Source of the DNA: Sinomonas sp. ASV322
GTDB lineage: Bacteria; Actinomycetota; Actinomycetes; Actinomycetales; Micrococcaceae
Assembly (NCBI RefSeq): GCF_030908245.1
Contig: NZ_JAVFJJ010000016.1
Span: forward strand, 1 to 64,000
Length of the DNA stretch: 64,000 nucleotides
Reading direction: 5' to 3'
Part shown: positions 1-64,000 of the stretch, piece after piece
Position numbering within the stretch: the stretch's first letter is position 1
Layout of the letters: each line of letters starts with the position of its first letter
Position numbers and translations under genes: made by a program
Notes under the pieces: generated by a model
The model's input: the letters and a program-made list of their open reading frames with translations, nothing else
What the model was told of the DNA's origin: nothing
Database searches by the model: none

Positions 1-142
1 CAAACCCCGGGAAACCACACCACAACACCACAACAGAACACAGCACACGCGCACCCGACCCCCCAGGGGGCCCGGACGCACCGCAACCCAGACATCCCAC
101 CCCCACCCCACACCAAAACGGGCCGGGGGCAGCGGAGAACAG

Positions 143-261
143 GTTACGGCGGCCATAGCGTGGGGGAAACGCCCGGACCCATCCCGAACCCGGAAGCTAA
201 GCCCCACAGCGCCGATGGTACTGCACCCGCCAGGGTGTGGGAGAGTAGGACACCGCCGGAC
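143..261 (+). rRNA. rrf: 5S ribosomal RNA
   Basis: The sequence begins GTTACGGCGG and ends CCGCCGGAC, so the two ends pair as the 5S terminal helix, and the interior matches the actinobacterial 5S pattern (CGAACCCGGAAGCTAAG, GATGGTACTGCA). About 119 nt, the usual length. The C/A-rich stretch at 1-142 carries no gene and is probably the 23S-5S spacer, so this is the distal end of an rRNA operon. Boundaries are accurate to a few bases. Confidence 0.96.
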
Positions 262-271
262 AACACCACCC

Positions 272-299
272 GAGGGCCCCACAACGACGTGGGGCCCTC
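272..299 (+). terminator. rRNA operon terminator hairpin
   Basis: A perfect 11-bp stem (GAGGGCCCCAC with GTGGGGCCCTC) around a 6-nt loop, 10 bases after the 5S gene. There is no strong U-run, as is common in high-GC actinobacteria. The position strongly suggests termination of the rRNA operon. Confidence 0.85.
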
Positions 300-392
300 A
301 CCCACTTAACCACCCACTTCAAGAACGAGAACCAACCCCACAGCACCCGAGGCCCAACCCCGCAGCACCCGAGGCGGGACCGCAACTTACCC

Positions 393-974
393 ATGAGACC
401 CAGCAGGGCCTTCGCGCGCTCGGCCGGTCGCCTTGAGCCCCGTAGGATCGAACCCGTGGAACCGCTCTTCTCCCATCGTCCGGACTCGGGCGAGTCGGAC
501 GCTGCTGCTGCTGCGCCGCCGTCGCGCCTCTACCGCCTGACCCTGCCGGCGCCGCGCGATATCGCGTTCTCTGCCTTCGTCGGCGACATCCATCTCTGGT
601 GGCCGACGAACTACACCGGCTTTGGCGAGGGGACCCACGCCTTCGTGGAAGGCGGAATCATCGGGGAGGAATCGGCGCTTGGCGAGATGCAGGCATGGGG
701 CGAAGTTGTCGAGGAGACGCCCGGAGAAGCGATCGAGTTTGCGTGGACGCTCGCGTGGCGTCCCGACGCGCCGACACGAGTCCGAGCAGAATTCGGGGAC
801 GCCGGGTCTGCCGGCGGCGTGCCGAGCACCCTGATGACATTCACCCAAGACGGCTGGGCACAGGGCCACGAAGGCTTCGAGCAGTATGAGAAGTACAGTG
901 AGTGGCCCGTCATCCTCGGGCGCTTCGCGGCGTATTTCGGCGTCCCCGAGGGTTCGGTCGAGACTGTGGCCTGA
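393..974 (+). CDS. SRPBCC (AHSA1/START-like) domain protein
   Basis: 193-residue protein, or about 172 residues if translation starts at the GTG at 456, which has an AGGA eight bases upstream. From about residue 45 it shows the pattern of the SRPBCC ligand-binding fold in its AHSA1-like branch: a start such as LTLPAPRDIAFSAFVGDIHLWWP, central strands with EEVVEETPGEAIEFAW-like spacing, and the terminal helix in which a conserved Trp (GWAQGHEGFEQYEKYSEWPVIL region) packs on the cavity. Such proteins bind hydrophobic ligands or act as stress proteins; the ligand cannot be inferred. It stands alone between the rRNA operon and a convergent LacI gene. The first residues are low-complexity, so the upstream start is uncertain. 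Confidence 0.75.
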   Translation: MRPSRAFARSAGRLEPRRIEPVEPLFSHRPDSGESDAAAAAPPSRLYRLTLPAPRDIAFSAFVGDIHLWWPTNYTGFGEGTHAFVEGGIIGEESALGEMQAWGEVVEETPGEAIEFAWTLAWRPDAPTRVRAEFGDAGSAGGVPSTLMTFTQDGWAQGHEGFEQYEKYSEWPVILGRFAAYFGVPEGSVETVA

Positions 975-975
975 C

Positions 976-1004
976 CCGGACGTCCGGCCCGACGGGACGT
1001 CTGG
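976..1004. terminator. Possible bidirectional terminator hairpin
   Basis: CCGGACGTCC pairs with GGACGTCTGG (one G-U pair) across a 9-nt loop in the 73-bp gap between two convergent genes. There is no T-run on either side, so this rests on position and stem only. Confidence 0.4.
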
Positions 1005-1047
1005 CCTGGTCTGAGTCCCTAACTCCGAGGCGCGTGTCCCCGCAGCC

Positions 1048-2073
1048 TCAGGCCCGCCGGGCGGCTTTCGGGGCCGCCGTGCTCGACCGGACCACGAACT
1101 CCGGCTCGATGGTGCCGCTGTGGGCCTCGGCGCCGTCGCCCTCTACCTGACCGAGGAGCATCCGCACCGCAGTCTCCCCCTGCTTCCGGGGGGCCTGGTC
1201 GAACGTCGTGAGGCCGAACAGCGGCCCGAGGTCGTGGCCGTCGATGCCGATGATCGAGACGTCGTCGGGAACTCGGAGGCCCAGGTCCCGCGCGGCGAGG
1301 ATCGCGCCGAACGCCATTTCGTCCGACGCCGCGAAGATGGCCGTGGGCCGACCGCCGGGTGAGGCGAGGAGCCGCTTCGAGGCCGAGTAGGCGCCGCTCA
1401 CCGTGAAGTCGGTCGCGGCGAGCCACGACGACCGTACTTCTAGGCCCGCGTCCTTCATCGCGGCGAGGAAGCCCTCGCGCCGGCTCGTGGGGAGCGCGAA
1501 GTCGCGTTCGAATTCCGCCGTGCCGCTCACGTGCGCGATGTCTCGGTGTCCGAGGCCGATGAGATGCTGGGTCGCCGCGCGCGCGACCTCGAAGTCGTCA
1601 ATCTGAAGCGTCGCGACGCCCGCGATCAGCCCACCCACCCCGACGACAGGCCGCTTGACCCGCATGAGCTGGTCCACCTCGTCGGACGAGAGCTCGAGCG
1701 AGACCGCGAGGAGTCCGTCGAGCCTCTGCCGGAGCAGGAAGTCGTTGAGCACGCTCTCGCGGCTGCCCGGCTGCTCGCCCGTGTTGTAGAGCGTGAGATC
1801 GTAGCCAGCCTCGAGCAACGCCTTCGATGCGCCCTCGAGAACGCTTGAGAAGAACCACCTGCTCACGCTCGGGAGCATGACCCCGATGTTGCGCGTCCGA
1901 CCGGAGGCGAGGCTTGAGGCGTTGTAGGACGGGACGAAGCCGAGTTTCTCCGCGGCGTCGAGCACCCGCTCGCGGCTGCGCTGCGAGACGTTGCCGCGTC
2001 CGCTCAGCGCGCGCGAGACGGTGGCCATCGAGACGCCGGCCGTTTCGGCCACGTCGCGGATGCTGACTCCCAC
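1048..2073 (-). CDS. LacI family transcriptional regulator
   Basis: 341-residue LacI/GalR-type repressor. The first 25 residues form the LacI helix-turn-helix (SIRDVAETAGVSMATVSRAL) followed by the hinge helix region (NASSLASGRTRNIGV), then a periplasmic-binding-protein-like sugar domain to the C-terminus (DEMAFGAILAARDLG, ISIIGIDGHDLG-type strand). The GTG at 2073 is chosen because AAAGGAGGG lies five bases upstream and it places the HTH at the N-terminus; an in-frame ATG further upstream (2160) would add unconserved residues. The effector is unknown: no sugar operon adjoins it, lpdA lies upstream on the same strand and the other neighbour is convergent. Confidence 0.92.
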   Translation of the reverse strand: MGVSIRDVAETAGVSMATVSRALSGRGNVSQRSRERVLDAAEKLGFVPSYNASSLASGRTRNIGVMLPSVSRWFFSSVLEGASKALLEAGYDLTLYNTGEQPGSRESVLNDFLLRQRLDGLLAVSLELSSDEVDQLMRVKRPVVGVGGLIAGVATLQIDDFEVARAATQHLIGLGHRDIAHVSGTAEFERDFALPTSRREGFLAAMKDAGLEVRSSWLAATDFTVSGAYSASKRLLASPGGRPTAIFAASDEMAFGAILAARDLGLRVPDDVSIIGIDGHDLGPLFGLTTFDQAPRKQGETAVRMLLGQVEGDGAEAHSGTIEPEFVVRSSTAAPKAARRA

Positions 2074-2174
2074 GCGACCCTCCTTTCCCTCGTCCCGACC
2101 GCCAGGCTGCACGTCACCCCGTGACGCGTCCACGGGCATGTCCCCGAGGTTCAGCATCACCAGAATAGTTCCGT

Positions 2175-3575
2175 TCAGAGGTTGATCATGTGACCGACGA
2201 GGCCGTGGAATCCCTCCTGGAGTGCCTCGCCGAGCGTCGGGTGAGCGTGGACGTTGCGGGCGAGCTCAGCAGCGGTCAGGTCCCATTTCTGGGCCAGGGT
2301 GAGCTCGGGCAGGAGTTCGGCGACGTCGTCGCCGATCAGGTGGCCGCCGAGGAGTTCCCCGTATCGGGCGTCGGCGATGATCTTGACGAAGCCGGCCGGC
2401 GCCCCGATGCCTTGAGCCTTGCCGTTGGCGGTGAAGGGGAACTTCGCAACGCTGATGCTGCGGCCTTCGTCGATGGCCTGCTGTTCGGTGAGGCCGAAGG
2501 AGGCGACCTGAGGTTTGGTGAAGGTGGTGCGCGGCATCATACGGTAGTCGCCAAGAGACATGGTCTCCGCTCCCGCGATGGTCTCCGCGGCCACGACACC
2601 CTGTGCTTCGGCGACATGGGCGAGCTGCAGTTTCGCGGTGACGTCGCCGATCGCGTACAGATGGGGGACGTTCGTGCGCATGAAGTCGTCGATGGCGATT
2701 GCGCCCCGATCCGTCAGGCTCACTCCAGTATTCTCGAGTCCGAAGCCGGCGACGCGCGGTGCGAAACCCACGGAGAGGAGCGCCTTGTCGGCACGGAGGG
2801 TCTTCTGCTCGCCGGTGGCCGCCGTGAAGCTGACGGTGACTGATGCGCCGTCGTCGTCGATCGTTTCCACCCTCGCGGAGGTGAGGATGTCGATCCCGAG
2901 CTTCCTGTATTCGCGGGTGATCTCACGGGAGATTTCGACGTCTTCGTTCGGCAGGGCGCGGTCGAGGAACTCGAGGATCGTGACCTGTACCCCGTAGTTG
3001 CGCAGGACGTACGCGAATTCCATGCCGATGGCTCCCGCGCCGACGATCACCATCGACCCAGGGAGGCCCCGGCTGAGGATCTGCTCCTCATAGCTGACGA
3101 CGTTCTCGCTGAACTCCACCCCCGGAAGGGTGCGGACGGTGGACCCTGTGGCGATGATGGCCTGGTCGAAGGTGACCGTGATGCCGCGTCCAGCGCTGAG
3201 CGCGACGTCTATGGTGTGGGCGTCCCGGAAGGTCCCGCGCCCGTCGATCTCGGTGATGGCGTTCTTCTTCATGAGGAAGTGCACGCCCTTCACGCGGCCT
3301 TCGGCCACGGTGCGGCTTCGGTCGTAGGCGACGCCGTAGTCGAAGGTGACCTCGCCGCTCATGCCGAACTGCGCCGCCTGGTGCTGGAAGGTATGGGCGA
3401 GTTCGGCGTTGCGCAGGAGGGCCTTGGAGGGGATGCACCCGACGTTCAGGCACACCCCTCCCCAGTACTTTTCTTCGATGACGGCGACGCTCTTCCCGAG
3501 CTGCGCGGCGCGAATCGCTGCCACGTAGCCACCCGGTCCGGCGCCGAGGACGACGACGTCGTAATGACTGCTCAT
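2175..3575 (-). CDS. lpdA: Dihydrolipoyl dehydrogenase
   Basis: 466-residue flavoprotein disulfide reductase (E3), which reoxidises dihydrolipoamide of 2-oxoacid dehydrogenase or glycine cleavage complexes with NAD+. Seen in order: the FAD GxGxxG ([13 protein letters not shown]) at the N-terminus; the redox-active disulfide motif [16 protein letters not shown] near residue 40; an NAD-binding GAGAIGMEF; the second FAD motif YAIGDVT; and the C-terminal catalytic His-Glu pair [12 protein letters not shown]. Length is normal. The ATG at 3575 overlaps the stop of the upstream TetR gene (ATGA), implying translational coupling. No E1/E2 genes adjoin it, so its partner complex lies elsewhere. Pairing of lpd with a TetR regulator is unusual. 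Confidence 0.95.
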
Positions 3576-4255
3576 GAGGTGCTCCGTTCTTCGTTGTGCG
3601 GTTGCCGGTCGGTCGAGGGCCGGTAGGCGTTGAGCAGGGTCACGGTGATGCGGTGGGCGGCGTCGGCAGCCCTTTCCACGCTGGTCCCCGTCATGCCCAA
3701 AACCGGGTCCATCCCGGGCGTGTGCGGGGCGATGGCCAGATGGGGGAGGAGGACGAGGAGCAAGGCCAGCAGTACCTCGACGTCGCTGCCGGGGATGAGT
3801 TTCCCAGATGCTGCGGCCTTCTCCAAGAGCGGGCGGATCACGGCTAGGTAATGGCGGTTGACGGTGGCCCGGACTGCGGCGGTCGCATTGGGGTCGGCTT
3901 CGAGGTTGGCGGCCGCGGTCAAGGCGCGGTCCCGGGGGTGGTCGAAGAAATACCGTACCCATGCGGCAAGCAATGCGTCGAGTGAGCCGAAGAAGTCGTC
4001 CTCCCACTCGAGTCTGGCGATCTCGGCCTCCATCGCCGCGCGGATGCGCATACTCGCGAGTTCGGCCAAGTAGGCGTACAGATCGGCCTTGTCGGTGAAG
4101 TACTGGAAGAGGCTGCCTTTGGACACGCCGGCTTCGCGGCCGATCGTGTTGAGGCTTCCGCCGCTGAAACCTCGGGCGGCGAACTCCGCCTCGGCCGCCT
4201 CCACCACGGCCTCACGGCGTGCAGTTGGAAGCCGCTCCCATGTTCCTGTTGGCAA
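3572..4255 (-). CDS. TetR/AcrR family transcriptional regulator (first gene of the lpdA operon)
   Basis: 227-residue regulator with an N-terminal TetR helix-turn-helix ([34 protein letters not shown]) and an all-helical ligand-binding C-terminal domain. The TTG at 4255 is preferred: GGGAGG sits exactly five bases upstream, whereas the in-frame ATG at 4306 would begin six bases from the operator and adds non-conserved residues. It is divergent from an alpha/beta hydrolase gene, and a 32-bp palindrome lies between them, so the protein very likely represses both directions. Its stop overlaps the lpdA start (ATGA). Confidence 0.92.
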
Positions 4256-4282
4256 GGTATCCTCCCTGTTCCATGTGGCCGG

Positions 4283-4311
4283 TTGACCGCCGGACCATCC
4301 GATCATAATAT
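4283..4311 (+). promoter_or_regulatory. Predicted promoter of the alpha/beta hydrolase gene
   Basis: TTGACC (4283-4288) and TAATAT (4306-4311) are separated by exactly 17 bp, a good sigma-70-type match. The palindromic operator begins one base after the -10 hexamer, so bound regulator would cover the transcription start. Confidence 0.65.
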
Positions 4312-4343
4312 TATGACCACTGGTCATGTGACCAGTGGTCATA
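4312..4343. promoter_or_regulatory. TetR operator, 32-bp inverted repeat
   Basis: Two 16-bp arms, TATGACCACTGGTCAT and GTGACCAGTGGTCATA, are reverse complements apart from one pair at the centre. Each arm itself contains the shorter palindrome GACCACTGGTC, which suggests binding of two dimers. It lies between the divergent TetR and hydrolase starts, directly downstream of a good -10 element. Confidence 0.85.
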
Positions 4344-4389
4344 AAGTCGGAGGGCCGCCGTGGCGGGCCTTGCCGGAAGGAAACCAGCC

Positions 4390-5358
4390 ATGAACACCTC
4401 ACCTCTGTACGCCGACCAGGAAGAGTGGAAGGAACTGCAGCAGTTCCTTCCCGAGCGCCTCCGCCTCACTGCGCCAGCCCACCTCCCCGCCGAGGAATTC
4501 TGGGACTGGAACTGCCACCGCATCCATCTTGACCGCTATCTGAATCCAGACGCCCCCGCAAAGGCGATCCTGCACCACGGCGTCGGAACCAACGGGCGTC
4601 AGATGACCCTCATTCTCGGCAAGGTGCTTGCCGACCGCGGCTGGGAGGTCACCTCGCTCGACAACCTGGGCTACGGCATGACCCAGGTCGCCCAAGGCAC
4701 CACACCCGGCTACAGCGATTGGGTGCAGATGGTCACCGACTACCTCGCGCAGGAGAAGGCCCGCGACGACCGGCCCATCGTGCTCTACGGTCTCAGCGCC
4801 GGCGGCATGCTCACCTACCATGTCGCCGCTCACGCGCCCAAGGGCACCTTGGCGGGGATCGTCGGCATGACGTTCCTTGATCAACGCGTCCCGAAAGTCG
4901 CCCACGACACGGCGCACGATCCGCTCACCGCCGCGCTCGGCCCGGCACTGATGGGAGTCCTTTCCAAGACGCCGCTGCGCAGCCTCCGTTACCCCATGAC
5001 CGTCGCCTCGAAGATGAGCGCCCTCGCGAACAACGACGGCGCGATGAAAGTGTTCCTTCGCGATAGGTCCTCCGCCGGAAACGCCATGTGGGTGAAATTC
5101 CTCGCGGAATACATGAGCTATGTGCCCGACGTCGAACCGGCAGACTTCGACGCCTGTCCCGTCCTGCTGACCCAGCCTGCCGAGGACCGCTGGTCACCCT
5201 ACGAGCTAAGCGTCCCCGTGCTCAGCAAGATCACCAAAGTGCCCGTCCAGACCGTCATGCTCGACGGCGCTGGCCACTACCCGCTCGAAGAGCCAGGACT
5301 GGCCCAGATGCAGGACGCCATCGACGCGTTCATTCGCGAGGTCACCGCTGACCGCTGA
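4390..5358 (+). CDS. Alpha/beta hydrolase
   Basis: 322-residue alpha/beta-fold hydrolase. The nucleophile elbow is GLSAGG (serine between glycines in LYGLSAGGML); an oxyanion-type HHGVG occurs after the first strand (AILHHGVGTNGR); the catalytic His is probably in GAGHYPLEEPG near the C-terminus, preceded by a Asp/Glu-containing strand (QPAEDRWSPYEL). The natural ester or amide substrate is unknown. The ATG at 4390 is chosen because GGAAGGA precedes it at normal distance. It is divergently transcribed from TetR-lpdA and shares the operator, so it is probably induced by the TetR ligand. Confidence 0.88.
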   Translation: MNTSPLYADQEEWKELQQFLPERLRLTAPAHLPAEEFWDWNCHRIHLDRYLNPDAPAKAILHHGVGTNGRQMTLILGKVLADRGWEVTSLDNLGYGMTQVAQGTTPGYSDWVQMVTDYLAQEKARDDRPIVLYGLSAGGMLTYHVAAHAPKGTLAGIVGMTFLDQRVPKVAHDTAHDPLTAALGPALMGVLSKTPLRSLRYPMTVASKMSALANNDGAMKVFLRDRSSAGNAMWVKFLAEYMSYVPDVEPADFDACPVLLTQPAEDRWSPYELSVPVLSKITKVPVQTVMLDGAGHYPLEEPGLAQMQDAIDAFIREVTADR

Positions 5359-5404
5359 AATCGTGGGATTGCGGGGGCTTTCCAGATCGGCGATGATCCT
5401 GTCC

Positions 5405-6037
5405 ATGAGCGACTTCAAGGGATTTCCCGCCGAGGGCCCGGCGTTCTACGCCGAGCTCGAGGAGAACAACACGCGCGAATGGTGGCTTGAACACAAGGAC
5501 GTCTACGATACGGCGATCCGCGAGCCCATGCTTGCTCTCCTTGACGCGCTCTCAGGCGAATTCGGCGAGGGCAAAGCCTTCCGGCCCAACCGGGACGTGC
5601 GTTTCAGCAAGGACAAGTCGCCATACAAGACGTCGCAGGGCGGCTTCGCAGCGACTGACGAGGGCACGGGGTACTACCTGCACCTCGACGCGACGGGCCT
5701 CATGGTCGGCGGCGGCTGCCACACGTCCATGCCTGGGCAGGTCGCCAAGTTCCGCGCCGCCGTCGCCGCCCCGGCGTCGGGCGAGGAGCTCGTGGGGATC
5801 GTCGGCGCGTTGAGCGACGCTGGGTTCGCGATCGAGGGCGAGCGGCTCAAGACTGTGCCGCGGGAGTTCGGGGCAGACCACCCGCGTGCCGAACTCCTCA
5901 AGCACAAGTCCCTCACCGCGGGGAAGGTGCTCGGCTCGCCCGAATGGCTCGGCACGCCCGAGGCCCTCGACCGGATCCGCGGGTACTGGAGCGAGCTCCG
6001 CCCGCTCGTCGAGTGGCTCTCGGTGCACGTGTACTAG
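5405..6037 (+). CDS. DUF2461 family protein
   Basis: 210-residue protein matching the DUF2461 (TIGR02453) family: the N-terminal F-L/A-x-L-xx-NNxxxWF-type signature appears as FYAELEENNTREWWLEHK, followed by the conserved basic block with FRPNRDVRFSKDKSPYKT and the strand GTGYYLHLDATGLMVGGG. The family is widespread, its biochemical function unknown. The start at 5405 gives MSDFKGFP; two in-frame upstream Met codons are possible, and the Shine-Dalgarno is weak. It follows the hydrolase by 46 bp on the same strand, so co-transcription is possible. Confidence 0.9.
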   Translation: MSDFKGFPAEGPAFYAELEENNTREWWLEHKDVYDTAIREPMLALLDALSGEFGEGKAFRPNRDVRFSKDKSPYKTSQGGFAATDEGTGYYLHLDATGLMVGGGCHTSMPGQVAKFRAAVAAPASGEELVGIVGALSDAGFAIEGERLKTVPREFGADHPRAELLKHKSLTAGKVLGSPEWLGTPEALDRIRGYWSELRPLVEWLSVHVY

Positions 6038-6072
6038 CGTCATCAGCCAGCGCACTGCCTCAACGGGTGGGG

Positions 6073-6130
6073 ACCCGCGGGACGTGACCCTTGAACGGCG
6101 GCGGACCCGCGGGACGTGACCCTTGAACGG
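6073..6130. repeat. Tandem copy pair of a 32-bp-period intergenic repeat (array 1)
   Basis: Two identical copies of a 26-bp core, ACCCGCGGGACGTGACCCTT followed by GAACGG, at 6073-6098 and 6105-6130: a period of exactly 32 bp. The core contains the palindrome CCCGCGGG. The array lies between two convergent genes. The same core at the same 32-bp spacing recurs at 48692-48843. Confidence 0.9.
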
Positions 6131-6160
6131 CGCATCGGAAGGCGGGCGTCGCCGTCGTCG

Positions 6161-7591
6161 TTATTCGGCCTCGACGGGCTCGCCGTCGACCGCTGCCTCG
6201 TCGTCGTCCAGAATCTCGTCGTCCAGCTCGTCGTCCGAGGACTCCGTCTCGAGGAGCTTGAGCGTTGCGGTGTCCGGGTTGAGCATGATCGCGGCCTCGT
6301 CGCGGCGGTGCCGCAGCACCGTGTCGATGTAGGACTGGAGCGTCTCGGCGAGGGGCACGTGCCGGTCGAGCTTCTCGGACATGTACCAGCGGTGCTCGAG
6401 CACCTGGTGCACGACTTCGGCGGGTTCGAGCTTGCCCGAGAGCTCGCGCGGGATGGCCCGCACGATCGGCTCGAACACCTGGCTCACCCACGCATGGGCC
6501 GCGATCTCCTCGTCTTGGCCCGGGAAGTTGTCCGCCCGGAACGAGTCCATGTCGTTGAGGAGGCGGCGGGCCTGGTTCTCCTGGGCGTCGAGGCCCGTGA
6601 GGCGCAGGAGGCGCCGCTGGTGATGGCCGGCGTCGACCACCTTGGGCTGGAGCTGGATCGTCGAGCCGTCCGGCGTCGTCTTGATCGCGTATTCCTCGAC
6701 GTCGAAGCCGAGCTCGTTGAGGCGGCGGATGCGCGCGCCCACGCGCCAGCGCTCGCCTAGCTCGAACGACTCCTTCTCCGTGAGCTCGGCCCACAGGTTG
6801 CGGTAGGAGTCCATGATGCGCTCGCTCGTCGCGACCGGATCGACCTCGGAGTCGATGAGCCCGCCTTCGAGGAGGTCCATGAGCTCGCCCGCGATGTTGA
6901 CGCGCGCGATTTCGAGATCGTACTCGCGCTGGCCCGTCGAGAGGTCGGGGTAAAGCTCCCCAGTCTCCGCGTCGACGAGGTACGCGGCGAAAGAGCCTGC
7001 GTCGCGCCTAAAGAGGGTGTTGGACAGCGAGACGTCGCCCCAGTAGAAGCCGATGAGATGCAGGCGCACGAGGAGGAGCGCCTGTGCGTCGATGAGGCGC
7101 GTGAGCGTGTCCTTGCGCAGCGTCTGGGAGAAGAGCGCGCGGTAGGGCAGCGAGAACTTGAGGTGCCGCGTCACCAGCACCGGGTCGAGCGGGCGGCCGT
7201 CCGGCGTCTGGCGGTCGCGGATGACGGCGACGGGCTCGACGCACGGGACGTCGAGCCGCTGGAGCCGGCGCAGCATGTGGTACTCGTGGCGCGCGATGTG
7301 CTCGCCGGTCTCCTTGACGGCGATGACCGAGGTGCCGAGCTTCGCGAAACGCACGATGTGGCGTGAGATGCCGCGGGGGAGCGCCGCGAGATACTCCTCG
7401 GGCCACTCCTCGAGCGCGATGTGCCAGGGGAGGTCGAGGAGCTCCGGATCGGCCGCAGCCGCGGTGATGCTGAGCGAGCCCATGACGTTCGCGGGTGGCG
7501 GCTCGGGGAGCGGTTCGCTGCGGGGGAGCTTCCCGAGCATCTCGTAGTCGGTCGGCTCGTCCTGCCAATTGGCGCCGTTCATCGTGCTCAT
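6161..7591 (-). CDS. DUF4032 domain protein with kinase-like motifs
   Basis: 476-residue protein of the DUF4032 family. The N-terminal half looks like an LPS-kinase/aminoglycoside-phosphotransferase fold: a possible Lys-Glu pair in SVIAVKETGEHIARHEYHML, a catalytic-loop-like GDVSLSNTLF, and a metal-site-like YLVDAETGE. The C-terminal half is the DUF4032 helical region (TPDGSTIQLQPKVVDAGHH). The end is a very acidic tail (ESSDDELDDEILDDDE). Function is not established for the family. The Met at 7591 is used (MSTMNG); the Shine-Dalgarno is weak and a second Met lies three codons on. It is downstream of a ugpC-type ATPase gene but separated by a strong terminator. Confidence 0.85.
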   Translation of the reverse strand: MSTMNGANWQDEPTDYEMLGKLPRSEPLPEPPPANVMGSLSITAAAADPELLDLPWHIALEEWPEEYLAALPRGISRHIVRFAKLGTSVIAVKETGEHIARHEYHMLRRLQRLDVPCVEPVAVIRDRQTPDGRPLDPVLVTRHLKFSLPYRALFSQTLRKDTLTRLIDAQALLLVRLHLIGFYWGDVSLSNTLFRRDAGSFAAYLVDAETGELYPDLSTGQREYDLEIARVNIAGELMDLLEGGLIDSEVDPVATSERIMDSYRNLWAELTEKESFELGERWRVGARIRRLNELGFDVEEYAIKTTPDGSTIQLQPKVVDAGHHQRRLLRLTGLDAQENQARRLLNDMDSFRADNFPGQDEEIAAHAWVSQVFEPIVRAIPRELSGKLEPAEVVHQVLEHRWYMSEKLDRHVPLAETLQSYIDTVLRHRRDEAAIMLNPDTATLKLLETESSDDELDDEILDDDEAAVDGEPVEAE

Positions 7592-7620
7592 TTCAGGGGT
7601 AAGCGCTTCCAGGGAAAACG

Positions 7621-7652
7621 GCTGTGCCCGCCGGGAATCCGGCGGGCACAGC
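7621..7652 (-). terminator. Rho-independent terminator after the ugpC-like gene
   Basis: A perfect 14-bp stem (GCTGTGCCCGCCGG with its complement) and 4-nt loop, followed on the minus strand by CGTTTTCC. It lies 15 bases past the ATPase stop. Confidence 0.85.
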
Positions 7653-7666
7653 TGACACATCCAGAT

Positions 7667-8752
<1,086 letters not shown>

Positions 8753-8955
8753 AGTAATCTTGTCCCTTCACCGGCAGGTACGTGCCGGACGATCCGTTGT
8801 GAATGGTTCGTGTTGTTCAGTTGTGTGCCAGAAGCGGCTGCCGAGACTGGCATCGCCGATTCTGGCACAAGGCAAGCCACGGGGTCTGTACCCGGGCTCA
8901 CTCCACGAGTATGGCATGCGTCACACGCCGTTCCAAAGTGTGACGTCCACCATGC

Positions 8956-9753
8956 CTAGGGCGTCCGCTGTGCGCCGAGCTCCGCCCGGAGGGTCACGAG
9001 GAGGGCCATGGCCTTGGCGATGTTCTGGGGGCCCGCCACCCGGAATCCCGCCGCAGTATCGCCGTCGCCCACCTTGATGCCGACGTCGCCGTCATCCAAG
9101 GCGACGAAGCCGTCCTCGTCCGTGACGTCGTCGCCCGCGAAGAGCACCGCGTCCGCCTCGGTGACCTGGCGCAGGAAGGCGATGCCCTCGCCCTTCGTCG
9201 CGTGCACGACCGAGCCCTCGAGGACCTGCTTCCCCGTCTTGAGGAAGACGTCACGGCGGGAGGCGAGCCGCTCGCGCGCCGCGCCGACCGCGGCCTCCGC
9301 GACCTCGGGGTCGGCCTGGCGCGTGTGGAGAACACGGCCCGCGGGCTTCTCCTCGACCCACGTCCCCTGCGCCCGTGACGAGACCTCGGCGAAGGCGAGA
9401 TGCAGCGCGTCGAGCGCCTCCTGCTGGTCGCGGTCGAGGACCACCGGATGCTCCTCGGCGCCCAGCCGCACCTCGGCGCCGTGGCTCCCGATGAGGAGGG
9501 TCCGCGCGTCGGGCGATGCCACCTCGACAAGGCTCGCGAGCGACCTCCCCGACACGTACGCCGTCCACGTCCCCGCGAGGGCCGCAAGCTCCGCGACCGC
9601 CGTCGCGGTCTCGGCGAGCGGGCGCGCCTGCTCGGCGCGGTCGACGATGGGGGCGACGACGCCGTCGAAGTCGAGCGCCACGAGGAGGCGTTCGACGGCG
9701 GCGAGCCGTTCAAGCGCGATCCGCAGGTCATCGGGGACGCCGGAACTAGCCAT
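8956..9753 (-). CDS. otsB: Trehalose-6-phosphate phosphatase
   Basis: 265-residue HAD-superfamily phosphatase that converts trehalose 6-phosphate to trehalose. HAD motif I is ALDFDGVVAPI, motif II region YVSGRS, the OtsB signature GSHGAE is present, a Lys motif KGEGI, and motif III/IV FAGDDVTDEDGF. The ATG at 9753 overlaps the end of otsA by eight bases, so the two are translated together. Length is typical. Trehalose made here is a stress protectant and, in mycolate-free actinobacteria, mainly an osmolyte. Confidence 0.95.
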   Translation of the reverse strand: MASSGVPDDLRIALERLAAVERLLVALDFDGVVAPIVDRAEQARPLAETATAVAELAALAGTWTAYVSGRSLASLVEVASPDARTLLIGSHGAEVRLGAEEHPVVLDRDQQEALDALHLAFAEVSSRAQGTWVEEKPAGRVLHTRQADPEVAEAAVGAARERLASRRDVFLKTGKQVLEGSVVHATKGEGIAFLRQVTEADAVLFAGDDVTDEDGFVALDDGDVGIKVGDGDTAAGFRVAGPQNIAKAMALLVTLRAELGAQRTP

Positions 9754-11182
9754 GGGTGACCTCCGCGAGTCGGTTGAGGAATGAGGCGGACCACTCCTCG
9801 ACGTTATGCACAATGATCTGCCTGCGCATCGCCTTCATGCGTCGGCTCGCCGAGCCGGGTGGCATCTTCGCGGCCGCGACCATCGCGTCCTTGAGCCCGG
9901 CGATGTCATGCGGGTTGACGAGGAGCGCCTGCTTGAGCTGGTCCGCGGCCCCCGCGAACTCGCTCAGCACGAGCGCTCCCGTGCCGGCGAAGCGGGACGC
10001 GACGTACTCCTTCGCGACGAGGTTCATGCCGTCGCGGAGGGCCGTGACGAGCATGACGTCCGCCGCGAGATAGAGGGCGACCATCTCTTCGACCGGATAG
10101 TTGTGGTGGAGATACCGGACGGCGGTGTGCTGGAGGGTGTCGAACGCGCCGTTGATGCGGCCAACAGTGCCCTCGATTTCTTCGCGCAGGAGGCGGTACT
10201 GCTCGACGCGTTCGCGGCTCGGGCTCGCGACCTGGATGAGCGTGGCCTCGCCGACCTCGATGCGGCCTTCGGAAAGCAGTTCCTCGAAGGCCTTGAGCCG
10301 GTGCCGGATCCCCTTCGTGTAATCGAGGCGGTCGACGCCGAGCATGATCGTCTTGGGACTGCCGAGGTCCTGACGGATCTGCTTGGCGCGGGCCTGGATC
10401 TCGGGCTCCTGCGCGAGGTTGGAGATGCGCTCGGTGTCGATCGAGATAGGGAATGGCTCCGCCCGCACCTGGCGGCCACCCGCGATGATGTGGGTGCCCT
10501 TGCCGCTCGCGCCCCCGTAACGGCGGGCGCTCCGCGCGAAGTTGAGCGCATCGTTGGGCCGCTGAAAGCCCACGAGGTCCGCACCGAGCAGGCCCTCGAG
10601 AACCTGGCGGCGCCACGGGAGCTGGGAGAAGATCTCCGGTGGCGGGAACGGGATGTGGTTGAAGAAGCCGATCCTCAGATCGGGGCGGCGCTCGCGGAGG
10701 ATCGCCGGGACGAGCTGGAGCTGGTAGTCCTGCACCCACACCGTCGCGCCCTCGGCCGCGCGCGCGAGCACCGCGACCGCGAAGCGCTCGTTGACACGGC
10801 GGTACGCGTCCCACCATGTGCGATGGAACTCGGGAGGCGCGATGACGTCGTGGTAGAGCGGCCAGAGCGTCGCGTTGGAGAAGCCCTCGTAATACAGCTC
10901 CACCTCGGACGTCGAAAGGTCCACGGGGATGAGTGCCATGCCCGCATGCTCGAACGGCTCGATCTCCTCGTCGGGGGATCCCACCCAGCCGACCCATGCG
11001 CCGTCGGACTTCTCCATGATCGGCGCGAGTGCGGTGACGAGCCCGCCGGGAGAGCGCTTCCATCCCCCGTTCGCTCTGTCCACGGGCAGGCGATTCGCGA
11101 CGACGAGGAAGTCGTACGATCCGCCGGACCTGCCGCCGTGGACCTTAGATTCTGGTGCTGTCCGCTGGGTGTGCTGGGCCAC
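9746..11182 (-). CDS. otsA: Alpha,alpha-trehalose-phosphate synthase (UDP-forming)
   Basis: 478-residue GT20 glycosyltransferase that joins UDP-glucose and glucose 6-phosphate. Seen: VVANRLPVDR at the N-terminus, the acceptor loop VWVQDYQLQLVP, HIPFPPPEIF, the sugar-nucleotide site GVDRLDYTKGI and the C-terminal LRDGMNLVAKEYVA. Length matches the family. The start is GTG at 11182. otsB overlaps its 3' end. It is divergent from a DsbA-like gene across a 283-bp intergenic region that must hold both promoters; I could not define them. Confidence 0.96.
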   Translation of the reverse strand: MAQHTQRTAPESKVHGGRSGGSYDFLVVANRLPVDRANGGWKRSPGGLVTALAPIMEKSDGAWVGWVGSPDEEIEPFEHAGMALIPVDLSTSEVELYYEGFSNATLWPLYHDVIAPPEFHRTWWDAYRRVNERFAVAVLARAAEGATVWVQDYQLQLVPAILRERRPDLRIGFFNHIPFPPPEIFSQLPWRRQVLEGLLGADLVGFQRPNDALNFARSARRYGGASGKGTHIIAGGRQVRAEPFPISIDTERISNLAQEPEIQARAKQIRQDLGSPKTIMLGVDRLDYTKGIRHRLKAFEELLSEGRIEVGEATLIQVASPSRERVEQYRLLREEIEGTVGRINGAFDTLQHTAVRYLHHNYPVEEMVALYLAADVMLVTALRDGMNLVAKEYVASRFAGTGALVLSEFAGAADQLKQALLVNPHDIAGLKDAMVAAAKMPPGSASRRMKAMRRQIIVHNVEEWSASFLNRLAEVTHG

Positions 11183-11465
11183 TTTCGTGCCACCTCGAAT
11201 TCACTGGGGTCAGTCCCCACCCTACCGGGGAGGGTCCGCGAGGGGGTCCCGGAGTTGCAAAATTCGCACTAGTGAGGGGCCCTTTGTGCTGCTCTCGGGG
11301 TGTGAGCTTCACCTAGCTTTTGCTGGTCTCGGAACTGCCGCCCGAGCCCGCTCGTTGCGGCCAATGGAGAACCCTGACAGGGCTGGGTGTGTGCGCTGGC
11401 ATACACTGTCCCCGTCGCCGCGATCGGCGCGCACTCGGCGCGCCGCGAACTGACACGAGGAACGG

Positions 11466-12368
11466 ATGAGCCCCGCTAATCAATCACGCCCCACGAAGGC
11501 GGAGCGCACTGCCGCCGCCCGCGAAAAGGCCCGCCTGATCCGCGAGGAGCAGCTCAAGAAGGAGAAGCGGAACAAGCTTCTGGTCCGCTGGGGCGTCGTC
11601 GTGGCGCTTGTCGCGGTCATCGCGATCGTCGCGATTGTCATCACGACGACGATGCGCCAGAACGCCCCGATCGCGGACAGCGGGCCGAGCCCGGCGAACA
11701 TGAACTCGAACGGCGGCATCACGCTCACGAAGGGGAGCGGCGTCGTGGCGGCGCCCGCGGCCAACGTCAATGTGGCGAGCGTGCCGACGGCGAGCGCGCA
11801 GCCCACGCAGGGCCAGGCAGCGAACGCCCCCGGCATCGAGGCGGCGCCGAAGGGCCAGCCTGCCAAGGTGGTCGTGTACGTCGACTTCATCTGCCCGATC
11901 TGCAACCAGTTCGAGCAGACGTACGGGCAGAAGCTCACGGATCTTCGCAACGCGGGTCAGATCACCCTCGAGTACCGGCCGATCGCCTTCCTCGACCGGA
12001 ACTCGAGGACGAACTACTCCTCGCGCGCGGCGGCCGCTGCTGCGTGCGTCGCGAACTCGAACCCGGACAAGTACGCTGACTTCTTCGCCGAGCTCTACAA
12101 GCAGCAGCCTGCCGAAGGCTCGGACGGGCTCTCCGACCAGAAGCTCAAGGACATCGCCTCGGGCGTCGGCGCGGACATCTCGAAGTGCGTCGACGACAAG
12201 ACGTACCGGCCGTGGGTGAAATACACGACCCAGCTCGCCCTCTCGAGCGGAGTCACCGGCACGCCGACCGCCATCGTGGACGGCAAGCAGTGGGGCCTCG
12301 CCGATTCCCAGAACCAGGGCTTCGACGCGTTCCTCCAGGCCGACCTGGACGCTCGCGCGAAGGCGTAG
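11466..12368 (+). CDS. Membrane-anchored DsbA-family thioredoxin-fold protein
   Basis: 300 residues. A basic cytosolic N-terminus with a charged helix (about residues 10-40) is followed by one transmembrane helix (about 41-63), a low-complexity linker (to about 125) and an extracytoplasmic thioredoxin-like domain. The active site is CPIC (Cys143/Cys146) in VYVDFICPICNQF, and the cis-proline loop is GVTGTPTAIVDG, both as in DsbA/DsbG-like oxidoreductases of Actinobacteria. It probably oxidises or isomerises disulfides outside the membrane. The ATG at 11466 is preceded by GAGGAA. A clear terminator follows it. Confidence 0.93.
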   Translation: MSPANQSRPTKAERTAAAREKARLIREEQLKKEKRNKLLVRWGVVVALVAVIAIVAIVITTTMRQNAPIADSGPSPANMNSNGGITLTKGSGVVAAPAANVNVASVPTASAQPTQGQAANAPGIEAAPKGQPAKVVVYVDFICPICNQFEQTYGQKLTDLRNAGQITLEYRPIAFLDRNSRTNYSSRAAAAAACVANSNPDKYADFFAELYKQQPAEGSDGLSDQKLKDIASGVGADISKCVDDKTYRPWVKYTTQLALSSGVTGTPTAIVDGKQWGLADSQNQGFDAFLQADLDARAKA

Positions 12369-12400
12369 CCTTTCCGGCGGCGCGGCTTTTCGCGGACGAC

Positions 12401-12441
12401 GGCGGCCCGGCCCCTTTGGGGGATCGGGCCGCCTTTGTTTT
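12401..12441 (+). terminator. Rho-independent terminator after the DsbA-like gene
   Basis: GGCGGCCCG (12401-12409) pairs with CGGGCCGCC (12425-12433) and is followed directly by TTTGTTTT, a classical intrinsic terminator 33 bp after the stop codon. Confidence 0.88.
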
Positions 12442-12448
12442 GGGCGCC

Positions 12449-12620
12449 GGTCGGCAGCAGGTCCGCCGGATGGCTGCAGTTCCGCCGGATGGCCGCAAGC
12501 CCGGCCGGTTGGCTGTAGTTCCGCCGGTCGGCAGCAGGTCCGCCGGATGGCTGCAGTTCCGCCGGTTGGCCGCAGTTCCGCCGGTTGGCCGCAAGCCCGC
12601 CGGTTGGCTGTAGTTCCGCC
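12449..12620. repeat. 19-bp tandem repeat array, nine copies
   Basis: Nine adjacent units (one of 20 bp) of the form GGTTGGCTGTAGTTCCGCC, differing mainly at positions 3-4 and 8-13. The variants occur in the order A-B-D-E and then A-B-C-D-E, showing that a block of four or five units was itself duplicated. It fills the space between a terminator and the tRNA-Thr gene. No open reading frame with coding character runs through it. Confidence 0.92.
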
Positions 12621-12736
12621 GGGTGTAACCCCCTTCATTACCGCCAATCGGCTCCTCTGCCGGAGTTCCGCCGGTTTCTGAACGGCGGGACATTGCCGCT
12701 ACGCTGGTGTGGTGCGCCGGCGTGCCTCGGCGTCGC

Positions 12737-12810
12737 GCCTCCTTAGCTCAGTTGGCCAGAGCATCTGTCTTGTAAACAGAGGGTCGCCGGTTCGAATCCG
12801 GCAGGGGGCT
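12737..12810 (+). tRNA. tRNA-Thr (TGT anticodon)
   Basis: A complete cloverleaf: acceptor GCCTCCT with AGGGGGC, D-arm AGCTCAGTTGGCCAGAGC, anticodon arm TCTGT-CTTGTAA-ACAGA with anticodon TGT, and T-arm GCCGGTTCGAATCCGGC. The discriminator base is T and CCA is not encoded. The anticodon reads ACA (Thr). The 256 bp downstream of the gene hold no recognisable feature. Confidence 0.96.
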
Positions 12811-13066
12811 CGTAACTCTAAACACGTCGGGGTTTCATCCGTGGGCCTAGGTCACCGGATTCGGGCGGGGACCTATCCGGCGCCAAACACCCAGAGCGAC
12901 GGCCTCCGCCGGGTGCTCGTTCGGCGCCACGTCTGACCGTCGAACCGCCATCTCCCATCGAGGGAGAGCGTGGGAAGCCAGCGGTGGCCATCCCACCAAC
13001 GCCGCCGATCGTCGGAGAGCGGCGCAAACCTAGGCCCCCGCTCGATGGCGCCCGCTCATCCAGGCT

Positions 13067-13408
13067 TCAGCGCTTCCTTGGCGAGATCGCACCCTGGACG
13101 CCAAGGTAATGGGCAAGGGCGAGTTCCACTTCCGCGAACTGGTCCCTGGTTAGGTAGTCGACCGGGTCCCCGACGAGATAGTCGACGTCGATCGTGCGAA
13201 TCCGGTCGACCAGCATCCGCGTCGCCCGACCCGCGACCTCGATCTCCGGGCGGTGGATGGCTTGACCGGCCGACGTCGACGTGGGCACCACCGTGACGAC
13301 GGACAGCGGCGAATCAGACGGAGATACAACCAGGCCGAGCCGCTTGCCTCCTTGCTCGTGCCCTCGCGGCCGCCCGAGATCGATACGGTACACGGCGCCG
13401 CGGATCAC
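13067..13408 (-). CDS. mazF: MazF/PemK-type toxin endoribonuclease
   Basis: 113-residue protein with the MazF/PemK fold: the N-terminal strand RGAVYRIDLGRPRGHEQGGKR holds the conserved Gly-Pro/Arg and the Lys/Arg-Arg active-site segment, followed by VVSPS, the VVPTSTS strand and DRIRTID. Such toxins cut mRNA at short motifs when free of their antitoxin. The start is a GTG whose last bases overlap the upstream antitoxin stop (GTGA), the normal gene order for this class. It is close to but not inside a tRNA gene. Confidence 0.88.
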   Translation of the reverse strand: MIRGAVYRIDLGRPRGHEQGGKRLGLVVSPSDSPLSVVTVVPTSTSAGQAIHRPEIEVAGRATRMLVDRIRTIDVDYLVGDPVDYLTRDQFAEVELALAHYLGVQGAISPRKR

Positions 13409-13605
13409 CAGGCTTCCGGCTCCGCGTTGACGTTCTCGCCTTTCAGTCCCTCCGCGTCGGACCGGAACTGCTCGAGCCAGCGCTCATGGTCCAACAGCCG
13501 CAATGCCCGGCGAAGGGTGTCCGATGTGGTCTCGCCCGGCCGCGCCGCCTCGTGCAGGATGCGCTCGTCGTCCGGTGTGGGGCGGAAGCCGATCGATGCG
13601 GTCAT
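13405..13605 (-). CDS. Ribbon-helix-helix-like antitoxin of the MazF pair
   Basis: 66-residue small acidic protein. The segment TASIGFRPTPDDERIL and TTSDTLRRALRLL fits a beta-strand plus two helices as in ribbon-helix-helix antitoxins, and the acidic C-terminus (DAEGLKGENVNAEPEAW) resembles the toxin-binding tail. The ATG at 13605 is preferred over longer alternatives because the conserved strand then begins at residue 2. It overlaps the toxin start by four bases. Assignment as antitoxin rests on position, size and fold pattern. Confidence 0.8.
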   Translation of the reverse strand: MTASIGFRPTPDDERILHEAARPGETTSDTLRRALRLLDHERWLEQFRSDAEGLKGENVNAEPEAW

Positions 13606-13761
13606 GACACCCATTCTAGGAGCTGTTTTACAAATGTGAAACAGACCCGATCTCGTCACACGAGACCGCAGCCTCGTGGCGACCGCATGGCGGTCGGGGA
13701 TCGCGGAGGAGTTGTCGGCACGGTTGAGCTCGCGCTTACTCGGCTCGGTGAGAAAGGGGGT

Positions 13762-13804
13762 TTGCGCCGTCGCTATTCAGCGTTACTATGTACTAGTAGC
13801 TAGT
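13762..13804 (+). promoter_or_regulatory. Promoter and PadR operator candidate
   Basis: TTGCGC (13762-13767) and TACTAT (13784-13789) are 16 bp apart. Overlapping the -10 is a 20-bp inverted repeat ACTATGTACTAGTAGCTAGT (13785-13804) with two mismatched pairs, similar in style to PadR operators. It lies 30 bp upstream of the padR-like start, so autoregulation of the exporter operon is likely. Confidence 0.6.
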
Positions 13805-13834
13805 GATGTTGAGTAGCTGATTGAGGAGGTGTTC

Positions 13835-14167
13835 GTGGGCAAGCAGATGACGGAGATGCTCAAGGGCACGTTGGAGGGCATCGTCCTCGCGATCCTGTCC
13901 GTACGCCCCGCGTACGGCTACGAGATCACGGCACGGTTGAGGGAAGAGGGCTTCTCCGACATTGCGGAGGGCACGATCTATGCGCTCCTCGTGAGGATCG
14001 AGCAGAAGGGCTTCGTCGACGTGGAGAAGATCCCGTCGGAGAAGGGGCCGCCGCGCAAGGTGTATTCGCTCAACGCTCAAGGGCAGGAATATCTCGACGA
14101 GTTCTGGACAACCTGGGGCTTTCTCGCCGAACGACTCGGCCAGCTCCGCGACGAAGGAGGCAAATGA
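13835..14167 (+). CDS. PadR family transcriptional regulator
   Basis: 110-residue PadR-type winged-helix repressor: LKGTLEGIVLAILSVRPAYGYEI, then GFSDIAEGTIYALLVRIEQKGFV and the wing with GPPRKVYSLNAQG. The GTG at 13835 is chosen because GGAGG lies five bases upstream. It is the first gene of a four-gene operon with DUF1048 protein, ABC ATPase and ABC permease, the standard arrangement in which PadR senses a drug or lipid and controls its exporter. Confidence 0.93.
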   Translation: MGKQMTEMLKGTLEGIVLAILSVRPAYGYEITARLREEGFSDIAEGTIYALLVRIEQKGFVDVEKIPSEKGPPRKVYSLNAQGQEYLDEFWTTWGFLAERLGQLRDEGGK

Positions 14168-14168
14168 C

Positions 14169-14540
14169 ATGGCAGCCAAATGGATCGAGCTGGTCACTGG
14201 ATCGCTCGAGCAGAAGAAGCAGTACAAGCAGTACAAGAAGCGCATTGAGGCCCTTCCCGAGCCCCACGGCGCCGCCGCGAAGGCCCTCGAACGGTACCTC
14301 ATGTACTACGGGGGCATGGCCACGGACGGCGAGACCGCACTCAAGATGTTCGGCGACTTCGCCGACCTGTGGGAACGCGCCGTGGCCGACGGCACTCCGG
14401 TGCGCGCGATCGTCGGCGAGGATCCCGTCGAGTTCGCCGAGACATTCGCGCAGGCCTACGGCGGCACGCGGTGGATCGACAAGGAACGCGCCCGCCTGAC
14501 CAAGGCGATCGACGATGCGGAGAGAGGAGAACAGAAATGA
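14169..14540 (+). CDS. DUF1048 domain protein
   Basis: 123-residue, mostly helical, soluble protein of the DUF1048 family (WIELVTGSLEQKKQYKQYKKRIEALP, followed by the conserved AALERYLMYYG block). DUF1048 proteins are habitually encoded between PadR regulators and ABC-2 exporters; their role is not known. It starts one base after the PadR stop, and its own stop overlaps the ATPase start (ATGA). Confidence 0.9.
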   Translation: MAAKWIELVTGSLEQKKQYKQYKKRIEALPEPHGAAAKALERYLMYYGGMATDGETALKMFGDFADLWERAVADGTPVRAIVGEDPVEFAETFAQAYGGTRWIDKERARLTKAIDDAERGEQK

Positions 14541-15382
14541 GCGCCGCGATCCATGTGAAGGGCCTGGAGAAGTCGTACAAGAAGCTCGAGGTCCTGCGCG
14601 GCGTCGACTTCGACGTTGAGCGGGGGAGCATCTTCGCGCTGCTCGGCTCGAACGGTGCCGGCAAGACCACGGTCGTGAGAATCCTCTCGACGCTGCTCAA
14701 GGCCGACGCGGGCACGGCGACCGTCAACGGTTTCGACGTCTCCGCGGAGGCCGCGGACGTGCGCAATTCGATCAGTCTGACGGGGCAGTTCGCGGCCGTC
14801 GACGAAATCCTCAGCGGGCGGGAGAATCTCGTGCTCGTCGCCCAGCTTCGCCACCTCAAGAACCCGCGGGCCATCGCGGATGGCCTGCTCGAGCGCTTCT
14901 CGCTCACGGACGCGGCCTCGCGGAAGGTCGCGGAGTATTCGGGCGGCATGCGCCGCCGACTCGACATCGCGATGAGCCTCATCGGGAATCCGCCGCTCAT
15001 CTTCCTCGACGAGCCGACGACGGGGCTTGACCCCCAGGCCCGCATCGAGGTGTGGCAGGCCATCAAGGAACTCGCGGAGAACGGCACGACGGTCCTGCTC
15101 ACGACCCAGTACCTGGACGAGGCCGAGCAGCTCGCCGACCGGATCGCGATCCTCCACGACGGCCGGATCATCGTGAACGGCACCCTCGCCGAGCTCAAGC
15201 GCCTGCTTCCGCCGGCCGAGGTCGAATACGTCGAAAAGCAGCCGACGCTCGAGGACGTCTTCCTCGCCATCGTCGGCCACAACGGAACAGACTCCACGCC
15301 GGCCAAGACCCCGATGTCTGCAAAAACCACGATGTCGGAAAAGATCACGATCTCGGCGCAGAAGACTAAGGAACAGCGATGA
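14537..15382 (+). CDS. ABC exporter ATP-binding protein (drug-resistance type)
   Basis: 281-residue ATPase: Walker A GSNGAGKTT near residue 40, Q-loop LTGQFAAVDE, signature YSGGMRRRL, Walker B LIFLDEPTTGLD and a switch region TTQYLDEAEQLADR in which Gln replaces the usual switch His, as is common in the DrrA/CcmA exporter group. The last 30 residues are an unusual tail made of near-repeats (KTPMSA, KTTMSE, KITISAQ, period 18 bp). It pairs with the next gene (ATGA overlap) to form a two-component exporter. Confidence 0.93.
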   Translation: MSAAIHVKGLEKSYKKLEVLRGVDFDVERGSIFALLGSNGAGKTTVVRILSTLLKADAGTATVNGFDVSAEAADVRNSISLTGQFAAVDEILSGRENLVLVAQLRHLKNPRAIADGLLERFSLTDAASRKVAEYSGGMRRRLDIAMSLIGNPPLIFLDEPTTGLDPQARIEVWQAIKELAENGTTVLLTTQYLDEAEQLADRIAILHDGRIIVNGTLAELKRLLPPAEVEYVEKQPTLEDVFLAIVGHNGTDSTPAKTPMSAKTTMSEKITISAQKTKEQR

Positions 15383-16140
15383 CCACGCACTTCTTCGACG
15401 ACACCGCCGTATTGCTGGGGCGGTCCCTGCGCCACATCGCGCGCAGCCTGGACACCATCATCACGACCGCGATCATGCCGATCGGATTCATGCTGCTATT
15501 CGTCTACGTCTTCGGCGGCGCGATCAATTCGGGGTCGGATTCGTACGTGAGCTATTTGCTGCCCGGCATTCTGCTCATCACGATCGCCTCGGGAATCTCC
15601 TACACCGCGTACCGGCTCTTCCTGGACATGAAGAACGGAATCTTCGAGCGGTTTCAGTCCATGCCGATCGCGCGTTCGTCCGTGCTATGGGCGCACGTGC
15701 TGACCTCGCTCGTCGCCAATCTGACCTCGCTCGTCGTCGTCGTGCTTGTCGCCCTCCTCATGGGCTTCCGCTCCGGAGCCGGGGTGCTCGCATGGCTCGC
15801 GGTCGCCGGCATCCTGATCCTGTTCACCCTCGCGCTGACGTGGCTCGCCGTCATTCCGGGCCTTACCGCGAAGACCGTGGACGGCGCGAGCGCGTTCTCC
15901 TACCCGCTCATCTTCCTGCCGTTCATCAGCTCCGCCTTCGTCCCGACGGCCACGATGCCCGGCCCGGTGCGTGCCTTCGCCGAGAACCAGCCGGTGACGT
16001 CCATCGTCAACGCGATCCGGGACCTGCTCACGCAGCAGCCGGTCAGCGGCGATATCTGGGTCGCCCTCGCCTGGTGCGTCGGCATCCTCGTCGTCGCGTA
16101 CGCCTTCGCGATGGCCACCTACCGCCGCAAGATCTCCTAA
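15379..16140 (+). CDS. ABC-2 type exporter permease
   Basis: 253-residue membrane protein with six predicted helices and the ABC-2 (DrrB-like) signature: the first long extracytoplasmic-facing segment FGGAINSGSDSYVSYLLPGIL and the C-terminal FVPTATMPGPVRAFAENQPVTSIVNAIRDLL block. It is translationally coupled to the ATPase. The substrate is unknown; the PadR regulator suggests a lipophilic compound. Confidence 0.93.
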   Translation: MTTHFFDDTAVLLGRSLRHIARSLDTIITTAIMPIGFMLLFVYVFGGAINSGSDSYVSYLLPGILLITIASGISYTAYRLFLDMKNGIFERFQSMPIARSSVLWAHVLTSLVANLTSLVVVVLVALLMGFRSGAGVLAWLAVAGILILFTLALTWLAVIPGLTAKTVDGASAFSYPLIFLPFISSAFVPTATMPGPVRAFAENQPVTSIVNAIRDLLTQQPVSGDIWVALAWCVGILVVAYAFAMATYRRKIS

Positions 16141-16239
16141 GCTCGCCGCCGTCGAATATTTCGGCCTGGGGTGTCACCCACAGAGATGAGAGTGCTAGTT
16201 TCGATTGCGGCGCATGCATCCCCAGATCTGCGTCAGGGT

Positions 16240-16274
16240 CCCGGTGTCGGTTTTGTAGCGGAGCCGACGCCGGG
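16240..16274 (+). terminator. Possible terminator hairpin after the exporter operon
   Basis: CCCGGTGTCGG pairs with CCGACGCCGGG (one G-U pair) across a T-containing loop, 100 bp after the permease stop and just before the next gene. There is no T-run after it; it may instead lie in the leader of the next gene. Confidence 0.4.
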
Positions 16275-16289
16275 ACTTAGGGTTGTTCC

Positions 16290-16730
16290 ATGAAGGCCCT
16301 GCTGCTCGCGAATCTGCTGATCGGCGGGTACAACTTCGGCACGGTCTGGGCCCATGAGCTGGACATCTTCCGCACGTGGACGCGGGTCGGCGAGCGGTTC
16401 CACGAGGTCCAGCGCGCCCACTGGCGGAAGCTGCCGTACTGGGTCTTCGCGCCGGTCGCCTTGGGCCTGATCACCGCCGTCGTCATGGTGTGGTTCCACC
16501 CCGAAGGGTCCCCGGCGTGGGGGATCTGGGGATCGCTCGGCTCCCAGATCTTGTCCCTTGTGCTGACCGCCGCCTTCTGGGGCCGGTGGCAGGCAAAGCT
16601 CGCGAACGACGCGCGGGGTGCGGACAGCCCCTACCTCCGGAAGATCCTGAGGACCCATTGGGTCCGAACTGGGCTCGTCACCGCGAACGCAGTCATCCTC
16701 GTGCTCTGGGCCATCGCGGCGTTCGGGTAG
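16290..16730 (+). CDS. Conserved four-helix membrane protein, function unknown
   Basis: 146 residues with about four transmembrane helices (roughly residues 1-20, 48-68, 76-98, 122-144). Short hydrophilic loops carry many Trp and His residues (VWAHELDIFRTW, VQRAHWRKLPYW). It resembles small DUF1772-like integral membrane proteins, but I cannot assign a family with confidence. It is convergent with a penicillin-binding protein gene 15 bp away. Confidence 0.65.
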   Translation: MKALLLANLLIGGYNFGTVWAHELDIFRTWTRVGERFHEVQRAHWRKLPYWVFAPVALGLITAVVMVWFHPEGSPAWGIWGSLGSQILSLVLTAAFWGRWQAKLANDARGADSPYLRKILRTHWVRTGLVTANAVILVLWAIAAFG

Positions 16731-16745
16731 CCGACGGACCGTGCA

Positions 16746-18920
16746 CTACTTGCCCTTCGGGGCGTCGATGAGGCTCGGCGGCGGGGGATCGAAGCTGCCG
16801 TGGTCGTACAGGCCGAGGACCTTCTGCATGTAATAGGCCCATTGCGGCCCGGCGATGTAGGCCCCGTCGATGACGGGCCAGTACCGGCCGTTGACGAAGA
16901 CGTTCCGCCCGAGGTGCTCCTCCGGATTGCCGAGCGCCTCGCCGAAATACGACGCCGTCGAGAGGCCCCGCGTGTAGCCGATGAGCCACGTCTCGCTGTT
17001 GAACTGGTTGGTGCCGGTCTTGGCGGCGTCCGGGACGCCCAGGTAGATGGTGTGGCCCGCGTCGTCCTTGATGTTGTAGCCGGACCCCTTCGTGAGGACG
17101 TCCTGGAGCACGTTGGTCACGGCCTTCGCGACATCCGGCTTGACCGCGTTGGGAGTGCACGACGGCGACTGCCCGCCGATCTTCTTGCCCTGTGCATCGT
17201 CGACCTCAGTGATCGAGATCGGGGCGCAGTACGTGCCGTTGGCAGCGAACGTCGCGTATTCGTTCGCCATCGTCAGGGGCGAGATGTTGAGGCCTCCGAG
17301 GAGGTCTCCGAGCGTCATCATGTCGGCCCTCTGCCCGTGGCCCTCGCCGTTGTGCATGCCGAGCGCGTCTGCGGCTCGCTGGATGTCGCAGAAGTCGTTG
17401 AGACCGGCCGCGGAGGCGAAGGTCGCGGTGTTGATCGACTGGTAGACGCCCTCGCGAACCGACATCGGGCGATACCACTGGGGCTCGTCGTTCTGGAGCG
17501 ACGGCGACGTGCCCAGGCTGACTACTTCGGCGTCGTCGAACGCCCCGACGGGCCGCCCACAGGTGGATCGCCACGGATAGTTGAGCGGATAGACGCGCTG
17601 CGCCGCATTGACGATCTGATTGGTCGGCTTGCCCTCGCTGAGCCATGCCGTGAGCGTCGTCGGCTTCATGGCCGAACCCGGCTGCATGCCGCCAGACCCG
17701 CCGAGGTCGTTCCCGTTCGCGTCGGTCCGATCGATATTGAAGTTGTAGCTCGTGACGAAGTTGAGGCCCTGGCCGGGGAGCATGCGAGTGTTCTGCGCCA
17801 TCGCGAGGATCTTGCCGGTGCCGGGCTGGATCGTCACAAGGGCCGTGCCCCATTTGTCGGGGTTCGCGCCGGCGGTCCCATCGACTTGGGCCTGGGCGGG
17901 ACCCTGGAGCCTCGGGTCGATCGTCGTCTTGATGGTGAGGCCCCTCTGGAGGACCCGCTGCAGCCGGTCATTCGTCGTCGAGCCATAGGCGGGATCGTTG
18001 AGGATCTGGTGCAGGACGTAGTCGCAGAAATACTGGGCCTGCACCGCATAGGCGCAGCCCTGCCTCGGGGGATTGAGTTTCAGCTGAAGCGGCACCTTGA
18101 CCGCGTCGTCGTGCTGTTTCTGGTCGATATAGCCGCGCTGCATCATCGTGTCCAGGACAAGATTCCGGCGGGCGAGCGAATTATCCGGATGGGCGACCGG
18201 ATCGAAGACCGAGGGCCCGTTGACAATGCCCGCGAGTAGGGCTGCCTGCGGGAGCGTGAGATCCTTGGCGCTCACCGAGAAGAAATATTGGCTCGCTGCC
18301 TCGATCCCGTAGGCATTCGTGCTGAAGAAGACGATATTGAGGTAGCCCGCGAGAATCTGATCTTTCGAAACCTGCTTCTCGAGTGAGATCGCGAGCTTCA
18401 TTTCGCGGAGTTTGTCCCCGATGGTCTTCTGGCCGTTGATCTCGGCCGAGGCATCCGCTCCCTGAGCGACGAGGTTCTCCTTGAGAACGTTGGCCACGTA
18501 CTGCTGCGTGATGGTCGAGGCTCCCTGCCGATCTCCCCGGATGTTCGCCGCGAGGGCGCGCAGGATTCCCGTCGTGTCGACGCCGCCATGCTCGTAAAAG
18601 CGATAGTCCTCGATCGCAATGATCGCATTCTTGATGTTGGGGGACATCCGGTCGAACGGCACCGGCGTGCGATTCTCGCTGTAGAGGGTCCCGATCATCG
18701 ACCCGTCGCCGGCGAGGACCTTCGTGACCGTGCTCAGAGGATTGATGGTCAATTCGCTCGGAAGGCTGTCGAAAAACGACGCGGAGCCGTATGCTGCCCC
18801 CCACGTGACGACCGCGGCGGGCATCATGAACCCCGCCACCAGCACGCCGCAGATGGCGCTCACGGCGAGGAAAGCGAGAAACTTCCCCAACGCCTTGGCC
18901 GTGCTCGAGAGAATGGCCAT
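16746..18920 (-). CDS. Class A penicillin-binding protein (transglycosylase/transpeptidase)
   Basis: 724 residues. A single N-terminal transmembrane helix (about 10-40) is followed by a GT51 glycosyltransferase domain with the catalytic Glu in AIEDYRFYEHGG (about residue 104) and the RGDRQGASTITQQ motif, then a transpeptidase domain with SxxK as GSAMKP (Ser about 416), SxN as SIN (about 495) and KTG as KTGT (about 634). All catalytic motifs are intact, so it should polymerise and cross-link peptidoglycan. The C-terminus is short, without a PASTA domain. It stands alone, convergent with its downstream neighbour and divergent from the MOSC gene. Confidence 0.95.
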   Translation of the reverse strand: MAILSSTAKALGKFLAFLAVSAICGVLVAGFMMPAAVVTWGAAYGSASFFDSLPSELTINPLSTVTKVLAGDGSMIGTLYSENRTPVPFDRMSPNIKNAIIAIEDYRFYEHGGVDTTGILRALAANIRGDRQGASTITQQYVANVLKENLVAQGADASAEINGQKTIGDKLREMKLAISLEKQVSKDQILAGYLNIVFFSTNAYGIEAASQYFFSVSAKDLTLPQAALLAGIVNGPSVFDPVAHPDNSLARRNLVLDTMMQRGYIDQKQHDDAVKVPLQLKLNPPRQGCAYAVQAQYFCDYVLHQILNDPAYGSTTNDRLQRVLQRGLTIKTTIDPRLQGPAQAQVDGTAGANPDKWGTALVTIQPGTGKILAMAQNTRMLPGQGLNFVTSYNFNIDRTDANGNDLGGSGGMQPGSAMKPTTLTAWLSEGKPTNQIVNAAQRVYPLNYPWRSTCGRPVGAFDDAEVVSLGTSPSLQNDEPQWYRPMSVREGVYQSINTATFASAAGLNDFCDIQRAADALGMHNGEGHGQRADMMTLGDLLGGLNISPLTMANEYATFAANGTYCAPISITEVDDAQGKKIGGQSPSCTPNAVKPDVAKAVTNVLQDVLTKGSGYNIKDDAGHTIYLGVPDAAKTGTNQFNSETWLIGYTRGLSTASYFGEALGNPEEHLGRNVFVNGRYWPVIDGAYIAGPQWAYYMQKVLGLYDHGSFDPPPPSLIDAPKGK

Positions 18921-18979
18921 GTAGGAATTATAGGAAGACCGTCTGGGAGAACCTGAAGAGTTTGCGAGAGGATGGGGGC

Positions 18980-19552
18980 ATGCCGACGGCGTATCGCTAC
19001 GACGTGGAAGTCCTGCACCTCCTCGTCTCCCCTGAGCATGCCTACTTCGGGAGGGCGCGCGACGGCGCGGCGGACGTCCCGACGACGGATGCCGAGCGCG
19101 TCGAGATCGTCGGCGGCAAGGGAATCGTGGGCGACCGATTCTTCGGCAAGGCGGCTCACATGGATGCCGCGATCACGCTCATCGCCGTCGAAGCCCTCGA
19201 GGCGATCGCCGCCGAGCTCGGCGTCGATCCGTTCGATCCGCTCCTGACCCGGCGCAACGTCGTCGTCCGAGGCGCCCAGCTCACGCCGCTGCTCGGCGTG
19301 GAGTTCACGCTCGAGTCTCGCGGCGCCGTCGTCCGTCTGTGGGGCGGCAGGCCCGCCCACCCGTGCGCGTGGATGGACCAGATGCTCGCCCCCGGCGCCC
19401 ACGCCGCGATGCGAGGACGCGGGGGCATCCGCTGCCGGCCGCTCTCGGACGGGATCCTGCACCGCGGCCGCGCCGTTCTCACGAGCCCCGTGCCGCTCGA
19501 GCCCGCGCGCGCGGGGGAGGCGACCGTCCTGCGGGCGAGCCGCCTCCCCTGA
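18980..19552 (+). CDS. MOSC domain protein
   Basis: 190 residues of MOSC type (molybdenum-cofactor sulfurase C-terminal fold): the conserved GIVGDRFFGK, the VVRGAQLTPLLGVEF strand and the cysteine-containing HPCAWMDQM. The Cys is the position that binds persulfide or sulfur in related proteins. The ATG at 18980 is preferred (GGATGGGGG upstream); an ATG six codons earlier is possible. The partner pathway is unknown. Confidence 0.88.
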   Translation: MPTAYRYDVEVLHLLVSPEHAYFGRARDGAADVPTTDAERVEIVGGKGIVGDRFFGKAAHMDAAITLIAVEALEAIAAELGVDPFDPLLTRRNVVVRGAQLTPLLGVEFTLESRGAVVRLWGGRPAHPCAWMDQMLAPGAHAAMRGRGGIRCRPLSDGILHRGRAVLTSPVPLEPARAGEATVLRASRLP

Positions 19553-19559
19553 GCGCCCC

Positions 19560-21026
19560 TTAGGCGTCCCGCCCGTAGACGGGCGGGAAGAGCTCGTCGA
19601 CGCCCCGCCGTCGCTCGTCGCGCTCGGAGTAGGCCGAGCGCATCTTGTCGAACAGCTCTTGGCCGCGGCGGCGCCACCACGAAAGGTCCTCGCCGGGAAG
19701 CCCGCCGTCCTCGACGACCGTCCTGCCCGCCACGACGCTCAGCACGCACTGCCGCGCTGTGCCGTTCAGGACGAGGGTCCGCACGGGATCCTCGTGCACG
19801 CCGTCCCGGAGGTCCCCCAGGCCGAAGGCGACGAAATCGGCCTGCGCGCCGGGGCTCAGGCGCCCCAGATCGGGCCGCCGGAGCGCCCGCGCCCCGCCGA
19901 GCGTCGCGGCGTCGACATAGTCGGACAGGCGCACGGCGTCCCGCTGCCGCTCGACGATCTTGGCGAGGTGCCAGCCGACGTCGATGCCGCGGATGAGGTC
20001 CGGCGGGAACGAATCCGTGCCGAGCGCGATGGACACGCCCGCCTCGACGTAGGCGGGAAACGATTCGAGCGCCTCGCCGTACCGCATCGACGTGAGTGGG
20101 CAATGGACCATGCTCGCGCCCGACGCGGCGAGGCGCGCGAGGTCGCCCCGGTCCTCCCCGTGGACCCGCGAGTTCCGGTCGAGGAACAGGGCATGGGGGA
20201 TGAGGAGGCGCTCGCCGAGGAGGCCCGCGTCGTCAAGCAGCTCAAGCGGGGTCATGCCGTGCCGCTCGATGACGAGCGCCCGTTCGCTCAGGCCCTGAAG
20301 GCTGTGGAGGCGGACGAGCACGTCCCGTTCCCTCGAGATTCGAGCCGTCTCGTCGAGGAGCTCGCGCGTGAGCGTCTCGATCCGGCACGGCAGCAGGACG
20401 CCCGAGACGAGGGGGTCGCCGAGCTGCTCGGCGAAGTCAAGGAAGCGGACTGCGTCCTTGAGGCCCTCGCGGCCGAGGTCCTCGTCGAACAGGACGCCCA
20501 CGGTGCCGTCGTCGAGCGCGACGTTGACGCCCGAGCGGTACGCCGGACCGAGGAAGGCCCGCAGGCCAATCTGTCGGGACGTCTCCGCCATGCCCGTGAG
20601 CTCGTCGAAGCTCTCCGCCCACGACGAATGGATCTCCGAGGCGATCGGCATGAAGCTCGTGACGCCGTGGAGCGCGAGCTGGATGAGGGCGTAGTGCCGG
20701 ATGTCCTGGCGCTCCTCGGGCGTGAAGACGTCCGCGCGTCGCGTGCGGAAGTAGTCCTCGGACCAGAGATGCCCGCGGGACAGCTCGCCGCCCGCCCAGC
20801 TGTCGAGGATGAGGTGGTCGATGTCCGAGAGGGCATCGAGGTCGATCAGGCCGGGCATGATCAGCGCGTCGCCGAGATCGCGGTGGCTCTCCGCCGCTGG
20901 GGCGCCCGCGGTGGGGCCCGCGTAGACCACCACGCCGTCCTCGTGGACCACAGTTCCGTGGTCCACGACGATGTGGCGGCCATCGCGATGGGCGAGGAGA
21001 TAGCGGGCCGAAACAGAGCTCTTCAC
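19560..21026 (-). CDS. Amidohydrolase-superfamily protein with a non-canonical metal motif
   Basis: 488 residues with the overall layout of the ATZ/TRZ (chlorohydrolase, guanine deaminase-like) amidohydrolases: N-terminal beta sandwich, PGLID start of the barrel, LVRLHSLQG, LIPHALFLD, MVHCPLTSMRYG and ALGTDSFPPD. The later metal and catalytic His and Asp positions are kept, but the usual HxH after PGLID (about residues 58-68) reads LDALSDID, with no HxH. It could be a divergent subfamily or a metal-poor enzyme. The GTG at 21026 has AGGAGG four bases upstream. It is the last gene of a three-gene minus-strand operon. Confidence 0.85.
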   Translation of the reverse strand: MKSSVSARYLLAHRDGRHIVVDHGTVVHEDGVVVYAGPTAGAPAAESHRDLGDALIMPGLIDLDALSDIDHLILDSWAGGELSRGHLWSEDYFRTRRADVFTPEERQDIRHYALIQLALHGVTSFMPIASEIHSSWAESFDELTGMAETSRQIGLRAFLGPAYRSGVNVALDDGTVGVLFDEDLGREGLKDAVRFLDFAEQLGDPLVSGVLLPCRIETLTRELLDETARISRERDVLVRLHSLQGLSERALVIERHGMTPLELLDDAGLLGERLLIPHALFLDRNSRVHGEDRGDLARLAASGASMVHCPLTSMRYGEALESFPAYVEAGVSIALGTDSFPPDLIRGIDVGWHLAKIVERQRDAVRLSDYVDAATLGGARALRRPDLGRLSPGAQADFVAFGLGDLRDGVHEDPVRTLVLNGTARQCVLSVVAGRTVVEDGGLPGEDLSWWRRRGQELFDKMRSAYSERDERRRGVDELFPPVYGRDA

Positions 21027-21052
21027 GGGTCCTCCTAGGATGGTCGAGCCAG

Positions 21053-21991
21053 TCAGGACGGCAGGGACGGGTTGACCTCGGCCTTCGGGACGGCGCCGTC
21101 GGCGACGTTCCATGTGCTGAGGATCTTCTTGTACGTCCCGTCGTCGATGAGCTTGTTCAGAGCCTGGGCGACGAGGTTCGCGAGGGCCGGGTCATCCTTC
21201 GCGATCGCGATGCCGCCGGGCCCACTGTTGTAGGTGTCGCCGAGCTTTTCAACGGCGCCGTTCGTCTGCTGGGCGGCATAGCCGATCGTGGGGGAGTCGG
21301 AGACCATGGCGTCGAGCGTGCCGTTGACGAGGCGCGTGGTGATGTCCGTCTGGCTCTTGAGCGAGACGACGTTGATGGGGCTCTTGCCGGCCTTGACGCA
21401 CTTGTCGTTGCGGTCCTTGAGGTCGGGCTCCTCCTGGACGGTCCCCGTCTCGACGCCGATCGTCTTGCCGCACACGTCGTCGAGCGAGAACTTCTTCGGG
21501 TTGCCCTTCTGGACGGCCCAGAGAGTGCCCGAGTCGAAGTAGCCCACGAAGTTGACGGCAGCCAGGCGCTTCTTCGTGATGAGGAACGAGCTGACGCCGA
21601 GATCGTACTTCGGGCCGAGGGCGGGCAGGATTCCGGCGAACTCCGCCGTCTGCACGTCCACCTTGAGGCCGAGCTTCGCGCCGATCGCCTTCGCGAGGTC
21701 GACGTCGTAGCCCATCGGGGTGTGGTTGTCCGGCCCACCGAGGAATTCGGCGGGGGCGTACGTCGTGTCAGAACCGACCATGAGCGTTCCGCGCGACTTG
21801 ATCGCGGCCGGCACCTGTGACGCAAGCGAATCGTCCTTCTTGACGGTGCTCGGGTCGAAGGTTGTGACGGTGCCTGAGCTGGCGGGCTGGGCGGCGCCGG
21901 TTTCGGACGCGTTCGTGCAGCCGGTGAGGGCGAGTGCGCTCAGCGCGAGGGCGACGGTGCCCTGGAGAGCGAGCTTCTTCGAGAGGGGCAT
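21053..21991 (-). CDS. Amino-acid-type ABC transporter substrate-binding lipoprotein (orphan)
   Basis: 312 residues. The N-terminus is a lipoprotein signal with lipobox LTGC (Cys about 25), followed by a solute-binding family 3 domain: GTLMVGSDTTYAPAEFLGG, GYDVDLAKAIGAKLGLKV, DLGVSSFLITKKRLAAVNF and a second lobe with GIAIAKDDPALANLVAQAL. Family members bind amino acids or related amines. No matching permease or ATPase genes are in this window. It is encoded between two amidohydrolases in one operon, so its ligand is probably the substrate of those enzymes. Confidence 0.92.
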   Translation of the reverse strand: MPLSKKLALQGTVALALSALALTGCTNASETGAAQPASSGTVTTFDPSTVKKDDSLASQVPAAIKSRGTLMVGSDTTYAPAEFLGGPDNHTPMGYDVDLAKAIGAKLGLKVDVQTAEFAGILPALGPKYDLGVSSFLITKKRLAAVNFVGYFDSGTLWAVQKGNPKKFSLDDVCGKTIGVETGTVQEEPDLKDRNDKCVKAGKSPINVVSLKSQTDITTRLVNGTLDAMVSDSPTIGYAAQQTNGAVEKLGDTYNSGPGGIAIAKDDPALANLVAQALNKLIDDGTYKKILSTWNVADGAVPKAEVNPSLPS

Positions 21992-22060
21992 AGCTGTCTT
22001 CCGTGATGGGTGATTGCGGGGGGTGTGGGCGTGGGCGGCGGTTTGGGTGGGCCAGCTGGA

Positions 22061-23314
22061 CTACGCGCCGATGACCGCGAGGCCGTCAGCGACGACGAGC
22101 CCCCGGTGGAGCACGGTGCGGTCCTTGCCGCGGTCCATGACGGCGGAGGCGGGCGTCTCGCCGTCGACGAGGACGACGTCGGCCGGGTCGCCGACGTCGG
22201 CTCCCGGGCGATCGCCGATGCCCTGGACGCGTCGCGCGGCCGGGTCGAGGATGCTCGCGCCGCCCATCGTGGCCACGGCGAGGCAGTGCTCGACGAGCTC
22301 GTCCCGACGGAAGCCCTGGGTGAACGAGAGCTGCCACGTCCGGTCGAGCATGTCGGCGTTGCCGTAGGGGCTCCAGTAGTCGCGCTGGCCGTCCTCGCCG
22401 AGCCCCACGCGAATGCCGGCCTCCGCGAGGCGGGCGAGCGGGAGGTGCCGCGGGGGAGGCGGCGCGACGGTCGCGACCGAGACGTCGAGTTCGGCCATCT
22501 CGTCGAGGAGGCGGCCGAGCGAGTCGTCGTCGATCGAGGAGAGCTGGAACGCGTGGCTGATCGTGACCTTGCCCTGCATCCCGAGGGCGCGGGTCCGTTC
22601 GAGGATGAGCTCGGTCGTGAAGGCCCCGAGCGTTCCCGTCTCGTGGAGGTGGATGTCGATGGGGGCCGAGTACTTCTCGGCGAGCCCGAACACGATGTCG
22701 AGGTGGCGTGCCGGGTCGCGGTCGAGCGCGGACGGGTCGAGCCCGCCCACGACGTTCGCGCCGGCCTGCATCGCGGCCTCGAGCAGCTTCTCGGTCCCGT
22801 CCTCGAGCAGGATCCCGGCCTGGGGGAATGCGATGATCTCGACGTCGGCCGCGTGGGCGTAGCGCTCCTTCGCCGCGAGGACCGCCTCGAAGCGCTCGAG
22901 CCGGCAGTCGACGTCGACCTGTGCGTAGGAGCGCACGCGGGTGGTGCCGCGCGCGATCATCCGTTCGAGCGTCATGGCGGCCCGCTCGCCGATCGGGGCC
23001 TCGGCGCTGCGCCAGTTCGCCCGGTCATTGAGCATCATCGCCCATACCCCTGGGGCGCCCGAGTGGGGCCGGAACGGGAGGCCGATGCGGGTCGAGTCGA
23101 GGTGGACGTGCACGTCTGAGAAGGCCGGGAACAGGAGCCGCCCGCGTCCCTCGACGACGGTCGTCTCTCCCGGGGCTGCCGCAGGGTTGTGGGGCGCGAT
23201 CGAGGCGATCACGGCGTCGGGCGTTCCGGCGCGGTCGACGACGACGTCGCTCGCCTCTCTGCCCCACGGGCGGACGTTGCGGATCAGGGTCTTGGAGGCG
23301 CTCGGCTCAGTCAC
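22061..23314 (-). CDS. Amidohydrolase, cytosine-deaminase-like
   Basis: 417 residues of the amidohydrolase superfamily with a normal first metal motif (FSDVHVHLDS, HxH), the RSYAQVDVD strand, IDIHLHETG, ISHAFQLSS and the terminal-Asp strand GLGEDGQRD, a layout seen in cytosine deaminase and related N-heterocycle or N-acyl hydrolases. The GTG at 23314 is chosen (GAAGGA upstream). It heads the minus-strand operon continuing with the binding protein and the second amidohydrolase. Two copies of the island palindrome lie upstream. Confidence 0.88.
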   Translation of the reverse strand: MTEPSASKTLIRNVRPWGREASDVVVDRAGTPDAVIASIAPHNPAAAPGETTVVEGRGRLLFPAFSDVHVHLDSTRIGLPFRPHSGAPGVWAMMLNDRANWRSAEAPIGERAAMTLERMIARGTTRVRSYAQVDVDCRLERFEAVLAAKERYAHAADVEIIAFPQAGILLEDGTEKLLEAAMQAGANVVGGLDPSALDRDPARHLDIVFGLAEKYSAPIDIHLHETGTLGAFTTELILERTRALGMQGKVTISHAFQLSSIDDDSLGRLLDEMAELDVSVATVAPPPPRHLPLARLAEAGIRVGLGEDGQRDYWSPYGNADMLDRTWQLSFTQGFRRDELVEHCLAVATMGGASILDPAARRVQGIGDRPGADVGDPADVVLVDGETPASAVMDRGKDRTVLHRGLVVADGLAVIGA

Positions 23315-23332
23315 TCGTCTCAGTCCTTCGAA

Positions 23333-23344
23333 ATTGCATGCCAA
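23333..23344. promoter_or_regulatory. GntR operator candidate O1
   Basis: ATTGCATGCCAA, with the half-site and core of TTGGYATRCCAA, 18 bp upstream of the amidohydrolase start. One arm is imperfect. Confidence 0.6.
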
Positions 23345-23416
23345 ATCAGGGGACGCCACCACGCGGGCGAGGAGAATCCCCGGATTCTCAAGGGGTCACC
23401 GCGGCTTGGAGTCAGA

Positions 23417-23428
23417 ATGGTATACCAA
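23417..23428. promoter_or_regulatory. GntR operator candidate O2
   Basis: ATGGTATACCAA contains the perfect 10-bp palindrome TGGTATACCA, the classical FadR-subfamily GntR pattern (GT-N-AC core). It lies between the amidohydrolase operon and the 3' end of the GntR gene. Confidence 0.7.
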
Positions 23429-23468
23429 CGAGCCTAGGCCACGATGCTCCTGCTGTAAATCCCCCGGG

Positions 23469-24164
23469 CTACGTGCGATGGGGGCGATCCTCGAGCTGGC
23501 GCTCGACGATCGGGAGCGATTCGTTCCGGCTCTCCTCGACGTGGGCGAAGGAGAGGGCGGCGGCCAGCTCCGCGTGGCCGCGGCTGATCGCCTGGACGAT
23601 CGCGACGTGCTCGCGGTAGAGCTCTTCCTGGTCGCGGTCCTTCGCGACGTGGAACAGCCGGCGGACGTGGCCGTTCACGGGGGTCATGAGCTTCTGGAGG
23701 AGGCGGTTGCCGCTCAGCACGAGGATCTCCTCGTGCAGGCGCGAGTTGAGGTCGGCGATCTGATCCTCGTCGGCCGCCTCAGTCGCCTCGTGCGCCCGCT
23801 CGAGCAGCGCCTCGAGCCCGGCCGGCGAGGCGCCCGCGGCGCATGCCTGCGCGGCGAGACGCGCAGCGAGGACTTCGAGGCTCGCGCGGACGTCGAACAG
23901 CTCGACAGCCGCGTTCACGGTCAGGGGCACGACGACGGCGCCCCGGCGTGGGAGCGTCTCGATGTAGCCTTCGCTCTCGAGCTGGGGGAGCGCCTCGCGC
24001 ACGGGGACCCGGGACACCTGGAGCTCCTCGGCGATCTCGCGCTCGCGGATGCGGGCACCGGGAGGCAGGCTCCCGTCGATGATGCGCTCTCGGAGCCACT
24101 CGTAGACATTGTTGGCGCGCGAACCGGTTGCCGGTCCTTCTTCCGCCGGGGCTTCCGCGGTCAT
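23469..24164 (-). CDS. GntR family transcriptional regulator, FadR subfamily (FCD domain)
   Basis: 231 residues. The N-terminal winged helix (VYEWLRERIIDGSLPPGARIRE, EIAEELQVSRVPVREALPQLESEGYI) is followed by an all-helical FCD ligand domain with the acid/His metal-binding pattern (DVRASLEVLAARL, DLNSRLHEEI, HVRRLF, EHVAIVQAI). FCD proteins sense carboxylic acids. The ATG at 24164 has GGGAGG upstream. It lies in the middle of the catabolic island, divergent from the ABC importer operon, and six copies of a matching palindrome flank the island's transcription units, so it is the likely island regulator. Confidence 0.93.
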   Translation of the reverse strand: MTAEAPAEEGPATGSRANNVYEWLRERIIDGSLPPGARIREREIAEELQVSRVPVREALPQLESEGYIETLPRRGAVVVPLTVNAAVELFDVRASLEVLAARLAAQACAAGASPAGLEALLERAHEATEAADEDQIADLNSRLHEEILVLSGNRLLQKLMTPVNGHVRRLFHVAKDRDQEELYREHVAIVQAISRGHAELAAALSFAHVEESRNESLPIVERQLEDRPHRT

Positions 24165-24232
24165 GGCGTCCTCCCTCTGTGGACTTGGGGAAATCGTACC
24201 GTCGCGAGCCTCTCGAGGGCCCAAAGAGCAGT

Positions 24233-24244
24233 TTGGCATGCCAC
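24233..24244. promoter_or_regulatory. GntR operator candidate O3
   Basis: TTGGCATGCCAC, one base short of a perfect palindrome, in the intergenic region shared by the divergent GntR gene and the importer operon. Confidence 0.7.
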
Positions 24245-24295
24245 ATTGCCAAAATTTAGCCCTGAGGGGGTGACTTTTGCCAGTTGATGTGTGAT

Positions 24296-24307
24296 TCTGC
24301 ATGCCAA
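24296..24307. promoter_or_regulatory. GntR operator candidate O4
   Basis: TCTGCATGCCAA, a full right half-site and core, 110 bp upstream of the importer operon start. It is weaker than O2, O3 and O5. Confidence 0.55.
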
Positions 24308-24417
24308 CGGTGATTTTTCGAGTCCACGGACACCGAGTCCGTGAAGGACGCGACGCACCGAGCAGCTTTCCCCCAAGTACGTCATCGGAACGATTCAGCT
24401 CCTGAGAGGAACGTCAA

Positions 24418-25986
24418 ATGGATCTCCACAAGCGGCGGTTGGTACTGAGCACGTTTGCAGCCGCGACGGCAATGGCGCTGTCGTCCTGCCAGCTGCCCAC
24501 GGGCACGGTTTCTGGCGGCGGTGCTGCCAAACAGAGCACGATCGTCATCGGAAGCTCCAATACCGCAGAGACGCTTGACCCGCTTCAGTCATCCGACGCG
24601 CACAACGACTTCAACCTCGCGCCGATGTACGACCGCCTCGTGGATTTCGACGCCAAGGGCGAGAAGATCGCGAAGCTCGCACAGGAATGGACCTTCAACG
24701 GCGACGCCACCCAGCTCACGATCACGCTGCGGAAGGGCGTGAAGTTCCATTCCGGCAACGACTTCACGGCCGCGGACGTCGTCTACAGCCTCGACCGCGC
24801 GAAGAAGATCGGTTCGGGCGCCGCGTCTTTCCTCTCGGATTACGCGTCCTCGAAAGCCGCGGACGACCTTCACGTGGTGATCACCCTGTCGAAGACCGAC
24901 CTCGACTTCATTGGTGCCCTGAGCCAGATCTACATCCTCGACTCGAAGCTCGTGAAGCCGAATGAGGGCTCCGACAATGCCCAGGGCTGGCTTGGCACGC
25001 ACGAGGCCGGATCGGGACCGTTCACGATGGGAAGCTACAAGCCGAATCAGGAGCTCGATCTCTCGCGGTACAAGGACTATTGGGATTTCGACGACAAGCG
25101 CCCCACCTCGATCGTCCTGCGCATGATCAATGACTCGAGCGCGAATCGCGACGAATTCCTCGCGGGCAACGTGGACATCACGATGGGCCTTGCCGCGGTG
25201 GACGTCGAGAACATCTCGAAGGACAGCAAATACGAGGTCGTCAACATCCCGGCTCCTCGCCAGACGTACGCGTGGCTCAACATGCAGGGCAAGATCACGG
25301 GGGATGCCCGAGTCCGGGAGGCGATCCAGCTCGCCTACGACTACAACGGCCACCTCACGAGCGCGCTCGGAAACCAGGGCACCATCGCCAACTCGATCCT
25401 GCCCGAGGGCATCGCCTGCCGCGTGGATGCCGGCAAGCCCCAGCAGAACCTCGAGAAGGCCAAGCAGCTCATCAAGGACGCGGGGGTCGAGGGGGCGACG
25501 GTCACGGTCGCCTACCAGCCCACGGTGCGCGAGTTCAACGCCTCCGGGACCATCCTGCAGGACTCGCTCAAGAAGATCGGCCTCAACGCCCAGCTCAAGG
25601 CGGTCACCTTCCCGCAGTACTCGGCGCTCGTCTCCAAGCCCGAGACGATGCCGGACGTCGCGCTCGCGTGGGACTTCGCAGCCTTCCCCGCCGCGGGACC
25701 GATGCTCAATCGCGAATGGAATTCCGCGTTCGTCGGCCAGACCAACTTCACGCGCTACACGAATCCCAAGGTGGATGCACTGCTCAAGGACGGCCTCACC
25801 GCGGCCGACCAGAAGCAGGCGTGCACCGACTTCCAGGAGGTCCAGAAGCAGGTGCTCGCGGATCATGCGCTCCTGTACATCGCCTACCCGGCGGTGACGA
25901 TGGTCTCCGACAAGAAGGTCGGTCCCATTCCCTTCTCTCCCACGCAGCAGGACTTCAACGTCGGCACGCTCCGCATGGCCAAATAG
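24418..25986 (+). CDS. Peptide/opine-type ABC transporter substrate-binding lipoprotein
   Basis: 522 residues of solute-binding family 5 (DppA/OppA-like). A twin-basic N-terminus and lipobox SSC (Cys about 22) indicate a lipoprotein. The family signature follows: ETLDPLQSSDAHNDFNLAPMYDRLVDFD, LRKGVKFHSGNDFTAADVVYSLDR and the SGPFTMGSYKP segment. It binds the island substrate outside the cell for the permease and ATPase genes that follow. The ATG at 24418 has GAGAGGAAC upstream. It is the first gene of a long operon. Confidence 0.94.
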   Translation: MDLHKRRLVLSTFAAATAMALSSCQLPTGTVSGGGAAKQSTIVIGSSNTAETLDPLQSSDAHNDFNLAPMYDRLVDFDAKGEKIAKLAQEWTFNGDATQLTITLRKGVKFHSGNDFTAADVVYSLDRAKKIGSGAASFLSDYASSKAADDLHVVITLSKTDLDFIGALSQIYILDSKLVKPNEGSDNAQGWLGTHEAGSGPFTMGSYKPNQELDLSRYKDYWDFDDKRPTSIVLRMINDSSANRDEFLAGNVDITMGLAAVDVENISKDSKYEVVNIPAPRQTYAWLNMQGKITGDARVREAIQLAYDYNGHLTSALGNQGTIANSILPEGIACRVDAGKPQQNLEKAKQLIKDAGVEGATVTVAYQPTVREFNASGTILQDSLKKIGLNAQLKAVTFPQYSALVSKPETMPDVALAWDFAAFPAAGPMLNREWNSAFVGQTNFTRYTNPKVDALLKDGLTAADQKQACTDFQEVQKQVLADHALLYIAYPAVTMVSDKKVGPIPFSPTQQDFNVGTLRMAK

Positions 25987-25992
25987 GAGGTG

Positions 25993-27021
25993 ATGACGGC
26001 CTTGTACAAATTCGTACTTCGCCGCGTCGGCCTCGCCGCACTTTCGCTCTGGGGCGTCGCGACGATCGTATTCGTCATTTCGAAGCTCATTCCGGGCGAC
26101 GTCGCGCGCGTCGCGGCGGGGCGCCTCGCGACGGCCGATCAGGTTGCGCATATGCGCGAATTGCTCGGCTTGAACGATCCGCTCTACGTGCAGTATGCGG
26201 GCTACATTTCCCGGCTCGTCCAGGGAAATCTCGGCACGTCGACGATCACCCGGCAGAGCGTCGTGGGCGACCTCGCCGCAGTGCTGCCGACGACCATTCA
26301 GCTCGTGCTTCTCGGAATGCTCATCACGGTGCTCATCGCGGCCCCCGTCGGCATTGCGGCGGCCGTGAGCGAGGGAAAGGCGGCCGATATCGTGGCGCGG
26401 ATCTTCCTGGTCACGAGCGGCGGCGTCCCGGTGTTCTGGCTCGCCATCATGATGCGCTGGGTTCTCGGCTCGATTCTCGGGTGGTTTCCCATTTCGGGAA
26501 CGAACAGCGTCGACGGCGGCCCGCCCACGGTCACGGGCTTCACGGTGCTGGATTCGCTGCTTTTCGGCACAGTCGGGAATTTGGCAGATTCGGTGTTCCA
26601 CCTGATTCTGCCGGCCCTCGCGCTGAGCGCACCGTTCGTATCCACGCTCGCACGGCTCATCCGATCGAACATGATGACCGCTCTCAAGGCGGACTACATC
26701 ACGTTCGCAATCTCCAAGGGCGTTCCGCGGCGGCGCGTGATCTTGAGGCACGCATTCCGGTCGGCGCTCGGTTCGGTGCTCACGGTATTCGGCATGCAAT
26801 TCGGCTGGATGATCAGCGCCGCGGTCCTCGTCGAGGCCGTATTCGGCCTCCCGGGGATCGGCAGCTATCTGTACCGGGCCATCATCAACCAGGACACGTT
26901 CTCCGTCCTCGCATCGGTTCTGGTGATCGGCTTCGTCTTCATCGCGACGTCTTTCATCGTGGACCTTCTCCAGATGGCGATCGATCCGCGGGTGCGGCGC
27001 GCCCAGCTAGGAGCAGCATGA
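25993..27021 (+). CDS. ABC importer permease, DppB type
   Basis: 342 residues, six transmembrane helices, with the DppB-family N-terminus (LRRVGLAALSLWGVATIVFVISKLIPGD) and a cytoplasmic EAA-like loop (LKADYITFAISKGVPRRRVILRHAF). It starts just behind AGGAGG; a GTG one codon earlier is also possible. The stop overlaps the next permease start (ATGA). Confidence 0.93.
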   Translation: MTALYKFVLRRVGLAALSLWGVATIVFVISKLIPGDVARVAAGRLATADQVAHMRELLGLNDPLYVQYAGYISRLVQGNLGTSTITRQSVVGDLAAVLPTTIQLVLLGMLITVLIAAPVGIAAAVSEGKAADIVARIFLVTSGGVPVFWLAIMMRWVLGSILGWFPISGTNSVDGGPPTVTGFTVLDSLLFGTVGNLADSVFHLILPALALSAPFVSTLARLIRSNMMTALKADYITFAISKGVPRRRVILRHAFRSALGSVLTVFGMQFGWMISAAVLVEAVFGLPGIGSYLYRAIINQDTFSVLASVLVIGFVFIATSFIVDLLQMAIDPRVRRAQLGAA

Positions 27022-27995
27022 AATCCGAAACAGCGGACGCCCACGCCGCTCCGCTCGCAGACGTTCCGGCCGTCGATGATCCGCTGCGGTTGGCCGATGC
27101 CCCGTCAGAGATAGCCGCGGCCCTGTCAGCCGGAGCAATCGGCGGAGCGGCGGGTCGGCTCGGCCGTCGGCTGTTCGGCCGGCGGACGGCGGTCGTGGAC
27201 CGGATCGCGTTCGGGCTCGTCCTCCTTCTCGTCGTGGTCGCCGTCGTCGGCTCTTTCGCGAGGCCGTACGATCCGTTCGCCGTCCAGACGTCGTCGGCCC
27301 TGCTCCCGCCGAGCTCGGCGCATCTCCTGGGCACGGACGACGTCGGGCGAGACGTGCTCTCGAGGCTCCTGGCCGGTGCCGGGCTCACCCTGCTCTCGGC
27401 GGCGGCGATCGTCGTGCTCGCCGCCGCCGTCGGAATCGTCGTCGCGAGCGTCGCAGCCCTCCTGCCCCGCCGCGTCGACGAGATCATCATGAGGGCCTGC
27501 GACATCTTCATGTCGATCCCCTCGCTCGTCCTCGCGCTCGGCCTGGCCGCCGCGCTCGGCCCCTCGATGCTTTCGATCATCGTGGCGATGGTCGCGGCAT
27601 CGTGGCCAAGCACGGCGCGGCTCACCCGGGGGATCCTCCGCGAGACGATGTCGTCGTCGTACGTCGAGTCCGCCGGGATCCTGGGCATGTCCCGGGTGCG
27701 GCTCATGCTCCGCCACGTGCTCCCGAACTCGCTCGACGCCATCTACGTCCAGGCGAGCATGGAGATCTCCGGGACGATCGTCATGATCTCAGGGCTCGCG
27801 TTCCTCGGGGTCGGCGCGCCGCCGCCGAGCCCCGACTGGGGTTCGATGATCGCCGAGGGCCAGCAGTACATCACGACCGCATGGTGGATCTCGCTCTTCC
27901 CGGGCCTCGCGATCAGCGTCGGCGCGATCGCCTTCGGCCTCGTCGGGGACGCCGTGCGGAGCTTCGTCGATCCGACCGCAAGGAGGTCCTCATGA
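27018..27995 (+). CDS. ABC importer permease, DppC type
   Basis: 325 residues. The N-terminal cytosolic tail of about 60 residues is rich in Ala and longer than usual. Then come the DppC signature LLGTDDVGRDVLSRLLAGAG, five further helices and an EAA loop (SSYVESAGILGMSRVRLMLRHVLPN). It pairs with the DppB-type permease and overlaps genes on both sides by four bases. Confidence 0.93.
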   Translation: MKSETADAHAAPLADVPAVDDPLRLADAPSEIAAALSAGAIGGAAGRLGRRLFGRRTAVVDRIAFGLVLLLVVVAVVGSFARPYDPFAVQTSSALLPPSSAHLLGTDDVGRDVLSRLLAGAGLTLLSAAAIVVLAAAVGIVVASVAALLPRRVDEIIMRACDIFMSIPSLVLALGLAAALGPSMLSIIVAMVAASWPSTARLTRGILRETMSSSYVESAGILGMSRVRLMLRHVLPNSLDAIYVQASMEISGTIVMISGLAFLGVGAPPPSPDWGSMIAEGQQYITTAWWISLFPGLAISVGAIAFGLVGDAVRSFVDPTARRSS

Positions 27996-28867
27996 ACGAC
28001 GCCGGTGCCCTCCTGAGCATCGAGAACCTCACCGTGTCGCTTCCCGAACGGGAGCGGATCGCGGGCCGGGGCGGCGATCTGACACTCGTCGACTCCCTAT
28101 CCCTGGCGATCCGCCCCGGGGAACGCCTCGCGCTCGTGGGCGAGTCGGGCTCCGGCAAGTCGCTCACGGCCCGCTCGATCCTGCAGCTCGACCCCGGGCT
28201 GAGGCTCGAGGGATCGATCACGTGGAAGGGATCCGAGCTCCTCGGGGCTCCGCGACGCGTCCTGCAGAGGGTGCGCGGCGGCGAGATCTCGATGATCTTC
28301 CAGGACCCCATGACGGCCCTCAACCCCGTGCTGACGATCGGCGAGCAGGTCGCCGAGCCCCTGCTCGTGCGCGGTGTGCCGCGGCGCAAGGCGTACGCGC
28401 GCGCCGTCGAGATGCTCGACCGCCTCGGCGTGCCCAAGGCACGGGAACGCATGCGGGCGTATCCAGGCCAATTCTCGGGCGGCATGCGGCAGCGCGTCGT
28501 CATGGCCGCGGCCCTCGTCGCCCAGCCTCAGCTGCTCATCGCAGACGAGCCGACGACGGCGCTTGACGTCCGGGTCCAGGAGCAGGTCCTCGACCTGCTC
28601 GAGGAGCAGTCGAGGGAACTCAACCTCGCGGTGCTGTTCATCACCCACGACCTCGCGATCGTCGCGGGCCTCGCCCATCGCGTGGCGGTCATGTTCCGAG
28701 GCCGGCTTGTCGAGGAGAAGCTCGTCGACGACTTGTTCGAGCGTCCCGAGCACCCCTACACCCGCGGGCTCATCGGCTCGATACCCCGCCTCGACCTCGA
28801 CCCCGACACCCGACTCACGACCGTGGAGGACTACCTCGTCCTCGAAGGAGGTGCACAGCATGCGTGA
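27992..28867 (+). CDS. ABC importer ATP-binding protein, DppD type
   Basis: 291 residues. Walker A GESGSGKS, Q-loop MIFQDPMTALNPV, signature FSGGMRQRV, Walker B LLIADEPTTALDVRVQ and switch His FITHDLAIV are intact, followed by the oligopeptide-type C-terminal region (FERPEHPYTRGLI). AGGAGG precedes the start. Members of this class often bind an Fe-S cluster through C-terminal cysteines; none are seen here. Confidence 0.94.
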   Translation: MNDAGALLSIENLTVSLPERERIAGRGGDLTLVDSLSLAIRPGERLALVGESGSGKSLTARSILQLDPGLRLEGSITWKGSELLGAPRRVLQRVRGGEISMIFQDPMTALNPVLTIGEQVAEPLLVRGVPRRKAYARAVEMLDRLGVPKARERMRAYPGQFSGGMRQRVVMAAALVAQPQLLIADEPTTALDVRVQEQVLDLLEEQSRELNLAVLFITHDLAIVAGLAHRVAVMFRGRLVEEKLVDDLFERPEHPYTRGLIGSIPRLDLDPDTRLTTVEDYLVLEGGAQHA

Positions 28868-29684
28868 CGTCCTGCTCCGTGTGGAGGGACTGTCGAAGCG
28901 CTTCGGCTCGGGCCGGCGCGCGCACCAGGCGCTCGATGACGTCTCGTTCGACCTGCGGCAGGGCGAGATCCTCGGCCTCGTCGGCGAATCGGGGTCGGGG
29001 AAGTCGACGATCATCCGCTGCCTCGTGGGCCTCGAGAAGGAATCGTCCGGGAGCATCCTGTATCAGGGCATCAACCCCGCGACGGCTTCGAAGGGCGAGC
29101 TGCATCGCTATCGCCGCGATCTGCAGATGGTCTTCCAGGATCCGTATTCGAGCCTCGATCCCCGCATGACCGTGCGGCGGATCATCGAAGAGCCGATGCT
29201 CGTCATGGGCGGCTACTCCGAGCGGGAGCGGCGCGACCGCATTCACGAGCTCATCCAGCTCGTGGGCCTCCGGCGCGAGCATCTCGACCGCTACCCGAGG
29301 GACTTCTCGGGCGGCCAGCGCCAGCGGATAGCGATCGTCCGCGCGCTCGTCGTCGGGCCCAAGGTGCTCCTGTGCGACGAGCCTGTTTCCGCGCTCGATG
29401 TCTCAGTCCAGGCACAGGTGCTCAACCTTCTCAAGGACATGCAGCGCCAGCTCGACCTCACGGTGCTTTTTGTCTCCCACGATCTGGCGGTCGTGAAATA
29501 CCTCTGCACGCGGCTCGTCGTGCTCAACCGCGGGCGCCTGGTCGAAAAGGGGGACGTGCCCGAGATCTACGAGAATCCGCGGGATTCCTACACAAAGGCG
29601 CTGCTCGAGGCGGTTCCCGTTCCGGATCCTGCCGCGGAACGCGAACGCCGCGCGCGCCGGCTGGCCCTGGCGGTGGCGCCATGA
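28860..29684 (+). CDS. ABC importer ATP-binding protein, DppF type
   Basis: 274 residues, the second ATPase of the heterodimer: GESGSGKST, VFQDPYSSLDPRM, FSGGQRQRI, LLCDEPVSALDVSVQ and FVSHDLAVV. It overlaps the preceding gene by eight bases and the following TIM-barrel gene by four. With the two permeases and the binding protein it completes a five-gene importer. Confidence 0.94.
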   Translation: MRDVLLRVEGLSKRFGSGRRAHQALDDVSFDLRQGEILGLVGESGSGKSTIIRCLVGLEKESSGSILYQGINPATASKGELHRYRRDLQMVFQDPYSSLDPRMTVRRIIEEPMLVMGGYSERERRDRIHELIQLVGLRREHLDRYPRDFSGGQRQRIAIVRALVVGPKVLLCDEPVSALDVSVQAQVLNLLKDMQRQLDLTVLFVSHDLAVVKYLCTRLVVLNRGRLVEKGDVPEIYENPRDSYTKALLEAVPVPDPAAERERRARRLALAVAP

Positions 29685-30736
29685 CCCGCATTGGCCTTGA
29701 CGTCAAATTCGAGGACGGCGGATCGCTGCTCGGGGATGACCCGGTCGAGACGCTTTCGGTCGCATATGACCTCGGATTCGAGGGAATCCTGGTCCGCACG
29801 GTCGACGAGGCATTTCCCACCCTCGATTCCGCTGCCATTCGCGAATTCGCCGCCGAGGCGAGGTCGCGGGAGATGTTCGTCCACCTGGGGCTGGGCAAGG
29901 TCAATCCGTATATGACGGCGGAACTCCCGCGCGTCCGCGATCTCGGCGACGGGAGCTATCTCGCGGGAATGGAGCGCATGATCGCCCTCTGCGCGGAATA
30001 CGGGTGGACCGAGGCGTGGACGGCCGCGGGCGCGTACCACCACGATCTTCCGTCCCCGTTCTGCTTCGACCGGTTCCGCACGGATGTGGACTGGCCGGAT
30101 CAAGTGGCCGCGATCGCGAGGTTCCTGCACAAGCTCGCCCCGACGTTGAGGGAACACGGCGTGCGCCTCAATCTCGAGACCCACGAGGAGATCACGACGT
30201 TCGAGGTCCTCCGGCTCATCGAGGACGTCGGCGATGACGTGCTGGGCGTCTGCCTCGATCCGGCGAACGTCATGGTCCGCGGCGAAGCGGTCGACGACGC
30301 CGTGCGGCGCACCGCGCCCCACGTGCGCCTCACGCATCTGCGGGACGCGATTCTCGTGCCCACCGGGGGCGGACTTTCGCGGTTCCTCATGCCGATCGGC
30401 GAAGGGATCATCGACTGGGACGGCCTGCTTGACGCGGTCCTGGGCGCCCACCCTGGCCTCGACCTCGTCATCGAGGGCATCGGCGGTTCGAGGGCGGAGA
30501 TGGAGCTCCGCCCGGACGACGCACAGTGGCGCGCGGCGCATCCCGACATGACGGACGACGACGGCGAGCGGCTCATGCGCTTGGGGTCCGCCTTCGCTGT
30601 GCGCGCGGGGAGGGGCCTCGCGTCCGGCATCGACGACCTTCGCGCGTCTCCGCCGGTTCTCGCCGACTACCGAGACTTCCTCACCCGGTCGCTCAAGGCG
30701 CTTCGCGCGTCCCTCGAGCGCCGGTCTCTTTCCTGA
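29681..30736 (+). CDS. Xylose-isomerase-like TIM barrel protein (copy 1)
   Basis: 351 residues of the sugar phosphate isomerase/epimerase (AP endonuclease 2-like) superfamily. Metal ligands are plausible at the Glu of LNLETHEEITTFEV, the Asp of CLDPANVMV, the His of THLRDA and the Glu of IEGIGG. It is coupled to the importer operon (ATGA). A close paralogue lies at 32235; both share ETHEEITTFEV, GEGIIDW or GEGVIDW, and WQAAHPD or WRAAHPD, so they arose by duplication. Substrate unknown. Confidence 0.88.
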   Translation: MTRIGLDVKFEDGGSLLGDDPVETLSVAYDLGFEGILVRTVDEAFPTLDSAAIREFAAEARSREMFVHLGLGKVNPYMTAELPRVRDLGDGSYLAGMERMIALCAEYGWTEAWTAAGAYHHDLPSPFCFDRFRTDVDWPDQVAAIARFLHKLAPTLREHGVRLNLETHEEITTFEVLRLIEDVGDDVLGVCLDPANVMVRGEAVDDAVRRTAPHVRLTHLRDAILVPTGGGLSRFLMPIGEGIIDWDGLLDAVLGAHPGLDLVIEGIGGSRAEMELRPDDAQWRAAHPDMTDDDGERLMRLGSAFAVRAGRGLASGIDDLRASPPVLADYRDFLTRSLKALRASLERRSLS

Positions 30737-30785
30737 CCGCCAGGCCTTCCTGGACACGATCCCTGAGACAAGGAGAAAGAAACTG

Positions 30786-32228
30786 ATGCATCAGCAACCC
30801 GAACTCGCGGGACTCGCCGCTGCGGTCGACTGCGACGTCGTCTTCCCCGGGGCCCCCTCGTACGAGTCGCTGCGGCACGTCTGGAATGCCGACATCGACC
30901 AGCGTCCCGCGGCGATCGTGCGGTGCACGACCGTGGAGGACGCGGCGAATGCGCTCAAGTGGTGCGTCGACGCGGGGTTCCCGCTCACGGTACGTGGCGG
31001 CGGCCACAATCTGGCCGGGACAAGTGTTTCCGACGGGAGCGTCATGATCGACACGGGCCTCATGCGGAAGGTCGAGATCGATACCGAGGCCCGCACCCTC
31101 ACGGTCGGCGCCGGATGCCGGTGGGGCGATGTGGACCGCGCGGCCGAGCCATACGACATCGCCCTTCCCGCAGGGGTCGTCTCCCACACGGGTGTGGCCG
31201 GACTGACGCTCGGCGGCGGGATGGGGTACCTCTCGCGCATGTTCGGCTCGACCGTGGACTTCCTCCGCGAGGTCGAGATCGTCACGGCCGATGGCGCCAT
31301 CCGTCGCGTCAACGCGGAGACAGCACCCGAGCTGTTCTGGGCACTCAAGGGCGCGGGCCACAATTTCGGCATCGCGACGGAGTTCGTGTTCGACTACGTG
31401 GATCTCCCCGGCCTCGCCACAGTCCGTCTCGCCCTCTATCCGGCGGAGAACCGCAAGGAGATCCTCCAGCTGTTCCGCGATCTCGGCCCCGCGATGCCGG
31501 ACAACGTCGGCAGCTACGTGCGCCTCTACCGCTGCCCGGCGTATTGGTCGCAGGTGCCGCGGGAGCATCGCGGCAAGCCCCTCATCTCGGTGGCCACGGT
31601 CACGTACGGAGACCCCGCGCTCGAGCCCGAGCTGAGCGCGCCCATGTTCGAGCGGGGCACCCCCATCTACGAGAGCGTGCGCACCATTCCCCATGTCACG
31701 CTCCAGCACGCGACGGACGACGAATTCCGTTACGGCATCTCGCACTATTGGCGGCATGTGGCCTTCCGGGAGCTGCCCGACGAGCTCTTGGACATCGCGA
31801 TCGAGCACGTCGACGCCTATCCTGGCCGATCGCTCAACTCGAGTTCCTTCATCAGCCACCAGGTGATGTGCCCCTTCGAACTCATCGCGGGAAAGCTCGT
31901 TCCGCGGGACCACAGCAACGACTCGACGACGGACATCCACTCGCGGTGGGCCGGGAACATCGGCGCCGATTGGGAGTACGCCGACGAACGCGAAGAGCTC
32001 GTCGCGTGGGTCAAGCGGTTCAGCGGCGCCGTCCGCGAGTGGGAGCACGGAACGTACATCAACTTCACGTCGGAGCACGGCGACGCCCAGAGCGCGCAAG
32101 AGATCTACGGGGCGAAGTATGAGCGCCTCGCGGGGATCAAGGCCGCCTACGATCCGAACAACGTCTTCGACCACGGACTCGTCGACCTGCAGCTCGCGGC
32201 CGCCGGCGGCGATTGGGCCGGGGAGTAG
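30786..32228 (+). CDS. FAD-linked oxidase, berberine-bridge-enzyme/6-hydroxynicotine oxidase type
   Basis: 480 residues. The PCMH-type FAD domain has the attachment motif VRGGGHNLAGTSV (His covalently binds FAD in the family), VGAGCRWGDVDRA and TGVAGLTLGGGMGYLSR; the second covalent Cys of glucooligosaccharide oxidases is absent (VVSHTGVAG), so attachment is probably single, as in 6-hydroxynicotine oxidase. The C-terminus has the BBE signature YDPNNVFDH (usual form YDPxNxF). It oxidises an alcohol or amine with O2. It sits between the two paralogous TIM barrels, which suggests that its product is their substrate. Confidence 0.93.
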   Translation: MHQQPELAGLAAAVDCDVVFPGAPSYESLRHVWNADIDQRPAAIVRCTTVEDAANALKWCVDAGFPLTVRGGGHNLAGTSVSDGSVMIDTGLMRKVEIDTEARTLTVGAGCRWGDVDRAAEPYDIALPAGVVSHTGVAGLTLGGGMGYLSRMFGSTVDFLREVEIVTADGAIRRVNAETAPELFWALKGAGHNFGIATEFVFDYVDLPGLATVRLALYPAENRKEILQLFRDLGPAMPDNVGSYVRLYRCPAYWSQVPREHRGKPLISVATVTYGDPALEPELSAPMFERGTPIYESVRTIPHVTLQHATDDEFRYGISHYWRHVAFRELPDELLDIAIEHVDAYPGRSLNSSSFISHQVMCPFELIAGKLVPRDHSNDSTTDIHSRWAGNIGADWEYADEREELVAWVKRFSGAVREWEHGTYINFTSEHGDAQSAQEIYGAKYERLAGIKAAYDPNNVFDHGLVDLQLAAAGGDWAGE

Positions 32229-32234
32229 CCGCGC

Positions 32235-33332
32235 ATGCTCCGAGTGGGAGTGGACAGCACCAAACTCGCCGATGCGAAGAGTGCAGACGGGCAGGGAGAG
32301 CCCGCGCGGAGGTTCGTCGAACGCTCCGCTCAGCTTGGCCTCGACGGGGTGTTCTTCCGCTCCATCCTCGAGCTCAGTCCGACGCTGGACCGAGGCGAGA
32401 TCCGCGATGCGATGCAGGCGGCGCGCGACCTCGGCCAGCGAATCGAGGCGGGGGTGGGGAAGGTGAATCCCTTCGCCACCCCCGAGGCGCCCGCCGTCCG
32501 CGCATTGGGCGACGGCGACTACCTCCTCGCGATGCGGAGGATGATCGAGGCCGCGGCGTCGGAGGGCATCCATGAACTGTGGACCGCGACCGCGAATTAC
32601 CAGTTCCGGCTGTCCGGACTGTATGCGTGCGACCGATTCCGCACCGACGTCGCATGGGACGAGCAGCTCGCGGCCACGGAGAAGTTCCTCCGCAAGCTCG
32701 CCCCGATCCTTCGGGACGCCGGGGCCCACCTCAATCTCGAGACCCACGAGGAGATCACGACGTTCGAGGTCGTCCGCCTCGTCGAGGAGGTGGGCCCCGA
32801 CGTCCTCGGCATCACGTTCGATTCGGCCAACGTCCTCGTGCGCTGCGAAGACCCGGTCGCGGCGGTCCGCAGGGCGGCCCCCTACATCCGATCGAGCCAT
32901 ATCCGGGATGCCGCGCTCTTCTTGAGGCCCGAGGGGATCGCGCGCCTCCTGAGGCCCGTCGGGGAAGGCGTCATCGACTGGGAGCTCTTTCTCGAGCCCC
33001 TCCTTGAGCACGACCTCATGCTCTCCATCGAGGGGATCGTCGAGAGCACGCGGGGCGAGATGTCCCTTCAGCTCTTCGACGAACGCTGGCAGGCGGCGCA
33101 TCCCGACCTGAGCCTTTCGGAGGCCCTCGAGGTCGTCCGCCTCACGTCCGACTACGAAGCCCGCGCCGCCTCGGGCGAGGTCCTGGGGTGGGACCAGCTC
33201 CACGAACCTCTCGGCGAGGACGAATCACTGGAATTCATCGAGCGGAGCGCCCGAAGCCTCCGCGAGATCATCGCGCGCCTGACTCAAGTGCCAACGGCGT
33301 CGTTGCGGAACAGCGCCGACGGCGTCATCTAA
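32235..33332 (+). CDS. Xylose-isomerase-like TIM barrel protein (copy 2)
   Basis: 365 residues, paralogue of the gene at 29681 with the same presumed metal residues (LNLETHEEITTFEV, TFDSANVLV, SSHIRDA, SIEGIVES). It starts six bases after the oxidase stop. The C-terminal 40 residues have no counterpart in copy 1. Two diverged copies around one oxidase suggest they act on related intermediates or as a heterodimer. Confidence 0.87.
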   Translation: MLRVGVDSTKLADAKSADGQGEPARRFVERSAQLGLDGVFFRSILELSPTLDRGEIRDAMQAARDLGQRIEAGVGKVNPFATPEAPAVRALGDGDYLLAMRRMIEAAASEGIHELWTATANYQFRLSGLYACDRFRTDVAWDEQLAATEKFLRKLAPILRDAGAHLNLETHEEITTFEVVRLVEEVGPDVLGITFDSANVLVRCEDPVAAVRRAAPYIRSSHIRDAALFLRPEGIARLLRPVGEGVIDWELFLEPLLEHDLMLSIEGIVESTRGEMSLQLFDERWQAAHPDLSLSEALEVVRLTSDYEARAASGEVLGWDQLHEPLGEDESLEFIERSARSLREIIARLTQVPTASLRNSADGVI

Positions 33333-33356
33333 CGAACACGGAAAGGGAACTCGACT

Positions 33357-34598
33357 ATGACCGACACTCAGCCTGACATCCTGCGCGACTACCCGACGCT
33401 CAGCCTCAAGGAGCGCGATCGCCGCTGGGCCGCGATCAGGGGGCTGCTCGCCCGCGAAGGGCTCGACGGCGTCGTCGTGTTCGGGAACGGGCGGGACAAC
33501 GCCGATGCCTACCTGAGCAACGAGGCCAAGGGCGCGATCGCGCTCCTCACCCCCGAAGAGGATCCCGTCCTCTTTCTGGGGGATGTCCCCCTCAACCGCT
33601 TCGACGCGCAGGCGTCGCGGTGGGAACGCTGGATCGACGAATGGGTCCACGGCGAGCCGATCGGGGCGCTCGCCACCCGCCTCAGGGAACGCGACCTCGG
33701 AAAGGCGCGCCTCGGCGTCGTCGGACTCACGAGCCGCATGGTGGGCGAGTGGGCCGGGACCATCTCGCACACGACGTGGACCCGCGTCCTCGCCGAGCTG
33801 CCCGACGTCGAATGGGTCGACATCGCCGACGCGTACGAGTCGATCGCGATCATCAAGAGCCCCGAAGAGCAGGTGTTGCTGCGAAAAGCGGCGGCGCTTG
33901 GCGAGGAGGCCTGCCGCGCGTTCGTGGAAACGGCGAGGGCCGGCGGCAACGAGCACCAGATCGCCGCAGCCTCGTTCCACGCGATCATCTCCGGCGGCGG
34001 GTGGGTCCGGTGGCCGTTCATGCTCGAACGCGCGGGCGAGAGCATGTTCGCGTGGTCCGTGCCCGAGTGGTTCGAGAGCGGGGGAGCGCCCCGGATCCTG
34101 CGGCCGGGCGACACGATCGCGGCCGAGATCTTCGCGTTCTACGGGGGCATGGAATCCCAGCAGCAGATCGACGTCTGCGTCGGCGAGCCGAGCGCCCTGC
34201 TCCGAGAGCTCGAGGCCGTGTGCGTGGACTCGTACCAGGCCGGGCTCGCCGCGCTCAAGCCGGGCATGCGCTTCTCGGAGCTTGCGAGCATCATGGAGGA
34301 GCCACTGCACCGCTCCCGCACGTGGAACACCGGGCCCATGGTGCAGACGGTCTCGCCCATCTACAACAGTGCCACCCGGCTGCATCCCGAAGTTGACCCG
34401 GCTCTCGCGCACCTCGAGCGCCTGCCCTCCGGCGTGGCCCTCGACGGCGACTTCGTCATCGAGGAGGGCCACGCGTTCGCCTTCGAGCCCAACGCCCTGC
34501 GGGACGGGCAGCGCGTGTGCATCGGCGGAACCGTCCTGCTCGGCCCCAACGGGCCGGAAGAGCTCAACACCATCCCGAACCGCCTCAACGTCGTCTGA
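33357..34598 (+). CDS. M24-fold (creatinase/aminopeptidase P-like) protein lacking usual metal ligands
   Basis: 413 residues. A creatinase-type N-terminal domain (to about 165) is followed by the M24 pita-bread domain. Of the five M24 metal ligands, the first two Asp positions read AAEIFAFYGGMESQQQ (about 256-270), the GHGxG His motif is absent and the final Glu is not apparent; only the Glu of IEEGHAFAFEP remains. It may be a creatinase-like metal-independent hydrolase or a decarboxylase-like relative (compare DMSP lyase DddP), or inactive. It lies between the TIM-barrel genes and a perfect terminator. Confidence 0.8.
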   Translation: MTDTQPDILRDYPTLSLKERDRRWAAIRGLLAREGLDGVVVFGNGRDNADAYLSNEAKGAIALLTPEEDPVLFLGDVPLNRFDAQASRWERWIDEWVHGEPIGALATRLRERDLGKARLGVVGLTSRMVGEWAGTISHTTWTRVLAELPDVEWVDIADAYESIAIIKSPEEQVLLRKAAALGEEACRAFVETARAGGNEHQIAAASFHAIISGGGWVRWPFMLERAGESMFAWSVPEWFESGGAPRILRPGDTIAAEIFAFYGGMESQQQIDVCVGEPSALLRELEAVCVDSYQAGLAALKPGMRFSELASIMEEPLHRSRTWNTGPMVQTVSPIYNSATRLHPEVDPALAHLERLPSGVALDGDFVIEEGHAFAFEPNALRDGQRVCIGGTVLLGPNGPEELNTIPNRLNVV

Positions 34599-34617
34599 CG
34601 GGCAGGTTCGAAGCGAA

Positions 34618-34658
34618 CACGACGGGCGCCACGGCCTACGGTCCTGGCGCCCGTCGTG
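34618..34658 (+). terminator. Terminator at the end of the importer/oxidase operon
   Basis: A perfect 14-bp stem (CACGACGGGCGCCA with TGGCGCCCGTCGTG) and a 13-nt loop, 20 bp after the M24 gene and before the next promoter region. Confidence 0.78.
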
Positions 34659-34685
34659 CTGTCAGCCCCTCCGGAAAGTTCCTAT

Positions 34686-34697
34686 TTGGCATGCCAA
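34686..34697. promoter_or_regulatory. GntR operator candidate O5
   Basis: TTGGCATGCCAA, a perfect 12-bp palindrome and the best copy of the motif. A TTGACA (34704-34709) follows, but I could not match it with a convincing -10. Confidence 0.75.
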
Positions 34698-34748
34698 TCT
34701 CACTTGACACGCCGGGAATTTCCCAAAAAAGCTTCAAATCCCTCTTCT

Positions 34749-34760
34749 TTGGTATGCCAA
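34749..34760. promoter_or_regulatory. GntR operator candidate O6
   Basis: TTGGTATGCCAA, a palindrome apart from the central pair, 63 bp downstream of O5 and 40 bp upstream of the next start codon. Spacing of about six helical turns would allow looping. Confidence 0.72.
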
Positions 34761-34800
34761 ATTGGCCTATCGTGGAGACAACGTCGAGCAAAGGAGACGT

Positions 34801-35787
34801 ATGACACTCATCCTGACGGCCTCGGACCTCGCCGCACTCGCGGACATGGAGGCCACGATCGAGGCCGTGGAGCGGAGCTTCGCAGACCTCGGTTCCGGCC
34901 TGGCCTGCCAGCCGGGTCCGACCTCGATGCACCTTCCGTCTTCCGATGCGAGATATCTCGTCATGGCCGGGGCCTCCGCCCCCCAGGGGCTCGTCGCCTC
35001 GAAGCTCCTGAGCGACATCCCTGCGAACGGGACCCGCGGCCTTCCGACCCAGCGTTCGTCCATCGTCCTGGCCGACGCCGAGACGGGGGAGACCCTCGCG
35101 CTGCTCGACGGGCGGGTGCCGACCCGGATCCGGACGGCGGCCGCGAGCGCCGTGGCCACGCGCCGGCTCGCCCGGTCGGGCAGCACCGTGCTCGGCCTCG
35201 TCGGCGCGGGCGCGCTCGCCGTCGCGCACCTCGAGGCCATCGCCAAGGTCGCGCCCATCGAGACCGTCGTGGTGTGGTCGAGGAGCGCGGCGACCATCGA
35301 CGGCTTCCGCAGGCAGGTCGAGTGGGCCGAGGTCGACGTCGTTGCTGCCGCGAGCCCGCAGGAGGCCGTGCAGTCCAGCGACATCCTCTGCACCCTCACG
35401 CCGTCGGAGGTCCCGATAGTGCACGGGACCTGGTTTGGCCCCGGCCTGCACGTCAACGCGGTCGGGGCCCGGCCTCGCCCGACCCACCGCGAAGTCGACG
35501 CCGAGGCCATGCGGCGATCGCGCGTCGTCGTCGACAGCCTCGAAACCGCCCTCGCCAAATCCGGCGATCTGCTCCTCGCCGTCGAGGAAGGGGCGATCGC
35601 GGCGGACGACGTGGCCGGCGAACTCGGCCAAGTCCTCGTCGGATCGGTCGCCGGGCGCGAAAGCGACGACCAGATCACGCTCTTCAACTCGGTCGGAATC
35701 GGCCTCCAGGACCTCGCGATCGGCCGCATCCTCTACGACGCCGCCCTTCAACGAGGTGTCGGCCTGAACCTCGACCTCGGCCGCTGA
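34801..35787 (+). CDS. Ornithine cyclodeaminase/mu-crystallin family protein
   Basis: 328 residues of the OCD family (NAD(P)-dependent imine reductases, alanine dehydrogenases, cyclodeaminases). The Rossmann motif is LGLVGAGALAVAHLEAI; upstream blocks SSIVLADAETGETLALLDG and RTAAASAVATRRLA and downstream HVNAVGARPRPTHREVD and TLFNSVGIGLQDLA fit. The ATG at 34801 has AAGGAG upstream. It starts the second plus-strand transcription unit of the island, behind two operators. A role on an amino or imino acid intermediate is likely; the reaction is not known. Confidence 0.9.
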   Translation: MTLILTASDLAALADMEATIEAVERSFADLGSGLACQPGPTSMHLPSSDARYLVMAGASAPQGLVASKLLSDIPANGTRGLPTQRSSIVLADAETGETLALLDGRVPTRIRTAAASAVATRRLARSGSTVLGLVGAGALAVAHLEAIAKVAPIETVVVWSRSAATIDGFRRQVEWAEVDVVAAASPQEAVQSSDILCTLTPSEVPIVHGTWFGPGLHVNAVGARPRPTHREVDAEAMRRSRVVVDSLETALAKSGDLLLAVEEGAIAADDVAGELGQVLVGSVAGRESDDQITLFNSVGIGLQDLAIGRILYDAALQRGVGLNLDLGR

Positions 35788-35848
35788 CCCCAGCCGCCCC
35801 AGACCATCCCCGCGCCCCCGCATCAACGACGATAGGAAGGCACCCACC

Positions 35849-37300
35849 ATGACACCGGACCGCTCGCGATCCCTCCTGACCCGCATGGACGACCTGCCGG
35901 TCGGGCGGCCCCACCTGAAGCTCGCCCTCATCGGCGGCCTCGGCCTCATGTTCGACGGCATGGACGGCTCGCTCGTCTCCTACATCATGCCGATCATCAG
36001 GCCGCTGTGGCACCTCGACGGCGCCCAGACGGGGCTCATCGGCAGCTCGCTGCTCATCGGCATCTTCATCGGCTCGATTGCCGCGGGCGTGCTCGGAGAC
36101 CGGATCGGTCGCCGCCGCGTCATGATGTACGCCCTCGCGCTGTACGCGATTGCCTCCGCCGTCGCGGCTGCGTCCCAGGGCTGGGAGTTCTTCTTCACGA
36201 TGCGCGTCATCGCGGGCATCGGGATCGGCGCGGAATCGGCGATCATCCCGACGTTCATCGCCGAATTCATCCCCAAGCGCCGCCGCGGACTCTTCGTCGG
36301 CGGCGTCGCGGGCTTCTTCGCCTTCGGGTACATCTGCGCGGCCTTCATCGGAACGACCCTCGTCGCGGGCCTCCACGACGGCTGGCGCATCAGCCAGCTC
36401 GTCACGGCCGCTCCGATCCTCATGCTTCTGTGGTGGCGGCGGTCCCTCCCCGAGTCGCCGCGCTGGCTCCTCACGCGCGGCCGGGTCGCCGAGGCATCCC
36501 TCATCGTCGACGGCCTCGAGGCCGGGAAGCTCGTGCGTGTCGATCGCGGCCCGGTGGAAGCGGTCCCGGGCGCATCGCCGTCGTCCGCCCTCAAGCGCCT
36601 CGCGCTCTTCCGGCACGCCGACCTGTGGAGGCACGGCAACGCTCGCCGGACCGCGGTCCTGTGGCTCCTCTGGATGGCGGTCACGTTCTCCTTCTTCGGA
36701 TTCTTCACGTGGATCCCGTCGCTCCTCGTGGGCCGCGGCATGACGATCGCGAGCAGCTTCACCCTCTCGCTCATCATGACGATCGCCCAGATTCCCGGCT
36801 ACTACAGCGCGTCCTACCTCAACGAGCGCTTCAGCCGCCGCATCACGATCGCGTCCTACCTCGCGGGCGGCGCGGTCTCGGCCCTCCTCCTCTCGCAGGC
36901 GCCGTCGGAGGGGATGGTGCTCGTGTGGGGCTCGTGCCTCTCCTTCTTCATGAACGGCTGCTACGCGGGCCTCTACGCGTACACGCCGGAGGTGTACGGA
37001 ACTGAGCTCCGCGCAACCGGCATGGGCACCGCCTCTGCGGTGGGCCGGATCGGCGGGATCGTTGCTCCGATCCTCATCGGCGCGGCCTTCTCGTCCCTCG
37101 GTTTCGCGGGCGTGTTCGCGATGATCATGGTCGTACTCGGCGGGGCCGCCGTCGTCGTCCTTGCCCTCGGGATCTCGACGCGCGGGCGCTCGCTTGAGGA
37201 GATCGAGGTGGGCGCCGCGGCCGCCGAGCCGGTCGTCGCCGTCGTCGTCCGCGAGGGGACCGCCGAGCCGGAAGCGAGCGCTCGCCGTGGGCGTCCGTAG
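35849..37300 (+). CDS. MFS transporter
   Basis: 483 residues, 12 predicted helices. The first-loop signature GDRIGRRRVMM and its repeat, and the layout of the sugar porter/aromatic-acid:H+ symporter families (SPRWLLTRGRVAEA after helix 6; VYGTELRATGMGTASAVGRIGG in helix 10 region), are visible. It should import or exchange an organic acid or sugar-like compound. AGGAAGG precedes the start, and the end overlaps the next gene by 14 bases. Confidence 0.92.
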   Translation: MTPDRSRSLLTRMDDLPVGRPHLKLALIGGLGLMFDGMDGSLVSYIMPIIRPLWHLDGAQTGLIGSSLLIGIFIGSIAAGVLGDRIGRRRVMMYALALYAIASAVAAASQGWEFFFTMRVIAGIGIGAESAIIPTFIAEFIPKRRRGLFVGGVAGFFAFGYICAAFIGTTLVAGLHDGWRISQLVTAAPILMLLWWRRSLPESPRWLLTRGRVAEASLIVDGLEAGKLVRVDRGPVEAVPGASPSSALKRLALFRHADLWRHGNARRTAVLWLLWMAVTFSFFGFFTWIPSLLVGRGMTIASSFTLSLIMTIAQIPGYYSASYLNERFSRRITIASYLAGGAVSALLLSQAPSEGMVLVWGSCLSFFMNGCYAGLYAYTPEVYGTELRATGMGTASAVGRIGGIVAPILIGAAFSSLGFAGVFAMIMVVLGGAAVVVLALGISTRGRSLEEIEVGAAAAEPVVAVVVREGTAEPEASARRGRP

Positions 37301-38486
37301 GGAGCCGGGCGCCCCGGCCCGCCCCGCCGCCGTCGTGCTCCGGGACGCGCGGATCCTCGGCCCCGAGACGGGCGACGTCGGGCCGCCGCGCACGATTGTC
37401 ACCCGCGGCGGGCTCGTCGACGAGATCTCGGCCTCGACCCGAACCGTCCCCGATTCCGTCGAGATCTCGCTCGCGGGGCTCACCGTCCTGCCCGGCCTCA
37501 TCGACGCCCACGTCCACGTCACCCAGGCCTCGGGCGACTTCGGGGAGATTCTCTCGTGGACGCCGAGCTACCACGCCGCCCGGACGGGTCTCGTGATGCA
37601 CGAGATGCTCTTGCGCGGCTTCACGATGGTGCGGGACATGGGCGGGGCGGACGCTGGGCTCGCGCGGGCGGTCGAGGAGCGGCTCGTCACGGGACCGCGT
37701 CTCAAGGCCGGTGGGCCGATTTTCGCGCCCACGGGCGGCCACGTGCTCACGAAGGTCTGCGACGGGGAGACCGAGCTCCGCCGAGCACTCCGCGCCGAGT
37801 TCCGCGACGGCGCCGACCACGCGAAGCTCACGCTCTCGGGCGGCGTGGTCTCGAAGATGCGCATCGAGGCCCTCGCGTTCTCGGACGCCGAAGTGCTCGC
37901 GGCGGTGGACGAGGCGCACCTCGCCCACCGCTACATCGCGGCCCACGTCTACACCGCCGAGGCTGTTTCCCGGGCCCTCCGGCTCGGCGTGCGGACGATC
38001 GAGCATGGAAACCTGCTCGACGACGAATGCCTCGAGCTCTTCCTCGAGACGGGGGCCTACTACGTGCCCACGCTCGCGACATACTGGGCGATCCTGTCCG
38101 GCCGGACCGGCCACGGGCTCGATGCATCCAAGCGGGCCGCGGTCGAGGACATCTTCGAACGCGGGCTCGAGTCTGTTTCGCGGGCCACCGCGGCCGAGGT
38201 GAAGATCGGCTACGGGACCGATCTCCATGGCGAAGGCCTCGCGATCCAGCTCGAGGAGTTCGCACTGCGGGCGCGGGTCCAGGAACCGCTCGACGTGATC
38301 CGTTCCGCGACGCTCGTCGGTGCGGAGATCGTGGGCGAGGAGGGGCGCGCGGGCGTTGTCCGCGAGGGGGCGCGGGCCGATGTGATCGCGGTGGACGGCG
38401 ATCCGCTCGCCGATATCGGTGTGCTCGCCGGCGGTCGCTCGCTGAGGTTCATCATGGCCGACGGCGACGTGCTCCTGGCGACGTAG
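37287..38486 (+). CDS. Metal-dependent amidohydrolase
   Basis: 399 residues with intact amidohydrolase motifs: first metal site LIDAHVHV (HxH), Lys in HAKLTLSGG (bridging carbamate position), AAHVYTAEAV, RTIEHGNLLDD and YGTDLHGE. It resembles the imidazolonepropionase/Xaa-Pro dipeptidase-like branch. The GTG at 37287, inside the MFS gene, gives the family-like N-terminus. It ends the third island transcription unit. Confidence 0.9.
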   Translation: MGVRREPGAPARPAAVVLRDARILGPETGDVGPPRTIVTRGGLVDEISASTRTVPDSVEISLAGLTVLPGLIDAHVHVTQASGDFGEILSWTPSYHAARTGLVMHEMLLRGFTMVRDMGGADAGLARAVEERLVTGPRLKAGGPIFAPTGGHVLTKVCDGETELRRALRAEFRDGADHAKLTLSGGVVSKMRIEALAFSDAEVLAAVDEAHLAHRYIAAHVYTAEAVSRALRLGVRTIEHGNLLDDECLELFLETGAYYVPTLATYWAILSGRTGHGLDASKRAAVEDIFERGLESVSRATAAEVKIGYGTDLHGEGLAIQLEEFALRARVQEPLDVIRSATLVGAEIVGEEGRAGVVREGARADVIAVDGDPLADIGVLAGGRSLRFIMADGDVLLAT

Positions 38487-38652
38487 CGGCCACCCGGACG
38501 GTGACAATGGTGCCATCCGTGACGCCCCGATCGTCAATTTATACGCGGCACACTTCCCATTAACGCTAGACTGACTTCACGCACCGGCTGCTTCTCCCAT
38601 ATTGCTCGGGCTTGATCCCGGCGGAGGCGGCCACATCATTTGGGGGAATGAA

Positions 38653-39411
38653 GTGAAGTTCAGTATTTTGCGGATTGCAGCGGCGTCCCTTGCTCTCGCG
38701 TTGGGGGCCGCCTTTGCGGCCCTCGCCTCGCCCGCCGTCGCGGCGGCCTGCAGCCTTGCCGCGAGTGGCGCGCAGGTGTGCGAGAGCGGCGGAATGACTT
38801 CGAGTCCCGTCGGCGCGGGCGACGGCGGGGCGTCGCCTGGTGCTTCGACGCAGGCCCCGGGCACGCCCGATCCGAGCCCTGCCGCGCCCACTGTTGACCC
38901 GCCCGCGAGCTCGCCCGGAGAAGTGCCCGCCGGTCCCTCGGCACCGGTCGTGCCTTCTGAGCCTGTCGTTCCCCAGCCTGTGGTTCCTCCCGCGTCCCAC
39001 GCATCGGCTCCCGCCTCCGAGGCGCAGAGGGAAGCGGGCTCCGCATCTCCGCTCGGGGAGGCTCGGCCAGCGCCCGCCACCTCGTCGCCGACTCCCTCGC
39101 CGACGCCGTCGACGACGGTCCAGCACGCCGTGGGCCCGGCGCCGTCGCCCGCCGACCCGAGCGCCGCGCCATCCTCGAGCACGAGCAGAAGCGCCGCGAC
39201 GCCGAGCGCCGCGGGCGCGCGTGATCGGGACCCCACGCGGAGCGCGATTGAGACCCCGGTGCCCGTCGAGGGTGCCGCCGCGGACATCACGCGGGTCGCG
39301 AGCGCCGAGACTGCGCCGCTGCTCGGGGCCATCGCGATCGGCGGCTCGATCGCGATCGCAACCGTGCGGTCCTTCGGCCGGCTGGGCACCGTGGACGGCC
39401 CGCGGGAGTAG
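38653..39411 (+). CDS. Secreted Pro/Ala/Ser-rich protein of unknown function
   Basis: 252 residues. A signal peptide (ILRIAAASLALALGAAFAAL, cleavage near ASPAVAA) is followed by two cysteines close together (ACSLAASGAQVC), about 160 residues of low-complexity Pro/Ala/Ser, and a C-terminal hydrophobic stretch (APLLGAIAIGGSIAIA) ending in a few basic residues, so it may be anchored in the membrane with a long extended stalk. The GTG at 38653 has GGGGG upstream. No enzyme domain is seen. It is separate from the island operons. Confidence 0.72.
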   Translation: MKFSILRIAAASLALALGAAFAALASPAVAAACSLAASGAQVCESGGMTSSPVGAGDGGASPGASTQAPGTPDPSPAAPTVDPPASSPGEVPAGPSAPVVPSEPVVPQPVVPPASHASAPASEAQREAGSASPLGEARPAPATSSPTPSPTPSTTVQHAVGPAPSPADPSAAPSSSTSRSAATPSAAGARDRDPTRSAIETPVPVEGAAADITRVASAETAPLLGAIAIGGSIAIATVRSFGRLGTVDGPRE

Positions 39412-39423
39412 CGTGGACGACTC

Positions 39424-39483
39424 ATCGACTGCTCCGCAATTGTCGTTCTGGAGGCCCAAAACGACAGTTGCGGAGCAGTCGAT
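39424..39483. repeat. 24-bp near-perfect inverted repeat
   Basis: ATCGACTGCTCCGCAATTGT continues to CGTT at 39447; its complement at 39460-39483 differs at one base (a G-U pair in RNA). The loop is 12 nt. It lies between convergent genes and could be a bidirectional terminator, but the arm length and composition (AT content higher than the surroundings) also fit a small palindromic mobile repeat. Confidence 0.85.
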
Positions 39484-39542
39484 CAACGGAGTGGTGGGCT
39501 TCGTCACCCCTCACTGGTGGGAGCGTGGGGCGCGGGGTGGAC

Positions 39543-40946
39543 CTACGCCCCGAAGAGAGTCCCTGTCGCCTCGTCGTGCCGCGAACGAACGGCGGCCGGC
39601 CACGCCGCGCCACAGTTGGGTTCGAAGACGTTCCGCGCCGGAGGGACCCACTCCGGCAGTTCTCCGGTCAACGCCCAGGCGGCCTGCCTGGCTGCGCCGA
39701 GCGCCGCGTACTCGCGTTGCTCCGGGCGCTCGACCCGCTTGCCTGTGAGATCGGCCATCGCCTGGCACAGGGAGTCCAAGCGGGCCGCGCCGCCGACGGC
39801 CACGAGCGAGCCGATGCGGACCCCGGCCCGCTCGAGACCGTCCGTGGCGCGCGCGACGGCGCACGCGACGCCCAGAACAGCGGCCCGAGCGACGTTCTCG
39901 GGTGTCATATTGTTCCGCGTAAGACCCAGAAGCGCGCCCGTTGAATGAGGCATGAGGGGATTGCGCTCGCCGTCGAGATAAGGCAGGAAGGTGAGTCCCC
40001 CGGCGTCCGCGGGCGCCGCCGCCGCAAGGCCGGCGAGATCGTCGAGGCCGGTGCGCAGCAGCCGTGCCGCGGCGATGAAGGTCCTCGCTCCGTTGAGGGT
40101 CGCCACCATGGGGAGGTGGAGTCCTTGTGCGTCGTGCATGTCGTCGACGAAGCCGGTCGCGTCCGCGACTCCACCTTCACGCCTTATCGAGACCGTCATG
40201 CTCGTCCCGATCGAGACGACCGCCTCTCCTGTGGCCGCACCGAGCCCTAGCGCCGCAGCCGCGTTGTCGCCGCAGCCTGCTCCGACCACCATTCCGCGAT
40301 CGGTCACGCCCGCCCGATCGGATGGGCCGAGGGCACGAGGCGCGGAAGCCTGACGGCCGAGGGCCAGTTCGATGAGCTCTGGTCGGTACGCGGCATCTGG
40401 AAGCGACCAATACCCGGTCACCGACGCGTCCGAGTAGTCGGTGGTCGGCTCCGATGCCCGTCCGAGGAGGCCCCACGTGAGCCAATCGTGCGGAAGCATG
40501 ACCCTGCGCACGCGGTCTGCGGCCTCGGGCTCGGAGTCGCGAAGCCATCGCAGCTTCGATATGGGATGTGCCGCTGCGGGCACAAGGCCGATGCGGTGGG
40601 CCCAGCGCTCAGCCCCGCCGCCCTCCCGGCACAGGTCGTTCCCGGCCTTCGCCGCACGCCCGTCGTTCCACAGGATGGCGTCCCGAACCGGCTCCCCATC
40701 CCCGCCGAGGAAGAGGGTCGTGTGCTGCTGCGCCGTGATCGAGAGCGCCGCGACGCCACGGAGGTCGTGGGCGCCGGTCGCGTGGAATGCATCCCACCAC
40801 AGCTGGGGATCGACCTCGGTGCCATCAGGGTGCGGCACGGAGGTCGAGCGGACGACGACGCCGCTTGCCGCCTCGACGACGACGAGCTTGCAGTTCTGGG
40901 TCGAGGAGTCGACGCCCGCGACGAGCAGCGGAGGCTTCACCGTCAC
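39543..40946 (-). CDS. xylB: FGGY-family carbohydrate kinase, xylulokinase-like
   Basis: 467 residues. N-terminal phosphate loop GVDSSTQNCKLVVV, catalytic-region SITAQQHTTLFL and ILWNDGRA, LPHDWLTW, the second phosphate motif SIGTSM and ATP-binding VAVGGAARLDSLCQAMADL are typical of xylulokinases. The GTG start overlaps the regulator stop (GTGA). In this context the substrate may be D-xylulose or a tetrulose or polyol of similar shape; the motifs alone do not decide. It ends in a convergent gap containing a long inverted repeat. Confidence 0.9.
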   Translation of the reverse strand: MTVKPPLLVAGVDSSTQNCKLVVVEAASGVVVRSTSVPHPDGTEVDPQLWWDAFHATGAHDLRGVAALSITAQQHTTLFLGGDGEPVRDAILWNDGRAAKAGNDLCREGGGAERWAHRIGLVPAAAHPISKLRWLRDSEPEAADRVRRVMLPHDWLTWGLLGRASEPTTDYSDASVTGYWSLPDAAYRPELIELALGRQASAPRALGPSDRAGVTDRGMVVGAGCGDNAAAALGLGAATGEAVVSIGTSMTVSIRREGGVADATGFVDDMHDAQGLHLPMVATLNGARTFIAAARLLRTGLDDLAGLAAAAPADAGGLTFLPYLDGERNPLMPHSTGALLGLTRNNMTPENVARAAVLGVACAVARATDGLERAGVRIGSLVAVGGAARLDSLCQAMADLTGKRVERPEQREYAALGAARQAAWALTGELPEWVPPARNVFEPNCGAAWPAAVRSRHDEATGTLFGA

Positions 40947-41884
40947 CCTGCCAAGAGCTGCTGTGCAGTTTCGCTGTCTGTCACAAGGCCCGTGAGGAGT
41001 TTCGCGGTGAGGACCGCGCGGATCGCGCGGACCTTCGTGGGGCCTCCCGCGGCACCGATCCGGGTCGGGATAGCGCGGAGCTGCTTCTCGCTCACGGCGA
41101 TGCTCCGGGAGTCGAGGTCGTGTACGACCTCGCCCGAGTCGGTCACGAGGGTCGCCGCGATTTCGGCGACGACGCCGCGGTCGAGGATGCGCCGCCGGTC
41201 GGCGTCGTTGAGCGCCCGATTCTCATACATGAGTGAATTCCGCGGCACCCATGAGCCGATGGCCCCGACGGCGACCGTGACGCGCGAGAACTGGTCGAAC
41301 GTCTGGCGGATGTCCGGCTGTCGGCGCACGCCTTCGGCGGCCTGGGCGTCGCTCATGAGGAGCGAGGCGTAAATGGGCCACGGCCGCACGCCGTCGAGCA
41401 TGCTCACGCGCCGCATCACCTCGAGGCCGCTCTGCTGGATGGGCCCCGCGACGCCTGCGAGCTGCACGACGTTGTGGCAGCGCAGCGAGGTGAGCGACCG
41501 GGCCATCGCGTTGAGCGTCCGCCCCGAGGTCAGGCCGAGGATGTCGTCGTCCGCGAGGACCTCCCCGAGCAGATCGGCCGTTGTCGCCCCCAGGGCCTCT
41601 TGGACGGTCACCTCGGAATCCGTCGGAATGGCGACGACGACGGCATGGTCGAGGCCGAAGCGTTCCCGGAGTCGGACCGAAAGGTCGAGGCTCACGTTCG
41701 ACGGACTTGAGATCTCGAAGCGCACGATCCCCGATTCGACGGCTTCGTCGAGCAGGCGCCCGACCTTGAAGCGGCTGAGCCCGGTCTGCTCGGCAATCTC
41801 GATGCGCGTCTTTCCGTGCACGTAGTATTCGGTCGCGATATGCGCGATCTGCACTTGGCGCATGGGTCCGGGCGGTTCGGTCAT
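40943..41884 (-). CDS. SorC/DeoR-type sugar-responsive regulator
   Basis: 313 residues. The N-terminal HTH (IAHIATEYYVHGKTRIEIAEQTGLSRFKVGRLLDEA) is followed by the SorC sugar-binding domain of the NagB/RpiA-like fold (DDDILGLTSGRTLNAMARSL, VVQLAGVAGP). It senses a phosphorylated sugar. The ATG at 41884 is chosen because AAGGAGG lies five bases upstream. It is co-transcribed with the FGGY kinase and divergent from the ABC transporter operon, with a palindrome between. Confidence 0.92.
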   Translation of the reverse strand: MTEPPGPMRQVQIAHIATEYYVHGKTRIEIAEQTGLSRFKVGRLLDEAVESGIVRFEISSPSNVSLDLSVRLRERFGLDHAVVVAIPTDSEVTVQEALGATTADLLGEVLADDDILGLTSGRTLNAMARSLTSLRCHNVVQLAGVAGPIQQSGLEVMRRVSMLDGVRPWPIYASLLMSDAQAAEGVRRQPDIRQTFDQFSRVTVAVGAIGSWVPRNSLMYENRALNDADRRRILDRGVVAEIAATLVTDSGEVVHDLDSRSIAVSEKQLRAIPTRIGAAGGPTKVRAIRAVLTAKLLTGLVTDSETAQQLLAG

Positions 41885-41933
41885 CGATTCCTCCTTCGAC
41901 ATTTGAGCATCCCGGTCGCACATCCGCAATCCT

Positions 41934-41947
41934 TGCTCATGTGAGCA
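41934..41947. promoter_or_regulatory. SorC operator candidate
   Basis: TGCTCATGTGAGCA, a 14-bp palindrome except at the centre, in the divergent intergenic region. A further half-site TTGAGCA occurs at 41903-41909. Confidence 0.65.
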
Positions 41948-41953
41948 TGATAG

Positions 41954-41983
41954 TTGCAGCTTTGAGAACAGCGTTCCTATGCT
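41954..41983 (+). promoter_or_regulatory. Predicted promoter of the tetritol/polyol operon
   Basis: TTGCAG (41954-41959) and TATGCT (41978-41983) are 18 bp apart, seven bases past the operator palindrome. The -35 match is moderate. Confidence 0.5.
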
Positions 41984-42035
41984 CGACGGGCTGGCCCCGA
42001 TCGGAGCCGGCCGACAGGAGCAAAGGAGCTGGGAA

Positions 42036-43595
42036 GTGCCAACAGCGCTCATCGAGAACGCGGCGGAGACCGCGATGCTCATGTGCTCGGGCATTCACAT
42101 GTCGTTCGGCGGGGTCCCGGTCCTCAAGGGAATCGACCTCAGCCTTGAACCGGGTACCGTCACCGCCCTTGCCGGGGAGAACGGGGCCGGCAAGTCCACC
42201 CTCATGAAGATCGCGTCCGGCCAGTACAGGCCGGACAGCGGGAGCGTCGAGGTGCGCGGCGCGCACCTTCCAGCAGGTGACACGCGCGCGGCTGCTTCTC
42301 TCGGCGTCGCCATCGTGCCGCAGGAGCTCGCGTCGATCCCCGAGCTGACCGTCTACGAGAACCTCTTCGTCGGCGTCGAGAAACGCACGCCGTTCGGCAC
42401 GCTCGACCGCCGCGGAATGGTCCGCGAAGCGAAGTCCCGTCTGGCGGGGTTCGGGCTCGACACCGACCCGACGGTGCGGATGGGGTCGCTGCCCGTCGGA
42501 ATCCGTCAGATCATCGAGATCGTCAAGGCCACGAGCCGCGGAGCACGCGTCCTGCTGCTCGACGAGCCCACGAGCGCCATCGCGGAGCGCGAAGTGGCCC
42601 GGCTCATCGACGTCGTGCGCAGCCTGCGCGACCAAGGCGTCGCCGTCATGTTCACGACTCACAAGATGGAAGAGATCCGCGCGATGGCGGACCGCGTCAT
42701 CGTGCTCAGGGACGGAAGCCTCGTCTCCGATACCGCGCTGGCAGACATCACCGACGACGGCATCGTGACCGCGATGATCGGCCGCGAGCTCGACAACCTC
42801 TTCCCCGACCTCCCACCGGCGGGCGACCAGGTGGTCCTCGAAGTCGAGGGACTTGTGGCGATGCGCGGCGCCGATCCGATCGATTTCAGCGTCCGACGGG
42901 GCGAGATTCTCGGCCTCGCCGGCCTCGTCGGAGCTGGCCGCACCGAGCTTCTCGAGTGCATCTACGGCGTCCGCAAGCCCGTCTCCGGGCGCGTCAAGGT
43001 CAACGGACGTGTGATCAAGCCTGGCGATCCGCTGGCTTCTATCGCGAGCCATCTGGCCATAGTTCCCGAAGACCGGAAGGGGGCTGGAGCCGTCCTCTCG
43101 CTCAGCGTTCTCGACAATGCGATCCTTCCGCGGATCGGTGCCTTCTCACGCTGGGGCGTGCTGGCTCGGCGAGGGAAGCAGGGCAAGGTCCAAGAGGTCA
43201 TGCGCTCGATGCGTCTGAAGAGCAACGGACTCGGCCAGACTCTCGAGCATCTCTCGGGCGGCAATCAGCAGAAGGTAGTTCTTGGCCGTTGGCTCACCGG
43301 TCGTGTTGACGCTCTCCTGCTCGACGAGCCGACGCGAGGTGTCGACGTCGGGGCCCGCAACGAGATCTACCGGATCGTCACTGAGCTGTCCGCAGCCGGT
43401 ATGGCTGTCGTCATGGCGTCGAGCGACATGCCGGAGATCTTGAGTCTCTCCCATCGCGCGTTCGTCCTGCGCGGCTTCTCCGTAGCGGGCGAGCTCAGCC
43501 GCGAGCAGCTGGCCGACCCGGGCGTCCAGGACGTCATCTTCCGTCTCGCGTCTGGCCAGGACGCATCCGCCCAAGCCCAGGAGGCCCAGCCATGA
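42036..43595 (+). CDS. Ribose-type ABC transporter ATP-binding protein (two ATPase domains)
   Basis: 519 residues of the RbsA/CUT2 type: two fused ATPase domains, the first with Walker A GENGAGKST and LLLDEPTSAI, the second with the degenerate GLVGAGRTE, signature LSGGNQQKV and LLLDEPTRGVDVGA. Loss of a consensus Walker A in the second domain is normal in the family. The GTG at 42036 follows AAAGGAG. It overlaps the permease gene by four bases. Confidence 0.94.
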   Translation: MPTALIENAAETAMLMCSGIHMSFGGVPVLKGIDLSLEPGTVTALAGENGAGKSTLMKIASGQYRPDSGSVEVRGAHLPAGDTRAAASLGVAIVPQELASIPELTVYENLFVGVEKRTPFGTLDRRGMVREAKSRLAGFGLDTDPTVRMGSLPVGIRQIIEIVKATSRGARVLLLDEPTSAIAEREVARLIDVVRSLRDQGVAVMFTTHKMEEIRAMADRVIVLRDGSLVSDTALADITDDGIVTAMIGRELDNLFPDLPPAGDQVVLEVEGLVAMRGADPIDFSVRRGEILGLAGLVGAGRTELLECIYGVRKPVSGRVKVNGRVIKPGDPLASIASHLAIVPEDRKGAGAVLSLSVLDNAILPRIGAFSRWGVLARRGKQGKVQEVMRSMRLKSNGLGQTLEHLSGGNQQKVVLGRWLTGRVDALLLDEPTRGVDVGARNEIYRIVTELSAAGMAVVMASSDMPEILSLSHRAFVLRGFSVAGELSREQLADPGVQDVIFRLASGQDASAQAQEAQP

Positions 43596-44584
43596 ACCCC
43601 GCGACCACAGGCACAACAGCCCCGGCACCGGCCAGGCCGCTCGCCCAGACCATCGCAGGCTTTCTCCTCCGCCACATCATGGTCGTGGTCATGCTCTTGA
43701 TCGTCGCGTTCTTCATGTATCGGAGCGCGCGGTTCGGAACCCCTGACAACCTCGTCACGATCCTCGTCGCGGCGGCCCCGTTCGCGCTCATTGCCCTGGG
43801 CCAGACCCTCGTGATCCTCACGGGAGGCATCGACCTCTCGGTCGGAAGCGTCATCGCTGTGAGCGCGATGGCCGCGGCATGGTCGGCAAAGAACGTCTCC
43901 GAGAATCCGGCAGTTCCGCCCGTCGCCGCGCTGGGCGCAGGTCTGGCTGCCGGCGTCGTCAATGGGCTCGTGGTGAGTCGGCTCAATGTGCCGCCCTTTA
44001 TCACGACACTCGGCATGCTGACCCTCGCCTCGGGCCTTGCCTATGTGATCGGCAACGGCGCGCCCATCAACGGCCTCCCCGCCTCATACGGCACGTTCGC
44101 CAACACTCAGTTCCTCGGACTCAAGATCCCCGTGCTGCTCATGATCGTCGCGATCCTCGTGTTCGCGTTCGTCATGCGGAGCACGAGCTACGGCCTACGC
44201 ATCTACGCGATCGGCGGCAATCGGCTCGCCGCGGAGATCGCAGGCGTCCGCTCGCGCAATGTGCTGTTCAGCGTCTATGCGCTCAGTGGCCTCCTCGCGG
44301 GGATCTCCGGCCTCATGCTCTCGTCGCGCGTCATCACGGGGGCCCCCAATCTCGGACAGGGCTACGAGCTCGACGCGATCGCCGCCGTCGTCATCGGTGG
44401 GGCGAGCCTCATGGGCGGCCGCGGAACCGTGTGGGGCACAGCGATCGGGCTGCTCCTCATCCAGACCATCAACAACGGCCTCGACATCCTCCTCGTCCCC
44501 TCGTACTGGCAGAGCGTCATCAAGGGCGTGATCATCGTCGCCGCCGTCGGCGTCGATGTGTGGGCCGCCAGACGAGGCCGCTGA
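43592..44584 (+). CDS. Ribose-type ABC transporter permease
   Basis: 330 residues, about ten membrane helices of the RbsC family with the signature LTGGIDLSVGSVIAVSAM and the C-terminal VVIGGASLMGGRGTVWGTAIG block. Partner of the ATPase and binding protein around it. Confidence 0.94.
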   Translation: MNPATTGTTAPAPARPLAQTIAGFLLRHIMVVVMLLIVAFFMYRSARFGTPDNLVTILVAAAPFALIALGQTLVILTGGIDLSVGSVIAVSAMAAAWSAKNVSENPAVPPVAALGAGLAAGVVNGLVVSRLNVPPFITTLGMLTLASGLAYVIGNGAPINGLPASYGTFANTQFLGLKIPVLLMIVAILVFAFVMRSTSYGLRIYAIGGNRLAAEIAGVRSRNVLFSVYALSGLLAGISGLMLSSRVITGAPNLGQGYELDAIAAVVIGGASLMGGRGTVWGTAIGLLLIQTINNGLDILLVPSYWQSVIKGVIIVAAVGVDVWAARRGR

Positions 44585-44627
44585 CCCTTCCAGTTAACTG
44601 CAACCTCCACTAGCAAGGAATCAATCA

Positions 44628-45701
44628 ATGAAGAAGAACTCTCTTGTGAAAACCGCCGCAGGCCTCGTCTCGCTCGCGGTCGCCACCGGTCTCAGCCTCA
44701 CCGCCTGCGGCGCAGGCGACCCATCCGCCCAGGCGAATGGGAGCGGGAAGAAGACCCTCACGGTCGGCGTGAGCGTGTACGACATGTCCTCGTTCATCAC
44801 GCAGGGCAAGGAGGGCATGGAGGCCTACGCGAAGGCGAACGGGATCACGCTCCAGTGGAACTCCGCGAATGGCGACGTTTCGACCCAGGCGAACCAGCTC
44901 GACCAGTTCGTCTCGGCGAAGGTCGACGCCATCATCGTCGTCCCCGTTCAGGCGGACTCCCTCCAGCCCCAGGTCGCCGCGGCGAAGGCCGCCAACATCC
45001 CAGTCATCGACGTCAACACCTCGCTCTCCGGGGCGAAGCTCGACGGCAGCGTCCAGCCCGACGACGTCGCGGCCGGCGAGCAGGAAGCCAGCCAGATGGT
45101 CCAGGCACTCGGCGGCAAGGGCAACGTCGTCGTGCTCGAAGGTCCGCTCGGGAGTTCGCCGCAGATCAATCGCGGCCAGGGCATCAAGAACGTCCTCGCC
45201 AAGAATCCCGGGATCAAGGTCCTCGCCCAGGACACCGCGAACTGGAAGCGCGACCAGGCCGTCAACAAGATGAAGAACTGGATTTCGGCCTTCGGAACCC
45301 AGATCGACGCCGTCATCTCCCAGAACGACGACATGGCCCTCGGCGCCATCCAGGGCCTCCGCGAGGCCGGGCGCTCGGGCGTGAAGGTTGTCGGAATCGA
45401 CGGCATCGAGGACGGGCTCAAGGCCGTCAAGTCCGGCGACATGATCGGCACGTCGCTCCAGCATGGAACCGTCGAGCTCGCGGCGGGGCTCGCCGTCGCC
45501 GCCAAGATCGCCCGCAAAGAGAGCGTCAACACCAAGCCCGTTTACACGATGCCCGCCATCACTGCCGCCAACGTCGACGATGCGATCAAGAACGTCGTGA
45601 CCAACCGCCAGGCCTTCATCGACGGCCTCCCGGCCCTCATCGATTCGAACGTCAGTTCCGGGAACATCGCCTACGAGGGCCTGCCCGGCCAGAAGAAGTA
45701 A
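44628..45701 (+). CDS. Ribose-type ABC transporter substrate-binding lipoprotein
   Basis: 357 residues with a lipobox LTAC (Cys about 27) and a periplasmic-binding-protein family 4 (RbsB-like) domain: [50 protein letters not shown] and [13 protein letters not shown]. It binds a sugar or sugar alcohol; from the downstream enzymes a tetritol or tetrulose is most likely. Spacing to neighbours is 43 bp and 9 bp. Confidence 0.93.
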
Positions 45702-45710
45702 GGCACGCGC

Positions 45711-47450
45711 GTGACGACCCTCTTCAACGACCCGTCGGAGTTCGCCGACGATCAGCTCGCGGGATTCGCCGACCTCTACTCCGATCGGCTTGTCGCGGTT
45801 CCCGGGGGCGTCGTCGCCCACCGGGGCGAGCAGCCCCTTGTCGCCGTCGTCGTTGGGGGAGGCTCAGGCCACTATCCCGCGTTCGCGGGGCTCGTCGGCC
45901 CGGGCTTTGCCTCCGGCGCCGTCGTCGGGAACATCTTCACCTCGCCTTCGGCGGCGCAGGTCTACTCCGTGGCGAAAGCGGCGGACCAGGGGCGCGGCGT
46001 GGTCCTCACCTTCGGCAACTACGCGGGCGACGTCATGAACTTCGGGATCGCCGCCGAACGGCTGCGCCGCGAGGGGATCGACACGCGCGTCGTCCTCGTG
46101 ACGGACGACGTCGCGTCCTCGCCTTCCGAGGAGCAGCGCCGGGGCATCGCAGGAGACTTCACGGTCTTCAAGGCGATGGGCGCGGCCGCCGCGGCGGGGC
46201 ATGACCTCGACGACGTCGAGCGCGTCGGCCGCGCCGCTAACGCCGCGACGCGCTCGTTCGGCGTCGCGTTCTCGGGGTGCACGATGCCCGGGGCCGCCGC
46301 GCCGCTCTTCACGGTGCCCGCCGGGAACATGGGCGTAGGTCTCGGGATCCACGGCGAGCCTGGGATCCACGACGCGCCGCTCGGCACGGCGCGCGAGCTC
46401 GCGAAGCTCCTCGTCGACGGAGTGCTGGCTGCGAGGCCGTCGACCCGGCTCCAGACGGCAGGCGAGCACGGCGCGCCGGCGCGCGCCGCCGTCGTCGTCA
46501 ATGGCCTCGGCACCACGAAGTACGAGGAGCTGTTCCTCCTATGGGGGAGTATTGCGCCGCTCTTGCGCGAGGCCGCCATCGAGCCGGTCGACGTCGAGGT
46601 TGGGGAGCTCGTGACGAGCCTCGACATGGGCGGGACGTCGCTCACGCTCATGTGGCTTGACGACGAGCTCGAGTCCCTATGGTCGGCACCGGCCTACACT
46701 CCGGCATATCGGAAGGACGGGGGCGTCATCGCTGGACTGCGGCCCGCGGACGTCGCCGGTCTGGACGCCGCCGCCGACGACGCGCCCTCGCCGTCAGCGG
46801 CCGGTGCCGCCCTCGCGCCGCTCGTCATGGCGGGCTTGCGGACGATCTCCGAGGTGATCGCGGCGAACGAGATCGAGCTCGGGCGCATCGACGCCGTGGC
46901 GGGCGATGGCGACCATGGTCGCGGGATGCGGCGCGGCGCCGAGGCTGCACTCGCCGCCGCGACGGCTGCCGGCAGCCTCTGCGGGCCGGCGTGGCTCCTC
47001 ACACGAGCCGGGCGGGCGTGGGCCGCGCAGGCCGGTGGGACTTCCGGTGTCCTGTGGGGCGCCGGTCTCGAGGCCGCGGGAGCGTCGCTGACAGACGAGC
47101 GCGAGCAGTACACGGCGGCCGATGCGGTGGCCGCTGTCGACGCCTTCGCCTCCGCCCTGCTCGACCTCGGCCGAGCCGAAATCGGCGACAAGACCATCGT
47201 CGACGCGCTCGTGCCGTTCGCCGAGGCGCTTGCCCGCGGCGTGGACCGTGGCGAGCCCCTCCACGACGCATGGCGCACGGCGGCCTTCGCCGCGACGAAG
47301 GCCGCCGAGGCGACGGCGGTGCTCTCGCCAAAGCGCGGTCGCGCGCGGCCGCTTGCCGAGAAGAGCATCGGAACGCCCGACGCCGGCGCCACCTCGTTCG
47401 GACTCATCGTCGATGCGCTTGCGGGTCTCGCGGCGCCGCAAACAACCTGA
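45711..47450 (+). CDS. Dihydroxyacetone/erythrulose kinase, DhaK-DhaL fusion
   Basis: 579 residues. The DhaK part (1-330) has GGGSGHYPAFAG and the substrate-binding His in GLGIHGEPG (His214), which forms a hemiaminal with the ketose. The DhaL part (about 365-575) has the ADP/metal motif VAGDGDHGRGM. The fusion is ATP-dependent, unlike PEP-dependent DhaKLM. In mycobacterial tetritol pathways proteins of this build phosphorylate L- or D-erythrulose, which fits with the RpiB-type isomerase next door; dihydroxyacetone is the alternative. GTG start. Confidence 0.92.
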   Translation: MTTLFNDPSEFADDQLAGFADLYSDRLVAVPGGVVAHRGEQPLVAVVVGGGSGHYPAFAGLVGPGFASGAVVGNIFTSPSAAQVYSVAKAADQGRGVVLTFGNYAGDVMNFGIAAERLRREGIDTRVVLVTDDVASSPSEEQRRGIAGDFTVFKAMGAAAAAGHDLDDVERVGRAANAATRSFGVAFSGCTMPGAAAPLFTVPAGNMGVGLGIHGEPGIHDAPLGTARELAKLLVDGVLAARPSTRLQTAGEHGAPARAAVVVNGLGTTKYEELFLLWGSIAPLLREAAIEPVDVEVGELVTSLDMGGTSLTLMWLDDELESLWSAPAYTPAYRKDGGVIAGLRPADVAGLDAAADDAPSPSAAGAALAPLVMAGLRTISEVIAANEIELGRIDAVAGDGDHGRGMRRGAEAALAAATAAGSLCGPAWLLTRAGRAWAAQAGGTSGVLWGAGLEAAGASLTDEREQYTAADAVAAVDAFASALLDLGRAEIGDKTIVDALVPFAEALARGVDRGEPLHDAWRTAAFAATKAAEATAVLSPKRGRARPLAEKSIGTPDAGATSFGLIVDALAGLAAPQTT

Positions 47451-47466
47451 GTGAAAGGACACTGCC

Positions 47467-47931
47467 ATGGCTGATCGGCCGTTGCGCCTCGTCGTCGGAA
47501 GCGACGACGCGGGTTTCGACTACAAGGAGGTCCTCAAGAACCTGCTCGCGTCCGATGACCGGGTCGCCTCGGTCGAGGACGTCGGCGTCGATGCGGAATC
47601 CCACACGGCCTATCCGCATGTTGCCGTTGAGGCTGCGCGCAAGGTCGCCGACGGCGAAGCCGACCGGGCCCTCCTCGTGTGCGGTACGGGTCTCGGGGTA
47701 GCGATCGCCGCCAACAAGGTCCACGGGATTCGCGCCGTGACGGCACACGACTCGTTCTCGGTCGAGCGCAGCGTGCTCTCGAACGATGCCCAGGTCCTGT
47801 GCATCGGCCAGCGGGTCATCGGAATCGAGCTCGCCAAACGGCTCGTGACGGAGTGGCTCGGCTACCACTTCGACCCAAGCAGCCCGTCGGCGGCCAAGGT
47901 CAGCGCCATCTGCGGCTACGAGCAGGATTGA
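47467..47931 (+). CDS. RpiB/LacAB-family sugar-phosphate isomerase
   Basis: 154 residues. RpiB fold with [14 protein letters not shown] at the N-terminus, the catalytic Cys in [17 protein letters not shown] and [21 protein letters not shown]. It interconverts aldose and ketose phosphates. Beside an erythrulose-kinase-like gene it most likely converts D-erythrulose 4-phosphate to D-erythrose 4-phosphate, as the RpiB-type isomerases of erythritol operons do; ribose 5-phosphate isomerase activity is the alternative. Confidence 0.9.
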
Positions 47932-47942
47932 GGGGGACGAAC

Positions 47943-48686
47943 ATGGAACAGTCTTTCGCCGGCAAGACCGCGGTGGTGACGGGAGCCGCGAGCGGCATCG
48001 GGTACACGGTCGCGCACCACCTCGCGGAGCGGGGAGCCCGCATCGTCGGAGTAGACCTCGGGGAGCGCGTCGTTGAGCTCATGGCAGGCCTGCCCGGCTT
48101 AGGTCATCACGGCATCGTGAGAGATTTGACGGACCCGGCCGCTGCGGGTGACGTGTTCGCGGAGATCGTGGAGCGGGTCGGGACGCCGCACATCCTGGTC
48201 AATTCGGCCGGTATCGCGCTGCTCGACCCCGCAACGGACGTCCCGGCCGAACGCTGGAAGGCGACGATCGACGTCAACCTCAGCGCGAGCTTCTACATGG
48301 CCCAGGCCGCGGGGCGACTCATGATCGAGGCGGGATACGGCCGCATCGTCAACCTCGCGTCGCAGGCGGCCGTGATCGGCCTCGACCAGCACGCAGCGTA
48401 TTGCGCGAGCAAAGCGGCGATCGTCGGCCTGACCCATGTGCTCTCGCTCGAATGGGCGCGGCGTGGGGTGACGGTGAACGCCGTCTCGCCGACCGTCGTC
48501 GAGACCCCGCTCGGCAAAGCCGCGTGGGCCGGGGAAAAGGGGGAGAAGGCGAAGGCCGAGATTCCCGTGGGTCGCTTTGCGCAGCCCGAGGAGGTCGCCG
48601 CGCTCATCGCGTTCCTCGCGAGCGATGCGGCCGCGATGATCACGGGGGAGAACGTGCTGATCGACGGCGGATTCACGACCGTGTGA
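47943..48686 (+). CDS. Short-chain dehydrogenase/reductase (polyol dehydrogenase candidate)
   Basis: 247-residue classical SDR: TGAASGIGYTVA (NAD-binding), NSAG, catalytic Ser-Tyr-Lys as SQAAVIGLDQHAAYCASKAA, and IDGGF at the C-terminus. Asp after the second strand (GVDLG) indicates NAD(H) preference. It probably oxidises the imported sugar alcohol (for example D-threitol or galactitol type) to the ketose that the DhaK-DhaL kinase uses. Last gene of the operon, 11 bp after the isomerase. Confidence 0.93.
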   Translation: MEQSFAGKTAVVTGAASGIGYTVAHHLAERGARIVGVDLGERVVELMAGLPGLGHHGIVRDLTDPAAAGDVFAEIVERVGTPHILVNSAGIALLDPATDVPAERWKATIDVNLSASFYMAQAAGRLMIEAGYGRIVNLASQAAVIGLDQHAAYCASKAAIVGLTHVLSLEWARRGVTVNAVSPTVVETPLGKAAWAGEKGEKAKAEIPVGRFAQPEEVAALIAFLASDAAAMITGENVLIDGGFTTV

Positions 48687-48691
48687 GCGAT

Positions 48692-48843
48692 CCGTTCAGG
48701 GGTCACGTTCCGTGGGTTTCCTCCCGTTCAAGAGTCACGTTCCGTGGGTCCCCTACCGTTCAAGAGTCAGCTCCCGTGGGTCACGACCCGCGGGAGCTGA
48801 CCTTCAGATGGTGGGGTACCCGCGGGAGGTGACTTTTAAACGG
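48692..48843. repeat. 32-bp-period intergenic repeat, five units in two orientations (array 2)
   Basis: Three inverted units at 48692-48717, 48724-48749 and 48756-48781 (form CCGTTCAAGAGTCACGTTCC then GTGGGT) are followed by two direct units at 48786-48811 and 48818-48843 (form ACCCGCGGGAGCTGAC...). Within each group the starts are exactly 32 bp apart. The core is the same as the array at 6073-6130. The last unit supplies the stop codon and last codons of the convergent TetR gene. Confidence 0.9.
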
Positions 48844-49474
48844 GGAGGGCGTCGAGTCCCTTCTCTAGGAGCGCGAACGCCGCGGCGCCCTGGGCGCGCA
48901 CGGTCCGGCCCACCTCGGCGCCCTTGTGCCCCTCGGACGCGAGGCGCTGAGCGAGGCGCGTCATGGCGCGGTGGACGCCCATGAGGGCGTTCGCGGCGAC
49001 CCACGGGCCGAGGCCGGGTGGCGCCTCGCCGTCGCGCGCGATGAGCTCCGCGAGGGCGTCGGTCGCGTGGTCGACGATCCGCTGCTCGCGCGCCTGAAGC
49101 GTCTGGCTGCCGGCGATGATGCGCGCGGCGCGGGCGACGGCGGCGGTCGCGGTGCCGTCGTCGTCGGCCGCAAGCGCGCCGCGCGGCTCGAGGACGAAGT
49201 CCCGGAAGGCCGTGACTGCGCTCGTGCCATCGGGGCGCGCGGCGACGGCCGCGACGAGCTCATCCTCGTAGGCCTGCATCCCGCCGTAGACGAGGTCTTC
49301 CTTGCTCGGGAAGTAGTTGAAGACCGTGGCCTCCGAGACGTCGGACGCGCGGGCGATCTCCGCGACCGGGACCCGCTCGAATCCGCGCTTGTCGAAGAGC
49401 GCGAGCGCTACGTCGATGATGCGCTGCCGCGTCTCGAGCTTCTTGCGTTCCCTCAGCCCCAGTTGCTCGCTCAT
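48836..49474 (-). CDS. TetR/AcrR family transcriptional regulator
   Basis: 212 residues: N-terminal HTH (RQRIIDVALALFDKRGFERVPVAEIARASDVSEATVFNYFPSKEDLVYGG), helical ligand domain with a C-terminal TetR_C_17-like segment. It is divergent from a small SnoaL-like gene and an operator lies between them. The final codons fall in the intergenic repeat array. Confidence 0.92.
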   Translation of the reverse strand: MSEQLGLRERKKLETRQRIIDVALALFDKRGFERVPVAEIARASDVSEATVFNYFPSKEDLVYGGMQAYEDELVAAVAARPDGTSAVTAFRDFVLEPRGALAADDDGTATAAVARAARIIAGSQTLQAREQRIVDHATDALAELIARDGEAPPGLGPWVAANALMGVHRAMTRLAQRLASEGHKGAEVGRTVRAQGAAAFALLEKGLDALPV

Positions 49475-49491
49475 GACCTCACCCTACCCTC

Positions 49492-49520
49492 TTGACCTAG
49501 TGCGACTCTATCTTTAGAGT
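49492..49520 (+). promoter_or_regulatory. Promoter with overlapping TetR operator
   Basis: TTGACC (49492-49497) and TAGAGT (49515-49520) are separated by 17 bp. The inverted repeat ACTCTA-TCTT-TAGAGT (49505-49520) covers the -10 and part of the spacer, so TetR binding would block the SnoaL-like gene. Confidence 0.65.
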
Positions 49521-49573
49521 GACTATAAAGATTGAGCCAATCAATCTAAGGGAACAAGCGAAGGGAGAACCAC

Positions 49574-49990
49574 ATGGAAACCACGATCACCGAGGAAGCT
49601 CTCGACGTCGTTCGCCGCTGGGCCGCAGTCGAACTCGCAGGGGACGTCCCCGCGTACGAGCCGCTCCTCGCCCAGGATTTCCGCGGCGTCGGGCCGGTCG
49701 GCTTCGTGCTCGATCGCACGGGATGGTCCCAGCGCCACCTCGGCGACCTCGTCAACGAGGAGTTCGAGATCCTCGAACCGAATGTGCGCTGGTTCGGGGA
49801 GACGGCCATCGTCGAAGGCGTGCTGCACCAGCGCACCATCGCTCGCGGGCGGGATGCGAGCGGAGAATTCCGCGTCGTCCTCGTCCTGGTGCACGAGCGG
49901 GATTCGTGGGTCATCGCGAACGTGCAGCTGAGCGGCCCGCTCATCGCCCCCGGAGAGATCGCTCCGTTCCTCAAAGACCGCACGGCGTGA
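49574..49990 (+). CDS. NTF2/SnoaL-like (DUF4440-type) protein
   Basis: 138 residues with the cone-shaped NTF2 fold pattern: N-terminal helix EEALDVVRRWAAVELAGDVPAYEPLLAQDF, central strands with FGETAIVEGVLHQRT and the final WVIANVQLSGPL. No catalytic residue can be assigned. The divergent TetR and operator suggest it is induced by a small molecule, possibly which it also binds. Confidence 0.85.
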   Translation: METTITEEALDVVRRWAAVELAGDVPAYEPLLAQDFRGVGPVGFVLDRTGWSQRHLGDLVNEEFEILEPNVRWFGETAIVEGVLHQRTIARGRDASGEFRVVLVLVHERDSWVIANVQLSGPLIAPGEIAPFLKDRTA

Positions 49991-50000
49991 CGGGAGCGGG

Positions 50001-50798
50001 CTAACGCCCCTCTTCGCCGAGGCGCCGGAGGTACGTGTCGACGTCGTATGGGTCGCCGCCTGAGGGCGGCGGCCCGTTCCATTCCTGCCCGGGCTTCGCG
50101 TCGGGCGTGTCGGGGCGCTCGGGGAGTGGTTCAGGAGTGGGTTCCTGGCGTACGACGCGCACCCGGCGATAATGGCGCTGCTCGAACATCTGCCGGCGCT
50201 GTCGCCGCGCCACGGAGAAGCCCATCACGGCCAAGATCAGCAGGACGAAAGGCACGCCGTCCGCGCGGCCCACGCCCAGAATGAGCATGAAGAGGGCCGC
50301 GATCCCGAGCCATCTGCCGCAGATGGCGAGGATATTCATGGCCCAGTTGTCCCGCCCGCTGTGCCACAGGGGGCGTGGGTCGACCCGAAGGGCCGCGAGA
50401 ATCCGCTGAGCCTGGCCGATCGTGAGGCCGCGCAGGCTTGGGCGCAGGCCCGTCTGCTGCCACACGGCCGAGCGCACGTACTCGATCTGGAACGGCAGCG
50501 CGGGTGGGGTCCCATCCGGGGCGAGGAGCTCGCGCCACATGTCGGTCGTCTGCGGCGTCACGACGCCCAAGCCCGTCCGGCGCGCGGGCGGGCGAGGCCG
50601 CTGGGGCTGGGGCTGGGCTGCGCGGGCAGGCACACCTGGCGCCGCGGATTGCGGCGCGGCGAACGACGACGGCGGGGCGGGCGACGACGGCGGGGCGAAC
50701 GACGACGGCGGGGCGGGCGCCGCTGGGCGCGCGCGCTCCGAGGAGCTTGCCGGGAAGCGTCCGGGCCTGTGGTGGTAGCGGTAGTGGAACCGTGGCAT
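50001..50798 (-). CDS. Membrane protein with Pro/Ala repeat region, function unknown
   Basis: 265 residues. The N-terminus is basic (PRFHYRYHHRPGRFP), followed by an APPSSF-type repeat (three near-identical 18-bp DNA units around 50663-50725), a conserved-looking soluble segment (about 75-155), two adjacent transmembrane helices (about 165-205) and a charged Pro-rich tail. ATG at 50798 has GAGGAGG upstream. Similar architectures occur in uncharacterised actinobacterial membrane proteins. It is divergent from the AvrD operon. Confidence 0.72.
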   Translation of the reverse strand: MPRFHYRYHHRPGRFPASSSERARPAAPAPPSSFAPPSSPAPPSSFAAPQSAAPGVPARAAQPQPQRPRPPARRTGLGVVTPQTTDMWRELLAPDGTPPALPFQIEYVRSAVWQQTGLRPSLRGLTIGQAQRILAALRVDPRPLWHSGRDNWAMNILAICGRWLGIAALFMLILGVGRADGVPFVLLILAVMGFSVARRQRRQMFEQRHYRRVRVVRQEPTPEPLPERPDTPDAKPGQEWNGPPPSGGDPYDVDTYLRRLGEEGR

Positions 50799-50977
50799 GA
50801 GGACCTCCTCTCGCCGACTCCATTCTAGGCTGGCAGCCCGGCAGGCCGGCAGGCTGGACGGCCGGAGGGAGCCGTTGCCTGTTGGTGCGGACAACACCGT
50901 GGACACGCACTGTCTCGCCCGAGAGTTCCCCGCGAGGCTGGAGGGGCAGGCCAAGCCCACCAGCAAGGAGGAACCCC

Positions 50978-51970
50978 GTGTCCCACGCGGTCACGTTGCA
51001 TCGGGATATCGACGAGCTCCTCGGAGACGCGGACGGCCGCTTCTTCGGCTCGGGCTATCGCCGGACGCATCCCGCCCTCAAGTCCCTTGTGATCACCCAC
51101 CGCGCGGACGCCTCTTCGGCCCGGGCCTCCGGCTCGCTCGGAATCGCGGGCACATGGTCCGCGAAGGGCGGCGTGGTCCAGCTGCCGCATCTGGGCACGA
51201 CCGACGTCATCGTCCTGGGCATGCGGCTCGCCCAGGCGCTCGTCGCGAGCCGCTACGCCCCGCGGGCGTGGTCGAAGGCCACGGTGAGCAGCCTCGCGAT
51301 CCGCGCGGGGAGCGCCCCGACCGAAGAAGGGCTCGGGGACTTCGAGTGCGCCGCGAGCCTCGCGCCCACCTCCGGAGGCTCCGCCCTCGTAGCCCAGATC
51401 GGCTCGATGGGGCTCAGGGTAGAGCTGCTCCACGGGCCGCTTCCCCTCGGGCTCGCGGGCATCGAGGCGCCAGACGAGGCCGCCCTCGTCGGGCCGGCGT
51501 CCGCGCGCGTGTACGGGACGCGCTGGTCCGAGCGCCGAGTCGAGGTGCGCGATGTCGTCGTCGATGCAGAGCGCGTTCGCGCCTCGGCTATCGTGGGCCT
51601 CGGCGGCTCGCCGGTGCCCGCTGACGGCGAAGGCCTCTGCTTCGTGGACCAGTTCGTCGCGGCGCTCCAGCTCGGCCAAGTGCTCCTCTACCGCCTCGAC
51701 AGCCTGGACCGCGCGTCAAGCGACACCCTATGGATGCGCTCCACCCGTTTCACGTGCACGGGCGCCCCGCCCGCGAGCCCGGCACCCCTCTCCGTGCAGC
51801 TCGAAGGTTCCCGCCTGCTCTCCAAGGACGGAGGCCACTGGCGGTGCGCCGACGTCGTCGGACGATTCGGGGGAACCGAGCTGCGCTGCTCGGTGGCCCA
51901 CCGGATCCCGTCCACCTCGTCCACCGGACGGACGGAAGAGGGGGAAGCTCAGCATGATCAGCAGCCATGA
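50978..51970 (+). CDS. AvrD-family protein (syringolide-synthesis-type)
   Basis: 330 residues. I recognise the AvrD family pattern: the N-terminal HRDIDELLGDADGRFFGSGYRR, then GTWSAKGGVVQLPHLGTTDVIVLGMRLAQAL, and a C-terminal block with CFVDQFVAALQLGQVLLYRLD and RASSDTLWMR. In Pseudomonas syringae AvrD directs synthesis of syringolides, acyl glycosides made from a beta-ketoacyl chain and a ketopentose. The GTG at 50978 has AAGGAGG upstream. Its stop lies inside the KAS III gene (17-bp overlap), so both are translated together. A hot-dog-fold relation to AfsA-type butyrolactone synthases is possible. Recognition is from memory of family sequence, not a search. Confidence 0.68.
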   Translation: MSHAVTLHRDIDELLGDADGRFFGSGYRRTHPALKSLVITHRADASSARASGSLGIAGTWSAKGGVVQLPHLGTTDVIVLGMRLAQALVASRYAPRAWSKATVSSLAIRAGSAPTEEGLGDFECAASLAPTSGGSALVAQIGSMGLRVELLHGPLPLGLAGIEAPDEAALVGPASARVYGTRWSERRVEVRDVVVDAERVRASAIVGLGGSPVPADGEGLCFVDQFVAALQLGQVLLYRLDSLDRASSDTLWMRSTRFTCTGAPPASPAPLSVQLEGSRLLSKDGGHWRCADVVGRFGGTELRCSVAHRIPSTSSTGRTEEGEAQHDQQP

Positions 51971-52976
51971 GCAGGCAGGCGCGTCGTCTCGGGGCGCGCG
52001 GCGGGCGGTCATCCGGGGCCTCGGAGCGGCCCTCCCTGCCAAGGTGGTGACCAACGACGACCTCTCGCGGGTGCACGATACGAGCGACGAGTGGATCCAG
52101 CGCCGCACGGGCATCCGCGAGCGGCGGCACGCGGCGGACGGCGAACAGACCAGCGACCTCGCGATCCTGGCCGCCCGGCGGGCCCTCGAAAGCGCCGGGG
52201 CGGAGCGGGCCGAGCTCGTGGTACTCGCGACGACCACTCCGGACAAGGTGTGCCCCGCCACGGCCCCCAAGGTGGCCGCCGTGCTCGGCCTCGCGGGCGT
52301 GCCCGCCTTCGACGTCTCGGCGGTGTGCTCGGGCTTCCTCTACGCCCTGGCCACCGCGGCGTGGGCCATCGAGTCGGGGAGCATCCAGTCCGCGCTCGTC
52401 ATCGGCGCGGAGACGTTCACGCGCCTCCTCGACCCCGTGGACCGGACGACGGCGGTCATCTTCGGCGACGGGGCGGGGGCCGTCCACCTCGAGTCCGGGA
52501 GCGAGGCCGAACCCGGCGCCGTCCTCATGACCCGGCTCTACGCGGACGGGACGGACGAGGAGCTGATCCACGTGCCGCAGCCGGACGACGGGGCACAGGG
52601 CTCCTACTTCCAGATGAACGGCCGCGAGGTCTTCACGAAGGCCGTCGAAGCCATGTCCGCCTCGGTCGACTCCGTCCTCGGCGAGATCGGCTGGCGGCGC
52701 GACGAGGTCGATGCGCTCATCGCGCACCAGGCCAACCTGCGCATCCTCACGGCCGTCGCCCACATCGCGGGCCTCGAAGCGGCCGACGCCGAAATCCACC
52801 TTGACCGGGTCGGCAACACGTCCGCCGCGTCGATACCCCTCGCCATGGCCGCCGCCGCGGCCGCCGGCCGACGGCGTCCCGGGGATCGCGTCGTCCTCAC
52901 CGCCTTCGGCGGCGGGACCACCTGGGGTGCCGCGGCCCTCACATGGCCCGAGCTGGCCGTCATCGATCCCCACTGA
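51954..52976 (+). CDS. Beta-ketoacyl-ACP synthase III (FabH-like)
   Basis: 340 residues of the thiolase fold. The catalytic triad is complete: Cys125 in VSAVCSGFLYAL, His258 in IAHQANLRIL and Asn288 in VGNTSAASIP. Also TSDEWIQRRTGI and the C-terminal FGGGTTWGAAAL. KAS III enzymes condense an acyl-CoA starter with malonyl-ACP or transfer acyl groups; here the acceptor is probably the ACP two genes on the same operon, giving the beta-ketoacyl substrate for the AvrD-like protein. A housekeeping fabH normally sits with fabD/acpP, so this is a specialised copy. Confidence 0.94.
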   Translation: MISSHEQAGASSRGARRAVIRGLGAALPAKVVTNDDLSRVHDTSDEWIQRRTGIRERRHAADGEQTSDLAILAARRALESAGAERAELVVLATTTPDKVCPATAPKVAAVLGLAGVPAFDVSAVCSGFLYALATAAWAIESGSIQSALVIGAETFTRLLDPVDRTTAVIFGDGAGAVHLESGSEAEPGAVLMTRLYADGTDEELIHVPQPDDGAQGSYFQMNGREVFTKAVEAMSASVDSVLGEIGWRRDEVDALIAHQANLRILTAVAHIAGLEAADAEIHLDRVGNTSAASIPLAMAAAAAAGRRRPGDRVVLTAFGGGTTWGAAALTWPELAVIDPH

Positions 52977-53016
52977 CCTTCCGCACGCACCTCGTGCGCA
53001 ACACCAGGAGAATTCC

Positions 53017-53280
53017 ATGCCCATCACCGCAGCCGACGTCACGCAGGCCATCGCCGCGACCATGGACGAGTACGCGTCCCTCGGACCCGAGCAGTCCTTC
53101 GTCGAGGCGGACATCGACTCCCTCTCGCTCGTCGAGGCGGCCGTCATCCTGACCAACCGCTTCGGCGTCCGCGTCGACGAATACGAACTCGCCGAGGCGG
53201 GCACCGCCTCCGCCACCGCACAGCTCATCCAGAGCCGCCTCGACGCGCTCCGCCGGACGCCCACCATCGCGGCGTCCTAG
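53017..53280 (+). CDS. Acyl carrier protein
   Basis: 87 residues with the phosphopantetheine site in ADIDSLSLVE (Ser35) and the acidic four-helix ACP pattern. AGGAG precedes the ATG at 53017. A stand-alone carrier next to a dedicated KAS III and a type II thioesterase points to a small acyl-derived natural product. Confidence 0.93.
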   Translation: MPITAADVTQAIAATMDEYASLGPEQSFVEADIDSLSLVEAAVILTNRFGVRVDEYELAEAGTASATAQLIQSRLDALRRTPTIAAS

Positions 53281-53328
53281 CCCGGACTCGAGCCTCCCAC
53301 CTGCCAACTCACTCCAAGGAGAACTGCC

Positions 53329-53946
53329 ATGGCTTCACCCGACGTGCGCATCGCCGTCGTCTACTACTCCGGCTCGGGACACACCGCGGTCCTCGCCGAG
53401 GCCGTCGAGCGCGCCGCAGCCGAGGCAGGCGCCGAGACGCGCCTGTTCCGCGTCGACGGGCTCGCCCAGGAGTCGTGGGACTTCCTCGACAGCGCCCACG
53501 CCATCGTCTTCGGGGCCCCGACCTATATGGGCACCGCCCCCGCCGCGTTCCACGCGTTCGCCGAGCTCACCCCGGGCCGCTGGCTCCAGCAGTCGTGGAA
53601 GGACAAGCTCGCGGCCGGCTTCACGAACGCCGCGTGCAAAGCCGGGGACAAGAGCTCGACCCTCGACTATTTCGCGACCTTCGCGGCCCAGCACGGCATG
53701 AACTGGATCAACCTCGGCCTCCTGCCCGGCTGGAGCAGCGTCACCGGAAGCGAAGACGATCTGAACCGCCTGGGCTACTTCAACGGCGCCGCGGCGCAGA
53801 GCCCGTCCGGGGCCGGCGTCGAGGGCGTCCACCGCGCGGACGTCGCGACCGCGGCCCACCTCGGCCGCCGCGTCGCCGAGCTCGCCAGGGTGTTCGTCGC
53901 GGGTCGGGCCGCGCTGGACGAAGAGCTCGTCGGGGCCTCGGCCTGA
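53329..53946 (+). CDS. Flavodoxin-fold NAD(P)H:quinone oxidoreductase-like protein
   Basis: 205 residues. FMN-binding P-loop VVYYSGSGHTAVLAEAV at the N-terminus, second FMN loop GAPTYMGTAPAAFHAF and GFTNAACKAGDKSSTL as in WrbA-like flavoproteins. It may reduce quinones or supply electrons to the monooxygenase downstream. The stop TGA overlaps the next ATG. Confidence 0.88.
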   Translation: MASPDVRIAVVYYSGSGHTAVLAEAVERAAAEAGAETRLFRVDGLAQESWDFLDSAHAIVFGAPTYMGTAPAAFHAFAELTPGRWLQQSWKDKLAAGFTNAACKAGDKSSTLDYFATFAAQHGMNWINLGLLPGWSSVTGSEDDLNRLGYFNGAAAQSPSGAGVEGVHRADVATAAHLGRRVAELARVFVAGRAALDEELVGASA

Positions 53947-54890
53947 TGGCGGAGACGACAGCCGCAGCCCGCACCGGGACCGCGTGGACGCTCGCGCGCA
54001 CGGCGCTCGGGCCGGCCATCGGCGGCACCACCTACCTTGCGGCGCAGTATCTGCCGCTAGCACCGTACTGGGACGCCGCCATCCGCTCGATCCCGGCCGG
54101 CATCCTGCTCCTCGTGTTCTGGCGCGGAACGCTCCGCGGCGTGTGGTGGGGCAAGGCGCTCGTCATCGGGACGCTCAACATCGGCGTCTTCTTCGGGCTG
54201 CTGTTCGTGTCGGCGCAGCGGCTCCCCGCGGGCGTCGCGGCGACCCTCGGGGCGCTCGCGACGCTCGTGGCCCTCGTCGCCGCCATCCCGATCTTGCGCG
54301 AACGGATCAGGCCCATCCAGTTCGCGGGGGGCCTCGTCGGCGTCGTCGGCGTCGCCCTGCTCGTGCTGCGCGGGACCGCCGCGATCGATCCCCTCGGCGT
54401 CGCCGCGGGACTCGGCTCCGCGGCGAGCCTCGGCATCGGCCTCACGCTCTCGCGGCGCTGGGGAAAGCCCGCGGACCTCCACGGCCTCGGCTTCGCCGGC
54501 TGGACCCTCATCCTCGGCGGGCTCGTGCTCGTCCCGGTGGCGTTCCTGCTCGAGGGGCCGCCGCCCGCCTTCACGCTGCCGCAGCTCGGCGGGATGGCGT
54601 ACGTGTCGATCGGCGGATCGGCCATCGGGTACGGGCTCCTGCTCACCGGGGTCCAGAAGCTCCCGATGTCCCTCGCCGCGCCGCTGCCGCTCATGAGCCC
54701 GCTCGCCGCGGCGCTCTCCGGATGGCTCATCGCGGGGCAGGTCCTCGGCGGGCTCCAGATCCTGGGCGCGTGCCTCGTCGGCGCCGCCGTCCTCCTCTGC
54801 ACGCTCAGGTTCCGACGGCCGCCCGCCGTCCGCGAGGCGTCCAGAACCGAATCGGCTGTGACCAGTGAAGCACCGGCAAGGAGCAGCTGA
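53946..54890 (+). CDS. EamA/DMT-family transporter
   Basis: 314 residues, ten predicted helices arranged as two EamA repeats (TYLAAQYLPLAPYWDAAIRSIPAGILLL and SIGGSAIGYGLLLTGVQKLPMSLAAPLPLMSPLAAAL). Members export metabolites and amino acid derivatives. Coupled by stop-start overlaps on both sides (TGATG), it is the likely exporter of the operon product. Confidence 0.92.
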   Translation: MAETTAAARTGTAWTLARTALGPAIGGTTYLAAQYLPLAPYWDAAIRSIPAGILLLVFWRGTLRGVWWGKALVIGTLNIGVFFGLLFVSAQRLPAGVAATLGALATLVALVAAIPILRERIRPIQFAGGLVGVVGVALLVLRGTAAIDPLGVAAGLGSAASLGIGLTLSRRWGKPADLHGLGFAGWTLILGGLVLVPVAFLLEGPPPAFTLPQLGGMAYVSIGGSAIGYGLLLTGVQKLPMSLAAPLPLMSPLAAALSGWLIAGQVLGGLQILGACLVGAAVLLCTLRFRRPPAVREASRTESAVTSEAPARSS

Positions 54891-56041
54891 TGGCGCGAAC
54901 TGCGGATGTCGAGGTGCTCATCGTGGGGGCTGGCCCCGTCGGCCTCATGCTGACCTGCCTCCTGCGGCGGCGCGGCATCAGCTGCGCCGTCGTCGACCGG
55001 CGGACGGGAATCGATCTGCGTCCACGGGCCATCACGCTCCACCGCACGGCCATTGACCTCTTCGCGGGGCTCGGCCTTCTGGAAGCCCTCCTGCGGGTCT
55101 CGATACCGATGGATCGGATCTCCTTCCACGCCCAGGACGGGCGCGAGTTCGTCGGGAGGCTCGCCGGCCAGGGCGGAATCGTCGACGGATACCTCAATAC
55201 GCTCCAGCCCTCTTATCAAGCGCTCCTCCTCGAGGAGGCGCGGAGGCTCGGCGCCGAGGTGAGGCTCGGAGCCGAGGTGGTCGGGCTGGCCCCGTCCGAA
55301 CACTCCGTCAGGGCATTCCTCGGTTCGCCCCGCGGCGGGCAGATCATGGACGCCGCCTTCGCGGTGGCGGCCGACGGCGCGACGAGCACCGTGCGCCGGC
55401 TCCTGAACGTCGAGATGGAGGGGAAGGGGCCGACGCGTTCTTACGTCCTCCTCGAAGGCGACCCCGTGCTTGCGCCCCCCGAGGGCGAGACTGGGCTCTA
55501 CGTCGGCGACGCGGGCATGGTCACGCTTGCACCGCTTCCCGCGGGCAAGGTAAGGATCGCCGGTCCCGCCGATGAGGGATTGCGGATCGAGCGAGGTGAC
55601 GAGATCAGCGCCGCCTCCGCCGCCGCGCTCATCGATCGCCTCGGATTCGGGCAGCGGCTGCTTCTCGCGAGGGCCGACCGCGTCACGCACTACACGGTCC
55701 GGCAGCAGGTCGCGAGCCGTTTCGACCACGGCCGCGTGCTCCTTGCCGGGGACGCGGCCCACCTCAACGCGCCGGCCGGCGGCCAAGGAGTCAACCTCGG
55801 GTTCGGCGACGCCGAAGCCCTTGCGTGGCGTATCGAGGCGGCGCTTGGCGCCTACGACGCGGGGCTCTTCGGCTCGTACGACGACGAACAGCGTCACCTC
55901 GCCGCCTCGACGATCGAGCAGGCCGACGTCTTCCCCATCGTGCAGGCCATCCGCGAGCACAGCACGCTTTCTGACCGGCACGCTCAAGCACTTCTCGACC
56001 AGCGCGCCATCGCCTGGACCCAGCATCGGGCGGCGGCCTAG
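54890..56041 (+). CDS. FAD-dependent monooxygenase (group A, PheA/TetX-like)
   Basis: 383 residues. Rossmann GAGPVG (13-18), the conserved Arg of RPRAITLHRTAIDLFAGLGL, DG motif VAADGATSTVRR and the second FAD motif VLLAGDAAHLNAPAGGQGVNLGFGDA. The layout is that of aromatic-polyketide hydroxylases but without their C-terminal thioredoxin-like domain. It should hydroxylate or epoxidise the intermediate, using NAD(P)H and O2. It begins at the exporter stop (TGATG). Confidence 0.92.
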   Translation: MARTADVEVLIVGAGPVGLMLTCLLRRRGISCAVVDRRTGIDLRPRAITLHRTAIDLFAGLGLLEALLRVSIPMDRISFHAQDGREFVGRLAGQGGIVDGYLNTLQPSYQALLLEEARRLGAEVRLGAEVVGLAPSEHSVRAFLGSPRGGQIMDAAFAVAADGATSTVRRLLNVEMEGKGPTRSYVLLEGDPVLAPPEGETGLYVGDAGMVTLAPLPAGKVRIAGPADEGLRIERGDEISAASAAALIDRLGFGQRLLLARADRVTHYTVRQQVASRFDHGRVLLAGDAAHLNAPAGGQGVNLGFGDAEALAWRIEAALGAYDAGLFGSYDDEQRHLAASTIEQADVFPIVQAIREHSTLSDRHAQALLDQRAIAWTQHRAAA

Positions 56042-56141
56042 CCCCGCTCCGGGCATCGTGCTGGCCACCGAGCGCGGCCCGGAGGAGCCACCCACTGACC
56101 CGGGCCTGCATCTGCAGGCTCCCGATCACACAGGAGAAACC

Positions 56142-56561
56142 ATGACCTTCCCCGCAATGCCTCCGGCCGTCGCCGAGTTCTACCGCGGCTCGCAGATCCC
56201 CGACGCGGACCTGTGGGCTGGCGCCTTCGCGGCCGACGGCGTGTTCCACGACCCGGTGGGCAGCGAGCCGATCGTCGGGCGCGAGGCCATCCGGGCCAAG
56301 CTCACCGCGGTCATCCCCAAGTTCCCCGGCTTCTACGGCCTCACGCCGCTCACGGCCCACACGGTAGCCGGCAGGACCGCCGTGGGCTGGACGGGCGCCG
56401 TCGTGGCCGCGAACGGCAATCCGATCAACTGGTCCGGGATCACGATCTTCACGCTCGACGAGGACGGCCTCATCGCGGACGCGGCGGCGTACTTCAACCA
56501 CGATGTGTTCGTGGCCCAGCTCAACGGGAGCTCGCTCCTGGGCGTTTCGCCCGCCCATTGA
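56142..56561 (+). CDS. SnoaL-like/NTF2-fold protein
   Basis: 139 residues: LWAGAFAADGVFHDPVGSEPIVGREAIRA is the standard SnoaL-like N-terminal half, with GWTGAVVAANGNPINW and FTLDEDGLIADAAAYFNHD completing the cone. SnoaL relatives catalyse aldol cyclisation or isomerisation in polyketide paths. Ribosome site AGGAG; 100 bp after the monooxygenase, with no obvious terminator between. Possible cyclase of the pathway. Confidence 0.85.
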   Translation: MTFPAMPPAVAEFYRGSQIPDADLWAGAFAADGVFHDPVGSEPIVGREAIRAKLTAVIPKFPGFYGLTPLTAHTVAGRTAVGWTGAVVAANGNPINWSGITIFTLDEDGLIADAAAYFNHDVFVAQLNGSSLLGVSPAH

Positions 56562-56609
56562 CCCCAGCAGGCCTCGACCGGCTGCAGGCACCTGTCCGGC
56601 AGCCGGGCG

Positions 56610-57257
56610 TCATGCTGCCCGGGCCGGGACGTAGCGGGCAATGGCCGCCGGGAGGGCACGGCTGCGGCGATGGAAGAGGTGCCCGCCGGTCACGAGGAGC
56701 CGCTCGGGCCGTGTGAGGCACCAGCGCTCCCAGTCCCACACGTCGCGCGCGGCGACGACTTCGTCGTCGTCCGCCGCAACGAGCAGGACGGGCGCCGCGA
56801 GCGAATGCTCCCGAGCGGCCTCCCGGCCGCCGTACGCGTCGAGGAGCGCCAGATCCGCCTCGAGCACCTCGGCGGCGCGCCGCCCCGACGCCGCGGGGAG
56901 GCCTGGGCGCGGCACCGCGCGCGGCCGGCGCATAGGATCCGGGGAAGCGCTCGCGGCGAGGACGACGGCGGCAGGCGGCAGGCCCGCTCGCTCGAGCAGG
57001 AGGGCGGCCTCGTAGGCGAGGACGGCACCCATGCTGTGGCCGTAGAGGACGACGCCGCCGCTCCCGAACTGCGCAAGGCCCTCGGCCATGGTCGCGGCGA
57101 GGTCCGCGAGCGAACCGTGCCGCGCGCCGCGATACCCAAGCAGCTCGAGCCGTGCTTCGGGAACGGACCACCCCGCGAAGCACGCGGTGGTCCCGCCGGC
57201 GTGGTGGATGCAGGCGACGACCGCCTCGTCGTAGACGCGGGGCATCGCCGTCGTCAT
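56610..57257 (-). CDS. Type II thioesterase (alpha/beta hydrolase)
   Basis: 215 residues, slightly shorter than usual (about 240). HHAGGTTACFAGW matches the type II thioesterase opening; the nucleophile is GHSMG (Ser75), the Asp is probably in VAADDDEVV and the His in GGHLFH (His193). It would clear or release acyl chains from the ACP. It is convergent with the SnoaL-like gene and starts two bases after the HxlR stop. Confidence 0.92.
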   Translation of the reverse strand: MTTAMPRVYDEAVVACIHHAGGTTACFAGWSVPEARLELLGYRGARHGSLADLAATMAEGLAQFGSGGVVLYGHSMGAVLAYEAALLLERAGLPPAAVVLAASASPDPMRRPRAVPRPGLPAASGRRAAEVLEADLALLDAYGGREAAREHSLAAPVLLVAADDDEVVAARDVWDWERWCLTRPERLLVTGGHLFHRRSRALPAAIARYVPARAA

Positions 57258-57258
57258 G

Positions 57259-57675
57259 TCAGTGGACGACGGCAGACGTGGCCTGCTGGCGGTCGTGGGA
57301 CATGCGGCTCCGGGCCACCGCGTCCATGTTCGACTCGGACCATGCCTTCATCGACTCGATGAGGGGAAGGAGCGAGCGGCCGAGACCCGTCAGCTCGTAG
57401 TCGCTGCGCGGCGGGATGCTCGGTGTCGTGGTCCGCAGGACCAGGCCGTCGCGCTCGAGCGCCCGCAGCGTCGAGGTGAGCATCTTCTGGCTCGCCCCGA
57501 CGATCTGCCGCCGAAGCTCGCTGTGCCGACGCGAGCCGCCGGCGAGCTCGAGCAGGATGAGCGTCACCCATTTGCTGCTGATCGCCTCGAGGAGCTGCCG
57601 CGCGGGGCAGCCCTCGAGCATGGCGTTGTAGTCCTCGTATGCGGCCTGGCGCTTCTGCTCCGCGGTCAGTGTCAC
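57259..57675 (-). CDS. HxlR family transcriptional regulator
   Basis: 138 residues with the HxlR winged helix: CPARQLLEAISSKWVTLILLELAGGSRRHSELRRQIVGASQKMLTSTLRALERDGLVLR and YELTGLGRSLLPLI. HxlR regulators respond to reactive aldehydes or quinones, sometimes through a Cys; one Cys lies at the start of the motif. GTG start at 57675 behind GGGGGG. Co-directional with the thioesterase and the XRE gene. Confidence 0.92.
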   Translation of the reverse strand: MTLTAEQKRQAAYEDYNAMLEGCPARQLLEAISSKWVTLILLELAGGSRRHSELRRQIVGASQKMLTSTLRALERDGLVLRTTTPSIPPRSDYELTGLGRSLLPLIESMKAWSESNMDAVARSRMSHDRQQATSAVVH

Positions 57676-57716
57676 GTTCGCCCCCCGATGGTGTGTCCAC
57701 ACGTACCACTCGGATC

Positions 57717-58592
57717 TTAGCCCGCGCCATGGGCCGTCCGCCCCCGGATGTCGTCGGAGGACGCCGAGAGCCAGCGCTCGAGCTGGGCGGCCGTGCGTGT
57801 CCCGGCGCGGGGGAGGTAGGTGTAGAGGCGCAGGGGCGAGTCGCCCTGGCTCATCGAGACGGGCTCGAAGCTCAGCATCCCGAGCGTCTCGTGCTCGAAC
57901 ACGATGTCCACGCGGTAGGTTTCGCCGACCATGTGCCGATCCCAGTACTCGCGGAACAGGGAGGAGCCTGCGCGAAGCCGGGCCGCCATCTCGTCGAACT
58001 CGCGGTCGTCGGGGTAGCGGGCGGTCTGGGCGCGGAACTGCTCGACGAGCGAGCGCCCCATGAGCTCGCGGTGGACGTATCGCCCGGCTACGCCCGGTTC
58101 GAGGAAGAAGCGTTCGAGGCAGCTCTCGCCGACCTTCGCGTCGAAGCATTCGCGCGCGAGGCGGTTGGCAGCCACGACGCGCCAGTATGGGTCTGCCGCG
58201 TAGGCCGGGGCGGCTGTCACCTCGATGAGGGCCTCGAGCCGGGCGCGCTCCGCGTCGACCGGGAACTCGGCCCGCGGGGGCCGCCGGGAGAGGCGGTGCA
58301 TGTAGCGGCGTTCGTCGTCGTCGAGCCGCAGGACGTCGGCGATCGCCTCGAGCACGTCGTCGGACGCCCCGATGGCGCGGCCCTGCTCGAGCCACGTGTA
58401 CCACGAGACCCCAACGTTGGCCATGACGGCCACCTCTTCACGGCGGAGGCCCGGCGTCCTCCGCCGTGCCGAGCGGGGCAGGCCGAGGTCTTCGGGGCTC
58501 AGCAGCCCGCGCTTGGAGCGGAGGAATTCCCCGAGCCTCCGATGCCGCTGGGAGGACGACGACGATCCGTCCGAGGTCTTGACAGCTTCCAT
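57717..58592 (-). CDS. XRE-type regulator with MmyB-like ligand domain
   Basis: 291 residues: HTH_31-type N-terminus (LGEFLRSKRGLLSPEDLGL, GLRREEVAVMANVGVSWYTWLEQGR) followed by the MmyB-like domain (APAYAADPYWRVVAANRLARECF, FEMAARLR-type segment and VFEHETLGMLSFEPV). In Streptomyces such regulators control methylenomycin-type clusters and bind fatty-acid-like ligands. The ATG at 58592 follows GAAGGGGGAA. It is a probable regulator of the neighbouring biosynthetic operon. Confidence 0.9.
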   Translation of the reverse strand: MEAVKTSDGSSSSSQRHRRLGEFLRSKRGLLSPEDLGLPRSARRRTPGLRREEVAVMANVGVSWYTWLEQGRAIGASDDVLEAIADVLRLDDDERRYMHRLSRRPPRAEFPVDAERARLEALIEVTAAPAYAADPYWRVVAANRLARECFDAKVGESCLERFFLEPGVAGRYVHRELMGRSLVEQFRAQTARYPDDREFDEMAARLRAGSSLFREYWDRHMVGETYRVDIVFEHETLGMLSFEPVSMSQGDSPLRLYTYLPRAGTRTAAQLERWLSASSDDIRGRTAHGAG

Positions 58593-58746
58593 TGCTTCCC
58601 CCTTCGCACTGCTCTTGCACGCAGCGGCCCGGCCTGCGCCGCGTTGCGCGTCGCGGACCGGGCCGCCGTCGTCGTGCACACCGCTCCTGCGGTGCGTGAT
58701 CCGGCAGCGAGTGCCGGAGTGTGCCCTGCCGTTAGGCAGAAAGCCG

Positions 58747-59466
58747 TCAGGCAGAGATCGTGGAGCGCTCCTCCTCCGGCCGGACGTCGAGCGCCGCGTA
58801 CTCGGCGGCGGCGAGCTCGATCGCGTCCTCGGGCCGCATCCTGACGGCGAGCCCGAAGTGGGCGGCCACCTGGAGCAGGCGCTCCTCGACCGTCCCCGAC
58901 ACGACGTGGAAGGGAATGCCGAGCTCGTCCATCGTCGTCTGGAGGATCTCGTCGGACATCGTCCGGAAGTTCTCGTTGACGGGCCGGTGGCCGTCGGCCG
59001 AGAGGGGAAGCTCGTGGCGCAAGTGCACGAACGCGTCGAACGACTTCCGCACGTGGAGCTTGAAGCTGTTCCCCAGGGAGGCCATGACCTCGCCGAAGTA
59101 CGCGAGCTCCGGGGTGAGCTCTACACTCTCGCCCGCGGCGAGGTGGGCTGAGCTGTTCGGGTTGAGCCCGAGCCGCACGCGCACCGAACCGTAGATCCAT
59201 TCCTGCAGCGATGAGCCGTCCGAGACGAAGCCCGTCTCCGCGAGCTGCGACTCGTAGACGGCGCGCTCAACGTGCCGCGTCACGATCATCTGGATGAGTT
59301 GCGTGGCCGTGCACTGCTCAAGGGTCTTCCCGGGAGCGGCCTCGGGCAGGATCTCGCGCATGGTGCGCGCCTTCGTGCGCGGAAGGCCCGTGTAGTGCGA
59401 GAGGGCCATGGACGTAAAGGTCTTGCCCGAGGAGTAGGTCCCCGAGATGCCGAGCCGCAGCGCCAT
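58747..59466 (-). CDS. NadR-like P-loop ATPase/kinase
   Basis: 239 residues. Walker A GTYSSGKT (Gly9-Thr16) at the N-terminus; the remainder resembles the AAA_28/NadR kinase-like group: RTMREILPEAAPGKTLEQCT, FVSDGSSLQEWIYG (lid-like), ESVELTPELAYFGEVM and IPFHVVSGTVEERL, where the Val-Ser-Gly is typical. It may phosphorylate a small molecule such as a sugar or nucleoside. It starts two bases after the azoreductase stop. Function is inferred only from the fold. Confidence 0.78.
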   Translation of the reverse strand: MALRLGISGTYSSGKTFTSMALSHYTGLPRTKARTMREILPEAAPGKTLEQCTATQLIQMIVTRHVERAVYESQLAETGFVSDGSSLQEWIYGSVRVRLGLNPNSSAHLAAGESVELTPELAYFGEVMASLGNSFKLHVRKSFDAFVHLRHELPLSADGHRPVNENFRTMSDEILQTTMDELGIPFHVVSGTVEERLLQVAAHFGLAVRMRPEDAIELAAAEYAALDVRPEEERSTISA

Positions 59467-59468
59467 GG

Positions 59469-60131
59469 TCAGTCCCTCACGAGGGCGGATTCGAGGCGCG
59501 CCGCGAAGCGTGGGGCGTGCGCGGCGAGCTCCGCCTCCGCGACGAGGCGCGTCGCCTCGGGGTCAGCGTTGAGAACGGTCGGAGCGAACCGGATGTGGGC
59601 CGCGTCCTCGATGCCGACGAACTCGAGCCAGTCCGCGAAGAACGTGCTCGAGTAGTCCGAGCCGAAGGCAGGGTCGATGCCCGGCGTGAAGACGCCCGAC
59701 GTGTGGATCGCGACGGCGTGCTTGTTCTCCATGAGGCCGCGGTACCCGGTCTCCGGGTCGAAGCCGAAGCTCCAGCCGGGCTGGGTCACAATGTCGACCC
59801 ACTGCTTGAGCGCGTAGGGGACGCCAGCGTTCCACATGGGGATGTTGAACACATACGCGTCGGCGGCCGCGAAGCGGTCGAAGACCGCGCGGGCGTCCTC
59901 CCATGCGCGCATCTGGGCGGGGGTCTGGTCCTGCCCTGTGAAGATGGCCATCTTGGCCTGTGCGGCCGTGGTCCCGAACTCCGGCAGGACGCCCTGGTCG
60001 AAGAGGTTGAGGGTCTCGACCTCGACACCCGGGGTGTGCTCGCGCACGGTGTCGAGGAAGAGGCGGGCGAGCTGGAGCGACTGGCTGTGGGCCTCGCGGG
60101 GGCTCGCGTTGACGTGGAGGATCGAGGGCAT
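59469..60131 (-). CDS. FMN-dependent NAD(P)H azoreductase-like oxidoreductase
   Basis: 220 residues of the AzoR/flavodoxin-2 family: HVNASPREAHSQSLQLARLFLD, FNIPMWNAGVPYALKQWVDIV and the FTPGIDPAFGSDYSSTF tail. It reduces quinones or azo compounds with NADH. Start ATG at 60131 with AAAGGAAG. Two palindromes lie between this gene and the divergent HAD gene. Confidence 0.9.
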   Translation of the reverse strand: MPSILHVNASPREAHSQSLQLARLFLDTVREHTPGVEVETLNLFDQGVLPEFGTTAAQAKMAIFTGQDQTPAQMRAWEDARAVFDRFAAADAYVFNIPMWNAGVPYALKQWVDIVTQPGWSFGFDPETGYRGLMENKHAVAIHTSGVFTPGIDPAFGSDYSSTFFADWLEFVGIEDAAHIRFAPTVLNADPEATRLVAEAELAAHAPRFAARLESALVRD

Positions 60132-60198
60132 GGGTCTTCCTTTCGAACGCCAGTGGGTCCCTTCCATCGTTCCCACTCGTTCGGGAGCAGCGGAAGAA

Positions 60199-60233
60199 GG
60201 CACTTTGAGGTGCCCCAGGCACTTCGAAGTACC
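60199..60233. promoter_or_regulatory. Two tandem 16-bp palindromic sites
   Basis: GGCACTTTGAGGTGCC (60199-60214) and GGCACTTCGAAGTACC (60218-60233), starts 19 bp apart, in the divergent azoreductase-HAD region. Arms of five to seven bases are complementary. They resemble HxlR- or MarR-type operators. Confidence 0.6.
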
Positions 60234-60272
60234 CTCCTGCGCGGCCTTGCGGAGTCGACTAGGCTCTGGGCC

Positions 60273-60980
60273 GTGCCGCCCAGAGCCTCCACCCCGCCGC
60301 CGCGCGAATCCTTTCCGCAGGCCGTCTACGCCGACGTCGACGGCACGATCACGCGGTACACGACGATCTTCGACTTCCTCCTCTTCGACGCCCGCCTCCG
60401 CGGCGTCGAGCCCGAGGGCCGTGCGTTCCTCGCCTCGCTCCGCGAGCGGGCCGCGGCCGGGGAGCCGCGAACGGCCACGAACACGCACTACTTCACATGG
60501 TGGGCCGGGCGGGCCGCGGACGACGTCGACGCCGTCGCCCACGCGTGGGCCGAGGGCCTCGGCAGGCGCGACGGGCTGTTCCACGAGGGCGTGGCGCTCC
60601 GGCTCGAGCGCGCGCGGCTCCAGGGGTCCCGGCTCGTCGCCGTGACCGCGTCCTTCCGGCCGGCGCTGAGACACGTGCTCGAGCGTCTCCCCGACCTCGA
60701 GCTGCTGTGCGCCGAACTCGAGACCGGCCCGGACGGGCGCTACACGGGTGCAATCGACGCCCCTCTCGTCGGGGACGCCAAGGCACTCCGCGTGCGAGCC
60801 CACGCCGAGGCCTTTGGCATCGAGCTCGCGCGGTGCGAGGCCTACGGCGACCACCCGAGCGACCTGCCGTTCCTCCGGGCGGCCGGCTGGGCCTGGCTTG
60901 TCGGGGCCGACGGCGAACTCGTCCCTGTGGAGAGCTCCGCCGAAGGAGCGGCCCGCCGAGTGGACGGCCGGGTACTCTGA
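60273..60980 (+). CDS. HAD-IB family phosphatase
   Basis: 235 residues. HAD motif I YADVDGTIT (Asp21, Asp23), motif II region VTASFRPAL, the Lys-bearing DAKALRV and motif III YGDHPSDLPFLRAAG match PSP/SerB-like HAD-IB enzymes, which dephosphorylate small substrates. Start GTG at 60273 with poor upstream site. It may remove a phosphate from the AvrD-cluster intermediate, but it could be unrelated. Confidence 0.88.
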   Translation: MPPRASTPPPRESFPQAVYADVDGTITRYTTIFDFLLFDARLRGVEPEGRAFLASLRERAAAGEPRTATNTHYFTWWAGRAADDVDAVAHAWAEGLGRRDGLFHEGVALRLERARLQGSRLVAVTASFRPALRHVLERLPDLELLCAELETGPDGRYTGAIDAPLVGDAKALRVRAHAEAFGIELARCEAYGDHPSDLPFLRAAGWAWLVGADGELVPVESSAEGAARRVDGRVL

Positions 60981-61143
60981 AGGGGTGAAGGCACCTCTGG
61001 ACGTCGTTGCCGACGAAGGCGAGATACAAGGGACGCGCTCCGCTCCGCGCGTCCTGCCCCTGATTCCCTGACGCTCCACGCGTCACGGCCACCCTCCGGG
61101 AACCCTAGGGAAGGGCGCGGCTCCCTGTCCGCTGCCTTCGTGA

Positions 61144-62349
61144 ATGAGGTTCTTCATGACCCGCCCATCTGGGGCCCTCGTGGCCCTGTGCTTTGCCATG
61201 CTCGGATTCCATGTTGGGGTCCGGGCCGTCCAACTCTCCGACCTCGTCCCTGCCCTCGGCCTCACGCCGGGCGAACTGGGACTCGCCTCGTCGGCAGGAG
61301 TCCTCGCGGGAATCGCGACGCTCGCCGGCGGAGGCCTCGTCGTCGACCGCCTCGGCCGTCGCCCCGCGCTCGTGGCCGGATTCGCCGGCGCCGGTGCCGC
61401 GTTCGCCGCGATGAGCGCCGTCGATTCCTTCGTTCAGTTCCTCGCGGCCAACGTGGCACTCGGACTCTCGATCAGCATCGTGGACCTCGGTGTCAATACT
61501 GTGGCAAGCGACTACGAGCGGGCCGCCGGGGCCCACACGATGACCGGATTCCACTCGTGGTTCAGCCTCGGGGCGGCTGCCGGCGCGGGGAGCTGCGCCG
61601 TCGGACTCGCGGTCGGAATCGGATTCCGGCCGACGTTCCTCGCGCTGGGGCTCATGCTCGCGGCGACTGCGCTCGTCGTTGCGTTCGGGCGGCTGCCGCA
61701 GGCCGCCCGCCCGTCGCCCGCTCCTGCCGGTGAGCCGCGAGCAAGGTTCCTCGGCCCGCTCGTGCTGCTCGCGACAGCGATCGTGTTCTTCTGCTTCTTC
61801 GGAGACGGGATTCTCGAGACGTTCCTCTCGACCTATCTGCGGATCGACGGGCATGACGTGGTGCTCGCGGGAGGCGTGCTCGCCGCGTTCCACGCCGCCT
61901 CGTGGGGCGGGCGGATCGTCTTCCAGCGGACCCTCTCGCGCGTGAAGGAGCGGACGGTCCTCGTCATCGTGGGGACCGTGGCCTCGGCGGCGACGGCGGC
62001 CGGCCTCTACGCTCCCGCGGGGTGGGCGGCCTTGGGGTGCTTCGCCGTCGTGGGCTTTGCCCTCTCGCCGATCGTCCCGCTCGGGATGTCGATCGCCGGA
62101 CGCGCGGCGCCAGCCGGACACTCGGGGCGAGCGGTGGGCTTCGTGACGAGCGTCGGCTACACCGCGTTCATCCTGAGCCCGCTCACGGCCGGCGCGATCG
62201 CCGACCGATGGGGCCTGCACACGGCTATCTCGCTCGCCGCGGTCACGATGGGTGCCGTTGCCGCGCTCGGTTTCGGCGTCCGGAGGGGGCGCCGAAGCCG
62301 AGAACGGGAACCGGGTGGTGCTGTGGCCAGTTCGGGGGAGCCGCGCTAG
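61144..62349 (+). CDS. MFS transporter
   Basis: 401 residues, 12 helices. A loop VDRLGRRPALVAG after helix 2, and a FucP/YbjJ-like layout with GFHSWFSLGAAAGAG at helix 5 and the conserved LGMSIAGRAAPAGHSGRAVGFVTSVGYTAF in the second half. Alternative start at the Met four codons in. Substrate unknown. It ends two bases before the convergent anti-sigma-type gene stop. Confidence 0.9.
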   Translation: MRFFMTRPSGALVALCFAMLGFHVGVRAVQLSDLVPALGLTPGELGLASSAGVLAGIATLAGGGLVVDRLGRRPALVAGFAGAGAAFAAMSAVDSFVQFLAANVALGLSISIVDLGVNTVASDYERAAGAHTMTGFHSWFSLGAAAGAGSCAVGLAVGIGFRPTFLALGLMLAATALVVAFGRLPQAARPSPAPAGEPRARFLGPLVLLATAIVFFCFFGDGILETFLSTYLRIDGHDVVLAGGVLAAFHAASWGGRIVFQRTLSRVKERTVLVIVGTVASAATAAGLYAPAGWAALGCFAVVGFALSPIVPLGMSIAGRAAPAGHSGRAVGFVTSVGYTAFILSPLTAGAIADRWGLHTAISLAAVTMGAVAALGFGVRRGRRSREREPGGAVASSGEPR

Positions 62350-62350
62350 G

Positions 62351-63454
62351 TCACGCGTCCGCGAAGGCTGTGTACGACCACACGCTCGGGACGGGCGCCG
62401 GGGGCTTCTTTCCGTTGGCGGGACCGGCGATGTAGTCCTCTTCGACGTCGAGGATCCGACCCGTCGCGTCGTCGATGACGAGGATGCTGCGGTACGTGCC
62501 CCAGTCCTTGGGCGAGTCCAAGTAGATGGCGGTGCCTGGCCGACCGAGGCGGTCCGTCACGGCCCCGAGCGCCGTGACCCCCGGTAGCGCGTCGACCACC
62601 GAAAGGTAGGCGCGCTGCTGGGCGTTCGAGAGGTTCCGATCGCGCGACATGACCTCCATCATCTGGAACACGCCCTGCGCGTCCTCGTAGACCACGGCTC
62701 CGTACTTGCTCTGGAAGTCGTGGATCCATGCGGCCATCGAGGCATCGTCTGCCGGTGGCTTGGGGTAGGGATCTCCCTTCGGTGTCTTGCGGACGTCGGG
62801 CGAAAGTTTGGGGTCGAGTGGAACAGTCCAAGCCTCCCCGGGTTTGACGGGCCTTCCGTTGCCCTGCGGCGAGTCGTCGCGAATCGGCGGAAGCGCGTAC
62901 TTGACGTCCGGGCTCGTCGGCGAGAAGGGCTGCCCGACAACTCGCGTCATCGTGCCGGTTCCGTCTGCCTCGCGGCGGATCGTGATCGTCTGCGGCAGTA
63001 CGTAGGGCGCGCCGGACTTCCCGCCGGGCAGTGATTCGTTTCCGGCAATCCAGCTGTTGCGCGTGTAGTACCCCGGTTTGAACCCGGCCGGATCCGGGGC
63101 CAGGAGCTTCTTGCGCGCGGCGGCGATGACGTCTGCGGCGGTCACGGAGAGCGGGCGGACGTCGAGCATCTTCGGCCCTGCCGCCTCGGCCACGGCCGGA
63201 CCCACGGGGCTCCCCGCGTCCCGAGGCCACGAGACCGTCGCGATGGCGCCCGCAGCGGCCGCTGCCGCCGCGCCGACCCCGATGAGGACCGCGCGTCGTC
63301 CGACGACACGACGCGGCGCGTGCCGTGGATCCCGGCCGGACCCGCCGAGAATCGCGCGGAGGTCGAGCTCGGCGCGGAGGTCGAGCGGCTTCGCTTCGGT
63401 GAGCGGCACCGGGTTGGCGGCTCGGAGTTCGTGATCAAGCGTTTCCATGGCCAT
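62351..63454 (-). CDS. CU044_5270 family protein (sigma-factor-associated membrane protein)
   Basis: 367 residues. A cytosolic N-terminus of about 50 residues with repeated L/DLRAELDLRAIL segments, one transmembrane helix (RAVLIGVGAAAAAAAGAIATV), and an extracytoplasmic domain ending in VTDRLGRPGTAIYLDSPKDWGTYRSILVIDDATGRIL, the recognisable CU044_5270 pattern. The gene overlaps the ECF sigma gene by 20 bases, the usual pairing for this family, in which it probably acts as sensor or anti-sigma. Confidence 0.88.
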   Translation of the reverse strand: MAMETLDHELRAANPVPLTEAKPLDLRAELDLRAILGGSGRDPRHAPRRVVGRRAVLIGVGAAAAAAAGAIATVSWPRDAGSPVGPAVAEAAGPKMLDVRPLSVTAADVIAAARKKLLAPDPAGFKPGYYTRNSWIAGNESLPGGKSGAPYVLPQTITIRREADGTGTMTRVVGQPFSPTSPDVKYALPPIRDDSPQGNGRPVKPGEAWTVPLDPKLSPDVRKTPKGDPYPKPPADDASMAAWIHDFQSKYGAVVYEDAQGVFQMMEVMSRDRNLSNAQQRAYLSVVDALPGVTALGAVTDRLGRPGTAIYLDSPKDWGTYRSILVIDDATGRILDVEEDYIAGPANGKKPPAPVPSVWSYTAFADA

Positions 63455-63977
63455 GTCCCTTCTTCGCCAAAATGTCTTTGAGCGCCTTTCGCGCCCGGCT
63501 GACCCGCTTCCACGCCGATGCTTCGGAACAGCCGAGGACCTCGGCCAGACGGGAGGCGCTCAACTCTTCCCAATAGGTCAGATAGAGAATGTCCCGGTCT
63601 TTGTAGCGGAGTTCGAGCAGCGCCTCCCGGATGAGGTCCGCCGCCGATTCGCTGTCCGCGTGGGACGTGTCGTGCTGAATGCGCGCCAAGAGCGCGCGCT
63701 CCCGAAGTTGGCGCCGATATTCGTTCCCGATGAGATTGCGGGCGATGCCATAGAGCCACGCGAGCTCGTGGTCTCCTCGATCGGCGATTTTCGACCACGC
63801 AATGCGAAAAGTGTCTGCCGCGATCTCGCGCGCGGTTTCCTCATCGCTCAGCCGACGATTCGCGAACGCAAAGATCATCCAGTAATAGCGGCGATAGAAC
63901 GCGGCGAACGCCTTCTCATCCACTGCTTCGGCGGGCTCTTCGCGAGCCTCGGAAAGGCTCGCGTCCATCACACTCAT
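63435..63977 (-). CDS. ECF-type RNA polymerase sigma factor
   Basis: 180 residues. Region 2: FAAFYRRYYWMIFAFANRRLSDEETAREIAADTFRIAW; region 4: ALLELRYKDRDILYLTYWEELSASRLAEVLGCSEASAWKRVSRARKALK, the HTH that binds the -35. The ATG at 63977 follows GAGGGGG; a GTG two codons upstream is possible. Start is 23 bases from the window end, so its promoter is outside. Overlap with the downstream gene implies coupled expression. Confidence 0.94.
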   Translation of the reverse strand: MSVMDASLSEAREEPAEAVDEKAFAAFYRRYYWMIFAFANRRLSDEETAREIAADTFRIAWSKIADRGDHELAWLYGIARNLIGNEYRRQLRERALLARIQHDTSHADSESAADLIREALLELRYKDRDILYLTYWEELSASRLAEVLGCSEASAWKRVSRARKALKDILAKKGHGHGNA

Positions 63978-64000
63978 GCGCACCCCCTCGGTAGGACTCC

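What the first reader, a model, noticed from the sequence alone, without database searches (positions are those of the whole stretch)
50978..60980. AvrD-headed biosynthetic locus for an unknown acyl-derived small molecule
An AvrD-family protein, a specialised KAS III with an intact Cys-His-Asn triad, a stand-alone ACP, a flavodoxin-like protein, an EamA exporter, a flavin monooxygenase and a SnoaL-like protein form one tightly coupled operon; a type II thioesterase and HxlR and XRE/MmyB regulators are convergent with it. Seen: gene order, overlaps, motifs. Known: AvrD makes syringolides from beta-ketoacyl and ketopentose precursors; the XRE/MmyB class regulates signalling or antibiotic clusters. 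Inference: KAS III and ACP build the beta-ketoacyl chain, AvrD condenses it with a sugar or triose unit, the oxygenase and SnoaL tailor it, and EamA exports it. I know of no described actinobacterial product of such a set.
Basis: partly seen in the sequence, partly recalled or inferred. Interest (0 to 1): 0.88.

Follow-up and report, generated by a model that had tools for sequence, protein, structure and literature searches.

The report
AvrD-type butenolide antibiotic-like gene cluster
This is a gene cluster on an acquired DNA island in an actinobacterium that very probably makes a small lactone-derived molecule by the opening steps of the antibiotic methylenomycin, but with different finishing enzymes, and whose relatives often keep a kinase-like enzyme whose role is still unexplained.

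Summary
The 50978 product is an AvrD protein (Pfam E 8e-62), followed by KAS III, ACP, flavodoxin-like, EamA, flavin monooxygenase and SnoaL genes, facing thioesterase, HxlR and XRE/MmyB genes. Seven window genes match a methylenomycin-type cluster, its MmyB included. A ten-gene version sits in eight Arthrobacter/Zhihengliuella loci; EamA-FMO-SnoaL is an extra cassette, found complete elsewhere only in one Streptomyces locus. The cluster lies on a 13.5-kb island missing from that place in five congeners. AvrD is predicted to be a double hot-dog enzyme, the P-loop protein a nucleoside-kinase-fold protein, found in 27 of 34 AvrD loci. Best reading: beta-ketoacyl-ACP plus a pentulose gives a butenolide, reworked by a kinase/phosphatase pair and flavoenzymes. 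Product unknown. A new variant of a known kind.

The parts
50853..64000 (.). genomic island missing from the same place in five same-genus genomes; it runs 365 bases past the window end, to about 64365 of the contig
   Evidence: blastn: own 50163-50852 and 64366-65121 match G162 blocks 104 bp apart; flank genes adjacent or within about 0.7 kb in 5 of 5 same-genus loci fetched
50978..51970 (+). AvrD-family protein, putative butenolide synthase (MmyD homologue, 36%)
51954..52976 (+). KAS III (FabH-type, MmyC homologue, 54%)
   Evidence: NF006829 374 bits; alignment to solved FabH; one other KAS III-like place in own genome, 41% in its best piece
53017..53280 (+). stand-alone acyl carrier protein with DSL serine
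   Evidence: PF00550; MmyA homologue 45% over 53 aa
53329..53946 (+). flavodoxin/WrbA-like FMN oxidoreductase
   Evidence: PF03358, PF00258; 69-74% in the eight Micrococcaceae loci, 64% in L039 and 63% in L046
53946..54890 (+). EamA-type transporter (cassette gene)
   Evidence: PF00892; 56% in L039; best outside own gene in 296 class genomes 48%
54890..56041 (+). class A flavin monooxygenase, 383 aa (cassette gene)
   Evidence: PF01494 3.4e-56; 39% in L039; solved relatives listed are mostly longer
56142..56561 (+). SnoaL-like protein (cassette gene)
   Evidence: PF12680; 63% in L039 and L048; in 1 of 295 family genomes at E 1e-10, the own one
56610..57257 (-). type II thioesterase
   Evidence: PF00975; 39-46% in the eight Micrococcaceae loci; weakly MmyT-like, 30% over 92 aa, E 8e-06
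57259..57675 (-). HxlR regulator
   Evidence: PF01638; 66-68% in the eight Micrococcaceae loci
57717..58592 (-). XRE/MmyB-class regulator
   Evidence: PF17765, PF13560; 42% over 264 aa to the MmyB homologue of L019
58747..59466 (-). P-loop, kinase-fold protein (AAA_28); hit by both P-loop proteins of the methylenomycin-type cluster (51%, 42%)
59469..60131 (-). flavodoxin-fold NAD(P)H oxidoreductase
   Evidence: PF02525 1.4e-37; 67-72% in the eight Micrococcaceae loci, 58-59% in two Saccharothrix AvrD loci, directly before AvrD in L056
60273..60980 (+). HAD phosphatase-like protein (36% to the HAD of the methylenomycin-type cluster)
   Evidence: PF12710 1.2e-26
61144..62349 (+). MFS transporter on the island; link to the pathway uncertain
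   Evidence: PF07690; other hits in 15 genus genomes 34% or less; no hit in the other AvrD loci

Best explanation
An apparently complete, horizontally acquired AvrD-type biosynthetic cluster. KAS III and the ACP build a beta-ketoacyl-ACP; AvrD, a double hot-dog enzyme, transfers it to a pentulose (or pentulose phosphate) and closes a butenolide, as proposed for MmyD. The kinase-fold protein then phosphorylates a hydroxyl of the sugar-derived part and the HAD protein removes phosphate, so that mid-pathway chemistry runs through phosphorylated intermediates. The two FMN oxidoreductases reduce or isomerise the ring; in this strain an extra monooxygenase and SnoaL protein oxidise and rearrange it and EamA exports it. 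The thioesterase edits or opens the lactone; HxlR and MmyB-class regulators control the genes. Shown: gene content, conservation, island, homology to methylenomycin-type genes, predicted folds. Inferred: every catalytic step, the kinase's activity and substrate, the product.
For: Families. Of 20 proteins of a methylenomycin-type plasmid cluster, nine hit the island at E 0.01, on seven window genes: counterparts of MmyB, D, C, A, T (T weak), two P-loop proteins, the HAD and the MmfP-like HAD. MmyD deletion abolishes methylenomycin, whose carbons come from two acetates and a ribose (PMC12593393); inactivating the AvrD gene of S. ambofaciens abolishes sphydrofuran (PMC11195616). Ten-gene cluster in eight Micrococcaceae loci, all ten genes in 7 of 8. 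Cassette also in Streptomyces ISL-94. Hot-dog fold. Kinase fold; kinase profile in 27 of 34 AvrD loci, and in 37 of all 50 AvrD loci scanned; in 4 of 295 family genomes, all four among the 10 with AvrD and within 7 kb of it (chance overlap 7e-7, relatedness ignored). Empty site.
Against: No metabolite, expression or enzyme data. Thirteen of 50 AvrD loci scanned have no kinase; five have AvrD within 4 kb of an end of the stretch (L043, L048, L050, L064, L118), eight do not (L038, L059, L060 and, with mostly divergent AvrD, L023, L026, L028, L029, L117). Six of the 10 AvrD genomes of the family lack it. The published sphydrofuran gene list shows a histidine phosphatase but no kinase. So phosphorylation may not be general. 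Sequence searches of the PDB give no convincing match for the kinase (best E 0.01, P-loop only); the kinase claim rests on a predicted fold, and a fold does not prove activity or substrate. EamA relatives are common (67 of 296 class genomes at E 1e-40, own included), so its role is weakly supported.
Confidence: 0.72

Rival explanations
1. The kinase acts before AvrD, making a pentulose 5-phosphate from a free pentulose, and the HAD protein only removes that phosphate after condensation, as a phosphatase does in A-factor-type pathways (recalled).
For: AvrD and the kinase gene are neighbours without KAS III/ACP in L112, L114, L054, L056 and L057, and in L113 whose AvrD lies near a contig end, as for a substrate-supplying partner. 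Sphydrofuran's list has a phosphatase but no kinase, as if the phosphate arrives with the sugar.
Against: Pentulose phosphates are common metabolites, so a dedicated kinase is not needed; the methylenomycin-type cluster holds two such proteins. The authors place MmyX and MmyK between the MmyD lactone and the cyclopentanone; that these are the P-loop proteins is by recalled gene order.
Confidence: 0.35
2. The product is a diffusible signal of the butenolide kind rather than an antibiotic; the MmyB-class and HxlR proteins sense it.
For: AvrD chemistry gives butenolides; an MmyB relative binds myristic acid in its crystal structure (PMC3406030, abstract); a possible exporter is present.
Against: No AfsA match and no hit of the ScbR-type regulator on the island; tailoring genes and the methylenomycin homology fit an antibiotic-like metabolite at least as well.
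Confidence: 0.25
3. The genes act in fatty-acid or lipid metabolism and AvrD is a thioesterase or dehydratase-like lipid enzyme.
For: AvrD's nearest solved folds are TesB thioesterases, PKS dehydratases and FatA.
Against: AvrD homologues are tied by knock-outs to methylenomycin and sphydrofuran; 14 of 15 genus genomes have no AvrD; the cluster is on an island.
Confidence: 0.08
4. The cluster is decayed or silent cargo with no product.
For: Island present in 1 of 15 genus genomes by its AvrD; AvrD lacks a six-residue loop seen in its near relatives.
Against: 14 of 14 frames intact with third-position GC 0.85-0.94, conserved residues kept, tight overlaps.
Confidence: 0.08

Closest known systems
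Methylenomycin (mmy) cluster of Streptomyces coelicolor plasmid SCP1; read here in a Streptomyces anthocyanicus plasmid with the same gene content (L019), not in SCP1 itself
   Same: AvrD, KAS III, ACP, MmyB-class regulator, HAD and P-loop proteins, weakly a thioesterase
   Different: 11 of 20 proteins have no hit here, among them the counterparts of MmyE, MmyO and MmyF and the Mmf-type synthase; two FMN oxidoreductases, HxlR, FMO, SnoaL and EamA instead
Sphydrofuran cluster of Streptomyces ambofaciens (SAM23877_3924-3936)
   Same: AvrD, KAS III, ACP, an FAD-dependent monooxygenase, a phosphatase-family gene, on a genomic island
   Different: By its gene list: aldo/keto reductases, carboxymuconolactone decarboxylase, hot-dog thioesterase, no kinase; sequences not compared here
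Syringolide synthesis by Pseudomonas syringae AvrD
   Same: AvrD family, 26-27% identity for the matches that cover most of the protein
   Different: No cluster comparison made; the Pseudomonas loci were not fetched
AfsA/gamma-butyrolactone synthases
   Same: Beta-ketoacyl plus sugar-type condensation logic (recalled); a HAD protein as in MmfP, 31%
   Different: This AvrD has no AfsA Pfam match
Arthrobacter/Zhihengliuella AvrD clusters and Streptomyces sp. ISL-94 (no product found)
   Same: Ten shared genes in Micrococcaceae; EamA-FMO-SnoaL in ISL-94
   Different: The Micrococcaceae ones lack the cassette and have the HAD-oxidoreductase-kinase-XRE block the other way round; in the ISL-94 stretch held, thioesterase, HxlR, XRE and second oxidoreductase were not found
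HIBGC1 of MAR4 streptomycetes
   Same: FabH-like and AvrD-like proteins, product unknown (PMC4650096, one passage)
   Different: With a prenyltransferase; sequences not compared here

Membership tests
AvrD protein family (PF05655) | full-length match above the curated cut-off | tested here: met
   209.9 bits against 25, positions 2-331 of 331
AvrD protein family (PF05655) | butenolide synthase activity on beta-ketoacyl thioester and pentulose | not testable with these tools
   needs an enzyme assay
Methylenomycin-type cluster | AvrD + KAS III + ACP early module | tested here: met
   36%, 54%, 45%
Methylenomycin-type cluster | MmyB-class regulator | tested here: met
   42% over 264 aa
Methylenomycin-type cluster | P-loop proteins and HAD | tested here: met
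   one P-loop protein here against two there, and one HAD
Methylenomycin-type cluster | later genes: flavin oxidoreductase (MmyE), monooxygenase (MmyO), flavin reductase (MmyF), and the F420-type reductase and Gfo/Idh genes of the cluster | tested here: not met
   no tblastn hit at E 0.01 in 50801-64000; so it is not filed as a methylenomycin cluster
Gamma-butyrolactone (AfsA) system | AfsA domain | tested here: not met
   only AvrD is hit in the 50978-51970 protein at E up to 10, and the AfsA-like protein of L019 has no hit in 50801-64000
Nucleoside/ribosylnicotinamide kinase fold (58747-59466) | predicted fold over most of the domain | tested here: met
Nucleoside/ribosylnicotinamide kinase fold (58747-59466) | sequence similarity to solved kinases | tested here: inconclusive
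   best profile match E 0.01 over the P-loop only; none in the single-protein search
Nucleoside/ribosylnicotinamide kinase fold (58747-59466) | kinase activity | not testable with these tools
   P-loop GTYSSGKT and an SDG at the end of the second predicted strand are present, with G9, G14, K15, S82, D83, G84 invariant in 34 rows; activity unknown
Hot-dog fold (AvrD) | two hot-dog repeats | tested here: met

The most novel reading that the evidence does not exclude
Many actinobacterial AvrD pathways, this one and methylenomycin included, run through phosphorylated intermediates made by a dedicated nucleoside-kinase-fold enzyme and undone by a HAD phosphatase; this is the missing mid-pathway step between the AvrD lactone and the finished ring, and the window's flavodoxin/FMO/SnoaL branch leads to a new class of small lactone- or cyclopentanone-type metabolites in Micrococcaceae.
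Probability: 0.4. Interest if true: 0.72.

Novelty: new variant of a known kind. Interest (0 to 1): 0.52.

Why it matters
[quoted passage not shown] Comparison across AvrD loci gives a testable role for the conserved P-loop proteins. It also defines a compact cluster type in Arthrobacter and kin, for which I found no product, with the cassette present or absent in near relatives: a natural experiment on what the cassette does.

Tried and rejected
A single-protein query against genome contigs gave no relatives; an alignment query did. Search for a shared operator upstream of AvrD in nine clusters: the commonest inverted repeat (TGGTG arms, spacer 10) is in 7 of 9 and not in the window; among the top repeats printed none includes the window. 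Sequence searches of AvrD and the kinase in the PDB gave nothing convincing. Taking TetR (48836-49474) and SnoaL (49574-49990) as part of the cluster was rejected: both stand beside the same left-flank gene in the empty-site relative G162. AfsA membership rejected. A sigma-70-type factor and an overlapping gene of no Pfam family (62351-63983) on the island have no relative at E 1e-4 in 50 other AvrD loci and are left out of the pathway. Origin of the cassette (shared ancestry with loss, or transfer) is not settled: window and ISL-94 AvrD are not sisters, yet cassette identities (39-63%) are like those of the core (35-64%). L038 (fused frame), L064 (fragment) and the loci not were left out of AvrD alignment A2 and the tree; L047's partial kinase was left out of alignment A3. 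The two 295-genome draws show the same handles; I take them as the same genomes. In one search at most nine candidates per genome were scored and at most seven, so weak relatives could be missed. Third-position GC of HxlR was taken in a wrong frame; one search replaces it.
Full report
Observation. The first ORF, 50978-51970, is a full-length AvrD protein (PF05655, 8.2e-62); no AfsA match appears at E up to 10. KAS III overlaps it by 17 nt; ACP, flavodoxin-like, EamA, FMO and SnoaL genes follow on the same strand; thioesterase, HxlR and XRE/MmyB genes face them. All 14 frames from AvrD to the MFS gene are free of internal stops, third-position GC 0.85-0.94. The KAS III is FabH-type; its His and Asn line up with a solved FabH chain, its Cys motif is read from the sequence. 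The genome has one other KAS III-like place, 41% in its best piece.

The stretch to 60980 also holds a P-loop protein (AAA_28), a flavodoxin-fold NAD(P)H oxidoreductase and a HAD protein. These are not bystanders. Eight distinct Micrococcaceae loci (Arthrobacter alpinus plasmid L018; Arthrobacter L031, L032, L033, L035, L036, L053; Zhihengliuella salsuginis L034) hold AvrD, KAS III, ACP, flavodoxin, thioesterase, HxlR, HAD, oxidoreductase, P-loop protein and XRE in one order; all ten are found in 7 of 8, HAD being undetected in L035. In the window the HAD-oxidoreductase-P-loop-XRE block is the other way round as a unit. EamA, FMO and the SnoaL gene are in 0 of these 8.

The cassette. Streptomyces sp. 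ISL-94 (L039) carries, in one direction, P-loop protein, flavodoxin (64%), another SnoaL-like gene, EamA (56%), FMO (39%), SnoaL (63%), AvrD, KAS III, ACP and HAD. L046, whose AvrD lies in the same small clade (96/90), has the P-loop protein, flavodoxin, the other SnoaL-like gene, AvrD, KAS III, ACP and HAD but no hit for EamA, FMO or the window's SnoaL. So the cassette is present or absent among near relatives in two lineages. The SnoaL gene is in 1 of 295 family genomes at E 1e-10, the own one. EamA homologues are common (67 of 296 class genomes at E 1e-40, own included), the best outside the own gene at 48%, so EamA alone is weak evidence.

Island. Own DNA up to 50852 and from 64366 matches same-genus genome G162 in blocks 104 bp apart there; in 5 of 5 same-genus loci fetched the left-flank gene lies next to, or within about 0.7 kb of, right-flank genes, and no gene from AvrD to the MFS gene is hit there at E 1e-10. 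AvrD is in 1 of 15 genus genomes, 10 of 295 in the family and 12 of 396 in the order, own included each time. The AvrD tree puts the window beside seven Micrococcaceae rows (99/96).

Comparison with known systems. Methylenomycin is made from two acetates and a ribose; MmyD, an AvrD homologue, is proposed to condense acetoacetyl-MmyA with a pentulose, and its deletion abolishes production (PMC12593393: abstract, introduction, first of two parts of the results, and passages). Sphydrofuran depends on an AvrD gene next to KAS III and ACP genes (PMC11195616: one section and passages). A Streptomyces anthocyanicus plasmid cluster with the methylenomycin gene content (L019; the record does not name the product) was compared protein by protein: of 20 proteins, nine hit the window island at E 0.01, namely the MmyB, D, C, A and T counterparts, two P-loop proteins (both to the same window gene), the HAD and the MmfP-like HAD; eleven do not, among them the counterparts of MmyE, MmyF and MmyO. 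The nine fall on seven window genes. Which mmy letters the P-loop, HAD and other genes bear was assigned by gene order from memory. So the early module is shared and the finishing steps are not. Other papers: PMC3406030 abstract, PMC4650096 one passage, PMC6256639 passages. The rest of searches (terms: AvrD with syringolide, AfsA, butenolide, sphydrofuran or xanthocidin; AvrD family/-like/homolog; MmyD; MmyB; methylenomycin with Arthrobacter) was seen as listings; nothing there describes an Arthrobacter-type AvrD cluster, and the library lacks most subscription journals.

Kinase linkage. In the 34 AvrD loci the kinase profile is found in 27, KAS III in 28, HAD in 23, XRE in 18. Of the seven without kinase, four have AvrD within 4 kb of a locus end and three do not (L038, L059, L060). 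Of the 16 further loci, ten have it; L023, L026, L028, L029, L117 and L118 do not, most with divergent AvrD: 37 of 50 in all. In the family it is in 4 of 295 genomes, all among the 10 with AvrD and within 7 kb of it; chance overlap 7e-7, ignoring relatedness. L112 and L114, and L113 near a contig end, have AvrD and kinase without KAS III/ACP.

Mechanism. Inferred: KAS III and ACP give a beta-ketoacyl-ACP; AvrD makes the butenolide; the kinase phosphorylates a sugar-derived hydroxyl, giving a leaving group or a recognition handle; HAD removes phosphate; FMN oxidoreductases, and here FMO and SnoaL, finish; EamA exports. Because nucleoside kinases act on a hydroxymethyl beside a five-membered ring (recalled), I favour action on the AvrD product (about 0.55) over the free pentulose (about 0.35). 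The methylenomycin authors leave MmyG, K, Q, X and Y open.

Verdict. Real, intact and largely as described; its start is known biochemistry, its finishing set and the kinase link are new to me. New variant of a known kind.

Noticed in passing
L059 7507-12391: Kitasatospora xanthocidica: 2-oxoacid dehydrogenase E1-beta-like and E2 genes stand directly before AvrD, KAS III and ACP; a candidate xanthocidin cluster with its own acyl-CoA starter supply (that this species makes xanthocidin is guessed from its name).
   Followed up: partly
L021 4917-14321: Streptomyces sp. NBC_00503 plasmid: annotated E1/E2, acetolactate synthase and ketol-acid reductoisomerase genes lead into AvrD, KAS III and ACP, with LLM monooxygenase and flavin reductase genes nearby; another candidate for a branched-chain methylenomycin analogue.
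   Followed up: partly
L023 6076-10434: Micrococcaceae genome with an MmyB-class regulator, a metallo-beta-lactamase-fold gene, an MFS gene and AvrD, and no KAS III or ACP hit in 20 kb.
   Followed up: partly
L112 8179-9936; L113 and L114: AvrD and the kinase-fold gene adjacent without KAS III/ACP hits, in other families of the order.
   Followed up: partly
window 62351-63983: A sigma-70-type factor and an overlapping gene of no Pfam family inside the island, with no relatives in the 50 other AvrD loci tested.
   Followed up: partly
L064 88-465: Salinicola corii (a gammaproteobacterium, recalled) has an AvrD fragment at a contig start with KAS III and FMO hits nearby, so such clusters may reach beyond actinobacteria and Pseudomonas.
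   Followed up: no
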